From assembly GCF_000003815.2 (NCBI RefSeq), contig NC_049992.1:4662481-4726480 (forward strand): a stretch of DNA of 64,000 bases, read 5' to 3'. Numbering within the stretch: the stretch's first letter is position 1; each line of letters begins with the position of its first letter. A program made the translations under genes and the position numbers. This document shows, one piece after another, positions 1 through 64,000 of this stretch. Source of the stretch: Branchiostoma floridae. Its lineage: Eukaryota; Chordata; Leptocardii; Amphioxiformes; Branchiostomatidae. Below the pieces are notes generated by a model. That model saw nothing but the letters and a program-made list of their open reading frames with translations. It was not told the DNA's origin and ran no database searches.

Positions 1-320
1 TAAGGAACAATAGTCTTGATTTCACCGTATGTACTTAATGCATTCTAGCATTTGATAAGATTCTACACGTACATGTTACGTATATCAGAAACGGTTTGTC
101 TGTTTTTTTCAGTACGTTTGATGGAGACAAAAGGTTGGTACAATGGCCTTAGGGGGTGAGTGTTCACTACACTTTGAATTCAGAAGGTCATGGGGTCAAA
201 ATCCGGTCGGGTCATAACAATTACGTAGCAATGGAACAAACAGCTTTCTCTGCTTTCCGCTTTCTGAGATCACAAGATTTTAGCTGAAGACTTGAATTTA
301 ATGTAGACAAATGAAACTGT

Positions 321-611
321 TCATTTTCTAACAGCAACATTGATTGCCTTTTCTGCCCATTTTGATATGAAAAACTGAGAAACAGATCTATTTGCAGCAG
401 TAACTGCCAAGGAGGTTATAGTATTTTCTCCATGAAAGTACTCTATCATCAGTCTATGCGTTTCTTTTAACCTTTCAAAATCAAACAGGTACTTGAAATA
501 TTCACCAAAGTTGGTGTGCATACTTAATAAGTTAATTTGAGGTTGTTGCTCATAATAAACTTTAAAAGACAGAGAGGAGGACCTCCAGCCAGAGCAGGAA
601 ACCCAGTACAT
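321..611 (-). CDS. unassigned open segment (hypothetical)
   Basis: An open stretch of about 96 codons on the minus strand ends in a TGA. Its composition is protein-like: mixed charged and aromatic residues, and a segment FDFERLKETHRLMIEYF that would form an amphipathic helix. No family is recognised. It has no convincing splice acceptor and no adjacent coding match. It could be the last exon of the minus-strand gene that begins at 4329, part of a neighbouring gene, or a chance ORF; it does not look like the DFFA C-terminal domain I know. Confidence 0.15.
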   Translation of the reverse strand: MYWVSCSGWRSSSLSFKVYYEQQPQINLLSMHTNFGEYFKYLFDFERLKETHRLMIEYFHGENTITSLAVTAANRSVSQFFISKWAEKAINVAVRK

Positions 612-980
612 GTAGTTTGGAACAGCACCGAAAGATTAAAAAATATGTTCAAAAAGTGCATTTTTATAAATTAAAGAAAGGACACTGTGCTTAGTCTAAT
701 AGATTTATGAAAAACTACTCAGGGAATAGAGGAGAAAATTCACCCTAGAAGTGCACTTGGTTCGATTTTGTATCTGGTTCGAAATGTGTTCAAGATTGGC
801 GGACAGGAGGTACGCAGTTTATGAGTTCTCCCATTTTAGTGCCTTTCAGTCTTCCAGATTTGTATCATGTGATTTGCCCAAATCAAAGGTGTGTATTTCA
901 TTAGCAGTACATTATTACTTGAATCGGGAAAATAATGTATAGTAATTAGTGTTCTTGCTAATTGGTACTGCTAATTTCAG

Positions 981-1088
981 ACCTATCCAATTTGGACCCT
1001 ATCCGAGCAGATGTTTTGACAGAAGACAGTTATGGTAGTGCAATGCAGCTTCGTACAGCCCACGTAGCGAGACGGCCAATAACACCAG
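981..1088 (+). CDS. possible isolated internal exon (unassigned)
   Basis: The segment has a clean acceptor (polypyrimidine then TTTCAG at 975-980) and a donor GTAACC at 1089. Between them one frame is open with a protein-like composition (segment LSNLDPIRADVLTEDSYGS, then LRTAHVARRPITPG). The length, 108 nt, gives a phase 1-1 exon. I do not recognise the family, and no partner exon was established on the plus strand. It may be an exon of an unknown gene, a transposon remnant, or chance. Confidence 0.22.
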
Positions 1089-2789
1089 GTAACCCCACTG
1101 TTCTAGATAAATATGCCTGCTTCATTTATATGCATAGGGTTGACGGCCTGAAGCCATAAGCTCCTTGATACATGGGGCCACCAGCTTTATGATATTATCA
1201 TAAATAATATCACCTCAGGGTAAAATTAGAAGTCGTAGTAGGACTTTTGGGAACGACCTGTTATCAAAATTTCAAATCTGGTTTGGTTCTGGAACCTACA
1301 TTGCCATGAATGCTAACATATCAGCTGAGACCTTTTTTTGTGTTTTGTTATTTATGTTGGATTTCATGCTAAAATTGAGTTCACTTAGTGAGCTCGACTT
1401 TCACTCAGTATTATTATTTGTTTTGTTTTCTTACAACTTAAATCTTTAGTTTTTCTGGTTTACAAATGTATTCATTTTTGATCACATAATGCTTTGATAT
1501 TTATGAATAAAAATATGATATATCACTGTGAGTTTTACCCCAAGAAATCTTTGAAAACTGCCAACAGACAAAAATGGTTATGAACTTCCTGGTTGTGAAT
1601 AACTTAGATGAACTGAAATCTACAATTACAAAAAAAATACAAGTCACAGGCAAGGACGTTATATGAGATTGCTTTCTTCACACATAAGTCGAAGCTTGAT
1701 GAATAGGCACTGATTTTGAGCTCAGTCCTTCTCATATAATGTCCTTGTCACAGGGAAACAACCACCCAACCCCCTCTGTAAAGTAAGGCTTTTAGTAAAC
1801 AAAAAAAAAAGGCGTGCCCTCAAAAGACATGTTTGACAAAGAGGTACAACAATTAACCAGAAAGCTGCAATTATCTTACAAATCCTCATATAAAAAGACA
1901 GTCAAAGACAGATTTCATCAACAGCAGATGATGCCAAACACATTATGTATGTATGTTGAAACAAGGCCTCTTCATGGGACAAACAATATGTCCTATTCAG
2001 GGCTCAGAATACTTCTCAGTACTACAGTTGTAAACAAATATTTTCCGCTTCCATGCAAGGACCTAATCTGTGCAAGGCTTTTTTCAACCTCCTTGGTCTG
2101 TGTAACGCAAACTCTGCTGTCCAGGGATGATTGGCAATAAGAAGCATGATTTAATAAATCAGGTTAGCGAGGACATTGATCCATGCAGTGCACAGATGCA
2201 GGTCAACCTCCTCGGTCTATGAGGGTTAGACATTGCAGGGTCCTCCCCAAAGAATGGAACAACGGAGGCCCTCCACTATACTCCTAGCTCAGCTCCACTA
2301 TACTACTTTTGAAATTTAGTGTGCTTCTTCCCTATTTTCTTGGTTAGTTTTGCTAAAGTCAATGAAAATTCACAGATTTTTGTGCCAAGTGGCATCACTT
2401 TCCAAGTGGGCATTGTCTACAAAAACTTGTGAATTGGCTATGATCAAATCAATAGTCGTTTTGCCACTTCACAACAATGGAATCACAACAATATATTATA
2501 CTTGTAGTATTTGACACCCTCTGTCATGCAAAATGAAGCCATCTTCATGAAAGAGCAGCACGTTGCTTTGGGTTACTTTTGCCAGCCCCTCCACTATACT
2601 AAAAAATTCTGGGGAGAACCCTGGACATCATATGATCTAGGTGAACACTATTTGAAGGCAATTCGATCTCAACAACAGGATAAAAAATTGGACATTCCTT
2701 TTGAACATTTCTACTCACATCCATCCCCAGAGAATGAACCGGCAGAACAAATCAATACTGGTTCCACTACTACTAGTACATCTAACTGG

Positions 2790-3137
2790 AAATTGTACAT
2801 GTCAAGTTCACTGACTTCTTTTGAGGTACCAGTTTACCTAATGTGTACAATGTTAAAAAAAGAAGGGCTGACCAAGTGTGGTTGCAGGTTTTCTAAAATG
2901 TATTTTCACTTCCAGCAAGGAATTCTTTTATTATTGGCTCTATTTTCTCTGTGTTAACCAATGCTTGATGCCATGACTCTAAAAGTTACACGTACATGTG
3001 TATATCAAAAACCCACACATGAAAAAGTCTTACTTGCCCAATTGGGCAAGTGAAGTTCAAGTAGGACATGCACTTGCCTGATCAGCATTTTTACTTGCCA
3101 GGGACAATCGCGCTAGAGGACTTGTCCAACCCTGACT
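2790..3137. repeat. dispersed repeat, copy 1 (partner 36349-36653)
   Basis: This copy shares several blocks with 36.35-36.65 kb, including the run TGGCTCTATTTTCTCTGTGT and the phrase AGGACATGCACTTG. It ends at ACTTGTCCAACCCTG (about 3123-3137), the reverse complement of CAGGGTTGGACAAGT, which also stands alone near 42577. Ends of the CAGGG type are typical of non-autonomous hAT elements. The left boundary is not resolved. The element assignment is an inference. Confidence 0.45.
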
Positions 3138-4229
3138 TGGCTAAATGTAATATGTGAGCTACCATTAAACTGCACTGTACCACTAACAAAGTGTCATGTA
3201 TCATACTCTGTTTGAGGTTTGACCACGACACTCATCAGCGAGGCTAAACCATCGTTATTAAGCAATCAGATAAAGCATAATTTTCTGGCGTATCGCCAAA
3301 AAAGTCTTCAACCTGCCATTATCTTTTATTCCTATAAGCGCTACATTATGTAATTTGGTGCACAGTGTCGTGTAGCAACATCTGCTTACAGTTCATGGTG
3401 AACAAACAACATCTACAACCACAATTATGGCACTCTCTGGGCAAATAGAAAATCCTGAACATGTTGTTATGAGTGTTATCATATTCCATTTCCTGTTGCG
3501 CTAGTTCAGTGAAGGGCACAACAGTCAAGTACTTTATGGATTTGTGAAAATGATTTTCATGCCAAGGACAGAAAATACTAGTAAACTACATTCACAAAGC
3601 TGTTTTTACACACACAGTGCTTATATATAACCGTAAATGTTAGAAAATTATGAACGTCATGCCATATTGTCATTTCATTTCCTGCTGACTGTACTAGTTC
3701 AGTGCTTGGCTGCTTGCCCTACTACTGCTTTATGAAAATTCATACCGAAAACAGAGAAGCACAATATGTACAACCACCAGGCAATTGTATGTACACATAT
3801 GTTAGATACCTCCCCGGTTTGGCGTTGCTACCTTTCCCCTATATCTACACTGCGTAGCTGAATGGTTATTTTACAAGCAGATGTTAGGCTAAGGCTGTTT
3901 TTCAATCGTTTTGAATAGTTTGATGGGCTTTCTACTTTTCAGATTTTGTTTACACACGCCTCATGGCGCACAGAAGAAAACCTGACAAAATATAACGTTG
4001 AATCCAGATAAAAACGTCCCAAAAGACGTCAAAGAAACAGGTTATAAGCCGAAGCTCTGCTTGGAAAGAAAAAATCGTTGGGGAGGATTTTGTTATCGAC
4101 TTCAGCGGCGGGGTGAACGACCTGAGCGCGTGGGGTGAATGACCTGCTATCCGGGAAAGCGTCTGTCGCCGATGATCTAACCGCGCCGCGGCCTTTTGTT
4201 AGAAAAATCCCCGACGGTGCCGAGCTTAC

Positions 4230-4329
4230 CTTTGCTCTTGAGCTCGTGGAGTGACCTGGCGACCACGCCGACCTTGACTTTCCTCTCTCCGTCCCACACA
4301 CGGAAGGCCTTCCCCTGTGCCGCGTACAT
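4230..4329 (-). CDS. DFFA: DFFA-like CIDE-N gene, first coding exon (partial)
   Basis: The 100-nt exon starts at an ATG (4329-4327), encodes 33 residues plus one base, and ends at donor GTAAGC (4229-4224). In the same frame a TGA lies upstream and no other ATG intervenes, so this is the first possible start. The peptide carries the CIDE-N signature: KAFRVWDGERKVKVGVVARS, then LHELKSK at the exon edge. CIDE-N domains mediate the interaction of the apoptotic nuclease inhibitor DFFA (ICAD) with the nuclease DFFB (CAD). Human DFFA also has its first coding boundary just after an LRSK-like segment. A DFFB or CIDE paralogue would share this fold; DFFA is chosen because it is the head-to-head neighbour of PEX14 in vertebrates. 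The remaining exons are not in the window as far as I can see. Confidence 0.72.
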
Positions 4330-4555
4330 CTCGCGATCGCGCCCTGGCAGGGGGAACGGTTTGTCTGGTTCAACTGAGGGCAAAGCGCCAGAAATTCAAG
4401 TCGCGTGAGCTGCCTTCCTGCAGCGATGGCGTCAAACCCGGAAGTGACATCCAAGCATAAATTATAAACTCCGCTCTGATTGGTCATCTGCGTCGTTATC
4501 GACCAATCAGAGGCGGGTTTACAATGTTTGTTGATCCCAGCATGCAATTTCCAAG
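4330..4555. promoter_or_regulatory. bidirectional promoter between DFFA and PEX14
   Basis: Only 226 bp separate the two divergent start codons. The interval holds a consensus ETS/GABP site CCGGAAGTG (4438-4446) and two inverted CCAAT boxes, ATTGG at 4479-4483 and CCAAT at 4503-4507. A YY1-type CAAGATGGC (4552-4560) overlaps the PEX14 ATG. There is no TATA box at a usual distance from either start. This set is typical of CpG-type housekeeping divergent promoters. The motifs are read directly; their activity is inferred. Confidence 0.72.
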
Positions 4556-4594
4556 ATGGCCTCCCCGGAGTCGAAAAGTTCGCCAAAAGACGAG
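4556..4594 (+). CDS. PEX14: PEX14 exon 1 (start)
   Basis: This exon encodes MASPESKSSPKDE and ends in phase 0 at donor GTTAGT. The MAS-start and Ser/Pro-rich N-terminus resemble the vertebrate protein. The ATG sits inside a YY1-type motif, common for housekeeping starts. Confidence 0.85.
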
Positions 4595-7500
4595 GTTAGT
4601 TTCGTTGTATTTGAACCGTGAAAAACAACATGAAACAAGGCGATGTCACCAGATACGGTAACTTTTCATGTGTAGATTTGTGCAATTGGAATGCAGCCGA
4701 AGTTGTTTCCTGCGTCCTGTTATGTGGGGCTGTCCTATTCGCTGTGATCAACAAGGTCCGGTTGTTCTTCTTCGACCACACAGGGGAAGGAACCTGCATG
4801 TCTACATGAGTGGCTCATGTTCGCATGCAACAGAGAGTATCTATGTATTCAGCCTCAGTCAGAGCCACGTTTGCTCTATAGGGTCTCATAAGATGATATA
4901 TGATCGCACATGGTTACGCCCACTTTTGTATTGTGTACCAGATCTTATGTAATAGTCTACCATGCTAGCCGCAGTAGGTCTCTAGTCGCCCCGGCTAAGG
5001 TCAGCCCCTTTCTCACCGCTCCCAAATTACTTTCTGAAAAGTTCACAGCTGTAACAAGGCAATCAGAAATAGATTGAGTGGGAAAAGGCAACCTCGAGCC
5101 TACCATACACACTTACATCAATCAGAAATGGCAGACTTAAAGTTAAACCCCTTCTGGCAGAAGTATAAACAGAAACTGCACTGAGTCTACTTTCAGAAAA
5201 GTCCACTACACTACAGAAACTGTTGCTACTCAAGCAACTGGATAGATTCTGGAAATAATCTGACGTTTCATGTAGCGTCAACTACCCTTCTTCAGTGACT
5301 GAGTAATTGTAGCTTGTTACCTGGATGTCAAAGCCTTCATCCGGATTCCATGTAAATAAAAGAGATAAGCAGTTATTCAATATGCTTGTTTTTAATCTCA
5401 CAGCAGAAGTTGTGAGGCGAAATTGTCACATTTACCTAGTAGTTGCCAGCTTATGTTACAAACTGCCTCCCTGACATTCAGTTTGTAACATACATGGCAG
5501 TTAGGAAAAAGGACTGATTTGGCCTCCCAACATCTGCTTTGAGATTAGCCCTTTTCAAGTCCAGTGCATACAGTAATTGCATTTAAGTTTATGGGGATAT
5601 ACTTTTGCGTTAGCGGGAAAATGGAGTATTCGCGGTGGTTTTGATTTTGCGGTAGCACTAGCACCATAGACTGTAGTCACACACTGTAATGTAAAAATGT
5701 TCGCGATGGTTTTAACTTGGTTAAGTGGCCACCATGAAAATCATTAACATAAAACTACCGAGAACATTTTTGCATTTACAGTTTTGTTCCTCCTCATGAT
5801 TCTAGCAAGTGACAACTGCTCTAGTCTGTGTAACGCAAACTCCGCTGTCCAGGGCTGTAACTGGCCACTTCCTGCAGGGGGCCGGCGGATGTTGGGCGGG
5901 CTGCTATAAGCGAGATTTAGGCACGATCTACACACAGTTTTTCCCGATATCGGCGAGCCTACAACCTCTCGCCGATAGCTTTTTTTCATCGTCCAGATGG
6001 AACTACTATATCGCCATTACAATATCGGGAAAATTTCTCCCGAAAGGTCCGGACCATTCGTACGAATACTACGATACCTTTCCTATAGCTTAGCAGGGGT
6101 TCCCGACAGGTTCGCGCGCGTGTAGATGCTTCCCGACTTCTGGAAGGCTCATTAGCATATAACGCCATGTGGAAAATCGCGCTATATGTTTATGACTGCA
6201 AGAGCCATGGGTGTCCGGCCCCCTACGTTCTAGATCCCTCCTGACATCTCCACAGATATCGGTAAAAACTGCGTGTAGATTGGGCCTTAATCAGGCTAAC
6301 AACTGCTCCTCTAGAAATTTGCTGTACCAGGTTCAGTAGCTGGGTTAAACAACTGTTGTTTTTCCTGTCCATCAGCAGGGTTCTCCGACAGAGGTACCCT
6401 TGAACCCTGAGCCTAGACAGCAGATGGTATGTATCATCCATATGGTATCAGCAATTTCAGAATTCAGAAATTCTAATCCTCAAAAAGATATTTATATCCT
6501 ACCATCGGCAAGAAGGCTGTGATTTTGGTGCCATTTGTGGTCAGGCATTTTTGTTTGTGAGCAGAATAACTCAAGAAGCTGTAAATGGATTTTCATGATG
6601 ATAAAAAAATTACTACCAGTAACTGCTAGCCTCCTCAATTTTTTTTCCAACTGCAACTTGGGCACACTTCTCACAAGTTTTGTTTCACCTCCATTGTTCA
6701 GACAAAAATGTCTACTGAAACCATTCCTCCAGACACAGATGAAAGTCTCCACTGCAAAATAAAAGGGCATAGACTAATGAAATGCCAGAATGCCCTGGGA
6801 ACTCTGCCAATGTAGGAAGTACAGTTCTCATTGCTTAGACTCATGTCAGCATGACATATATTAACCTTTATAATCCTCTCCCTGTTTCAGATTGAGACTG
6901 CAGTAAAATTTCTACAGAATCCCAGAGTCAGACAGAGTGCATTCACTCAGAGGAGAGCCTTCTTACAGAAGAAAGGTTGGTATCTGCTTGTTAGTCTGTC
7001 ACCGTGTATAACGCAAACTCTGCTATCTGGGCTGTAACTGGCCCCTCTCTTTAACGGGCAGCTATATGCACAGTTCAATCAAGCTTGTTAACACAAATAA
7101 ACTTCATATATGATGAGTAACTTGGAAACTTGGAACCTCTTGAATGAACAGTAAGGGACCTGTATGTTTTATGCTATATGATTATTGTTATGTTTACGTT
7201 TATGTTCATTATGTTGATTTGGGCTCCCTTGGAAATCAGTTTTATCAAAACTGTAGGGACTACCCTGAAAGATTAATAAATAAATAAATAAAAAGTACTT
7301 ATTTCACCTGAATTAAAGTCTATTATTTCTTTAGTCCTGTACATGTATGTGTATCTGTTTATGTCTATGTGTGTTTGAATATGTGTGTGTATGTGTGTGT
7401 GTGTGTTTCTGAAGTGGATGCCAAATCTGATTCTGTTTTTTGGACAGGTAGTGTTGATTATTTTGGAGTTGCAGTGCCCCCTGTGGAACATTTTGAAAAG

Positions 7501-10500
7501 TGCAGCTCAGAAAAACCCATGTTTCAGTCGGACTGGTAGAGAGTTAGGTAGGGCATTGGCAGCAGTATAACACATCTATTGTCAATGATAGTCAATTCTA
7601 ATGTAAATCTTTTATCTTTCCAGGGTTAACAAATGAAGAAATCCAGTTGGCAATAGAGAAGTCAGGAACAGCAGCAGATGAAACAAACCCTCCACCCCCA
7701 CCTCCTACACAAGTGGTACAGTCCACAGCCCCAGTAGCTCTTCAACCACCTGTTAGTAAGTACTGTATTGTAAATTGTGAAATATTCACTGTGTTTTTTT
7801 CTTCAATAGAAGGATACCTCCCAGTTGAACAGTAGAAATATTTCTTTGTCTACAAAGATTCCTCAAGGTGATACCAATTTTTAATATGTTGGTTTTCCAA
7901 CTTTAAAAAAACAACAACATTATGATAAAAATTTATTTAAAGAAATAATCCTGAGGACCAAATTTTAATTCTTTGAGAAGTCTTATTGAAGATTTCTTCT
8001 TGGTCTCTGCTTTTATGATGACTGCTTTCTATAATCTCAAGGCAGATGTACTGGTGGCACGAGGAGTGTTCTGAACNNNNNNNNNNNNNNNNNNNNNNNN
8101 NNNNNNNNNNNNNNNNNNNNNNNNNNNNNNNNNNNNNNNNNNNNNNNNNNNNNNNNNNNNNNNNNNNNNNNNNNNNATTGGCGTGGCTCACTAAGTTGTT
8201 TAGAACTTAGAAACTCTTTCCAATATATTAATTCACTATAGTTCATTCTAAATGTTCCAAAGTGTAACAACTAACAGGTTGTCCCTGTTCTCTTTACAGT
8301 TGTCCCAGTTTCTCCATGGTCCAAATGGCGGGACATGGGAGCAGTTATCGTGTTGGTGGGAGGGGCGCTGTATGGCCTGTACAGACTCTTCCAGGTTTGT
8401 ATATAGTGTTGGTGGGAGGGGCGCTGTATGGCCTGTACAGACTCTTCCAGGTTTGTATATAGTGTTAGTGGGAGGGGCGCTGTATGGCCTGTACAGACTC
8501 TTCCAGGTTTGTATATAGTGTTGGTGGGAGGGGCGCTGTATGGCCTGTACAGACTCTTCCAGGTTTGTATATAGTGTTGGTGGGAGGGACGCTGTATGGC
8601 CTGTACAGACTCTTCCAGGTTTGTCTGTCTGTTAAACTTTGTTTCTTTAGTAGCATGAAAGTTCATCTGTGTTATCTGTATGGTATCTGTATGGCCTGTA
8701 CCAGGATTGTCTGTCTGTTTCTTTGGGAGCATTAAAGTTCATTTGTGTTGGTTGGTACATGTGCCTGCAGTTATGAAAAACTTTTTTTCCAATAAATAGA
8801 AAGAAGTTAGGCTGACCAAAATGTGGTGTAGTCCTCTTGAATGTCTCCTGTAAGATATCTGAAGAACTTTTCAGACGTGATATTATCTATTGATTAAGTA
8901 AGTGATATTATTTGTATATCTATTCATTTTGATGAAGTGTTAACATTATTTTTGATGATTGCAGGCATATTTGTTACCCCTGTGGAAGAGCAGAGATGAG
9001 GAGAGACAGAGACTGGAGAGGATAGAGGCTGCTGTGACTGAGCTCACTGCTTCTGTCAACAAAACAGGTCAGTAAAGCAGCCAGATTTAACACACCTATA
9101 TCCAGAAGAGTATAGTTGAACTGGTGTGTTTAGCTATATCTATGCTGTAGCATAAACTCATTGCAATACTTAGGCCAATGAAAAAGTACCATGCTTCAAC
9201 CAAGGTCGAACAGAAATAAGAAAAAGGCTTTAACTACCCAGTGTAATCATTTACAATGATTTGTGTTTCAATGTCCATTCATTAAATGGTGCAAAGTTTT
9301 GTTGTCGTAAAGGCTGGAGCTAAAAAAAAATGTGGTTGCTAAAAATCAAGTCCAAAGAAGAGGATATATACCTGATAAAACATGAAATGTAAAAGACCAG
9401 AGCATTAGTGAATATACTGGTAGCGTGCATGAATTTTCATTTTTTTTACCTGCCATTGACATATGCATTCTTTTGGTAATGATACCTGGTGTATTTTGCA
9501 GCCAGTAATAAAAATGCAAGGCTGTCTTGTGATGGATACAGGCTATTGGAATATTACTGGACACATAAATACAGCACAAAAATATCAAAAAGTATCAAAA
9601 ATACAAGATAGCAAACATGATTCTTCATGACCAGGGCTCAAAATACCACCTGTATATGCAGGTTAGTGCAGGTAAATTTGGACCTGTGCAGGTATTTCTG
9701 GTGTCTACCTGCACCTAACCTGCACTGGTCCATGTACTGTGTTTTATACATAAATGTCCTATGATGTACACACGCAAAAATATAGATGTATGTGGATTGT
9801 TTTAAGCTGCATTGAATGTTACCACCTAGAAAGTGGATAAGGAAAAAAATAGCAATGGTTCCTGAGAATTTCAAGTGTGATCCATTGCATGCTTCCTGGA
9901 TTCAGAGTGGTGCAGGTAAAATTTCTCTGGTGCAGGTAATTTTCAATGTTACCTGCCCCAGTGCAGGTATGCAGAAAAATGTATTTCGAGCCCTGATGAC
10001 TGATGTAATGTATTACTGCATCCTTGCTACTACAGTTGGAGAGTTACAACAGACCCTGACTAAGCAGGGGGACAGGGTACAGGAGATCTCCATGGAACTA
10101 GCTGCTGGGAAGGTAAGGAAATAAACACGTGTCATGGATACAAATCAAGCTTGGTGTGGCACTGATTCATTGATTGATTTGCAATACCGGTATGTAGAAC
10201 AGATAGAAACAAATCATCATACAGAAGAAGGGATCATGCAGAGTAGGGGTGCGCAGAAGCCCTAGTAGCTTTTTGTCAGCCTTCCTCATAATTATACAGT
10301 ATAAAAGGTTTAAATTTTTATCAAACAAAAAATGAATTAAGATTATAACACAAAGTATCTAGATGAGACATGAATTGTATTACACACTATTAATACTGAA
10401 TACAGTACTGTACATAATTTGCAAATAACACTGCAGGGATACATGTACATGTATTAGGTCATAGCAAACTAACAAATTACATTTTGTCCTGACTCTATGT

Positions 10501-11879
10501 TTCTAGAAGTACCATTTCAAATCTTGTTATCTGCTATTATTCAAGGATTCTCATGCAAAAATGCAACCTTCAGTCAGAATTGGTAGAATTGAAAAAGTAA
10601 ATTTAAAGTATGATATCTTAGTGTTTGAAAGCATAACCTTCTACACTGTCCCTAAAGGTTAGCAAACACCTTTCTTGGATACTTTGGATTCAATATAATG
10701 TCCTTATTACACTTCCTCTATAAGGTTTGATACTGCTTGAGCTTCACAAGTATAATGCCCACTTTGGCTAAGTACTGTGACTGAAAAGTCCCCTGTGCCC
10801 CATAGGCCATAGCACGAGTGTTTCAGAGCCAACCTGCTGCCACTACTTTGTTGTTTTTTGATGTTCTAGCTATGCTTACCCTAAATCTGTGATCGGAAAG
10901 CTCCTAAGAAAGTTTTTATTTCCCCAGTCCACAGCACGAGTGTTTGAGAGCCAGAGTGTGAGTGAGCTGAAGGCTGAGATCACCTCCCTCAAGGGTCTAC
11001 TCCTCAGTAGGTAGGTCAACCTGCCATCACTACTTTGTTGTGCTTTGATTTTAGTAAGAAAGTAATGAGATATGCTTACCCTTAGCTAGAAAACTCTCTG
11101 TAGATCTTACTTTGACTAATATACCCTTTACATTACTATTATAATATTGAAATCATGAATATGTGTGTACCTCTTTTTATTTTTCATTGAAGATGCATAG
11201 TGTTCTATTACTACAAGACACCAGAGTACACTGCTTTGTCAGACCACCAGTTAGACATTGTACAGGGTATTATTTGACAAATGTTGACTTGCCAGCAAAA
11301 TAACAGACACACAATTCAACAACAACCAAAATGATTGTGAATCTGAAAGTTTACCTCTTCCAGAGCACAATGAATGTTGTCTAGGCAAGTTGCCTGTAAT
11401 GATGATGTTGGAAGTTTCCTTAAACACAAAGTTTATGTCTGGTTTTTATTCATTTTCTTCCTCTCAGACACCAGTTCCCTCCGACCCCTTCTCCCACTCC
11501 CATCATCCCCTCCTGGCAGATGGAGACCGTCGACTCTGCGTCGTCGACCAGCGGCAAGGCCGCCACGACTAGCAGCGAAGTCTCCCCGGCCGAACCCGCG
11601 CCTCCCGGCAAAGACGCAGACTCAAACATTGAGTCAGAATCTCTTGATGTTACTCAGAATGGGTTGTCAGCGGAAAAAAATGTGTCCACGTCCGAGAGTA
11701 GCGAAGACACAAGCTCGAGTATTGTTCACGTCAGCAACCCACTGGACGAGCTGTCTAGTGGGGAGGAGATGGAGGCCAAATGTCAGATGGAGGGTAAAGG
11801 TCAAGAGGAAGAGTCCACTGCAGAGGTTAGCCAGGGGGAGGAGGACAATCAGGAAAACACTGAAATGAAGCAGGTTTAG
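4556..11879 (+). CDS. PEX14: PEX14, peroxisomal membrane docking protein (9 coding exons)
   Basis: PEX14 is the peroxisomal membrane component that docks the cargo receptor PEX5 (and binds PEX13/PEX19) during matrix protein import. The nine exons join in frame: 4556-4594, 6379-6426, 6891-6975, 7624-7755, 8300-8394, 8965-9067, 10036-10112, 10928-11010 and 11468-11879. They give 1074 nt and 357 residues (human about 377). In order the protein has a short N-terminus, the PEX5/PEX19-binding helical domain (about 30-75, AVKFLQNPRVRQS and RRAFLQKKGLT), a proline-rich linker (about 78-101), a glycine-containing membrane segment (about 114-132), a coiled coil (about 134-220) ending in SLKGLLLSRHQFPPTPSPTP, and an acidic Ser/Glu-rich tail. 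It is head-to-head with the DFFA exon and convergent with CASZ1. Confidence 0.96.
5569..5783. mobile_element. MITE of the TACTGTAAATGCA family (PEX14 intron 1)
   Basis: The ends are inverted (ACAGTAATTGCATTTAAGTT on the left, TTTTTGCATTTACAGT on the right). Internal blocks such as GTAGCGGGAAAATGGAGT and CACTGTAATG are shared with copies at 43128, 47772 and 48302. TA at the outer edges would fit a Tc1/mariner-type MITE; the family assignment is an inference. Confidence 0.75.
5826..6300. mobile_element. foldback element in PEX14 intron 1
   Basis: The arms at about 5911-5953 and 6254-6290 are imperfect inverted copies (ATCTACACACAGTTTTTCCC against the complement of AAAAACTGCGTGTAGAT). Imperfect direct copies of ACAACTGCTC..CTAG flank the unit (about 5812 and 6299), which may be a target duplication. 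Its left end carries the GTGTAACGCAAACTC motif also seen near 2099 and 7005. Boundaries are approximate. Confidence 0.5.
6379..6426 (+). CDS. PEX14: PEX14 exon 2
   Basis: The exon is 48 nt, phase 0-0, between acceptor CAGCAG and donor GTATGT. It encodes GSPTEVPLNPEPRQQM, the variable linker before the helical domain; the vertebrate protein has a similar GSENVLPREP segment here. An inner GAG/GTACCC could give a 15-nt version, but GTATGT is the better donor. Confidence 0.8.
6891..6975 (+). CDS. PEX14: PEX14 exon 3, PEX5/PEX19-binding domain first half
   Basis: The exon is 85 nt (phase 0 to 1) and encodes IETAVKFLQNPRVRQS followed by AFTQRRAFLQKK. This is the highly conserved three-helix docking domain that binds WxxxF/Y motifs of PEX5. 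The acceptor is TTTCAG and the donor GTTGGT. Confidence 0.95.
7190..7294 (+). mobile_element. LINE/SINE 3' tail fragment
   Basis: The phrase GGGCTCCCTTGGAAATCAGT is followed by (TAAA)n at 7273-7293. The same layout occurs at 46790-46892 (GTCCCCTTGGAAATCATCTG then TAAATAAATAAA). This looks like the 3' end of one retroelement family. Confidence 0.55.
7381..7407. repeat. GT microsatellite
   Basis: A short (GT)n run interrupted by AT lies in PEX14 intron 3. Confidence 0.8.
7624..7755 (+). CDS. PEX14: PEX14 exon 4, end of docking domain and Pro-rich linker
   Basis: The exon is 132 nt (phase 1 to 1). It starts by completing a Gly codon and reads GLTNEEIQLAIEKSGTAADE, then a six-proline run and TQVVQS. 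GLTxEEI and SGTAADE are near-identical to the vertebrate protein. The donor is GTAAGT. Confidence 0.95.
8077..8176. other. assembly gap (100 N) in PEX14 intron 4
   Basis: The gap is exactly 100 N, so its size is probably nominal. It lies between exons 4 and 5; the flanking exons join in frame, so no coding exon need be missing. Confidence 0.98.
8300..8394 (+). CDS. PEX14: PEX14 exon 5, membrane segment
   Basis: The exon is 95 nt (phase 1 to 0), with acceptor TTTACAG and donor GTTTGT. It encodes SPWSKWRDMGAVIVLVGG followed by ALYGLYRLFQ, the hydrophobic glycine-containing segment by which PEX14 sits in the peroxisomal membrane. Its 3' 45 bp plus the donor are the first unit of a five-copy tandem array; reading past the first donor meets TAG at 8404-8406. 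Confidence 0.95.
8350..8624. repeat. five tandem 56-bp copies of the PEX14 exon 5 3' end and donor
   Basis: Units start at 8350, 8406, 8462, 8518 and 8574, with an exact 56-bp period and very few differences (for example A at 8467). Each unit contains 45 bp of exon 5 coding sequence plus GTTTGTATATA of the intron, so five identical splice donors lie in a row. Only the first keeps the frame, because TAG follows twelve bases after it. The reverse-strand open frames over this array are by-products of the repeat. Confidence 0.97.
8965..9067 (+). CDS. PEX14: PEX14 exon 6, coiled-coil start
   Basis: The exon is 103 nt (phase 0 to 1), with acceptor TTGCAG and donor GTCAGT. It reads AYLLPLWKSRDEERQRLERI then EAAVTELTASVNKT, matching the YLLPL...REDRKQLERMEA segment of vertebrate PEX14 at the start of the coiled coil. 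Confidence 0.95.
9632..9995. mobile_element. non-autonomous DNA transposon, CAGGGCTC...GAGCCCTG type
   Basis: The inverted ends are CAGGGCTCAAAATACC and GTATTTCGAGCCCTG. A 5-bp direct repeat ATGAC flanks the element immediately (9627-9631 and 9996-10000). The interior is rich in GTGCAGGT palindromes. A related element with its own 5-bp flank is at 13101-13424, and a truncated reverse-orientation copy is at 53276. It is probably hAT-like. Confidence 0.8.
10036..10112 (+). CDS. PEX14: PEX14 exon 7, coiled coil
   Basis: The exon is 77 nt (phase 1 to 0), with acceptor CTACAG and donor GTAAGG. It encodes GELQQTLTKQGDRVQEISME then LAAGK, the continuing heptad region involved in oligomerisation. 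Confidence 0.93.
10928..11010 (+). CDS. PEX14: PEX14 exon 8, conserved coiled-coil end
   Basis: The exon is 83 nt (phase 0 to 2), with acceptor CCCCAG and donor GTAGGT. It encodes STARVFESQSVSELKAEITS then LKGLLLS. The ESQ...ELK.EI.SLKGLLL pattern is a hallmark of animal PEX14. Confidence 0.95.
11468..11879 (+). CDS. PEX14: PEX14 exon 9, acidic C-terminal tail and stop
   Basis: The exon is 412 nt. It completes an Arg codon, reads HQFPPTPSPTPIIPSWQ (conserved), then about 115 residues rich in Ser, Glu and Thr, and ends TAG at 11877-11879. Acidic low-complexity tails are usual for PEX14. Confidence 0.93.
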
Positions 11880-13100
11880 TGTGTTGACAATATGCTGTAA
11901 TGAAGGGATGTCTGGTCCCACATTTCGATCATGTGTTGCAAAAATAATCACAGGGTTTGAAATACCACCTACATATGCAGGTAAAATTGGCATTGTGTAC
12001 TAGGTATTTCTGATGTCTACCTGCACCTAACCTGTATGGGATATATCTACTGTATGGCTATTCATTTGCTACTCAGATTTTTTACATCCTATGTAATGGT
12101 TAGAAGAAAGAATCAAAATGGTTTCAAAGTATGATTCTCTATGATTTACAGTTCAAAAAATTTGTCATGATTGAAACACTTACCAGAAGAAACCCCAATG
12201 TTAAATAATGTAGGAAGATCTGTCTAGTGCAGCTTTGATAACATAACTTAAATGTAACTGGACAAATATGACAAACAATTGTGACAAATAAGCAGGTCCT
12301 GTCATAATGTTGTAATCTGCTAGGGGGCACTGATAAACTGCATACCCACCTGAACATGCTGCTATGTTGGTTTCAATGAAAGAGCGACTTTCTTGACTAT
12401 TTTTATCTGATCAGATCATATCAATTCATTTCTTTGATTTGGTTCTGAGAATTTATCATACAATGAAGTTGTTTGTTTGGTAGCATTGGCTCCAAAATTT
12501 ATCATGTGTGAAGAATATTGAAGTGAACCCGTGTTACCAAACTGTCTCAATCGTTGATTTCTCCAATTATATTGGTAAGCAATTTAAAAAAAAAAAGAAG
12601 AACAAATTAACATTGTGTCGCCACGTCAAACACATTTTGACTACCCCAAACTGTTGATAATTTGATACATGCATATTGAAATCTGCCTGGATCATTGGAA
12701 TCTTATGACTAAAACATTATGTGGCTGTTGTGCAATTGTATACTTTTTGTATCTTTCAAACCTACACTCAAGAATGATACTTACATCATAAGTTACATGC
12801 AATGAAAAATGTACATCTGTGTTGAGAAAAACTTTGCTGAAAAGCCAATAAAGAAATTTGTACTCATATCGCCTAAATATTTTCTCCTGTCTATACAAGT
12901 GTATGTTACTGCAAATTGAATATTATACATGTAATATAGTTCTACCCCAGAGTCTGTCTCTATAATCTTTGCTAGGTTAAAAAGACTTTGGCCAAAGGAC
13001 ACGGATAATAGCCCTCAACTGTGCAACTCTGGTCATCTTGACTGTATTTTTGTTCACCCCACTATAATTTTCAATGTTATCAGCAGACAAATTATATAGT
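11880..13100. other. PEX14 3' UTR and flank
   Basis: The first AATAAA downstream of the stop is at 12847-12852, a candidate polyadenylation signal; another is near 13723. A decayed copy of the CAGGGCTC element family begins about 11952 (CAGGGTTTGAAATACCACCT). No coding signal is seen. Confidence 0.4.
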
Positions 13101-13424
13101 CAGGGCTCGAAATACTGGGTGCATGTGCACCCAAAATTGGAGCTGTGCACCCAATTATTTTCTGTGGGTGCACAGGGTGCACCCAAATATTTTCTTACAT
13201 TTATGTATGTAAAGATATCAAAGTATACTTAGTATACATCATGTTCTTGACACCTAAGTTTTCGAAAGATAATACAAATGTCTGTCATGGTCCTTGTTTA
13301 AGAATTTCATAGCTTGTAGCTAAGTTTTATGATTAGTTTATAACTTCAATTTAAGTTTATAACTCCAATATTTAAAGCTGGGTGCACCAGTGCACCTTAT
13401 CCTAAAAATGAATTTCGAGGCCTG
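13101..13424. mobile_element. non-autonomous DNA transposon, CAGGGCTC type
   Basis: The ends are CAGGGCTCGAAATACTGG and AATTTCGAGGCCTG. A direct repeat ATAGT sits at both edges (13096-13100 and 13425-13429). The interior repeats GGTGCACCCA palindromes, a variant of the interior of the 9632 copy. Confidence 0.8.
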
Positions 13425-14584
13425 ATAGTAGTCTAGCAACAATGAAGAAACACAATATGAGATGGAGGGTGCTTTCTTCAAAGATGTTTTATATTTTCTG
13501 AAGAAATAGCAGAGTATGACAAGTGTTGCCAGCTGTCTGTATGGCAACTTTACAACAAGAGTCTGATAATTACAGCAATAACTAAGAAACAAATAAGAAC
13601 ATTTGATTTCAAACAGAGACAAGTTATTCATTAAGATCTGTTAAAGCATTTCATTTTCCAGAGACTCAAGTCTTACCACTGTTCCTTTCTTTTTACTTCT
13701 ACCTTTAAATTGACAATTGTTACCAATAAAACGGCTGTACAGACTTCAAATTCAGTACGTTCACCATATTGTAACAAGCTTACTGTGTGCCACATTGTAA
13801 TACACAACAAAGGAAGGAAAATTACATAATTGCATGTACAATTTACTGTATTTCATTTCCCTATACATATACTACACAATACAGAAAACGGTGAAGTATC
13901 ATACATTTTACCCTGAATTTTATCTACGTTGACTCAAGGGGCTTTCATCAGCTAAAGCTCCATATCCGACCATTTTATTTCAGTAATAGAGACTCTAGCT
14001 TACAACAGCACTCAGTTTGTTTATCAATATAAAATTTGAACCGTGCCAAAAGTGCTGTAAATGCCTATCTACAGACTGTGAACAATCCTCGCCTATTTAA
14101 CTGAACTATATGTATATACCTGGTTAGTCTGTTGCCAAAAGGGACACCAAGATATCTGAGATCTTGGTAAAACTTGTGCTTGAGACAGAATATTATTAGT
14201 TGGGAGAAACTTCTAAAGAGATGACTTGTAGAAATACGTAATTAGTGTTCACAAAACATCCTTCAACACTGTACCGTTAATTTATCTAGGAGGGACTTTA
14301 GTACCACTTCTACATTTTGTTGGTGGTAGGCAGAGGTAGGACTTTTGGGGCAGTTTACAAATAGACCAGATCAAACAAGCATTGCCTGGTGGTCCGTACA
14401 CAAAGGTGGTCACAACTACAGGTCTGATTGCATACACATAGTATTACACACAAATTCAAGTTTTATGATTACAAATGACACTATTTCAAGAATAGTAGGG
14501 ACATACTCCCTCCGCATATACATGTACATAACACAAAGCATGTAAAAGTGATGGTTCGGTTTTTATCTGTTATCAGGTATATAA
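13425..14584. other. intergenic, no feature recognised
   Basis: AT-rich intergenic DNA. No ORF with recognisable similarity, no tandem array and no clear element ends were seen. Confidence 0.5.
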
Positions 14585-14700
14585 GGGGACCATGATATGA
14601 GGAATAGCACGACGTGAGGTTTCTCTTCACACGAGGGTCAACACGAAACGTGCCATTGCTCGCGTTCCGCTATCTTTGCACGCTCGCCCCAGGTAAAGGC
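14585..14700. mobile_element. element end related to the palindrome at 22.6-22.8 kb
   Basis: GAGGAATAGCACGACGTGAG, then AACACGAAACGTGCCATTGC and CGCTATCTTTGCACG, match the reverse complement of 22689-22800. It leads straight into the ~100-bp minisatellite, suggesting that the array is internal to or was captured by this element. Confidence 0.6.
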
Positions 14701-15520
14701 CCATTACGTGCGCTTCTTCAATTTTAGCGATGTTCGCACGTAGCCGTGGCCGGGCATTCACGGCTATATTTTCTCGCCCCGGATGAAGACAATCCAGCCC
14801 CATTACGTGCGTTTCTTCAATTTTAGTCGTGTTTGCACGGAGTTCTGGCCGGGGTAACACGGCTAATATGGCTTTATTTCCGCCCCGGCAGACTCGGCAC
14901 TCAATGCGGACCCATTACGTGCGGTTTCTTTTTTTTTTTTTTCAATTTTAGCGGTGTCTGCATGTAGCCATGCCAGGCAACACGGCTACTAGTATATTTT
15001 CCCCGACTCGGCACTCAATCCAGACCCCTTACGTGCGCTTCTTCAATTTTAGCGGTGTCTGCACGGAGCCAGGCCCAGCAACACGGTTATTTTCTCGCCC
15101 GCCCCGCCAGACTCGGCTCTCAAACCAGACCCATTACGTGCGCTTCTTCAATTTTAGCGGTGTTTGCACGGAGGCAGGCCCGGCAACACGGCTATTTTCC
15201 CGCCCGCCCCGCCAGACTCGGCTCTCAAACCAGACCCATTACGTGCGCTTCTTCAATTTTAGCGGTGTTTGCACGGAGGCAGGCCCGGCAACACGGCTTT
15301 ATTTTCCCGCCCCGCCAGACTCGGCTCTCAAACCAGACCCATTACGTGCGCTTCTTCAATTTTAGCGGTGTTTGCACGGAGGCAGGCCCGGCAACACGGC
15401 TATTTTCCCGCCCCGCCAGACTCGGCTCTCAAACCAGACCCATTACGTGCGCTTCTTCAATTTTAGCGGTGTTTGCACGGAGGCAGGCCCGGCAACACGG
15501 CTTTATTTTTCCCTCTCTGA
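14695..15520. repeat. minisatellite, ~100-115 bp unit, about 8 copies
   Basis: The core CATTACGTGCGCTTCTTCAA recurs (with small changes) at about 14702, 14800, 14912, 15027, 15129, 15237, 15338 and 15440. It is followed each time by TTTTAGCGGTGTTTGCACGG and a GC-rich GCCCGGCAACACGGCT / CCCGCCCCGCCAGACTCGGC segment. The first three units are more diverged than the last five, so homogenisation is polar. Open frames over this array in several frames are repeat artefacts. Confidence 0.95.
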
Positions 15521-15929
15521 GAGCGTGAAGACTCGGCACTCAATCTTGGGGGAAGTGAAAGTTGACTTGAAACTGACTATACCCAAGCTCCTGTATGGCT
15601 CGTATTTGACCAAGGAGGTTAAAATGCTTGATTTAACCAAGCATAGTGGACCAATATCCAAGCCATGGCGGAGAAGGCACGCCGGTAAATGTTATCATTG
15701 CGACGTGAAATCATAAACAAAGATCGACACCATTTTGTTTCCTTGTAGAATTATCGCACTTAACACATTTTCTTTCCGTTTATTATTATTTCACGTTTAT
15801 ATTCAGTATCTTGCCGGTACTCGATTCTGTTAGTGTATCGACATTGTAGTCAAAGATTTTGTAGCATGTAATCTTGTTTAAAACTGCTTGTAAGGACTCT
15901 CCGTAGTGCCCAGGGTGTTTCATTTCTGA

Positions 15930-16345
15930 TAAAATATCTCATAATTTACTTCATACAGTTAAATATCGGTAGATAAACTGTTGTTTGTGGAACTTGATAC
16001 GAAAAGTAACGCTTTTGTAGCTATATATCCAGATATTTTCAAAGTACATATTATTTTCCCACAACACGCAAAATTGATTGATGATCTCTCTTTGTCACGA
16101 GCCCGAGGCATGATCAAAGGCTGCCGCGGGCTGCGCGGGAAAACTTGAATGCAGCGAACTTGTTCAACTAGAAATTCTCACGCTTACGGTGCACGAAATC
16201 AAAATATGTGGGGCTTATATCTGATCTCACTCAACAATCGGAGACGAATTCAGCGCTCAACGCACATGTTACAAGCTAATTCTTTCTGGATACAGCGTTT
16301 TTGGTCCGGCGATTGAAATGGGCTACGAATTCGAAGGTTTGTTGT
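15930..16345 (+). repeat. diverged segmental duplication, copy 1
   Basis: Shared blocks with 17355-17800, in the same order, include GTAGATAAACTGTTGTTTG, ATCCAGATATTTTCAAA, the AGCCCGAGGC...CCGCGGGCTG.GCGGGAAA segment and GGCGATTGAAATGG. This copy is broken by stops in the frame that is open in copy 2. Confidence 0.85.
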
Positions 16346-16885
16346 GTGGTTCACTTCTGTAAACAAAGGTGACGCCATGTAAATAATGAATTTTATTACA
16401 AATGGCTTTGATATGTGCGATTGTTACAACTCCTAGGTAATTACAGCTTAGTACATGTACTGCGTATATTATGGTTCATCAACACATTTCGATCTCAAAT
16501 AAAATCTTCATTCACAGATCTTCATTAAAAAACGCCGCCATTTCTGCTGACTGCAAGTGTACTGTGCTGTCGCAGTTTTCCCCGAGTTTACCTGAATTGT
16601 TCTGCCAGACTTGTGCGTACCGTACCGTATTACAGTACTAGCATTTACTATACAGTGTTTTCGATATCGTAAATCCTTTTAATTGAGGCGCACATGTGTG
16701 TTAAAATGTAGACCCTAAGTATGAAATTGTAAACATGATTACGATCGTAAAGCTGTTATTAAAGTCCAAGAATAAAACTGAAGTACATGTTTGCATTATT
16801 GGGCAAGCGACATTTATCGTGTAGTACGGAGATGTCTTGTTTACAATCGGTAATCCTGGAGTATTTTGTGACGCTTCTTCTCGGT

Positions 16886-17215
16886 TAACCTGGAATCCAG
16901 TCTACTACTGGCTCGGCCTACCGTAGTTAGTTTAGGCTCTCTACGGGGCCAGTGTAGCTTTCAGCCGCCGGGGTAATCATTCACACCCGGTAGGATTTTC
17001 ACGCGGTTAGACCCAGTGGGAGTTGATTGCCGGCCAGCAGTTTTTTTATTCATTTTAATTAAGCTATTAATTAACTCCCATTGGGCAAAATCCTACCGGG
17101 GAAAATGCTACCGGGTGTGAATGATTATACTGGCGGCTTAGAGCTGCACTGACCCCGTAGAGAGTCTACACTAACTACGGTAGGCCGAGCCACAACTTGA
17201 CTGGATTCCAGGTTA
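16886..17215. mobile_element. 330-bp foldback transposon with 9-bp target duplication
   Basis: The arms run nearly the whole length: the left end TAACCTGGAATCCAGTC is matched by the complement at 17199-17215, with further shared blocks such as GGCTCGGCCTACCGTAGTTA and AATCATTCACACCCGGTAG. A perfect 9-bp direct repeat CTTCTCGGT flanks it (16877-16885 and 17216-17224). A 9-bp target duplication with long inverted arms suggests a Mutator-like or foldback element; the family is an inference. It inserted upstream of copy 2 of the segmental duplication. Confidence 0.92.
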
Positions 17216-17239
17216 CTTCTCGGTGTACGTCGCCGGCAA

Positions 17240-17851
17240 ATGGCGTGCTTTGGTGTGCTCGCGAGATATCATGATTTTCTTCGTCAATGTTCAGTGACCA
17301 GCTTCGTTTTTGCTTACAAGGAGGAAAGACGACTCAAAGTCGGAAAGAGTAATGAAACACAATTTCTGATAAAGCATCTCTTTATTGACTTTATCCCGTT
17401 AAACTCAGTAGATAAACTGTTGTTTGCGAAACTTGACAAGGAAAGTCACGTTTTGTGGCTATATATGTCAGTGTTAGTTTATCCAGATATTTTCAAACTA
17501 CAAATAATTTTTCCACAACATGCGAGAATGGTCCTTCCCAGACACCATGGCGCCACCGCTTTGTCGCGAGCCCGAGGCGGCATGACCAAAGGCGGCCGCG
17601 GGCTGTGCGGGAAACTTGAATGTAGCAGACTTCTCACGGTTACGGTGCACGAAATAACACTAACAGAATATGTGGGGCTTGTATCTAATCTCATTCAGCA
17701 ATCGCAGACGAATTCAGCGATAAACACATGTTACAAGGTAATTCTTACTGGATATAACGTTTTTGGTTCGGCGATTGAAATGGACTACGAAGTTTTATTA
17801 GAAGGAAAAGTCTGGGAAGTGTGGTTTGATCAAACGGCTGGATTCCTCTGA
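17240..17851 (+). CDS. 203-codon ORF in duplicated DNA (hypothetical)
   Basis: An uninterrupted ATG-initiated frame runs through copy 2 of the duplication; the equivalent frame in copy 1 (15930-16345) has stops. The composition is mixed and I recognise no domain; the middle (ALSRARGGMTKGGRGLCGK) comes from the GC-rich block. It is more likely a chance or decayed element ORF than a gene. Confidence 0.15.
   Translation: MACFGVLARYHDFLRQCSVTSFVFAYKEERRLKVGKSNETQFLIKHLFIDFIPLNSVDKLLFAKLDKESHVLWLYMSVLVYPDIFKLQIIFPQHARMVLPRHHGATALSRARGGMTKGGRGLCGKLECSRLLTVTVHEITLTEYVGLVSNLIQQSQTNSAINTCYKVILTGYNVFGSAIEMDYEVLLEGKVWEVWFDQTAGFL
17355..17800 (+). repeat. diverged segmental duplication, copy 2
   Basis: Partner of 15930-16345. 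This copy has extra sequence around 17530-17560 (TCCTTCCCAGACACCATGGC) and a longer interval before ATCCAGATATTTTC. The foldback element 16886-17215 lies between the copies. Confidence 0.85.
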
Positions 17852-19845
17852 CAAATTAAATCTACGCTCAGCTATATATAGTGTTATTTCATTTCAACCT
17901 ACATGTAAAACCCTACCGTTTTTTAAGGTGTTGTCAACTACCTTTGAGATGGATAATGAGTTTCTGTTTGTTTTCTCTCCAATACGCAGGTACAATATAT
18001 CGAAGCTCAGTGGTTTGAAGTGTCGGAGCAGGAGGTTAATTACAAGTATAGCCTCCTTGGTCGAAGGAAGAACAGTCTGCCAGCAGTTGTGTTGTTCTGA
18101 AGTGTGTGCATGTATCTGTGTGTGTCGTTCAGTTCTATATATATGTGTGTGTGTGTGTGTGTGTCGTTCAGTTCTGTTGACGATATTTTGTTAATCCTAA
18201 CACTACGTTCGTTTATCCTAACCTTCTGGTTTCAACTAAGTAAGACGCATTTTGTATATAGAGTAGTTTATACAATATATTATATACAGTAACAATATTG
18301 AATAGACTTTTATAGTATATAGATTGTAATATCGCTCCTTCACAAGAACAAGAATGCCTGAAGCTTGTGTATAATAATTGCCAAATACTTCCAAATAAAT
18401 TCAAATACTGCTATTCGAAATAAGTTTTTTTACTAGAAATGTCAAATCCCAATACCACTGTCCCTGTAGAATTAGCCCTTTATGCAACAAAACAACATCT
18501 GGTGTTCGGATTGACGAACTAATGTCTAATCAGCAAATCAATCTCGCTAACTGGTGACAACGTGGATGGTGTTTTTTATGGCAAACTCGGGGGGGGGGGT
18601 GGTAAATGTTGGTTTCTTGTATTTTACCACGAAACAGACAAAAGCCAAAGATTGTAATACACATCTGTGTCTAGAATGTCACGTCCAGGACTCTGGTGCA
18701 CACTCTATTGTTCACAACTCGCTGTGACTTGAATGTCCAAAATGTCCTGCAACACATCAGCGCTAACGTTTGTTAAAGCCGACAGTACAGTCTGACCGTC
18801 GAGTCGTGAAATACACTACACTATAGACGTCTTCATTCATTCATCATTATCACCTATCAACTTACCTTTTGTTATATGTAAGTAAGTCGGTGTGAACTGT
18901 CGGAACAAGTCGGAGCAAGGAGGTTAAAAAAACAACCTCCTTGGTCGGAGGAAGAGTTTCTCACGCCGTTTTACTTGTATGTTGATCTCTTTCAACTTCT
19001 TGTTCTGACGAAAAATTTCTGTTCTGGTTTGCATGAAGATTGAAACTTACCTTCTATTAACTGTGTTCAGAACAACAGTTTTACCAAGGAGCTTGGTTTT
19101 ACTAACACAAGTTGCGTCTTGACTTATTACCCTACAATAAATGACATTTGAGGAACAAGAAGAAAAACGAAAAGTCTTTTCTTGCAAATTAATGGTTGAT
19201 TCTTTCCGTTTTCCACCTTCGAATAAGGAGATTCAAACTGTTTTTCTTTAAAATTTGGACCTTTGTTACCCCTTCATTTAATTTGGTGGTAGGAACCTTA
19301 TAATAATTCCTTTCACATTGTTTTCCTTACTAACGATTACATTGGATCCATTCCAAAATATACGACGTACGGAATAAACAAGATACGGTAAATTACTAGT
19401 ATAAAGATAAGCGCCCAAAGAAAAAACAACCATCCATGAAAGCTGCTTGTCAGTATAACAATAGAACAGCTTTACTTGGAAACAACAGCTTGAAACAAAA
19501 ACAATGGGAAAATTACCTTGGGTAGATTTGTGTTGAGTTTGTGTTCAAGAAAAGCTCTTTGGTTCAAAATGACATTTTTTTAAAAGAATTTGTTTTCATT
19601 TCTTGTTTATTAAAAGTTATTTGTGTTGGCGCTGGCTCTTTGCGTAAATTAACATTACTTCTAGTACGTATTACATGTACATGTATTTCTGACACGTCTA
19701 AAAACTGTTCTAGGCTGTTTTTTTATTAACAACACCTGTGCATATACTAGTACATGTACAGTACGTCACGACATACTAGTGTCGTTACTTTTGAAGCATC
19801 AAAGGTAAGTGTATACCATGGTCATAATTCGTCAGCAACTACTTC
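17852..19845. other. intergenic, microsatellite and small hairpins
   Basis: A (GT)n run at about 18143-18164 and small inverted motifs built on AAGGAGGTT/AACCTCCTTGG (18030-18062 and 18917-18946; a related one at 15612) are the only structures seen. No gene is supported. Confidence 0.5.
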
Positions 19846-19861
19846 CAGCCGGGCCGCTATT

Positions 19862-20330
19862 TCAAACGTCGGAAACACGGTACGTTGATAATCTAATATA
19901 TAGAAATTTACAAGTAAACTGATACATTTGAAATGAGACATGGAAAGCAAATGGATCATGAATGTAAAGTCCTTTCCAAATTCTCTGATCGTGTCTCCAC
20001 CGACAGGAGCAAGTTGGAAATAGAACACATCGTACTTCATTCAAATCAGCCAGATAGACATTGATTTGCATGCCATGGAGAACGTTGCCGATGCAAATAC
20101 TTAATACATTATACAATGGTGTTCATCACTCGTCGGCAACACGGTACGTTGATGATTTAATAGAAATTCATAAGTAAATTGATACAAATTTGAAAATTGA
20201 GACATGTTTGAAAACAAATGGATCATGAATGTTTTAAGTCCTTTCCGAATTCTCCGATCGTTTCTCCCCCGACATGAACATGTCGGAGATAGAACGCATC
20301 GTACGGAGTTCATTCAAAAGACATGCGTAT
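19862..20330. repeat. two tandem diverged copies, offset about 264 bp
   Basis: AACACGGTACGTTGAT occurs at 19874 and 20138. Both copies continue with TAGAAATT..AAGTAAA.TGATACA, AAATGGATCATGAATGT, AAGTCCTTTCC.AATTCTC and ATAGAAC.CATCGTAC. The copies are roughly 19862-20090 and 20128-20330. The minus-strand ORFs here are repeat-derived. Confidence 0.9.
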
Positions 20331-22150
20331 ATTCAAGACATTATAGAATGATTTCCATCACTCTGTATTATAAGCTGCTAACAACACCAATAATCAACCA
20401 AGGATAAAGAAAATGTTTCGTGCAGGATGTGTCACTCAAATTGATCGACGCGGTGAAATTGTCTCCACCCATCCAAACTACACATTCGGTAGGTTCTCTT
20501 TTTGCCATAACACGACCGGCATCTGAACAATTAAGTCGAGTATTCGTACATAAGATGTATATTAGATTATAGATAGATATAAAATGAAACATCTCTACCA
20601 AATAGACGGGGAGGTAATAATTGTATCAAACCAACCGTAAATAAATTCTGAAATGGAGTATTTTACAATGTTAAAAAAAGGTGACTCGTCCCAGGGAGTC
20701 TCGCGGATTGAAGTGGTAGTTCGGAAAAATCCCCAAAGAATTCGTCAAGGGCAGGCTATTATGTGAAGTGACACAACGGCCAGATGGAGAGAACTACATG
20801 ATACGTATCTTTTTGTTACGATCGCTTGGCTAGAGCCTATATTAAGAAGCTATTAAAATTCCATCTGAATTTCCCGACACCTTCCGCTAAGATTTTGTCT
20901 AAATAGAATTAAGTAATGCTTATTCCTATATTCGGGAGTTTTCTTGGCTGGATGTGAAATGAAAACTGTAGTTATCGTTGTATTTCCCTTGCCAACATTT
21001 ACCCCCGACGTTGCAGCCAACAGGTTATAATCTGTCGTTTTTCCCAAGAAATGAGCTGAAGAAATGTAACCTTATTAGTGTTATCGACATAAGTTACAAC
21101 TTACCACATTGTTACACTGTATCTATTGACTTGGTTTCTCAGATTATCTACAGAAAATGTAACACGATCTTACCTTTTTATGTCTCCATTGAGTCAATTC
21201 TATATTTTGGAAATAGTCTCCAATCAGGTCGCATTAACACTCCTATGCCGGTTCCACTCCTCTGCCAGCTTTTGATACTATCTTATGCTACCGTAGGATC
21301 TCCTTGGACATAATCTTGGAAAATCGAACTACCGAAATGCTGCGTACGTTCGATCGATAAGTCAACAATCTTCCAAGTTTCCACCTTAAAAATAAAGTAA
21401 ACACAAAGTAGCATGGCGAAGTTAGGGTACAGTGGCGAACTTGGGATCATCCATTATTCATTTCAACCATATTTTTTTTATTTGCAAAATATAAATATCA
21501 CACTAACTTTTGTGTGGATTGAAAGCAATGAAATCATTTCTTTTAGCAGGGATTAGGATGAAATCTGTCCATCAATTTTGCCACAATGCGATACCAAGGT
21601 GATTAAAAAAGAACCTTAGCGATACTAATAGATTCATTATTACATGTATTATAGTATACCTGACACCCCTCAAAATAAATAGTATCGCCCAGACCGAGAT
21701 GCTTTGCGCTTGTTGGTTGCCTAGGTAACACGTGGGTAAGCAGCGCGCATGCGTGCATATTTTGTTTAGCCGCGTCATTCAAACAACAACCATGTTTACA
21801 GTCGGGCCGTTCATTTACAACCTGCGTCACTACTTGTTTCGAGTCAGCCTTTGGGAAGCTGTGGTTTAGTCACACATAGTACAAGGTATGAATTCTGTTT
21901 TGTAATGTTTATCATTTATTTTCAGCTACGTACGCCGTAAATAGATTGGTTAGATATAGTAGAAAATGGTACGGTGTCGGCGGAGCATTTCCTCGTATCG
22001 TTTGTAAGTTTACTACTCGCTCCTCCAAAGTACCAAACTAGATCATCAGTTTTCGTTGTAAGTTCTTTGTAAATAAGTAAAAATCTACTACTAGCTTGGT
22101 ATCGCTGCGTCAAAAATGTTTGTTTACACAAAATATGTTGTTTACGCTGT
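20331..22150. other. intergenic, no feature recognised
   Basis: No coding, tandem or element structure is supported. GC rises towards the palindromic element at 22.15 kb. Confidence 0.45.
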
Positions 22151-22154
22151 GCAA

Positions 22155-22800
22155 ATCCTGGGCTCTGTAATGAGGAAACGCACGTCGTGCGACTTTCGGT
22201 TATAATGAGGAATTGTACGCCCGACCTCACAAAGCATTGTGCGTTGCAAAATAGCGGCAGATGTTCCAATCTACCGCTGTAAACTCCTGTTTTTTAAAGG
22301 AAATTTACGCATTTCAAGTCCGACGTTTGCGACACGTCACTCATCGTATCAATGCGCTCCGTTTTACGCCACCACTTTCCGCTTCTTGTGTACATGGATT
22401 ACGTGCCAATTCGGGTTGCTTTGAGGTCATGCACGTGTCTGTTGACTACGCGAGGTACCTCGGCACGCGCAATGTCGCAATGTCCGCCGCTATGCCCGTC
22501 GCTTTTGCGCCCACGAAAATGCGTGTCCGTTCTGTGCCCAAGCGTGCGAAGTCAGCACGGGGCGAGGTAATGCACGCGTTCGGAGTTTGCGTGAAGTTGC
22601 TCAAAACTCGCCAATCGGCACGAAACGTGCTATTCTTCAAGCGACGCTATCTTTACACGCGTGCAGTTACCGTCACGCGACAGTAACTCCGCACCCGTGC
22701 AAAGATAGCGGCGTTTGAGAAATGGCACGTTTCGTGTGGAATGACGTGTTTTGAGGAACTTCACGTCGTGTTGTTCCTCGTTTCGGGTACCCAAAACATA
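22155..22800. mobile_element. GC-rich palindromic element
   Basis: Inverted arms at about 22616-22671 and 22683-22737 (GGCACGAAACGTGC and CGCTATCTTT.CACG against their complements) form a hairpin with a loop of about ten bases. Flanking motifs containing CACGTCGTG occur at 22181 and about 22763. The same arm sequence is found at 14585-14695. It is CpG-rich compared with its surroundings. Confidence 0.7.
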
Positions 22801-23435
22801 GCTCCTGTTATTCCATATGTAATCTTAAAATTGATTTATGTTCACTTGAAAAATACAAGGTAGCACCCTATACAGCAGGATTGTGCAAGCAGCAGCAAAA
22901 CACATGCATCAAAATTCTCATCAATATCAGAACAATTCCATTTAGTCCTTATACACATGTACGCTTTTTATAATAAGTTACCACAGAACCACTGTTTAAT
23001 AATATGTAACACTACTGAATTTCCATACACAATTTGCACACATTCAAATCTTATTTACAAATTACATCACTGTTTAAAAACCGACCTGTTGTTACGTACC
23101 TACAAAAGTGTCTCCTATGAGGTGTGAAATTCATCAGTTTTTGTAACATTTCATTTGTTTGTATGCTGGTATGCATCTGCTTAGTTTTACATTGTTCAAT
23201 CATCATTCTTCATCATGCAACTGGATGGCACTCTTAATGTGCACTTTGTAAAATATCTCCACAAAAATCTCATTTTTTCTGTGTAAAGGATAACTTTGCT
23301 TTCACCTCCTGAGGACACTCTAGATCAGAAACGTTGAGGTTTTTTTGCTGGAGCATGCGAAGATGCTTGATTCTTGTTTGTTTTGTTCATCGTTAGTCCT
23401 GATGAGTTGGTACCTGATTTTTAACGAGAGTCTAA
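22801..23435 (-). other. CASZ1: CASZ1 3' UTR region
   Basis: AT-rich sequence immediately downstream (minus strand) of the CASZ1 TGA. No AATAAA stands out; an ATTAAA variant (TTTAAT on the plus strand near 22995) is a weak candidate polyadenylation signal. Confidence 0.4.
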
Positions 23436-25022
23436 TCAAACCGTAGCGGAGACGGCCATGGACAGGCTGTGTTTGGTGTGCTTCCTCTTGTGAGACTCCA
23501 TCTGTGACATCCCCACCACCACGTGTCTGCAGCCCTCGTGCATGCAGTGGAAGTGGGAACACTTCATGTTGTACCTGCAACCGTCCTGCTCGCAGCTAAC
23601 CCCCGACCCGAACTGCTTAAACCCCGCCGCCTGGACCGTGTCGCTCTTCGAGTGGTGTTTCCGATGGGCGGTCACCTTGGTGCTGTCGGTGCACTGGAAG
23701 TCGCATCGCAGGCAGTGGAAGTGCGTGCTCTTCTCCGAGAACATGCAGCCATCCCGCCCACAGCTCACCGAAGACTTGTACCGCTGGAAGTCGTCTAAGA
23801 CCAGGCTGTCCACGCGGTCGTGGTGCTGCGAGTGTTTGTACATGTGCGTGCGCCCGCAGAACTTGTACCCGCAGTTTGGCCGGGTGCAGTGGTAGTGGGT
23901 TACCCTCATGCTGAACTGACACTTCGGGTCCTTGCAGTCCTCGTAGAGATCGTAACGAGCGAATCCCTCAAGCATCGTGCCGTCGTCGATCATACGAGAG
24001 CGCCGCTTCTTCACGCGGAACTCGAAGGACGAAAACGGGTTCCTGTTGGTCGGCAGCTGGTGCAGTGTCCCTGAATCGTTGCTGGCCGAGTCGTTGCTGC
24101 CCCCCGGTGTGTTTGGCGTGCTCGGTGGCTGCGAAGATTCCGAATCTAGCGGCGTGAGCGGTACTGAGAAACTCGAGAACAGCGGTGTCGGTGACATCGA
24201 ACCCGGGGAGGTCAGAGTCGGCTGCGGTACGGTCTGGACTTGTTGTGCGAGCAGCGCGGGGGCGACCAGCCCGGCCTTCTGGATTTGCTGAGCCAGCTGT
24301 AGGGCGTGTGCCGCCACCTGCATCTGCTGCGTCTGCTGCACCTGCGATAGCAGCTGCGGCTGCCCCAGTCCCGCGAGCGTCGTGGTCGGCTGGGTGACCA
24401 TGAGCGTGGGCAAGCCGGCCCCGGCCAGACTTGGGGCTTGAGAGATGATAGCGAGCTGGGGTATGGCAAGCGGAGTGCTGGGCACGGCCTCTCCCGTCTG
24501 AGTGGTGATAGTGGGCGATGCGGCGGCTGCTTGGTTGATGTTGGACGTGTTCACGGTCAGGTTGACAGGGATGGCCATCTGGGCTGCCGCGCCAGACGTG
24601 AAAACCTGAGGGGGAGAGGTGAGCGCCACCTGCATGGGGTTCGCTGGAGGGCTCAGGAGGATGGTCTGCGGTAGGGAGGTCATGGGCAGTATTGGCACCG
24701 GCGTCGCTGCCGAGCTGCTAGCGCTGCTCTGAAGAAGCGGCTTCTTTAAGATTAAGGAGGAGACAGCGTTCTGAGGCGGCTGCCCCGGAGGCGTGTTTGA
24801 GATGACGGACTCCATGGCGGCCTCGCCGTTTGCCTTGAGGACCTGCTCGAAGTTTCGCCCGAAGAGGCGGCGCATGTGCTTGCGACTGTGCGTGACCATC
24901 TGGTGCTTGAACTGGAAGTTGAACTTGCAGCCCGGCCGGATGCAGTGGAAGTGGCTGCTCTTCAGGCTGTACTTGCACCCCAGCCGGCCGCAGCTCTCCC
25001 TCTTGGTGAAGAACTTGTAGCC
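23436..25022 (-). CDS. CASZ1: CASZ1 last exon, fingers 9-12 and stop
   Basis: The exon is 1587 nt (528 residues), with acceptor TTCCAG. It begins [18 protein letters not shown] (finger 9), then a ~290-residue Pro/Ser/Thr/Gln-rich linker, a basic KKRRSRM segment (about 1576-1582, a nuclear localisation candidate), fingers 10-12 ([46 protein letters not shown]) and TGA 13 residues after the last finger. The long acidic C-terminal tail I remember from the human long isoform is absent. The linker is GC-rich with high CpG. Confidence 0.97.
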   Translation of the reverse strand, partial: GYKFFTKRESCGRLGCKYSLKSSHFHCIRPGCKFNFQFKHQMVTHSRKHMRRLFGRNFEQVLKANGEAAMESVISNTPPGQPPQNAVSSLILKKPLLQSSASSSAATPVPILPMTSLPQTILLSPPANPMQVALTSPPQVFTSGAAAQMAIPVNLTVNTSNINQAAAASPTITTQTGEAVPSTPLAIPQLAIISQAPSLAGAGLPTLMVTQPTTTLAGLGQPQLLSQVQQTQQMQVAAHALQLAQQIQKAGLVAPALLAQQVQTVPQPTLTSPGSMSPTPLFSSFSVPLTPLDSESSQPPSTPNTPGGSNDSASNDSGTLHQLPTNRNPFSSFEFRVKKRRSRMIDDGTMLEGFARYDLYEDCKDPKCQFSMRVTHYHCTRPNCGYKFCGRTHMYKHSQHHDRVDSLVLDDFQRYKSSVSCGRDGCMFSEKSTHFHCLRCDFQCTDSTKVTAHRKHHSKSDTVQAAGFKQFGSGVSCEQDGCRYNMKCSHFHCMHEGCRHVVVGMSQMESHKRKHTKHSLSMAVSATV

Positions 25023-28000
25023 CTGGAACAAACAGGTATTGTTGTATTATTTGGAGCACAACTGATTTACCTTATTTAAAACTGATGTATGTCTATCACT
25101 GATTTGGAGTTCATCTTTTTGCTTTCTGTTAGTAAATTCAATGTCATAATTTGCTCTACAGTACAAGCCAGTTAATTGCACAACGGATAACCGTACACTT
25201 CTGTTCATTGCATGGAATCCCCAAATCCCATGGTGCTGGAATGCAGCTGGATAACTTTGTTGCACCACCCGGATAATTGCACGGAATACACTGGCAATGT
25301 GTGCAATTAAACGGCTTCTACTGTATCACTAACGAAGATCGAAATAAACCAAACCGAACCTGGGCCTCTCTCTGCTCTGCCTTGTCATGTTTCTTGAGAT
25401 GCCATGGCAGTTTGGAGGTGCCGACCGTTGTGAAGTGGCAGCCAGGCTTGTTGCAGTGGTAGTGTCCCCGCAGTCGGTACTCACACTGTTGGTCGGGACA
25501 TAGCCGCTTGATGCCGTAGTAGCAGAAGAAATCCTTTGCATTGTGGTATTTATTGAAGAACTGGAGACCCTCGGGACTGGGGGTAAGGCTGTGCTCACTG
25601 TAAAGGAAAAATTAGGTTGGTTAGGTTCAGTTTTCACCTGTTTTTGTCTATGGCTTCAATTGGTCATGATCATCAGTCAAAGTCAAAGTCAAATCAGTTA
25701 AACAAGTTCACACTTATCCTACAGCATTGTCTGGCTAAACAGTCTTATTCATGGGGACAACACATAAAAATCAAACCTCAAGCTGTGCTATGCTTTGAGT
25801 ATATTTATAGCAAATCGATGACATGTTTGTATGCTTACATCTTTGAGATGCATACAAAGATGCTTGAATACACCAGTACAAATCAAGAAGCATACAGTGA
25901 TTAAAAGCCATACCGAATGTTTGTCCTCTTGCCAAACAATTGGTGTGGCCTAGGCTTCCAAAGTATCAGTGCCACATTTCTTAGTACAACTGTTACAATA
26001 CAGCTAGGCATTCCCTACCTGAGGTTGGTGGGGCTGTTGGAGTTGTCGTGCATGTTGGGGTGGTTAGCAGCAGCGTGTGCCTGCACATACGCTAGCAGGC
26101 ATCCGTCCTTTGTACAGTGATAGTGGCTGGACTTCATGGAGTAGTAACACTCGGGGTAGCCACAGTTTTCTGTAAGGGAGAGACAAACACAACAATGTCA
26201 TTACTCAACAACTACAGCAGCACCCGTCCTTCGTACAGTGATAGTGGCTGGACTTCATGGAGTAGTAACACTCAGGGTAGCCACAGTTTTCTGTAAGGGA
26301 GAGACAAACACAACAATGTTGTTACTCAACAACTACAGCAGGCACCCGTCCTTCGTACAGTGGTAGTGGCTGGACTTCATGGAGTAGTAACACTCGGGGT
26401 AGCCACAGTTTTCTGTATGGGAGAGACATATGTAATCCAAAATTCTTTATTCCTACAACAAAAACCTATGGCTAGTAGCATAGCATCAGGTTGCAGGATT
26501 AACTGGTAGAACAATATACACACAGAATGTATGATAAACTTTTCAATACAATGTATAATGCTTTTCTGCCTGGCATTTCCAGGAATTCTAAGTCTCCTTG
26601 ACTTCAAATTGCTTGAAACAAAACTCACACTCTAGTTTACATCAGAGAGGTACAGACTGAGACATATACTGATTTTAAATTTGACTTCTTTTTGTTATGT
26701 TTCCTGTGTTATGTCGCGTTAAGGCTAAACTTTTGGTTCACTCGTTTGGCAGTATTATTTTATGTTATCTAAGTTAAATCTGACTTTGCACAATCTTTAT
26801 GTTTATGTTACCTAAGTAATATGGTTTCATAGAACGTTATGTATGTTTATGTTATTGAAGTTCATTTGGTTCTGTTGAACTTAATGTATGATTTACGTTT
26901 GGGGTTCTCCCCCCAGGGGGCTTTGAAAAACACTGTCAGGCGACATGCTTTACCCTGGTTAAATAAAGAATTAAAAAAAAAAAAAAAAATACCCTGTAGG
27001 GTGAACCTCCTCATCCCAGGTATCCCATCGACCTGGCTGCCGGACGGTAAGGAGGACAGACTCCCTGTGACGGGTTTGATCTCTGACGGAGGGGTGATCA
27101 TCATCTTGTGCTGCTCGTAATGCTGGTTGTTGGGCGTCAACATCTGCACAGCATGGGTGCAGCCAGGCTGAAGGGGAGGGGAGAGGTAAGTGATGAGAAA
27201 TGTGTGTCATTGAAGGGCTAGACATCCGGGTAATAAGATACACAATAGATAGGTGACTCAAGAAAATGGATAGATTTTGCAAGAGGTCAGACATTTTAGA
27301 TGAAATTTTGCTTGTCTTTTGTCGATGGCTGAAATGAGAATCTGATGAGGTACATGTATATGTTTTCACTGTGTAAAAAACACCATCTTTTTTTAGATTC
27401 TGTGACATTTTTAGCAAAATATCAGCAAAGGGTCAAGATGAAAACAAGGCTTGGTTATCAATGTGCTTGAGGTGTGGCTCTTCTAAAACACTGGACCTCT
27501 GATTTACCTGATATCCAGAGGACATCCCTAGCAGAAGCTACATGTGGGAACTACTTTTCACCCCATTCAGTGTCTTTCCAAAGGCACAACACAACATTGG
27601 GGTCTTTTTTTAAGATTTCAAATCAGGAAAGAGTTGCAATTCCAAATGGAAAAACATTGATTCCAAATGGAACAACATTGAGACCTGCAAGGGGTTTTGA
27701 ACCCAAGACATTCTCTATCAGTCAGTCAGCAACCCTAGGCACAAGATCACGATTTGGAGAAATTAACTTAAAAGAAACCAGAGAAGCAGACTGACCCATG
27801 TGCAGTGGTAGTGGGACTCCTTTAGCCTCAGCTGGCAGTTGGGGTCGTACTTCTGACAGTCCTGCGATTGGCTGAAGCGCTCGAACCCGTTCTGTATCAT
27901 GCCTTCACTCAGACGGTGGTACCTGAAATCAGAGGTACAGATTACTAATGTAAATTGTTGCTGCAGGGGATAATTTCTCAAGCGTAACAAGAATGTTAGC

Positions 28001-31000
28001 CTCTACCAGGCTCCACACATGTCGCAGGATAGTAGAAATAGACAAATAACACACCACAGGAGTTAGCCAGCCAAAAAGTGTTGTCACAAACTTTAACTGT
28101 TGTTTTTGGCAGGCTAACTCTTCTGGTGTGTTATCTGTCTATCTGGCTGATATCTACCATTTTTCCAGGGACAATTGTGGAGTCTTGTACTGGTAGAGAC
28201 TACAAAAATATGACTGTATCGTGTGTGCAAAACACAAAAATACAATTCGATGAAATCGTCAAAAAAGAGCAAAGCAACAGGCACATGGTAATGTCATGAC
28301 TCAATGATTTATACAAAATATTCATTGTCAGGGAAACTGATATCATAGTAAATAAAGCTAACACCAGACAGTATAAAAAGTCGAACATATTCCTGCCTGC
28401 CTGTATGCCTTCAATAAAGATACCGAACTCACTTGGCATGTTTGTTGACTCCCTCCTTAGACCTAAAGATGGCCCCACACCCCTCCACCACACAGTGGTA
28501 ATGGTCCTTATACAGGAACTCACACCGAGGGTCGCAGGGGTCATTGGCAGTGTACCTGCAACAATGTCATCAAACAGAGAAATGATTGTAAATCACAGTA
28601 GAGTGGTTGACAGGAGACCTGGCACATCCCCTTCTTGTATTCAGCTAAAAGAAAGGGTATGTATGACTATGAGGGGTATAACCCCAACAGTGCTGTATAC
28701 CATACTAATGAATGTATGTCTCTAATACTACTTGTTTAATGTATATGATAATCCCTATAATAGACCTATACACAATTCAGGGAGGCTCATGCTACTCACT
28801 GTGTATGTAAGTTTGCAGTTTTTGAAATAAACAAAACAATATAAATGGACTTGAAGTCAACAGTAAATTACCAAACAGCTATAAACAATACAGGGCCAAA
28901 GGTCATGAATAAATGCTGTAAATACTTTCCAAATGCAATAAAATACAGGCATATTCATGAGGGCAGGTTGATAAACACAGCTTCAGCAAGGCCACAAAAT
29001 GTCATGAATAAATGCTGTAAATTTATACATCCAATATTTAATGCAATAAAATGCAAGCTTATTCCTATGGGCAAGGTGCTAAATGCTCTCCAACCTGCAG
29101 TACTGATCTCAACAGACAGGTGGCACTTCCAGAACAGCTAGTTAGCATATCACAAGACTGACATGTTGACATACTGTAGACATATCAAAACACAACTGTT
29201 ATAGTGTTACTGCAGTACTCAAATCAACCAGTAGGAGGCACTAAATGTTCAGCAAAACTTCTTAGTACATTTAGCAAGAGCCTACCTCTTCAGAAATTTC
29301 TCCCAAGTGTCCGTGCTCCTTCCACTGTCTCCTTCCTCCACACCTGGCAGGTTCAAGTTCAAGGAGCTTCCCAAGTCCATCTCTGCCGTGGCTCGGGGGT
29401 TAGCTAGGGTGGCGAAGTTTGCCGTCAGGTTGAGAGAATCGCTTAAGTCTACCCCGTCCATCGACATTAGCTGCGAGCTTGTGTTTTCCTGTTTGATCTT
29501 CAAGTTCAAGGACCCGCCCGAGCTTTCGCATTCGTCCTCCTCGCTCTCTTTCTCTTTCTTGACGTTGACCTGCCCCAAGGTTTCTTCGCTCGGGACGGGG
29601 AACTGAGGTAAGGAGTTGGAAGAGGTGGGGGACGCAGCAGCCAGCTTGCTGCTAGGACTGAGGGCGGCGGCTGCCATCCTTGCGAGGGATGCGGAGATGA
29701 CCGGACCGGACTTTGCTTCTTGCACGTCCGTGGCTTCGGGCATCTTGGCGAGTTTAGCAGCCTGGAGAGCAGCAGGGGAGGGTGCGGTGGGGTTGGTAGC
29801 AGCAGTGGTTATAAGAGTGGTGGGGGCAGGTACATGTACAGGTATGGGCGCCGCCTGAGGGACTTGTATCTGGATGGGCAGTGTTTGTTGCTGCAGCTGC
29901 TGTTGTTGTTGTTGTAGCAGCTGTAACTGTTGCTGTTGCTGGATGAGCTGATTCAGCTTCATCCGGTGCACCCCCGGGGAGTACTTGTTGTCCCGTAGGT
30001 TGCGCAGCTCCCGCCGTTCGTGCTTGCGCCGGTGAGAGTGCATCTGCCCCGTCGAGGTGAAAGTGAACCCGCAGCCTGGCCGGATGCAGTGGAAGTGGTT
30101 GGACGCCTTGGAGTAGACGCAGCCGTCGAACCGACACTCCTCGTACTTGTAGAACTTCTTGAACCCCTCCTTGGTGTACATGTCGTCCTTTAATGACAAT
30201 GACAATGAAGTTTATTGCATATTCATGCTGGCCTGGGTACCATCCGGATAGTTCACTTCTGCTATCCGTCTGGAGCCCTGCACATTCAAACCATTGGGTG
30301 CTAACGTCAGTTAATGAGAGAAGTAAGGAATGGGTTCTAGAGCATTCTTTCGATGACAACAGGCCTCTCACAAGCAGATGGAGGGCTTGTCCGGTGTTGG
30401 AATGCCTGTTTAAATGAGCACTTGAACCCATTCCATAATTCGCTCATGTGTAGGGACGAAATCAGCGCCTGCGTCCAAAATTTGGACAACTCCAGACGTT
30501 AAGATTTGTTTTATCTACATGATTGTGTAGCATTAACGAATGTATTACGTAGATCTTTGTACAGTGAACAAAGTGTACTTTGTTTTCTACATGCATGTAA
30601 GTTTTCTACATGCATGGGATTCTTATCACAAAATCTTATCACCTTGATGTGGTAGGCCTTGTGCTTCTCAATGTCACACTTGTTCTTAAAGGAGAAGTTG
30701 CAGTTTGGCCGACGGCAGTGAAAGTGCGTTGTCTTCTGTCCGTAGAACGAGCAGGTTATGATACCGCAGTCTTCCGTGGCTCGGAAGCGCTGGAACCCTT
30801 CGCTGATGAACGCAGCGTTCTTCTTGTGAAAGTTCTCGTGGGTCATGACATCAGACGTACTGGTGTACACTTTATTGCATCCAACCTGGAGAAAACGACA
30901 AAAATCTAGTTGTTGTCAGCTATTCATGACCAAATATTGTCTACCTTGACAATCCTGACTCTCAAATCATAGGTTTGTTTCTCCAGAAATGTCAATATAG

Positions 31001-34000
31001 AGAAAAACACCTTGTTGCATCCAACCTAAACAATTACAAAAGAAACTGATTCATTTTCAGTTATCAATGACCAAATGATTTCTTGTGTACCTGGTCAATT
31101 GTGACTAAACATTCATAGATTTAGTTATGTTGCAATACAATCAATATAAAGAAAAAAACAACACCTTGTTGATTGCAACCTGAAGGAAACAACAAAAATT
31201 ATTTTTGTTTTTGTCAGTAATTCATGGTTGAATTATTTTTGGTCTACTTGGACAATCATGGCTCTCAAATCATACGTTTGTTTCTCAAAAAATGTCAGAA
31301 TAGAGAAAATAAAGTTTAACATTTAACAATTCAAAAACTGCAACAAAATTGGGGGCTCAATTTTGAATGGATTTTCATGAAAGAAACTACAGAACATTAC
31401 AAAACGATGAATAATAAATCATTCAAATTGAATACAGACAGAAAAACAACATTCTATTCTGACATTATTAAGACAATCATGGACTGCAAATAATCACTAA
31501 ATTAGTACACACTACATGAAATATTCATTGAAACCATTTGGTTAAAAACACTCAGATCATGGTAGAATTTTTTTTTTCATCTGTATTCAAAGTCTCAGCA
31601 AATTCAGAACTACAAATGACAGTATGACGGTAACTAAAAAAACAGCTTGATACAATTTTGTTGCGGACATAACTGTTACAGGACAATATATACAGCCCTG
31701 GTCTTCTTTATATGATGCATTTGTCATATTTGCTTGGCAGGAGAGATTATAAAATACCGGGCAATATTCTCACAGCTCTAGTTGTCTGCAACATTTCTGT
31801 TGCACGTGATAGAAAAGGTTATAAATTTAAAATCAAGCACATAGAATTCCGCCCCTACCCCTGCATTAATCATTAAATGATGCATGGTGTCACCCATAAA
31901 TTCTACAGCGCTTCATTAAATACTTACCTGGGAAATGACAAAGACATAAAATCTTATCAACTAGGAATTCAATTTGTTCACAAGACCACCGCATTCATCA
32001 TTTCACTCACACAAGCAGTGGTAAAATTTCATACCATCAAACATTAATTTTTTTCTCTTTTTTTTTTTAGACTTCTATGAAGATAGGTAAAGCATATTGA
32101 TAGGAGTTTCCATGGTTTATTCTGTGTTTATTCAACAAGGGCTGTAGGCTTAATGCTGGTCCCCCTACGCACGTCTGTCATCCTTATTCAGCTGCTACGC
32201 CTGCAAGCATAAAAGAGCTCAGTAAAAGCAACTACTTTGGTCTAATTTGCTTTCAAATTGGAACCCACTTTCGGAGATGATCACAAATGAGAACATTTAT
32301 GCACGGTATATCAAATTCCTTTTGACAACTCATGCAAGGCATGACATGCCAGGGTAATTCGGTGTCCAAGGGACTGAGGTATTCAAGGGCACGGCATTCT
32401 AGGGCCTCATTTAGTATGTTAATATAATAATCTATGGAACATCACAATGCAGGTATAGACTAGGGTGTCTTTGGATGTTCGTACCCCATTTTCGGTAGCC
32501 TTAAATTTCAAAACTGGTGACTGAAACATTCACAGTTGCTTTGTTTTGAAATTCGTTTCATGAAAAATGGACATCTTGGAAACTGTACGCAATTTGCCAG
32601 CACTGTGTAATGGTGAATTTGAATGGCAGTATAAAATATAAGGGCCCCACAAAATCCATAATGGAATTATTACAAAATATCTAAATTGCGCGGAGGGCCC
32701 GGAATGAATGCCAATCACCTCTGCTGCAGGTTTTTTTCCAGGCACACTGTTTCTACAAACAGTCCTTTACAAACATGTTGGAACCACTTTTAGTTTAACG
32801 CTTAGCAAAAAATTATCTTTAATATTCTTGAAGGTTTGACTAAAGTCAAGCCTTCACAAAGTCAGGTTGTGTTTTTGTGTAAGTCTTCACATCTTTCTCA
32901 AAGACTTCATCTGTCTTTGACAACTGTATTGATGTTGTACTCGCTCTACACAGTATTTGGAAGATGTCATTGTCAATTACACTTGTTTGACAGACACATT
33001 GACACACATTTCTTTCATGTGTTTAGCCGTATATATATATGTTGTATTTTTCATTTGGTTGTTTGGAGAAAAAATTTACTCAGTCTGTTTAATCATGTAC
33101 ACCATTCTTACACAATGGTGTGTGAGTGTGTGTGTGTTTCTTTTGGAATTCTGACTAGTACTCCTTCACTAATTTTCTGGATAAAATGATCTGAAGTTTG
33201 GAAGGCGGGTGGGGGTTACATGTAGTTTGGTTTGAACCAACACCCCCAAGGCCTTTCTTCTTCACTTCTTTTTAAACACATCTTACAATGATGTCATCTA
33301 GTCATTTCATGTCTTATTTGCTTCCTTATAGGAAAGTATCTGCTGGCATTTTGGTTCATTTTCTGTACTTTGAAGGCAAAAATATAGATCAGATACTAGC
33401 GGGATTTTGCTCAATTGCTCAAGAGCCTCAGGCAAACTTCAAAATTCTTTAGAACTGAAAAAAACCTAGCACCCTGTGTATGGATTTATCCCTACTTCTA
33501 TGGATTTCTGTCATCCCTAAGTAAGAAGGTAGTCAATAGTACGACCTCTCTGACCAATATTCCGCAACCCATCTAACCTACAGACCATGTCCACCTGCGA
33601 AAAATCCATCCCAATTTTCCCAATTTCGGACAAACGGTCATTTTTGGGGCCATTACTGCAGTTTTGAGGCGTCCGCTGGGAAAAGCTGTGAGGATGATAT
33701 TCCAGCCAAAAGGCAAAAGTCAATTAAGAGGGGGGCTAGGGGCTAATGGAACGTGAAATAAGTTCACTGTAGCCAAATCTGCTGCATGTTGCCAATAAAT
33801 TAAGTAAATGTATAGGGTCAGCACTGCACTAGTAGGAACCAGGGTGGCCAAACTGGGATCAATATAGAAACAGGGGGACAGCAGACTTCCAATTTCTGAG
33901 CACGACCTGCCTCGCTGGGCCTTAGTCCTTCCGCGGGGAGGATCGATAATCTTTAAGGTAATTTATGGCCACCTGAATGGGCAGGTATGTTACTTCACTG

Positions 34001-35416
34001 GGGTGTTTAAATAGACACCAGGGTCAAATTAGGGAGACTGGCCCTGAAAAACCGGGGGAAGGAAGGGATGAAATTGAATTTGGGACAGACTGATTTGCAT
34101 ACCAATTTGATGAGGGATGACAGTTGGGGGAGGGGGGGGTGCTTTGCACTCAACATAACTTCCAAATTATCATCTATATTGAATTTTACTTCTTTTTTTC
34201 CGACAAAAATACACTGTTATTAGAGATAGGTAAATACACAGTACAGCTGCATTAGAAACTGTCTACCATATCATGACTAATTCTGACAATAACAAAATCA
34301 TGACTAAAAAACCATGACTAAAACATGAAATTATATATAAATTGATAGTAAGGCTATCTGATTCACTATGCAGAAATTTGCATGATTTTCCCATTGAGTT
34401 ATACCATCTATATTGTGCTATCTGTTTCCAATATCTACTAGAATTACTGCTGATTTGTCCTACAGTTAGCTATTGGCCAATAACACATTGTACATCTCAC
34501 CGGCCCATTTTCTGTACATGTGCTATAAAACATTTTTCAGTCTATGGCTAGATTCTCTGAATTAATATTGAAGTTAGCAAAAAGTTATCAAAATGTTGGT
34601 GACAGAATGGAAAAAAGGAGTCACTCAGTTAATCATTGAGCACACTGCAATAATCTGTCTGCAACAATTCAAGATTACAGCCTTTTTTTAAATCTAATTT
34701 TGCTTTCAACTTGCAATTTTCTTCCGTGGCTACATTACTGGAAATTTGGTGATCTGCAAAACATAATGCTTTCAGTACAAGTTTGTCTCCCAGTCCTATA
34801 TTTTCACATAAAGATTATTTTTAAAAAAATGTTTGAGACTCAAGGAAACCATAAGTCCTATGAGTCAGGATATTAACTTTTGGGGGGCAAATTGTGCAAA
34901 AAGTTAGCTAGTCTGAAGGCCTTTTTTGAGGCGTTGGGCAGGGCCCGGGGGCTCGTATTTCTAGGGCATGATATGAGAACCCTGTCCTCCAACCACCTTG
35001 TACATCCTACCTCCCTAAATGAAATCTGGTACTCATTTTTACAGCTGGGTGGAGTGAGCCAAGTTGTGTAAAGTGCCTTTCCCACTGACACAACATTTGA
35101 GGCAAGGATTTTGTCAGAGGATTTTGTCCTGAGCCAAGGCACCCTTACTAATACGCCAATACGAAACCACCTGCAAATTGTAGATTGTGTATTTCTAGCC
35201 TGGCATGTAGTCACTGATATCACCACTAAGCATAACAATTTGGTTAACTCCAATCCTGTGACCCTGACATCTCTAAGGACTTAGCTTCAGCCCATAATTA
35301 TCTTTTGTGCTGTCATTAGTCACACTTACTTCATTTAGTGTCAAGTCCTATGTTTAGATCTGTGATGTTCTCTCATTGAGAGTCATACCATTACCACACA
35401 AAACTGTTTGAGAGTG

Positions 35417-35447
<31 letters not shown>

Positions 35448-38400
35448 GAGAGGGAGAGAGAGAGACTGGGGAGAGGAATCTACAACAATGTAGAACAAGA
35501 ACTTCATAATGTTGTAGAGAGTAGAGACTAAAATGGTTAAATGCATGCCAATTTAGAGCAGCTCAAGGAAGCATCCTTGTTTGATATCCATATTTCCCTC
35601 AAGACAACACATGTATAACTTATAAGACCTGACATTTTACAGTTGTAGCTTTTGTGAAACTGCCAGATTTCTTGAAAGAATTGATGAATGAATGAACAGT
35701 TTGGGCACAGGTGCATTCGCCTGGAAATAGGTAAATAACAATGGGTGGCGTAGTCAAGAGTTCTCAGTTTGGTTCAACTTGGTGCAATCTTAAATGGCAT
35801 TGAAATTTCTGTAGCGCTGTTTGTGAATGTCTATGACACTTTATCAGTTTATGAGTAGGAAAAGAGAACTTAAAATGAAAACATCTGCCTTTCCCATGTT
35901 CACAACTGCCATGAAGGACAGTGGAACAGTCGTCGAATATTTTGTAGTTTGTCTGACCCTTACCTTTTCCCCCATGACCTCAGTTAAAAAGCTTTGAGGT
36001 ACGACAGGTAAAACAAAGGAGTGCCACACCTAGCCTTGGGGCAGGTGGTTGTAAGTCACCACTATAAAAGCTGATAAGGTCACTGATTAGAACACACTAA
36101 GCAGCAACTTTCATCTCTCATTTGAGCCAAAACTTATATTTAAAGTCCAATTGGAGCAAAACAACATCATGAAATCAGAAAGCTGTGGGGGAAAAACTTG
36201 CATTTCGCTTCTATTCAACGTTTACTTTCGAATTAGATAAACCAAGGACAAACTCCTTAAAAAGACTTTAAGTTACAGTATGGAACAGCAGTAAAGACTC
36301 AAATCTGACTCTGTTCACTCCATGAAACAGTGTGGGCAAAAGTACAGACAGAGTTGGACAAAATTTCAAAGTACACAGAAAATTTACTTGCCCAAACTAA
36401 CTTTTCACTTGTCCGTACTTAAAATGATATTTGTCTATTTTGTCAATTCCATCAAATGGAATTCTTTAATTGTTGGCTCTATTTTTCTGTGTTGACCAAT
36501 GCTTGATGCTATGACTGTGAAAGGTAGCATCTAAAATCTCTCTCATTGAAAAAATCTTCCTTGCCCAATCGAACAAGTGGGGTAGGACATGCACTTGTCC
36601 AATCAGCACTGTCACCTGCCCTGGACAATTGGGACGGTTGACTTGTCCAACTCGGGCAGATTTTTTCTCTCAGACTCTGAGAACCAAGAAATTACATCAG
36701 CTTGGCCTACCAGGGATCTGGTGTGAGTGTGTACATGAAGAAACCTGAGCCAATCAGATTTGCCTGTAGCCTTTGGTTTTAAAGATCAACACTGAAAGCC
36801 TTCCCCCACGTGCACTTAAACCACATTTTCAACACACTGTCACTGGCTCTGACAATTTCTCGGAAGCATTCCTGGCATACGCCACCACACCTAGTCGTAC
36901 AATTGCACTAAGTGCCAGGCCACCTCTTGGATTCAATTAAAGCAGAGTTGAGCGATCTGAAGGTCAATTATTTTTAGTTCCACGGACTTGAGGCCAAAAC
37001 AAACTTCTGAATGATAAAACAATAGTTCAAACAAACAGTCAAGGTCCACCACTGCATAGGGACCACCTGGCTATTGCCCTTTTCCCATTTATACAAGTGA
37101 CCATCCTACTTAACCATTTTATCTGTCCCAAAGTGGTCTTCATAATGCAGGTTTGACTATTGTTATTGCTAGGGGTTGTGAGTGTTCAGTCATGGACTTA
37201 ACAAAAAACTAGAAAGGCAACATTTTTGGAAAATGCAGAATGTTTTCCCTCTAGCCTTGTGTCAATGTACTCAAATACAATACTATATCCGTCCATTTGG
37301 CTTGCCCCAAAGTAGTGTGTGTAAGAAAAGAAACAGAATTGGGGATATGAATGTAAAATTTGAGTAGCCTGACATGATAGCCAACCCAGGTAGACAGCCC
37401 AGGTAGCCAGGCCTGGTGCACAGCCTAGACTTTTCTGTAAACCCTTTCTGGCAGGAGAAAGACAGAAAAAGAGTACACCAAGGAAAATATTTAAAACAAA
37501 AATCCTATGAGAAAAATTGACCCGTACTGCCGTAGCAATTTTTGTTAGTTGATGACAAACATGGCACTCTTTCTGGTGCTTGAGTTGTTCTTGGTTGTTC
37601 ACGATGTCACAAAACATGCTGCTCACTTTTCTTCAGAGTACAAAGCGTATTTCTTGTGTCTACTACTTTGGAAGCTGAATCTAAGAGTAAGACACTGAGT
37701 ACTAAAACTAAGACAGAGTGTGTGGAGTACCACATAGAGGCCACCTGTAGACTTAAGAGAGAGCAGAAAATACTTTACACAAAGAATATTTCTAACCACA
37801 GGTCCTGTATCAGTGACCACTAGGGCTGGGTATCGGTACAGCGTACCGGTACAAAACCGGTTTTTCTTATAGGACCGGTCCAGAAAAACCGGACCTGAAA
37901 AAATTAGGTGGACCGGATGTTGGACCGATTAGAAAATTAACAGATTATTTCATCAGGCATTCACACGTTTTGGCGCTTGCAGGTGGAATAAAATAACAAG
38001 AGTGAAGTACAGTAGAGTTTATAGTAATTTCTACCAAGTTTTACAGCCAATCGTACAGGTGCAGTTAGCGTTGAAGGATTTTAAAATGCCAGTGTAAGTC
38101 TAATACTCCACCAAACAGATCTCTTAGTAGTGAAATAGACCACTGGTATGAGTCATAATGCATCAGGTCCAGGTTCAGGTCCGGACCTGGACCTGATCCT
38201 CTGGACCTGAACCGGACCTGGACCTGAATTTTCTGTACCGGTACCCAGCCCTAGTGACCACCTTTGCATGAGGGCCACCTGGCTACTGTCAACACTTCTT
38301 TGTGAACATTTAGATGATTTTTCATATCTATACAAGTATCAAAACTAGCAGGTGCTTGCTTAAAAGGTTCAAACGTACTGCGGTGCAATTCTGCTATGTA

Positions 38401-41400
38401 TAGCTGCTGCTTCGAGTGAAGTCGGGCCAGCAAGGTGTTAAAAACATTGTTTTCTACTGAACTAAAGCGCATTAAAAGCATCCATCTAGATGCCACTCTT
38501 TCAGACAGATTAAAACAGGCGTCACGGGTCCGATGGCGTGATATCGCCTGTTGTTGACTCCACATTCCTGTCCGTCTGAAAGGCACTTACACGAATGAAC
38601 AGAGCAGATTCAGTTACAGTTACAGTTATAATTGCCCACCTGAACCACCTTAAAATTTTCCTGTAATTTCCAACACAAAAATTGGATTTAGCCCGAATTT
38701 TCGATCGCCCCACTCAAGCGTTTGTCAATGTAGAGTACGAGACTCGATAAGCAATGGAACACAATTTGCAGAAAGTCTATGGCAGTCAACAAAAAACAGT
38801 CCAAAATGTTAATCATAATTCAACTTTGTGTTAGAAAACACTACTTTCCACATCTTTGATTGACTTCTATAATCACAGATGAAAAAAAAACTTCTACAGC
38901 GACAGCTTCTTTCCTCACACTGCCATGCTATGGAACTGTCTCAATCATTCAATGACAACTGTTTCCGTCCTGTATATAATTTGCAAAAACAGTGCTCATT
39001 GCTGTCTCCTAGCAAAATAACTTCCATCTATCCATCCTTCAACTTAGTTCACATTCTAGGAGTGGTTTGGGCAGAAAGGCAACAAATTTGCAGAAATGCA
39101 GAATGTTTTCCTTTCTGGCCTTGTGTCGAGCTATTCACACACAACACTATACCATTAGGATCGCCCCAAAGTAGTGTATGCAAGTAAAAAAAAAAGAATT
39201 GGGGCTATGAATGACGGTATCTGAGTGGCCAGACGTGCTAGCCAGGCCTGGTAGCCTGGCCTAATGCACAGCCCTGGTAGCCTGGCCTAATGCACAGCCC
39301 AACCTTTTCTGTAAACCCTTTCTGCTAGGAGGAAGAAAGAAAAAGAACAGTGTCACCAGGAAAAAGAATATGTCTTCCTGAAGGAGAAATATTATCCTAG
39401 TATGTTCTTTTTTTCTTAAAAAAAACAAACAAAGAAATTTCAAGCCAACAACCCATCTGCATACGGTGGTAGTGTGTGTTTCTAGTTGAAACCACTATAC
39501 ATCGATTTGATATCCATAGATACCTTATCTTTCAGTAGCAGATATAGGTTACCCTGCGGATAAAGGTGAACCACCAGTCCCAAACACAGGTGACTATAGA
39601 TGTGCAAAAGATAGGTGTGACGGGTCGTTCAGCGTAATATAACCAGCTGCTGCTGCGCCGCATGCCTGCGAAGCTGGTGTGTTATGCCGAAGGGCGGTTA
39701 TACCGGCTATATAGACACAGATACAGAAGCTGGTGTGTTATGCCGAAGGGTGGTTATACCGGCTATAAAAACACAGATACAGATAACTTTCAAGCTAACT
39801 CTTCACCTCACCTGCATACAGTGGTAGTGCGTGTGCTTCAGGTTGAGGGAGCAGCCTGAGTAGTACACACTGCAGTCGTCCAGCGGGCTGAAGCGCATGA
39901 AGCCGTGCTGCAGGGAGTTGTCCTTCTTCTTGTGCATGTTGTAGTGGCGAATCACGTCCTGCTTGTTGGTGAACCGCTAAGCAGGAAGGAAAAGGACAAG
40001 GTTAAGGTCACTTATTTTCTTGGCTCTCAGTTCAAGACATTTTCAAGCAAGACAATGATGAACACTGAGGGAGAAAAACTTTAATCTGACTTTGAGGAGG
40101 AAGTTTTCGGAATGAACACAGACATATAAAGTTTTTCTGAGGTTTCTATCTGTTTTCCTCACGTATTCTTGATACAAATTACTGTCTAAAAATGTAGAAG
40201 AACCATTACAGGGTGTAACCTTAAGAAAAAGGATGCCTTCTTGGGAAGTTATCATTTTAGCTAGTAACCCCATGACTGTTTTATCTCTCTCTCTTTTGGG
40301 GTTTAAGGCAAATAAATCTTAGAAGCCATCAGATCACAGATTGGTACAGTCAAACTCGGGACAAGTAAAATGTGGTCTATGTGGATAGGTGGTCATTATA
40401 GGCAGGGTTCAGTGTCGGGTGTCAATGGGAAAAAGTATCAAAGGGTCACATCAGCCAGGTGCTCCATATGTAGACGTGGTGACTTCAGATTCAGATTCAG
40501 ATTCAGCTTTATTCCTGGATGACTTGGCATGTATGTACACATGAAATACGTCATCAGTCACAGAAGCAACTTAACATTAATACATTTACAACATTTAAAA
40601 TTAGACAGCAATCGGATTAAGAAAATATACATGACAGAATCAACATTCTTTACCGCTCATCTAGCACTTTCGTACAGCAATCGTACAGAGCGGGGTGCAA
40701 ATGACATCTCATGTCGCTTCGTTTTACTTCTAGATGCCCTGTATCGGGCTTCCTGACGAAGACTGTAGGAACTGTCCTGAGGTGAAGTAAAGAACTCCCT
40801 CAGCGGAGAGCTACTGTCCCGCAGTATGTCTTGTAGAGTCCTCAGCGTCGCTGCGTCCCGTCTGTCTGATAGTGAGGGCAGAGAGTCAGATGGGATACCA
40901 ATGATTCTAAGACAGCGCCTCTGCATGGCTTCTAGCTTGTCTGACAGGTGTTTCGGCAGTCCTCCCCACACCGGACTGGCATACTCCAGTAAGGGGCGTA
41001 GGAATGTTAGGTAAATCTGGAGCAAGACATCAGTAGGGAGACCAGCCTTCTTTGCTGCTGCAAGGTAATACACACGTGGACGGGACTTCGTCAACATGAA
41101 ATGAACGTGTTCATCCCAGGTAAGGTTGGCAGTGATGTGTACTCCAAGTAGTTTGAAAGACGTAGTCCTCTGAATCACATGTCCGGATATTGTCGGATGA
41201 GGAGGGACAGGAATGTTTACCTCCTTCCTTGCGCTGATAACCATGTCCATTGTCTTTTTCCCGTTTACCTTGAGAGAGTAGTCCTCCCCCCATTCAACAA
41301 TGGAGTCAAGTGCCTTCTGCGTTTGACCAGGAAGTGACGCCATTAGCATTTCAGAGGTTGTCAGATCGTCCGCATATTTGACAGGAACAATGGGCCTTGG

Positions 41401-44400
41401 CAACCTTGCATCCAAGGTATTTATACAGATGACGAAAAGTGTTGGTGATAGAATACCACCCTGTGGAACACCCGCGAGGACGTCGTGGGACTTAGATACA
41501 TGGACTTGGAACAAGTTTCACTGTATATCATTGGCTAGGTGGTCTTTATGTATGGGTGGTCACTTGTACATTCCTTCATTCCGGCATCGTACAGGTTTGA
41601 CTGTTTGTCATACCTGTGACGCAAAAATGTTCTATACGGGTGTTCCGGACCGGGTGATAACTTTCCGTATCAGGACAGACGGGCTCTAAGTTGTATCACA
41701 GGGGTTCCATCAAAAATTCGAATACCGGATTTGGACGTTGGAACATTACTGTTGTAACACTTTTTGTTCGAGGGTCTCAGCCCTCCCACGATCCGACCCG
41801 CGGTACCTTGGGTGATACGGAATACACTGTGTTGTAATTCTATATATATCAGTGGCCAGGTAGTCCTTGTGTAGAGGTGGAGACTTGTGTAGGTTCAACT
41901 GTATAATGTCATCATGATACTATCATTAGCTGGCTGATCCTCTTATAACTAATCCACCTCATGCTGGGCACAGCAAAGAGATTATACCCCCTGCCCCGAG
42001 GGAGCACATGTACCTGGTAATTACAGGCCACAAAGCGGTTACACAAGCAACTGGATTTGATTTTGGAAAGGTCAGATGTTTCAGACACCATCCGATGTCT
42101 TTGGTCACTGACAACGAGAAAGATCTTGTTGGAGAGTAATTATATCTTAGTTATGAATTAATTTGCAAAAACAGGTTTATTATGACTATGAATCAATATG
42201 CAAAAAGGGGAGGAAAACAATTTCTAGCAGTCCAAAGGAAACAAAGATAAGACAATGTATGTTGGTGTTGTTGTTTCAATCACAGGAGCTATAACGTTTT
42301 GTCACTGACGAAATACTTCAGATGGTGTCTGAAACGTCTGACCGTTTCCAAAATCATATCCAGTTGCTTGAGTAACTGCTTTTTGGTGACTATGATCTTA
42401 TTTCCTGGATGTCTTAAACCGTACCTGGTAATTACACTCTGTGTCCAGGCAGTGGAAGTGCTCCTTGTACTGGTACACACAGTGGAGGTGCCCGCAGTGC
42501 ACGTTTGCTGAGAACCTGGGACGGAGACAAGAAACACACAAATCATGTATCATTCTGTTTCTGACACTGTTGCAGGGTTGGACAAGTTAGAGTCGATTCC
42601 ACATTACCAAGAGGGTCTTTCTTGCCTTTTGTTCCAACATTTTGAAAATCTTTATAACATTCTAAATGTCATAAGTAACAGTTTAGAACTATTTATAACA
42701 TCTGTGTGATGTTCAAAATATTTTCTATAGTGTTCATACATGTTAGAAACATTTCCAACATCAAATCCATTATATCTGTTAGTTTCTAAACTGTTCCAAC
42801 ATAGATTCATCTTTTGTGATCATATGTTCGAACAGTGAAACAAAATGATGAAACTGGGTCAGTGGGCTGGGAAGAGGGCAATTCACACATCCCTGCCAAG
42901 TACAGGAAATTGTGTATGTACACATGTACATTTTCTGTACTTTCTTTTCTGTGACTTACTTTGCGATATACTTCTGAAATATGTTCATCTTGAATTTTCT
43001 AGTTAGGTGCACCCAGCATTACCTGCTTCTGTGACTTACTTTGCGATATACTTCTGAAATATATTCATCTTGAATTTTTTGGTTAGGAGCACCCATGCAT
43101 CTATTCTCAAAATTTCGAGCCCTCTATTACTGTAAATGCATTTAAGTTCATGGGGATTTAATTTTGTGGTAGCGGGAAAATGGAGTTTTCATGCACTGTG
43201 GATTTAAGTTCACGGTAGTGCCATAGAAGTGTAGTCAAACACTATAATGGAAAAATGCTTGCAGTGGTTTTAAGTTTGCAGTGAAGTGGCCACATCAAAA
43301 ACCGCGAATATAAACCACGGTGAACATTTCTGCATTAACCGTTACTGTACCTGATCCTGTGACTTACTTTGCGATATACTTCTGAAATATGTTCATCTCG
43401 TTGTTCCTCAGCATCTCCTCCACATCAGGCTTGCCGTTCTCCGAGAAGCAAGCCTTGATGTAGTCCGTGCTGGCGTTTGCCGTGCGGCCCAGCTCACCGT
43501 CAAACAGGTCGCTGTCCACGCTGTTGGTGTTTGATTGTAAGTCTGAGGTAGTCATGGCGCTAGTCACTGTTTGCGGGCCGGCGTTTAAGCCCTGAAAGTT
43601 CCGAATGTCGTATTTCAGCGGGCGGCCGCCCTTTTTCATCGGTTCGTTGAGGTTGGCGAGGATGGGAGAAATGTCCTGAGGCTGGAGATATTTGATTCGT
43701 TCGGGATCGAATTTTGACGAGCGGCGGGGGGATATCGTGCCGGCCGTTATGGTGTCGTTTGGGTCGGCGAAATTCTCCCCCGACTTGAGCTTCTGGATAA
43801 AAAAGTCGTATTTGGACCCCCGAGCGTCTATGTTTGCTCCCGATAACCCCTGCACGAGGGCAAGAGCCTCGTTTTGGATCCCGTTTCCCTGTCGCTCTTT
43901 GATCTGCATCTCAAGAATTTTGCCCGAAGAAAACGTTTGTAAGGGCAGCGCTTTGAGGTCGTGATCGCTGGAGTCGTACCCGAACATCCCGATCAGTTCG
44001 TTCATCGTCGTCTCCGCGTAATCTCGCAATGTGGAGGCATCGCCCTGACTTACTTGAGGTTCTGTTGGAGGTGTTTGCTCTGGTTTGTTGCTTTCTACAG
44101 TTGCCTTGTGATTAGTGTTACTAGCTAGAGGGTTGGCAAGTTGTGGTTCAGAGCGAGAGTTGGTGCTTGCCCTCTTGTTTATATTGTCTTTTTCAGGATC
44201 ATAGTCCTCATCGTCTTGGTCTTCATTGTCGCTCTGATTGAAAGGGTTTTCGAACTCGGTGGTGTCATCGATTTCGTCTTCACTGTCGCTACATCCTGTG
44301 GGCTGTACGATTACGACGTCACCGTCGATGCATTCCTCTGAGAGTTCCTCCTCCATCTGAAAGTGCGTGATTTTGTTCGGCGTCCTTTTTCGTCTAGACG

Positions 44401-44866
44401 ACTCCTCTGGTCTTTGCTCGTTCTTATCGCTAGCTAAGTCTACATCTTGGTCGTTTCTAACTGACAAGTCTTCTGGTTGTTCGTCTTGTAAGAGTGCCGC
44501 ATCGTCTCTTGACGATGCAAGCTCTGGAACAGAGTCATCATTCCCTATTGGCTGGATATCGTCTTTGCTATCTTGCATTGCACAATCTTGTTCACTATCT
44601 AAACTAGACTGTTTATGATCAGGCGAATGATCCGTTCTACTGTTTGATTCATCGTCATCATGGCATGAGTCCTGTTCTACGGCAGGATCAGGAGACGCCA
44701 CCCCGTTTACAGGAATGTCCTCTTCCGAAACCTGAGGCGCGACATCGGTCGGGTCTCCTGGACTTGAGCTGTCTTCTGGAGAGTCTTCCACGGCGCGGCG
44801 TTGGGTCTTGAGCTTGGCGCAGATGGCGTCCAAGGCCAGCCCTCCCTTCCGCTTCTTGGCAGACAT
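23436..44866 (-). CDS. CASZ1: CASZ1, castor zinc finger transcription factor (11 coding exons)
   Basis: CASZ1/castor is a nuclear transcription factor in neural, cardiac and vascular cell fate. Exons in transcript order: 44866-43368, 42515-42425, 39976-39812, 30885-30643, 30187-29286, 28555-28433, 27922-27796, 27167-26993, 26169-26019, 25597-25360 and 25022-23436. They join in frame to 5301 nt, 1766 residues, close to the long human isoform. The N-terminus [16 protein letters not shown] matches the vertebrate motif I recall as the NuRD-binding segment. Twelve castor units (a CC pair, then H.HCxxxxC-x12-H-x3-H) span about 507-545, 565-605, 625-664, 684-722, 974-1010, 1030-1070, 1111-1149, 1192-1229, 1249-1287, 1601-1639, 1659-1695 and 1715-1753. 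An in-frame TGA at 44887-44885 sits just before the start. The 5' UTR exon upstream is not identified. Confidence 0.97.
25360..25597 (-). CDS. CASZ1: CASZ1 exon 10, finger 8
   Basis: The exon is 238 nt (phase 2 to 0), with acceptor TTTACAG and donor GTTCGG. It encodes [39 protein letters not shown] and [19 protein letters not shown], clearly matching the vertebrate LCPNQ...RGHYHC...TKLPWHIKKHEKAE finger. Confidence 0.97.
26019..26169 (-). CDS. CASZ1: CASZ1 exon 9, finger 7
   Basis: The exon is 151 nt (phase 1 to 2), with acceptor CTTACAG and donor GTAGGG. It encodes one complete unit, [18 protein letters not shown] then [20 protein letters not shown], with exact C-x4-C-x12-H-x3-H spacing. 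I do not recall a counterpart in the human protein. Its acceptor and 5' part are repeated twice more upstream (26178-26419). Confidence 0.93.
26178..26419. repeat. two extra tandem copies of the CASZ1 exon 9 acceptor and 5' part
   Basis: With the real exon at 26097-26177 they make three copies, with a period of 121-122 bp (equivalent positions 26105, 26226, 26348). Each carries CAG/AAAACTGTGGCTACCC preceded by a pyrimidine-rich CTCTCCC(T/A)TACAG. Reading past the finger core in the extra copies meets TGA, and they have no matching donor. Confidence 0.95.
26690..26989 (+). mobile_element. retroelement 3' end with poly(A), abutting the CASZ1 exon 8 donor
   Basis: The plus-strand sequence GGTTAAATAAAGAATT is followed by a long A run (26973-26989) that stops one or two bases short of the minus-strand donor. 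Upstream it is TTTATGTTA-rich, like the flank of the 7190 fragment. The start is not resolved. Confidence 0.6.
26993..27167 (-). CDS. CASZ1: CASZ1 exon 8, second part of finger 6 and linker
   Basis: The exon is 175 nt (phase 0 to 1), with acceptor CTTCAG. It encodes [20 protein letters not shown] (completing C-x4-C-x12-H-x3-H) and a Ser/Pro linker. The donor GTATTT is weak and is followed at once by an uninterrupted T tract from an antisense retroelement tail (26861-26989). Only this donor gives the phase that keeps finger 7 in frame. Confidence 0.9.
27796..27922 (-). CDS. CASZ1: CASZ1 exon 7, first part of finger 6
   Basis: The exon is 127 nt (phase 2 to 0), with acceptor TTTCAG and donor GTCAGT. 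It encodes [20 protein letters not shown] and [20 protein letters not shown] then TW. The spacing between the first two cysteines is seven residues (C-x6-C), longer than in the other units. Confidence 0.94.
28001..28198. mobile_element. foldback MITE in CASZ1 intron 6-7 interval
   Basis: The outer arms CTCTACCAGGCTCCAC and GTGGAGTCTTGTACTGGTAGAG are inverted. The inner arms GACAAATAACACACCA..AGGAGTTAGCC and GGCTAACTCTTCTGGTGTGTTAT are also inverted. No target duplication was confirmed. Confidence 0.75.
28433..28555 (-). CDS. CASZ1: CASZ1 exon 6, finger 5
   Basis: The exon is 123 nt (phase 2 to 2), with acceptor TTGCAG and donor GTGAGT. It encodes [20 protein letters not shown] and [20 protein letters not shown]. 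The CVVE.CGA core matches vertebrate finger 5. Confidence 0.96.
29286..30187 (-). CDS. CASZ1: CASZ1 exon 5, finger 4 and polyglutamine/Ala-rich linker
   Basis: The exon is 902 nt (phase 0 to 2), with acceptor TTAAAG and donor GTAGGC. It encodes [20 protein letters not shown] with finger 4 ([20 protein letters not shown]), a glutamine-rich run, a Pro/Ala/Thr linker with the conserved [13 protein letters not shown]-type helix, and ends TWEKFLK. The linker contains KIKQE, which resembles a sumoylation consensus (inference). Confidence 0.96.
30643..30885 (-). CDS. CASZ1: CASZ1 exon 4, end of finger 2 and finger 3
   Basis: The exon is 243 nt, phase 0-0, with acceptor CTCCAG and donor GTGATA. It encodes [46 protein letters not shown] and [12 protein letters not shown]. 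It ends exactly at the conserved YHIK/DD junction. Confidence 0.97.
35409..35465. repeat. GA microsatellite
   Basis: A (GA)n run with three GG interruptions, on a purine strand of about 55 bases. Confidence 0.95.
36349..36653. mobile_element. non-autonomous element with GAGTTGGACAA ends
   Basis: The left end is GAGTTGGACAA (36351-36361) and the right end TTGTCCAACTC (36643-36653). It shares the TGGCTCTATTTTTCTGTGTT and AGGACATGCACTTG blocks with 2790-3137. No clear target duplication was found. Confidence 0.65.
37212..37490. repeat. intronic duplicated segment, copy 1
   Basis: Shares AATGCAGAATGTTTTCC, GCCCCAAAGTAGTGT, AGAATTGGGG and TTTTCTGTAAACCCTTTCTG, in order, with 39075-39360. Confidence 0.88.
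37821..38253. mobile_element. 433-bp hAT-like MITE with 8-bp target duplication
   Basis: The ends TAGGGCTGGGTATCGGTAC and GTACCGGTACCCAGCCCTA are inverted. A perfect 8-bp direct repeat GTGACCAC sits at each edge (37813-37820 and 38254-38261). The interior is palindromic, rich in GGACCTGAACC and ACCGGT. An 8-bp duplication and a TAGGG terminus fit the hAT superfamily. Confidence 0.95.
39075..39360. repeat. intronic duplicated segment, copy 2
   Basis: Partner of 37212-37490. It carries an internal tandem copy of GGTAGCCTGGCCTAATGCAC (39249 and 39279). The two copies lie 1.8 kb apart, on either side of the 37821-38253 MITE. Confidence 0.88.
39670..39781 (+). repeat. two 56-bp tandem copies, SINE-like tail
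   Basis: GAAGCTGGTGTGTTATGCCG occurs at 39670 and 39726 with the same continuation (GGTTATACCGGCTATA.A..ACACAGATACAGA). The ACAGATACAGATA ending looks like the tail of a short retroelement. It lies 20-30 bp from exon 3's donor side. Confidence 0.85.
39812..39976 (-). CDS. CASZ1: CASZ1 exon 3, end of finger 1 and start of finger 2
   Basis: The exon is 165 nt, phase 0-0, with acceptor CTTAG and donor GTGAGG. It encodes [35 protein letters not shown] and HTHYHCMQ, near-identical to the vertebrate protein. Confidence 0.97.
40485..41520 (-). mobile_element. 5'-truncated LINE with reverse transcriptase C-terminal half
   Basis: The minus-strand ORF (41514-40657, 285 codons) carries reverse transcriptase motifs [13 protein letters not shown] (residues 15-27), the catalytic YADD (47-50) and KLLGV (121-125), then the C-terminal region [14 protein letters not shown] typical of Jockey/CR1-type LINEs. 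The 3' end is a short tandem repeat (GAATCT)n at 40485-40507, also typical of that group. The endonuclease and first half of the RT are missing. It sits antisense to nothing: it has the same orientation as CASZ1, inside intron 2. Confidence 0.93.
42425..42515 (-). CDS. CASZ1: CASZ1 exon 2, zinc finger 1 (first part)
   Basis: The exon is 91 nt (phase 2 to 0), with acceptor TCCCAG and donor GTACGG. It completes Lys500 and encodes [20 protein letters not shown] then [10 protein letters not shown], the paired CC and the start of the C2H2 part of finger 1. Confidence 0.96.
42949..43097. repeat. two extra copies of the CASZ1 exon 1 3' end and donor, in intron 1
   Basis: The copies at 42951-42990 and 43031-43070 repeat, almost base for base, the exon 1 boundary at 43359-43398 (CTTACTTTGCGATATACTTC on the plus strand, that is the FQKYIA codons plus GTAAGT). 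The copies share a further ~27 bp (TGAATTTT.T.GTTAGG.GCACCCA) not in the exon, so one was made from the other, 80 bp apart. Confidence 0.95.
43128..43349. mobile_element. MITE of the TACTGTAAATGCA family (CASZ1 intron 1)
   Basis: The left end is TACTGTAAATGCATTTAAGT; the right end is TTTCTGCATTAACCGTTACTGTA (slightly rearranged). It lies only about 10 bp from the exon 1 donor, between the real donor and the two extra copies. Confidence 0.85.
43368..44866 (-). CDS. CASZ1: CASZ1 first coding exon (N-terminal region)
   Basis: The exon is 1499 nt, residues 1-499 plus two bases, with donor GTAAGT. It reads [20 protein letters not shown], then a long acidic Ser/Asp/Glu-rich region and the conserved blocks [50 protein letters not shown] and IFQKYIA. 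All of these have counterparts in vertebrate CASZ1. The acceptor CTTCCAG at 44889 shows that the exon continues 22 nt upstream as 5' UTR (to 44888). Confidence 0.97.
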
Positions 44867-44967
44867 GTCTAGAGCTTTCTTGTGTCACCTGGAAGGTAAA
44901 GGAAGAAAGAGGTTAATCTTTAGTCGTATGTGATATAAACTGACTGTGAGTGTAACAAATAGGAAAT

Positions 44968-45030
44968 ACTGTAAATGCATTTAAGTTCGCAGGGATTTAA
45001 TCTCGCGGTAGTGGAAAAAAGGACTGTTCA
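44968..45030. mobile_element. truncated MITE, TACTGTAAATGCA family
   Basis: Only the left ~60 bp is present (to AAAGGACTGTTC), matching the start of the 47772 copy. Confidence 0.75.
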
Positions 45031-45136
45031 AACAGCACTACTGCTATTGTTATTGTTATATATATAAGTTTGTTTTTATTTAATGAGAGAGAATCTGTGT
45101 GTATTGGAAAAGGCAAAAAGGCAAGGAAAAAACTGG

Positions 45137-45225
45137 GGGGAGGGCCATTGAAATTTTTTTGTTGGGGGGGGGGGGGACAAGCCATTAAAAAAAAATATTT
45201 GAACCTTGAGGGGGGGGGGGGGGGT
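45137..45225. repeat. G-run cluster
   Basis: Three or more G runs of 5-13 bases lie on the plus strand, with the potential to form G-quadruplexes. The ORFs across it are low-complexity artefacts. Confidence 0.8.
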
Positions 45226-46789
45226 TGGTTACCCCACCCTTTTTGGACCAACCCCCACCATCCCCCATCCCCGTAAATATCATCAAGTCCCTGAGTAACT
45301 CAAAACTGGCTACCAGACATAATTTATACACATCCTTTTTAGACTGCCCATACATGTACATGTCATAAATGATTTTGAAAGGTCTCAACAGCAGCAAGTA
45401 TTGATTTGGTACCTCTAGTTATGGCCATCTTATGGGTCAAATTAGAACTGTAGCTATGCAAGGGGGTGGGGGGGGTGAAAAATTTGTATTCTTCCTGCTT
45501 CACTCATATTTTTGTGATGACTTTCCGATAAGTATGACGAAATCGTTATGCTTGGAGGCTGTCCTATGCGATGTGTTCAAGTATCAATTCCAGTAAAAAT
45601 CGTTGGATCATTCAATCTGTAATGATTTAGACACTGCTAAAGGGACACTTTATCATGTTTTGTGTTTCAAACATAATACCCCAGAGATAAATGTCATGAT
45701 CGAGAAAAATAATCAGTCACCGAGAATTTCCTTATTCTATGTTACAGAGATTATCTTTTTCCTAAAAGCTCACCTTAGAACATTAAAATCATATTGACAT
45801 TGCCACAACCTGGATTTCTATCCAGGATAATCATAATTTACAAGTAAAGATAAACCAACACACAAACCCGACTTTGCTTTTAGATGTATAATATTGGAAG
45901 CACGGGTGGAACTTTAATAAAATGTGACACTAAGTCGAACTATAAAGCCCAAATGGTTCACTGTTTGCAATATCTTGGGACCATAAAAATAGACACACAT
46001 ATATGTATATTTGTTCAAATATAACTGATCTTTTGTCTCTGTATACAATAAAATAAGAGTTTTACGCCATATTAGATTCTAGAAATTATGTTTTCAAACT
46101 GGTAAACACAACAGTTCAGACGGTACCCCACTTTATACAGAGTCAAGGCTTTGCTCGATAGCCACTTTACCAGTCTGAATGTGTAAATTGAACCGACTTC
46201 TCCTAAGCATTAGCCAATGGCTTTGAAGCCATAAAATGCCATTGCTTGCCTTATATAATGTCTGCGCCTGTGATATGTAAGTGTATATGGGTGCATTAGC
46301 TGTTAGTTAGTTATACTTTCAGTGTCAAGGCTTTCAGCAAATAAAATACTACTTGTAAAGGGGAGCATTCTGTCCAAGTGAGAGAATTTTACAATAGAAT
46401 GAAACTCAACAATAATAAAGAAAACGTTTTATTCTAAAAAAGTAAACATTTCTTTCTAAAAACATTTATTCAACTTCAAAGACATCATGAATTCATATTA
46501 ATCATAATCTATGTAAAATATAATTGCATTGATTCATAATCTAGATTTCATCCAAAAATGGAAATAATGTTTTACAATCTTTCATTTCCTTGAATATGAA
46601 ATCAAACAGTTACGTGAAACTACGTAGAATATGGTCAAGGTTAATATTTATTAGATTGTCTCTTGCATTCAGACATTTGACGAAGGTTGAATAAAGCCCA
46701 ATTTTGCGTTGACTGTGATGTTTTCATGTCTACAGACAGTAAATGCTATATCCCATATCTCAGCCTGTGATTCGTCTATCTAGTTACTT

Positions 46790-46892
46790 TTACATGTATT
46801 GAATTTTGTGTCCTGGGTCCCCTTGGAAATCATCTGGATGGAGAAATATCCAGATACATGTACTCTCTAGACAGAATAAATAAATAAATAAA
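46790..46892 (+). mobile_element. LINE/SINE 3' tail fragment
   Basis: GTCCCCTTGGAAATCATCTG, then (AATA)n, the same family as 7190-7294. Confidence 0.55.
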
Positions 46893-47771
46893 AACCCTGC
46901 CTTTTATGCTGTACCTGTACCTTATTTTTAACTGATTGAGGAAAGGATATTCGACCCGCATGCAATGTGTGTAATCTCTCTGAGCTGGCAGTGTGACAGA
47001 AAAACCATCAAATTTGGGCAAAAATCCCTTTCAATCCCATGGCAACGCAACCTCCGGGGATAAAATGTCATAAACGACTGCTTTCATTAGTATTATCTGG
47101 CATGTCCTCCAAGGACAGAGGGGCGCGGCAGACAAAAACATGATTACAACACGGCCAGTTTACTATTATCTGCAAAATATTCCGCAATTAGGGGTCGTCC
47201 CGAGGGTGGGATGTAATTTTCTTTTCAGTAGAATGTTGGCGCAGAAGTATCATAATTTAGCCCAACATGACTGATACTTTTGCCTTGTAATGTCAGCGCT
47301 TTGTTTCCCCGGTACTTGGAAAGAATGAAAAATTCGTCGAGTAGAAGTTATGATTATGAACTCAGGAAGAATCTAATTGATGTATATTCAATAAGTGCCA
47401 TAGTGATTGTGTGACTCACGTATGAACATGTACCTTTCTGTTTGTTTTGAACTTTCAACTAGAGCAGCCTTTAAGTTTAACATCCTGCAAATATTACATT
47501 CTTGATAACTTAAATTAACTGACACGTAGTTATACAGATGTAGCTCAGAATTTATCATCTTACGTGTACATCATCATTTTGTGTCAGCAACAATTATGGG
47601 AGTAGACCATGCCCTCAGGGTTCCTGGTCTTGCGTGCAGAACGTATCAGATATCCTACAATGCAGGAGGCTTTAAGGCATCAAGAGTATGACATTCGTAT
47701 GTAACAAGCATTGACTAGGGTGTCTAGAAAAGATCCTTAGGCCACACCAATATAGTCTGTTGATTCACTGA

Positions 47772-47999
47772 CTACTGTAAAGGCCTTTAAGTTCGCTGGG
47801 ATTTAGTTTTGTGGTAGCGGGAAAAAGGACTGTTCGCTTTGGTTTTAAGTTTGCTGTAGCACCATGCACTGCAGTCTCTTACTGCCATGGAAAAATATTC
47901 GGTTGGTTTTAACTATTTTAATTTAAGTTTGCAGTGAACTGGCAACGCGGAAACCGTGAACATAAAACCACAGCGACAATAAATTCTGAATTTACAGTA
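47772..47999. mobile_element. MITE of the TACTGTAAATGCA family
   Basis: The left end is TACTGTAAAGGCCTTTAAGT and the right end CTGAATTTACAGTA. Full length, with the shared interior GTAGCGGGAAAAAGGACTGT. Confidence 0.88.
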
Positions 48000-48301
48000 T
48001 TTTATCTAAAATTTTAGCAAGAAGACATCATGAAAACAGAATGCTAGGGTGAAACCTCGCACTGAAACTCAAGAACAGACTGTCCTATCAGAGTTTGTTT
48101 TCACATTGATATTCCAATTTTGTATTACTTCTTAAGTTAAAATCCGAGAACCAGATAATTCAATTCATGTAGCCACTGTCAAAGTACATCATGTGTACCT
48201 TGGGCTAGCAGGACAACGTACATGTATAGTCCTAAAATCTACATGTAAGAACTAACATAATCAAAACCCATTTACAACTTCTTAAAATAACCTTATCTAG
48301 T

Positions 48302-48487
48302 TACTGTAAATGCATTTAAGTTCGCGGGGATTTAATTTCGCGTGGATTTAAGTTTGCTGTAACACCACAGACAGTAGTTTAATACCATAATAGAAAAGTG
48401 TTCGCGGTGGTTTTAAGTTTGGGGTGAAGCAGTCACCGTGAAAACCGCGAACATTAATCCACCACTAATATTTCTGCATTTACAGTA
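48302..48487. mobile_element. MITE of the TACTGTAAATGCA family
   Basis: The terminal repeats are the best preserved of the family: TACTGTAAATGCATTTAAGT and TTCTGCATTTACAGTA. TA at both edges fits Tc1/mariner-type insertion. The interior is shortened compared with 47772-47999. Confidence 0.9.
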
Positions 48488-51400
48488 TCCCCAAACTATT
48501 TTTTTTCCGAACAGAAGCCAACCCCTTGCCAAAGGTAATAAATGTCCAGCCTGCCCAGGGCCAGAGGTTATCAGCTGCAGTTTATTCTCCAGATGACCTG
48601 AGTTATCTACCAGTGCTCCATCATAACCATGGCACCCATGTTAGCAATATAACAATCAACCACTAATGACATCACCATGGTGATAGTCAGCTGGGTGCAC
48701 AGGTCAAAGGGCAGAGGTGAGGCATGTTTACATTAGAGGTAACCTTGGTCTGAATTAAAGCTATTTGTTACACTCTTCCTCAACTTAGGCCAAATGGATG
48801 ATTATAGATTAACTTAAATAGCTACACTTTAGAGGTTTGGGGCCTTTAAATAGTTACTAGTCTGCATGTTTCTTGGTATTGGAGGTATTCAAATTACGAA
48901 ATAGTTTTTTGATCATACAAATGTAGGTAAAGTTTGCTTCTTAGTAGTTACTGTAGGGATCAAAGTACTGGGTGCATATTTTGCACTTTTGTACAACTAA
49001 TTATAATTATAGACTGTGTGTTCATAGGTGATCCTAGATAAAAATGTATTTGTGAAGCTATGGGGTAATATACTTTACGCTCGTATACAGCATATTTGTT
49101 CTCCAATCCAATTCAGAAAATAAGAAAAAATAACAGGACCTTTGCTGCATTACTGTCTTCTTTAGATTGTTGGATTAAGCTGTAGAATTTGCGTTCATTT
49201 GTTTTATGTTGTGTGCCCAATTTTTTTCTATGCTATTCTTGTATAGTTGCCTACTTGTGGTACGTTGAACCTTTACATGTACATTCAACTGTTGTACATA
49301 GGGTCTGTCACTCACGCTCTTGTGTGCTAAATTTGGCTAAAATAGTATTCCTTGTGTTACAATTAATGGTTTGCGCATTGGCGTCGCCGTCGCCATATCA
49401 ATATCGTACACTTCTTTCCCGATACTTCCATTCTAAGCTTGAAACAAACTTAAAGGCAAAATTGCAGAGATACTTCTCCACCACATTAGGGTATACTAGT
49501 GAAACCCAAGGTCTGGGAATTTTTGATAGCAGAGAAATCTGGGCCCCAGGGCTTAAAAATAGACATGAAAATCTGCTCCCCTCACATTCTTTTACATACA
49601 TAAATATAAAGGTCTGCCCTATTTCTGCTCCATAAATTTGCAATGTAAGGCCGTATTAAAAAAACAGTAGTTGTTGGTTCTGGGATTTTAGAAAAATAAT
49701 GCTGCATTGGAAGATTAACTTGAAACACAGTCTGAGGGAACAGTCTGTGCCTTACTATAATTAAAAGTTTCAAGGATCTTACTTTTCTCCCAGCCATAAT
49801 GTCATCTTCATAAATGTTTACTTTTGAATGTCAGAAAAGAAAGATTCGAAGAAAGAAATCTGAATACATTTCTATCAGACACAATCTTCATACCAGTATA
49901 CAGTATAGCACTAAAAAAAATCTAATGCAGGATTCCGGCATTACAAACTGACTAATTAAAGAGGAAGGAAGAATTTGACCTCTCAAGATTTCACACTCGA
50001 ATGTACTTACAAGTTGCTAAACTGAATTCGCCTTAGTCTTATTTTTAACCATGTGCAAACTTTTCCCAGTCCCAAAGCTTTTAGTCTATAAATATTAGGT
50101 ACCACAGCAGAGAAATACTGGCATATTATGCATGAAATGTATAAAATATGATGTGGCATGATAATCTATATCCAGTGTGGGATCCCTTCTGGCCATTTGT
50201 GTGATCACCATTTTTGGGCCTCTAAAATATTTTGTATAATCCAACTCCAGACCATGCAAGGTTTCGAGCTTACGTAAAAATTTGTAGGTTTAGACGGTGT
50301 GGCCTATTATAGCACAAGATATTCCTTCAGGTATTATAGCAAAATTCGCTGGTTTATTCATTATTGGTACTGTTGCAGTATCCATGTTATAGTACCCAGA
50401 GACTTTTCATACTCCTGAATATGTCTAGATCTCCGTATCCTGTATTGTTATCGATCATAAAACATATCTGCTCTTTTATCTCCAATATAAAAAAATTATA
50501 ACAGAAAAGCGAGGAGAAGTTGAATTTATCCAGCAATAGTCTCATTTCGTATCTGTGAACTGTCTCTTTTCAACATGTTTGTCTTGTTGTGATCTGTACT
50601 TCGCCCGGTGTGGCAAAAATGTGCAATAAAGGTCTTCATTCACATTGTTATAAATCTTTAGTGGTCTTTTGGACTGTTTTTCCCATTGACTTAAACATAA
50701 AGAAAGTCCTGTATATTATCGAGAAGCCACCTGCTGCCTATTTTGACCATTTTTGCAAGTCCCTTGAGTGGACACTGAACAGGGTTCTACTAGCCAGGAC
50801 TCTACTTTTGCATAATGGTATTACTGGAAATTGCAAGGTGGCAAAGTGACCAATCGGGGGGTGGAAAGGGGGTCTTCATGGCCCTTCTACCGTGATAGGG
50901 TTTTGAAAATGTTGGGTAAATTATTATAGTTCTGAGGGTAGCCATGGGGGAGATTTAATATATTATTTATTATTATCAATATATTATTATTTTTATACCA
51001 CATGTAATTTGAATGTATAATGTCAGTTTGAAGGATATATCAAGATCTTTTGAATTTGATCAGACATTGCTCCATTATGGCAAATAAGTAACCTAATGTA
51101 TCAAAGTTGAAAATTTGCGGAAAGGTCCTCATTTAGCGTGGTGGCCCATTACGCTAAAAATGCACTATGTAGGACCCTAACTAGAGTGCACCCTACAGAC
51201 AGGTTTGACTACAAACATACTGTCTAAGCAGAGGTTTGGCACAAACACGCTTAAAAACATGTAAACAAAAAAAAAAACAGTTGGAGCCACACATCTGCTT
51301 GGGAGTATGTACCTGTACTCTCAAAAAACATGTCATAAAACAGTTAGAGCAAAACCTCCGCTTGGAGAATATATACCTGTACATAACTGTGCCTAGAAAC

Positions 51401-53080
51401 AGTAGAATGGTCTCATCAGTGGAGATGGACACAATGTGACCCAGTTTGCCTGGCCATAAACAGACACCTGCTCATTAGCCGATGCTGTGGGCCTAGTAAT
51501 TAAAATGTGGTAATTGTGTGCACTTCTACAGGTGAACACAGGATCATGTGGGCCCACACCGCTTTCTGATAGCATCCACACGCAGAAAAGTCTTCTTTTG
51601 GGGCCATTCAGTTCTTATCTTGAGAGCATCCACATGCACACAAATCCTCTTAACAATTATTTTCTTGGTTCTTACACATTTTGAAGTAGAAAAATTATCA
51701 AGAGGCCTCAATGAAATCAAGGGTTGGAAGTAATACCCGAATGATCTGACCACATTCACTCAAGGAAAAATTGGGTACCAATTGCAAGGACTTTCGCTCA
51801 GACTGTGTTAACTTTCCATTTTCATTATCTCTTTTCCAAGGGCCAATTAGTCAACTTGGTGCTGCCTACTCCTTGAAGTCTCCACTAGTACCTGAAGGTA
51901 ATGAAGACGTATCAAACATATACACTTTACTGACTTGCGTGTAGAGGACTCCAGGAAGACTTGTTCAATGTAACTAATGGAGATTCCTAATAAACAAACA
52001 AACAAACTGACTACATGTAATAGTCACTTAACCTTAACACTTAAGTCTTAAGACTCCCTGCTACTTTATTCTGAAACAAGTTACAAATTGTTGCCGAAAG
52101 GCATAGCCTTGGCAGGCAAAGGGTTAGAAATAAGATCCAAGGTCTGGCTGTTTTTTATCTATTTATTTATCTATTCATTAGGATTTATGATACAATGACA
52201 ATGGAGGGTATGGCGGAACAGGTGTCAAAGGACACCTTTTCAAAGCCCCCATACACACATGTTCTTTAACGGTGTGATTCTCCCCATACACAGAACCTCC
52301 ATTTAACATCGTATCCTTTTTCTGTCATTTTAATCAGGGTTTCTATTTTGTATTCAAGCAACAATTTCTGTTTTTTTTGCAAAATGGAAAACCCCAATAA
52401 AAACGACTAAAAAAACGAAGAAAAAAAACAGCTTACCTCTGCTTGGAGAGTACTAAGAAATAATAGGTTGCACAGTTACTCTAGACCTCTTACAAATTTG
52501 TTTGTTTGAAAATTTTGCACTCAATTATATGGGAGTTACATGATGTTCAGTGTTATATACTGCTTGACAACCCAATGCCACCCGGGCTGACAAAATGATC
52601 ACAAATTGCTGCCTGAAGGCATATACCCTTCGCATTAGGAGAAGGTTACAAAATCTAAACCAGTTATTTTAGGTTTGAGTATTTCTTGTTACCGATCTGT
52701 TTAAAAATGCAACATTCAATTATATCAAATCCACATAATGTTATACATAAACTGGTTTTTCAAAATGATACCTTCAGACTTTAATTTTTCAGTGTTATAC
52801 AGCATGAAAATCCAATGCCACCAGGGCCAACAAAAAGAAGCTACATTGATCCCAAGTTGAAAGCTGGCTGTCATCGTCGCTAAACGGACGGATCTATCAT
52901 CCTGGCGAAGTACACACACCACGTAAACGATTGATCATACATCAAAATTTATTAATCAATACCTGGACGGTTTATCCGCACAAAGCGGCCAGCCTGGCCG
53001 GCCGGGGAGGAGGCGGGGGTAATTGTCCTTGAAATGGGTCGACATAAAAGGGATTGTGCCGCTCACACAGGCAGCTACAC
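48488..53080. other. upstream CASZ1 non-coding DNA, no gene recognised
   Basis: AT-rich. A retroelement tail (51945-52007, GGAGATTCCTAATAAAC then AAAC repeats) and a partial CTGGGTGCA element remnant near 48966 are the only structures seen. Confidence 0.45.
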
Positions 53081-53280
53081 TATTGACATTTCCATTGTCA
53101 TGACAACTCGGCATAATAAAAAAACAACGGCCATGGGAGAATGGAATTATCCACGCAGCCTGGGAAGGATCTGTTTGTAATGACATCCACTTATCATAGC
53201 TTCGTGTAAATTAGATTTGACAATATTTACAAGTTTCTATATCATAGAAACAATTTTCTTCTTAAAAAGACTACACAGGG
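53081..53280. repeat. duplicated non-coding block, copy 1
   Basis: Shares long nearly identical runs with 53439-53672: GACATTTCCATTGTC.TGACA, ACTCGGCATAATAAAAAAAC, GAGAATGGAATTATCCACGC, GTAATGACATCCACTTATCA. Preservation is much better than in other duplicates of the window. Confidence 0.92.
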
Positions 53281-53437
53281 CTGGAAATACCTTTTTCTGC
53301 ATACCTGCACTGGTGCAGGTTACACTAAAAATTACCTACACCATACAAGTTTCACCTGCACCACATTGAATTTAGGAAGTACGGATCATACTGAAATTGT
53401 TCAGAAACCATTGCTATTTTTTTTCTTTTTAAATATA
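53276..53437. mobile_element. truncated CAGGGCTC-type element between the two copies
   Basis: It matches the reverse complement of the right part of the 9632-9995 element (CTGCATACCTGCACTGG, ACCATTGCTATTTTTTT). The other terminus is missing. Confidence 0.8.
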
Positions 53438-53438
53438 C

Positions 53439-53672
53439 ACTGTTGACATTTCCATTGTCGTGACAACTCGGCATAATAAAAAAACACCAGCCATCAGAGA
53501 ATGGAATTATCCACGCAACCTTGGAAGGATCAGCGTTCTGTCTGCTTGTAATGACATCCACTTATCATGGCTTCATGTAAATGAGATTTGACAATATTTG
53601 CCTAATGGTACAGCTTTTCATAACAAGTTGCTATATTGTGAAAACAGAGTATTTTTTCTTGGAAAGACTACA
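53439..53672. repeat. duplicated non-coding block, copy 2
   Basis: Partner of 53081-53280, with a short insertion (GCGTTCTGTCTGCTTG region) and the tail AAAGACTACACA shared as well. The minus-strand frames of both copies read AWIIPFS.G.CFFIMPSCHD, but no gene structure surrounds them. Confidence 0.92.
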
Positions 53673-56600
53673 CATGTAAGTGGTTTCGTGGGAATAAATA
53701 AGAATTGAAATAAACATCAGGGATCGTGGATATCACTTGCAAATGCAGGATATTGATAAAACTGGAGTTGTGCAGATATTGCAACCTGTACCAGTTTGAA
53801 ATGAAAATTGAACCAAATATTTGTAGAGAAATGTTATTTCAAAAGAAATAATGTGACAATGAACTGCATCGCATAAAAACATGAATTATTAAATGCTATG
53901 TCCAAGTTATTGTAAAATTTGTATGAGTTACGTGGAGGGTGTATTAGTGCATATTAGATACATATCAAAATGTAGTCAAACAAATACTTGTATCTTAAGT
54001 CTTTTATGTTAATTTCTTTCATGCTGTTTTGTACACACATATACATATATACGTTAATGGTCGACCATAGGATGAAAAGCTAAGCTGTAATTGTGATGTT
54101 TCATTGGTAATCTAATGGTAAATTGCAATAAACCCAACTCAACCAGCCTTCAAAACTACCTTTTGGGCTACTATTTTTCACAAAAAGATTATCTTAAATC
54201 TAGCTCTTGCATGGGAGAGTTTTTGGCATAACTACACTTTTCTAGCCAGATCAACAAAACATTGAGGAAAAGATTGACTTACTTCCTGCCAAAAGTTGAC
54301 TTATTAAGCAGATTCTATATATATACTACAGACTATAGTCAGTTCACCATGATACAAACGGAAACTGACATTATGTTCAACTTGTTGTTTTTTTTCCATT
54401 TAAAAAGCTGACATTATTTGTTAGCAGCAGGTACCTAAACTTTGCAGTCAGACTAAGGGGGGTTCAGGTGTATGATTATATAATTTTTTGGACCATCGCA
54501 CAGAGACTAACCGTTTTGTCTCCAAAGTCTTGAATTGTATCTGTGTTCTTTTACTAGTTTTTGACCATTTTCACTCATTTTCCATATCATCAAAGTGGTA
54601 GCCACTATATTGGTGCCTTTAATTTCAGTGGACTGTACCTCCTCTACTTTTATATTGCCAGTTTTTATGTATTATTTCGGTATTCTCTTTTGCAAGCTCT
54701 AAAATGTCTGCAGACTGACTGAAGGCCATACCAATACATTTCTTTAGTTCTCTGACATATAGTGCTCAAGTAGACAGTAGGGAGGATAACTTCAGTATGA
54801 CTGTATTTTCTCCATTAAAAAAATGAGTGCTTCAAGTCATAAAAGTTCTCAGGCTTTGCTTTTGTCATGTTTTCTCAGTAAAGAAAATGTTTTTTTTCCA
54901 TACTACAACCAACAGATCAAATTGGCGTTGCCCAGTGGGGGCTATTTGAGGGGGTTAGAAGGTCACTGGATGTCAGGAAATGCTTGAGCATTGATTCACT
55001 GACATTATGAGCTGCTGTTTGTGTGTAGCCTCTATCTTCAAGGCTCCACCGGTTGCTGGAAAAATAGTAGAAGCTGTCCAAATCTGAATTATGATAGAAA
55101 ACACGCCAGAGGAGTTAAATGGCCTAATTATGTAACTTATCATTGACGTCACATGACAACGTTAGATATAATCAACACCACACCCCGAGTGATGATCAAC
55201 CAGATGTACACACCTTAGAAATGACCTCTGACCTTCACATTTTTTCCACATATTGGCACATCAACACTGTGACATGCCAGGATGATCAGTAGGGTCAAAG
55301 GTCAGATTGTTTGGGAGGGGGTTTCTAATTAGTCAATCATGAGCGAATCCGTACATAAATTTGCTGCCTGAATTTCCAGGATTTTTATATCTGTGGTAGT
55401 TGGAATGTGCTAGTCAAAGTTTTTGAAAGGTATATATAGTGGTTCAAAAACTTTGCCAAGTACATTTCTGCCACCACATACATTCTGAAGGGCCTGGAAA
55501 TCTTTAGTAGGTAGTACAATATTTTATACAAAATATGCCATGTAAGAAACACAGTTGAAACACAAAAAAATATGTCTCAAGATGCCATAGCACCCGTCTA
55601 GGGAAAAGCTTCTAAGTCTAACATACGGCTTAGAATTGAATTCTTTGCTTCTAAGAATTTATGAAAATAACATAACACAGGAATATAAAAATGAATGCAG
55701 AGTCTGCATGACAGAAAAGTCTGTTCTTTAGTGCTCACAGTTTCATCAAGGATGGTTTCATGGAGTGAACAGAGTAAGTCAGAGGCAAGCTTTCTGTTTT
55801 CATGTCTTAATGCTAAAATTTTACACAAAACATGACAAAGGACTAAGACCTACAAACTAAAATGGTACGTCCCAAGATGTACACATAACAAGATTCTGTC
55901 AAGTCTTTTTATGATCTTAATCTTATAACAGAAGTGAAAGCAAACTGGGAAAACAGTACCGAAGTCTAAGAGTCAGATGCAAGTTTTTCATCAAGCATGC
56001 TGTTTTCATGATGTCTTGCTAAAATTTTACACAAGGGACTCCTGACCTATATATGTTTCAAGATTCCCTAACAAGATTCTGTCAAGTCTTCTTATGATCA
56101 TTATCCAATCTTGAAATAAGAGTGAACCGGGAAAGCAGTACGGAAGCAAAAAAAAAACACCGTCTAAAAATCCCCAGTTCTCTCCGCCAGATAAATCAGG
56201 CAGTTAACTTCATTACAGGGTCTATGACAGGCATTTCCAAGATATGTCGAAGGCAATTTGCGCAGGCACGCTTGATTAATATGTATCTAGCCATCAGTGC
56301 AACAAGACTCTGATCACACCATCTCTGTCCTTCACACAAACGTTCCAAAATTTACATAGTATAACCCGGTTGAACAGCAACACAAATTTCGACCGGATTT
56401 CTCCTTGTTTCGTCAACCTTAAAGAAACATTGGCTTCATTTCTCAGTCCTAGAATTTACCTTAAAAATTGCTAAAGTGGAAGTTTACTTTAAAATGTGAG
56501 GAAAAGTCTGTACCTTGCCTGCTGCACACTGTACATATTAGAGTAAAATATGATCAGAATTGAGTTGTCCTCCATCTGTTTTCATTTTTTTCTCACTTCA

Positions 56601-59600
56601 TTTTTACATAAAAAATGTCAAGGAACCACAAAACAAATGCTGTGGCCTTTCCGATCCATTACTAGTTTTGATCTTAACAGTAACGATTGGGAAATATAAT
56701 CTTACTTGTTTTGAAGCCTTTTGGCAAAATAGAATAGAAAGTGCGAATGCCAGTTTTCATGATGATGCAGGCATATTCGCACGGTAATAATGACAGACAA
56801 CCGATCCCAGTTATGATGAGGTGATATTGATATTACTGATAGCAACTGGCTGAGTAAATACTAGCCAGCATGCACTACCCAGGGTTTTATCACTATATCA
56901 TGACCCGTCCTAAAATGGCACTAGCCTATGCACACAAAAATAGGCAAATCGCACGAAATGACACCACCAAAAATGGGGGCCTCCCACCCCGTTCAAGGGG
57001 CTAAAATTAGCTGCCTCGGCTTACTTGGCAAATTGTGACCCTCCAAAATCTCAAGCATTCCTGGGATACGAGAAATTTGGCCAGTTTGCCCAGAATAGCG
57101 GTAATGAGTAGTTATATGGGGAAAACAGGGTTAAGGTATGGGTTTGTGATTAATATGCAGGACTGACGTTCTTACCAACAAGAGACATGTGTTTTCTTCC
57201 TGATATTCAACTACTGTATATATTTAACATCTGTGTCATGGAAAAAAAATAAAAGCAATATTCGAAAGAAGCTGAACAATTTTGAAATGGATAATGATAT
57301 CATTTTTTTTTCTTTTCACTTTTGGGGTTTTGACAAAGAACAAAGAGGTCCCAAATTATGGTTCTTCAAAAATATGTTTCTAATTTGATTATCAAATGGC
57401 AGCCATCTGTAAAAGCTGAATTCCAATTTCACAATCACAGATGTTGCAAAACCTGCAGTTGATTTTCTGGATAATATGGTATTCTTACTTTAAATCTATA
57501 CAAATTAGTAAAGCAAAATGAGATTTCCACAAAGTACCTGTGCCTACTGATTTTCTGTAATTTTTTTCTGCTTCTATCAAGTATTCAAGAGTATCAGATA
57601 TACAAAACAACAGCCCAAAACTTTCAAGTGTGGGGAAACATATGTTTCCCTCTATACAAATGTCGACAAAAACATGTTTTCAAAAATTTGACTCGTAATA
57701 GCCTGGATACCAGACCCCAGCCCTATATCAATATTTCTTTGAAAGGGTCAGGGGTCGGGTATCCAGGCTAGCCTCTTGACAAATCTTGACAAAAAAACTT
57801 TATGAAAACAGACTTCTTATTTTGATACTCCTGAGAAACTTAGAAGAAATTTTCCCAGTTTAATTCCAGATGGGCTGCATAAACATTCATTCAAACCATT
57901 ATCAGTTCCAGGAATCTTTATTTATCCCCATAACAAGACTTATACAACAAAAACAATGTGTTGTCTAAGCATTGATGTTACGTAAGTTTTGCTCTGTGCT
58001 ATTTATGTTATTTCATTCTTGAAATCTTTATATAGGCCAGTGTCACCAATTTAATTTCTTGGTTAGGGGATTTTGTAAAGTAGAAAACAATGACTTTTCA
58101 ACTTTCACCACATTGACAAATGGAAACCTGTAACTTAAGAAAACTGAAACTAAAAGTAAAACTAGGAAGACATCGCTTTTCTTGTAATGTTAAGTCTGTA
58201 ACAGTAGGTGCCAAAATATAATTATCATTTAGTACCATAAAGTGATATTTAACTTTTATTCTCTTCAAGCAAAAAAAAAAAAAGGAACAACATAACTGAG
58301 AAAAATGAAACTGATTAAGTAGCTGAATTAGACTCTTTCTTTTTCTTGTTGTTGGAAGTCGGTTATACATGTACAACAAACTTTTCTGGCACATAAATGT
58401 CAATAACATATAACATTGCTGCATAGAAGTGTATAATGAAGTATCTTCACATGTAGGAAACATACACTATAAAAATATCTAGGTGAATGGTTTGATGACA
58501 GTCAAAATTAAGGTGTACAGCTCAAATTCTGGATGCACAAAAGTGCATGTATATATGCTCCCAGTATTTTAAGCCCTGTAAAGTTATCAAGACTTGCTTG
58601 TTTTACAGTATCTCCCTCTCTCCAGAGCTATATACCACCTTGTTCTAAATTTCCGGGGAAAGCCCTGCTGTACTAGAATTCCCCTCCTGAGGTGAGAGAG
58701 ACTGGGAGGTGGGATTTGTCATTCCCCACTTGACGATTAGCTTTGACCTAGGGGGAGGCCTAACGTTCCAGAAAATCGCCCCCCTGGGACCAGCAATGGT
58801 GTGGTCCTGACTAGTTCCTAACAACTTTCACCACAAGCAATTGGTACATGTCTTTAGGGAGAACAGCACATTGGAACAGAGGGGTGGTTTGATTCTTACA
58901 GAAGTCATTCAAAATTCTTGGTGCATACTCAACAGGAAAACTGCTAAGTGATCAACTATTTCTGTACTACGGCAAAGGATGAAAAAAGTACACAAAACAT
59001 TAAAAGATTGTCAAGTCAGCACTGAGTGCACAAATGTGGGCAAAAGTCGCTCCAAAAATAAACAAAAATTCATCTAAGTTTTGGGTGGATTCTAAATTTT
59101 GATATGACAGAAAAACAGCTAAGTAACTATTTTTACGACTATAAACTAATAAAGGCTGGCAACTGTTTTGAAAGCATTTTAAAAACTGTCAAGTTGGCAG
59201 TGACAGAACAAATATGTGCAAAAGCTAAAAAAAATCTAATATTCTACAAACATACGCAACAGGAAAACAGCTAAGTAATCAACTGTTTCTTGACAATAAC
59301 AAAGACAGGAAAGGGAACAGGAATCAAAACATTTTTTTTTTTTTTAAATTGGCAAGCTAGCTCTCTGACTGCACAAATGTGTGCAAAAAAAAAACACATT
59401 AGCAAAACCTGTAACTACATATTTTATGCACTAACAAGTTGTCATAATGCGCGGGGGCGGATAGATATACAATCATTGAATGTGACAGCATTTTCTCTTG
59501 ATTCCATCTAAAACGTTATCACATCGTTGATCAAAAGGCACAAAACTTGCTCACTAGCTAAAAGCCTCTCCCTATTAAAATCTCCTCTGAATCAATATCC

Positions 59601-61299
59601 CTCAAACCATTTTTTATGGGTACATATGTATCTCTATTCTCGCATAGATTTGTATGGATTTCTTTGTAATTCTGCCTTTGCCATTTCGCCTTTGAAATGG
59701 AACATCTTATTTCCCCATAGATGAGGGCTTCAATTCACCTCCGGTGGGCTGCGTGAAAAACAGCCATACATCCAATCTATCCCAACTGCCATCTCATCCC
59801 GACGTGGCATTCAATATAATACTCCAATAGCGTAACCATGGCAACACGGTTATACCCAGCAGAAAGTCGAAAGATTTAGGCTGATCAGAAGAGTGATTTT
59901 CAATGCAGTCCATTAGAATGAATGATTAGGAGTGCCATGGGAGGCATACTGAATGCTGCGTTACCGTGCGCGCACATGACTTCTAATTTTCCTCGCGTTT
60001 CCTGCATTTTGGGGATTATGCAGGCGGAGAGGAGGGTAGTTAAGTGCCGCGAGATCCGTCCGTTTTTAAGCGAGGGATCTACCCTTTTCTACCTGTCAAA
60101 TTTCATCGTCAACAACAGAGTGGCTGTATCTCCACACAAATCACACAATATCTTTTAAAAACAGTTTTTTAACGCTGAAGCCATCCTTATGTAAACTGTT
60201 ATCAAATTAGGGAAATCTCCCAACTGCCTAAAATCCCCTTCCCTGGGCCTTTGTGCTGACAAGCCGTAAACCGTGGTGAAATGTTTAAAAGCTGGCAGGA
60301 TCTGTAAACACTTTATTCTCGCCCTAAAAAACTTCACCCCGAGATGACATTGCTGTAAAGCATTTGATCAGTTTTGACACTTTGATTGGCCAGCCTCTTT
60401 TACAGGGGATGAGACCATCTCTGGATCGAACCCGGCGCACCCAAAATGAGAAAAGACATGAAACTGCACTTAATTCCACGGTGAGGAATGTATAAAGCTT
60501 GCATCTAGCTGATTTTTATAGCTAAGTGCAATTCCCAGGCCTACAAATTGTACGCATTCTTTTAAAAGAGGCGGACACACAATTAGCTAATGTAATCAAT
60601 ATGTGCATTCTTTGGTTAAGTTGCCATGGTATTCCAACTCCCAGCTCATATTTCTTTCAAAAGTTCAACCTGGTAATATAATAGAATGAAAAATCACTCT
60701 GTTACTAGGCAAATAAAAGACCTTTTGTTGCCGCCTGAAAGAAAATAAAGGGCCAAGATATCTATAATGAGTTGCCATGCCAACTGCACAACTAAAACGC
60801 CAAACAAACCGAAATGGTATAGAAAAGTATTAAGTGGCAAGCTACCATGCAAATTCCCACTCAGGCATGATACTAGGCAAACAAAAAACAGCCTGGCCGA
60901 CCTCTCTTTCAAACAATTTAAAATTTTCAGTCAAAACATGCCACCAGCACAAATTACCCCTTTAATTTTCACCACAGTAACTTATCCCTGGCAGAAATTG
61001 TTAAAATTTCACCAGAGCCTGACATCAATCTAGGAATAATGGCATCCCGTGTCAGCTAAAATCAAGAAAATTACTGATAAGCTGCCATTTTGAGTTTGCT
61101 CTCATTTTGGGATATTCTAAGCCAGTGAGGTGGGGAGAATTCAATGAGGGCACACCCCCTTCTAGCAGGGGTACAATCGTCAAGAACACGCACTCAACCA
61201 GAAAAATACCCACCTTACTAGTTTTTAATGTTGCAACACAAAGACGACGGAATAAATTATAACCCCAGTAATTTACCATTCGGGGATAATATCGCCTTG
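53673..61299. other. upstream CASZ1 non-coding DNA
   Basis: No ORF with recognisable similarity. A perfect short hairpin element is at 57699-57771; poly(A)/poly(T) runs occur near 58270 and 59332. 59.9-61.3 kb has a different texture (fewer repeats, balanced composition, many TAAT and CAATTA-type words), consistent with conserved regulatory DNA but unproven. Confidence 0.4.
57699..57771. repeat. 73-bp hairpin element
   Basis: TAGCCTGGATACCAGACCCC on the left and GGGGTCGGGTATCCAGGCTA on the right are inverted, with a loop of about 33 bases. It looks like a tiny MITE. Confidence 0.88.
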
Positions 61300-63800
61300 G
61301 GGCATAAACATTCCACTGATCAAACACTTAACTCCCCCAACCCATGTTTGGCTAAAAACACACTTTTTTTCCGCCCCCTTTTCTCACGCGCGCTGCCGGC
61401 GTCCCAAACGTCCCAGAAAATGCACGTAGCGAGTACGAGTTCTCACAACCAGCGCCCTACTACCCACACGTCCCGAAATATCGCACGATCCCGCCACAAA
61501 CAGCCCTGCCAGGGCGGAATAAAATCGCCAATTTTCGGGGGCAAATTTGGGTGTCTTCCCAGAGTTTCAGATGGCGACAGATAGACAGCGCCGTGCCGGA
61601 AATAGGACTACGCCCGAAATCTTCCCCTCAAACTTTCCTCTGCTCTTTCCCAAACGTCCCCTTAGAATCCCGCCAACTCAAGACTCCTACGAGCCTCCCC
61701 AGCTACTTAAGACATGCGTAAGAAACGACAGAAAACGGATATTTTTACCTGTTCCGAGCACGCTCATGGCCGAACTCCGTTCGCCCTCAAAAATCCTGCA
61801 TTTTGGTCATGCGCACTAGCAACGTGTATAATTTGACTATTTTTAGCGGTTGTGCCAAATAGACGAAAATTCACAAAGAAAATGCATTTGCATAACAGAG
61901 GCCGTGTGTCTCCTTGGTCAATGTCTTACACCCGGACGGTGATATTTTGATGTCTTGACGCAATCTTGGAGACACTGGAGAGGCACGAGAGAGGGAAATT
62001 TGGGGGGAAATGCGCAAGAATGGACGGTTTCTCCCACTTTCAATAGATTTCGGTATTGGGTTAGATATCTGGTTTCCTCACCGTAATACTGTAGTGTTTG
62101 TATAATTCAGAAAATCTTATCATTCCAGCTCCTTCACGGAGCCTTCAAGAGGGCAAGAAATGTGTTTGTTAAAAATGTGACATTTGGGAAAAACCTGCCA
62201 AAATATCGAGTTTCCGCCACTTTCAGTAAATTCGGCACATGCGTGGATTATAAAAATATGACCCTGTATTATCAGGGGTCACTGTACATCCTGATTAGTT
62301 GGGCATTTTTGCAGGGCTTTGGAAAGGGGCAGACATGTTTTTGATTAAAAAGGAGCGAAGTCTAACATTTGACCGTCAGCTCTGGGGATCTCGCGATCAA
62401 ATTAATTGGATATCGGGGTACAAAGATTAAAACGCGCCAGTTTTGCCCCCGATGTCACATGTTTGGTGAATATTCACTCCTTTTTTGTTTGCCCGTCCCA
62501 GGGCGTCTGCAGTGGTATCGATCGTCTGATTTTTGGTTTATGTCGGGCCCAAAGTGTCACATTTACAGTTGAGCGGAATTATTACCTCATTGTACTTAGA
62601 ACTTTTGAGACACCCCTATTTCTTTGCATAGTCGGAAAAAGTAAACAAAGGTGGAAATTTGAGCGCCGCGACACTTTTTAGTGTTGGGACGGCGGGGCAG
62701 ATCGCATGCCACATTTCTGGTCTCAATCTGTCACTAAAGTCAATAGATTTATCGTCAGAGAGGATCATATTACACATTTTCGCACAGACCTGACGACATA
62801 AAACTGCAGAAAAAAGGGCCGTTTATTTTCCGGAAATAGAAAGGCTGTGNNNNNNNNNNNNNNNNNNNNNNNNNNNNNNNNNNNNNNNNNNNNNNNNNNN
62901 NNNNNNNNNNNNNNNNNNNNNNNNNNNNNNNNNNNNNNNNNNNNNNNNNATGATTGAAGCAAAGGCGCTCGCAGAATTAAACCCACGGGTCGCAGCCAGG
63001 GTCGTATTAGGTTTCTATTGAAATACCCCAAAATAACAAAGTTGGCAGATTATGCCCCATAAAGTATTTGAAAACCGTAACGTAATCCGAGGCCTGATTA
63101 CTTTGTACTGAGATTGATCAAATTTTTGACATCTCTGTGCAGACATCGACCGCCCTCAGTTCGCTTTAATTTGGAGCACAATTTTGAAGGGTCGGATCCC
63201 GCAAATTTTGTGTGCCCCTGCAGGCCGAGAAAGTGCATATAAACGACGAGAGCAACAATTGATTAATATCAACACCCCGTACAGGGCTGTCTAAACTAGG
63301 CAGCCGTCCAGCACACCAGGGTGACTCTCACCCCAGTCTTCTTCTCTTCATCGTAGCGACATTGGCGCGTTTCGTACTTATAAATTAAACATTCGGACAG
63401 GAATGCCAAAAGTCCTGTCGCGGTTTGGTCTGATGTACTCTCCGAAATTGTGTCTGTAAAGTTTAGTTTAGCACGGGGGCGCAGCGGGTCTCTGTATAAT
63501 CATCTGTGTGAAAAATATTCAGGATTCCTCGCATTTGCCAAGGTCCAAACTCAGGCCGCGGAATGACTAATTTGACGCGTGTCGTCTTCTGAAATGACCA
63601 AAAATACACCTAATCGCGAGAGGACGACAAACATGGAGAAACGGAGCACGGCTTTAGGTTGCGCCACAAGCGCTGCACTGATCCGACGATTATGTTCTGC
63701 CTATGATAAAAGAAGCCACCAAATTCTATCATAACATCTCCACGTTTACAGGCAAAAAGAAAACTACTGTCCTTTTAACGTAGCAAAACCCACACATTAC
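61300..63800. promoter_or_regulatory. CpG-richer zone, candidate CASZ1 regulatory/5' exon region
   Basis: CpG dinucleotides are markedly more frequent than in 45-60 kb (for example ACGCGCGCTGCCGGCGTCCC at 61386, and 63340-63660). ATTTGCAT (61885-61892, plus strand ATGCATTTGCATAAC) is an octamer-type word. No splice-supported exon was found. A 100-N gap lies inside. The assignment to CASZ1 is an inference from position. Confidence 0.3.
62850..62949. other. assembly gap (100 N)
   Basis: Exactly 100 N; its true size is unknown. It lies within the CpG-richer zone, so a 5' exon could be hidden here. Confidence 0.98.
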
Positions 63801-64000
63801 AGAAAAAGTGGGATCTTTCGTCTTCCACTGTCTCAGAAAAAGAAGTCAAGCCCAATAAGTTACATCTTTATTTAAAGTTAGGCTAGAGTGGTCGCTTTAT
63901 ACCTTACTGGATAGTGGATACCATTATTTGTCTGTCATTTTTTGTCACTTGCAATTAGCCCTCGAGTAAGAATTTGCAATAAACTTATTATTGATAACAA

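Follow-up and report, generated by a model that had tools for sequence, protein, structure and literature searches.

A tandem array of splice donors in an amphioxus PEX14 gene, a probable 5′-splice-site mirage

A gene of the amphioxus Branchiostoma floridae, identified from its predicted protein as PEX14, carries five tandem copies of a 56-bp unit at one of its exon-intron borders. The array is very probably a 5′-splice-site mirage, a young minisatellite which has expanded to five copies and is nearly neutral for the protein. Mirages are minisatellite-like tandem duplications of exon-intron borders, described for Adh3 and the globins of amphioxus (PMC3087553). To judge from its structure, the PEX14 array fits this class and is thus of a kind already known, in a host gene that is new among the published mirages. 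The window referred to below is the whole stretch of DNA analysed, 64 kb in length.

The array and its host gene

The seven modelled exons of PEX14 share a single open frame, which comprises 328 residues and ends at 11879. The model is partial, as the 5′-most exon or exons were not found in the gene modelling of the window. The partial protein matches the Pfam family Pex14_N (PF04695, E 3e-13) and, in the PDB, the PEX14 chains 4bxu_A (E 3.7e-15) and 2w84_A, at about E 4e-15. Both the Pfam and the PDB matches lie within its first 49 residues, upstream of the array. The gene and the array are laid out as follows.

6891..11879, plus strand: partial PEX14 gene model (open frame, seven exons, AG/GT borders)
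6891-6975, 7624-7755, 8300-8394 and 8965-9067, plus strand: exons 1 to 4 of the partial model
10036-10112, 10928-11010 and 11468-11879, plus strand: exons 5 to 7 of the partial model
8300..8394, plus strand: exon with the likely membrane segment VPVSPWSKWRDMGAVIVLVGGALYGLYRLFQ, true donor after 8394 (gene model)
8346..8624, plus strand: tandem array, five copies of 56 bp (Tandem Repeats Finder and direct reading)

The array-bearing exon is 95 nt in length. The sequence-only reading had named it exon 5 of PEX14; the gene is upheld by the Pfam and PDB matches, but the exon number is not established, this being the third exon of the partial model. Its claim that the array takes in the exon end coding for the membrane segment was borne out, with the segment here called likely. 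The acceptor at 8300 scores 10.8 and ranks 8 of 346 AG sites in the PEX14 gene, by rough scores from splice-site matrices each built on 12 other hand-modelled borders of the window. Two long open reading frames of the minus strand, 8248-8631 and 8271-8738, were considered as genes and rejected; they are taken to be products of the open repeat frame.

The five copies and their 56-bp period, as first described, were confirmed both by direct reading and by Tandem Repeats Finder, which reported period 56, 5.0 copies in the one gapped assembly that this number describes, 98% matches, 0% indels and a score of 537. Each unit runs from GTG...CTCTTCCAG, the 45 nt of the exon end, through GTTTGT to a 5-nt junction, ATATA. 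It therefore spans the exon-intron border, with 45 nt of exon and 11 nt of intron and junction. Copy 1 begins with TATC, the true exon, and copies 2-5 begin with TATA. On the 3′ side of copy 5 stands the true intron, GTTTGTC and GTTTGTCTGTCTG. The ATATA junction is absent from both flanks of the array and would mark the first duplication. In a self-comparison of the window, the array gave a 167-nt self-match with an E value of 1e-76, which excludes chance.

The period is exact and the copies are not all identical. When the five units were read directly, the ten copy pairs differed at 0-2 of 50 aligned bases, and private substitutions were seen, one G-to-A in copy 3 and another in copy 5. Such low divergence suggests recent expansion or homogenisation, and is as expected of the recent expansion that had been proposed from the near-identity of the copies. 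Immediately downstream lies a further copy, which the sequence-only reading had passed over.

8676..8749, plus strand: older decayed copy of exon end and intron start, gapped, donor lost, CAGGATTGT (local alignment)

This stretch aligns to 8592-8673, which takes in the last part of copy 5 and the adjoining intron, with a score of 59; none of 2000 single-base shuffles scored above 28. The PEX14 border has therefore probably been duplicated at least twice, as far as the alignment can tell.

At 8077-8176 and 62850-62949 the window has stretches of 100 N, a length commonly given to gaps whose true size is not known. The first ends 169 bases upstream of the array, and the assembly is thus gapped. 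Misassembly could in principle account for the array, or for its number of copies. There is precedent for this in the sources as far as available, since a globin mirage was reported to be aberrantly assembled in the draft genome (PMC3087553) and PGBD5 showed 2 and 3 repeats in one genome version and 7 and 6 in another (PMC3902484). According to the same PGBD5 excerpts, however, the re-examined reads spoke strongly against assembly error (PMC3902484). The private substitutions in copies 3 and 5, the 5-nt junction found in neither flank and the older decayed copy adjoining the array also argue against an artefact, which is considered very improbable.

Five equal donors and their splicing outcomes

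The last exonic bases of the five copies are 8394, 8450, 8506, 8562 and 8618, the positions first proposed, and each is followed by GTTTGT (CAG/GTTTGT, the slash marking the splice border here and below). The features below come from a check of the open reading frame, which for the TAG was combined with direct inspection of the sequence.

8395..8400, plus strand: donor 1 (CAG/GTTTGT), the sole donor that leaves an intact frame in one step
8451..8456, plus strand: donor 2
8507..8512, plus strand: donor 3
8563..8568, plus strand: donor 4
8619..8624, plus strand: donor 5
8404..8406, plus strand: in-frame TAG reached through donors 2-5 without further splicing

The description of the donors as equal holds, for the donor 9-mer CAGGTTTGT is identical in 5/5 copies; it ranks 15 of 358 GT sites. 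The match to the surroundings of donor 1 extends over 45 bases upstream and 16 downstream at donor 2, 39 and 72 at donor 3, 45 and 26 at donor 4, and 29 and 6 at donor 5. Local sequence therefore barely distinguishes donors 1-4.

With the donor at 8394, the outermost copy, the frame is open through all seven modelled exons. In one-step splicing, donors 2-5 lead into the TAG, which is codon 108 of the partial frame. The exon ends in CAG and the intron starts with GT, and therefore the remainder between donor 1 and any later donor k (8395 to 8394+56(k-1), k from 2 to 5) begins with GT and ends with AG. Removal of this remainder, of 56, 112, 168 or 224 nt, leaves exactly the normal mRNA for all four values of k. 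It had been claimed that only donor 1 yields intact PEX14 and that the other donors add a TAG and so trigger decay. The first claim is correct for one-step splicing but need not hold if a second splice restores the normal mRNA; as to the second, the TAG is present, but decay is not forced, since the remainder is removable.

This arrangement bears on a rival explanation, in which the donors compete, the downstream ones are often used, the TAG leads to nonsense-mediated decay and the copy number tunes the level of PEX14. The identity of the donors and the premature TAG agree with such a decay switch, and the published text, in the parts available, allows that mirage sites could act as cryptic sites. 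The same parts report mirages without disturbance of regular splicing (PMC3087553, PMC3902484), and a second splice can lead back to the normal mRNA, both of which argue against it. A regulatory switch is thus improbable here and was kept as a rival only, since none of the tests spoke for it against the neutral reading.

The second splice is itself not without difficulty, and this weighs against the neutral mirage. Its acceptor, ttccag/GT, is mediocre (5.06 on the same rough scale, rank 28 of 346 AG sites), with another AG 10 nt upstream, and the segment to be removed for k=2 is only 56 nt. The 100-N gap nearby is a further point against the neutral reading. In addition, the authors of the PGBD5 study were unable to fully reconcile the repeats with a normal protein, according to the available portion of their paper (PMC3902484).

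Other acceptors within the array were also considered. The site tatatag/TG (8407) was rejected, with a score of -4.86 and rank 170 of 346. Six in-frame pieces with introns of at least 50 nt were listed, of which four are stop-free. Another proposal is that donor 1 is joined to tgtacag/AC at 8497 (or 8553), so that a 66-nt in-frame mini-exon repeats the membrane helix TLPGLYIVLVGGALYGLYRLFQ or a one-residue variant of it. Neither 66-nt piece contains a stop or shifts the frame, but an open frame could easily occur by chance, and the acceptor at 8497 is weak (4.33, rank 36 of 346) with a poor pyrimidine tract. Such a mini-exon is exceedingly improbable.

Duplicated splice borders across the window

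The PEX14 donor is not the only duplicated splice border of the window, a point missed by the sequence-only reading together with the mirage class. Twenty-seven borders were modelled, 13 of PEX14 and 14 of a minus-strand zinc-finger gene that is castor-like (CASZ1). Several mirage-like duplications, and PEX14 lying next to this castor-like gene, suggested a lancelet as the host. Self-comparison of the window gave 26 pairs within 1200 bp, which form 13 loci. Four of the 13 cover a border where 1.28 were expected by rotation (P 0.011; this and the following P values are uncorrected for several tests and come from a small sample with borders of our own modelling). Counted by border, the result is weaker, as 4 of 27 fall in a duplication against 1.67 expected (P 0.09). 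When only the two gene spans are considered, 4 of 5 loci cover a border (1.15 expected, P 0.011), the locus off any border being 28898-29083; when the PEX14 array is left out, the count is 3 of 4 (P 0.027).

The test was repeated after correction of the borders, on pairs no more than 600 bp apart. At five cut-offs from loose to strict, 5/6, 4/6, 4/5, 4/5 and 4/4 loci were at borders, with 0.9-1.3 expected and P values of 0.004-0.018, or 0.005-0.043 without the PEX14 array. The duplication list was made blind to borders, and three of the border duplications had already been seen when the test was set up. Detection is also biased by exon conservation, since slower decay of exon copies on their functional side leaves border duplications visible for longer.

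The four duplicated borders are the PEX14 donor, the acceptor at 26169 (three copies), the acceptor at 30885 (decayed copies) and the donor at 43368. A fifth, the PEX14 acceptor at 10928, appears at the loosest cut-off only. Its alignment score of 42 exceeds the best of 2000 shuffles (31), but scores as high were obtained by 62 out of 1486 adjacent stretches taken at random; the 25 top-scoring ones among these 62 lie in or beside known arrays. The sequences concerned, and other elements of the window, are as follows.

26094-26428, minus strand: acceptor mirage whose 121-bp unit, cttacag/AAAACTGTGG with about 75 nt of zinc-finger exon, is present 2.8 times; only the 3′-most copy runs on into the full exon
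30867-31309, minus strand: two acceptor copies in decay, tttag/GTTGGATGCAACAAGGTG and ttcag/GTTGCAATCAACAAGG, which lie upstream of 30885, where the true zinc-finger exon starts
42947-43100 and 43368, minus strand: exon end and donor, ATATCGCAAA/gtaagtcacag, of the castor-like gene's large 5′ exon, with two more copies in the intron that follows, at a depth of about 330 and 410 bp
10804-10900 against 10928-11052: weak decayed upstream copy of a PEX14 exon start (GCACGAGTGTTT.AGAGCCA) and the sequence that follows
14697-15512: large tandem array, its period about 105 bp, which overlaps neither of the modelled genes
40660-41517, minus strand: fragment of a reverse transcriptase, matching Pfam RVT_1 at E 1.5e-13, between castor-like exons; probably a retroelement remnant

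Seven minus-strand pieces were searched against Pfam; the six castor-like pieces gave no family, and the seventh is the reverse transcriptase. A PDB search with a 536-aa minus-strand piece returned no match, so that these searches lend the name castor no support. The tRNA and Rfam scans of the window gave no hits.

A broader idea is that in this genome tandem duplication strikes preferentially at splice borders (4-5 of the 27 modelled here), and that AG/GT arrays correct themselves by a recursive-like second splice whichever donor is used first, drift freely in copy number and may seed introns. This idea is improbable.

Proposed origin and relation to known mirages

Under the preferred reading, that of a neutral mirage, the end of the PEX14 exon and the first bases of the intron would have been duplicated in tandem and then expanded to five copies. 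The first duplication would have been joined with about 5 filler bases, and the later copies may have arisen through slippage or unequal exchange. Copies 2-5 would normally leave with the intron, since by exon definition the strong acceptor that ends at 8299 would be paired with the donor closest to it, giving the 95-nt exon. Should a later donor be used, the extra piece could be removed as a GT...AG intron and the same mRNA restored; alternatively, the transcript would meet the TAG and probably be degraded. The array would thus be nearly neutral for the protein and free to vary in length. We ascribe no regulatory function to it.

This agrees with what the available portions of the literature say of mirages. 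These occur at either splice site and are unstable in length, one haplotype having 6 units and another 3. RT-PCR of Adh3 and the globins suggests that mirages do not interfere with regular splicing (PMC3087553). PGBD5 and TnC are further amphioxus examples, whose repeats were judged real by the authors (PMC3902484). The mirages of Adh3, BflGb6, BflGb9, PGBD5 and TnC share with the PEX14 array short border-spanning tandem units, similar copies and a functional outer copy that is kept, the class including both 5′ and 3′ splice sites. The 56-bp period of PEX14 is within the 10-72 bp quoted for Adh3 and shorter than the globin periods of 150-160 bp. By analogy with the published mirages, which vary, the PEX14 array is likely to be polymorphic in copy number.

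In the sections of the paper at hand, mirages were also proposed by their authors as sources of introns (PMC3087553). A related route to new introns is described by the AGGT duplication model (PMC4974935, PMC3443670). In that model (the Rogers model, with ATP2A1 as an example), two copies of an AG/GT unit supply the GT and the AG and the mRNA is unchanged, as is predicted here for 4/4 remainders. The AGGT of the Rogers model is inside an exon, whereas that of PEX14 is at an existing exon-intron border. Excerpts on fission yeast give a further example, SPOG_01682, with the repeated proto-splice site AGGC (PMC3629103). A literature search for duplicated donors found no paper, nor did one for amphioxus with PEX14, and PEX14 was in no title among the amphioxus matches listed.

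The array offers a natural experiment on the choice of a donor by the spliceosome where several are equal, and likewise on how introns may be gained through tandem duplication. The presence of several duplicated borders in one 64-kb window suggests that mirages may be common in the B. floridae genome rather than curiosities.
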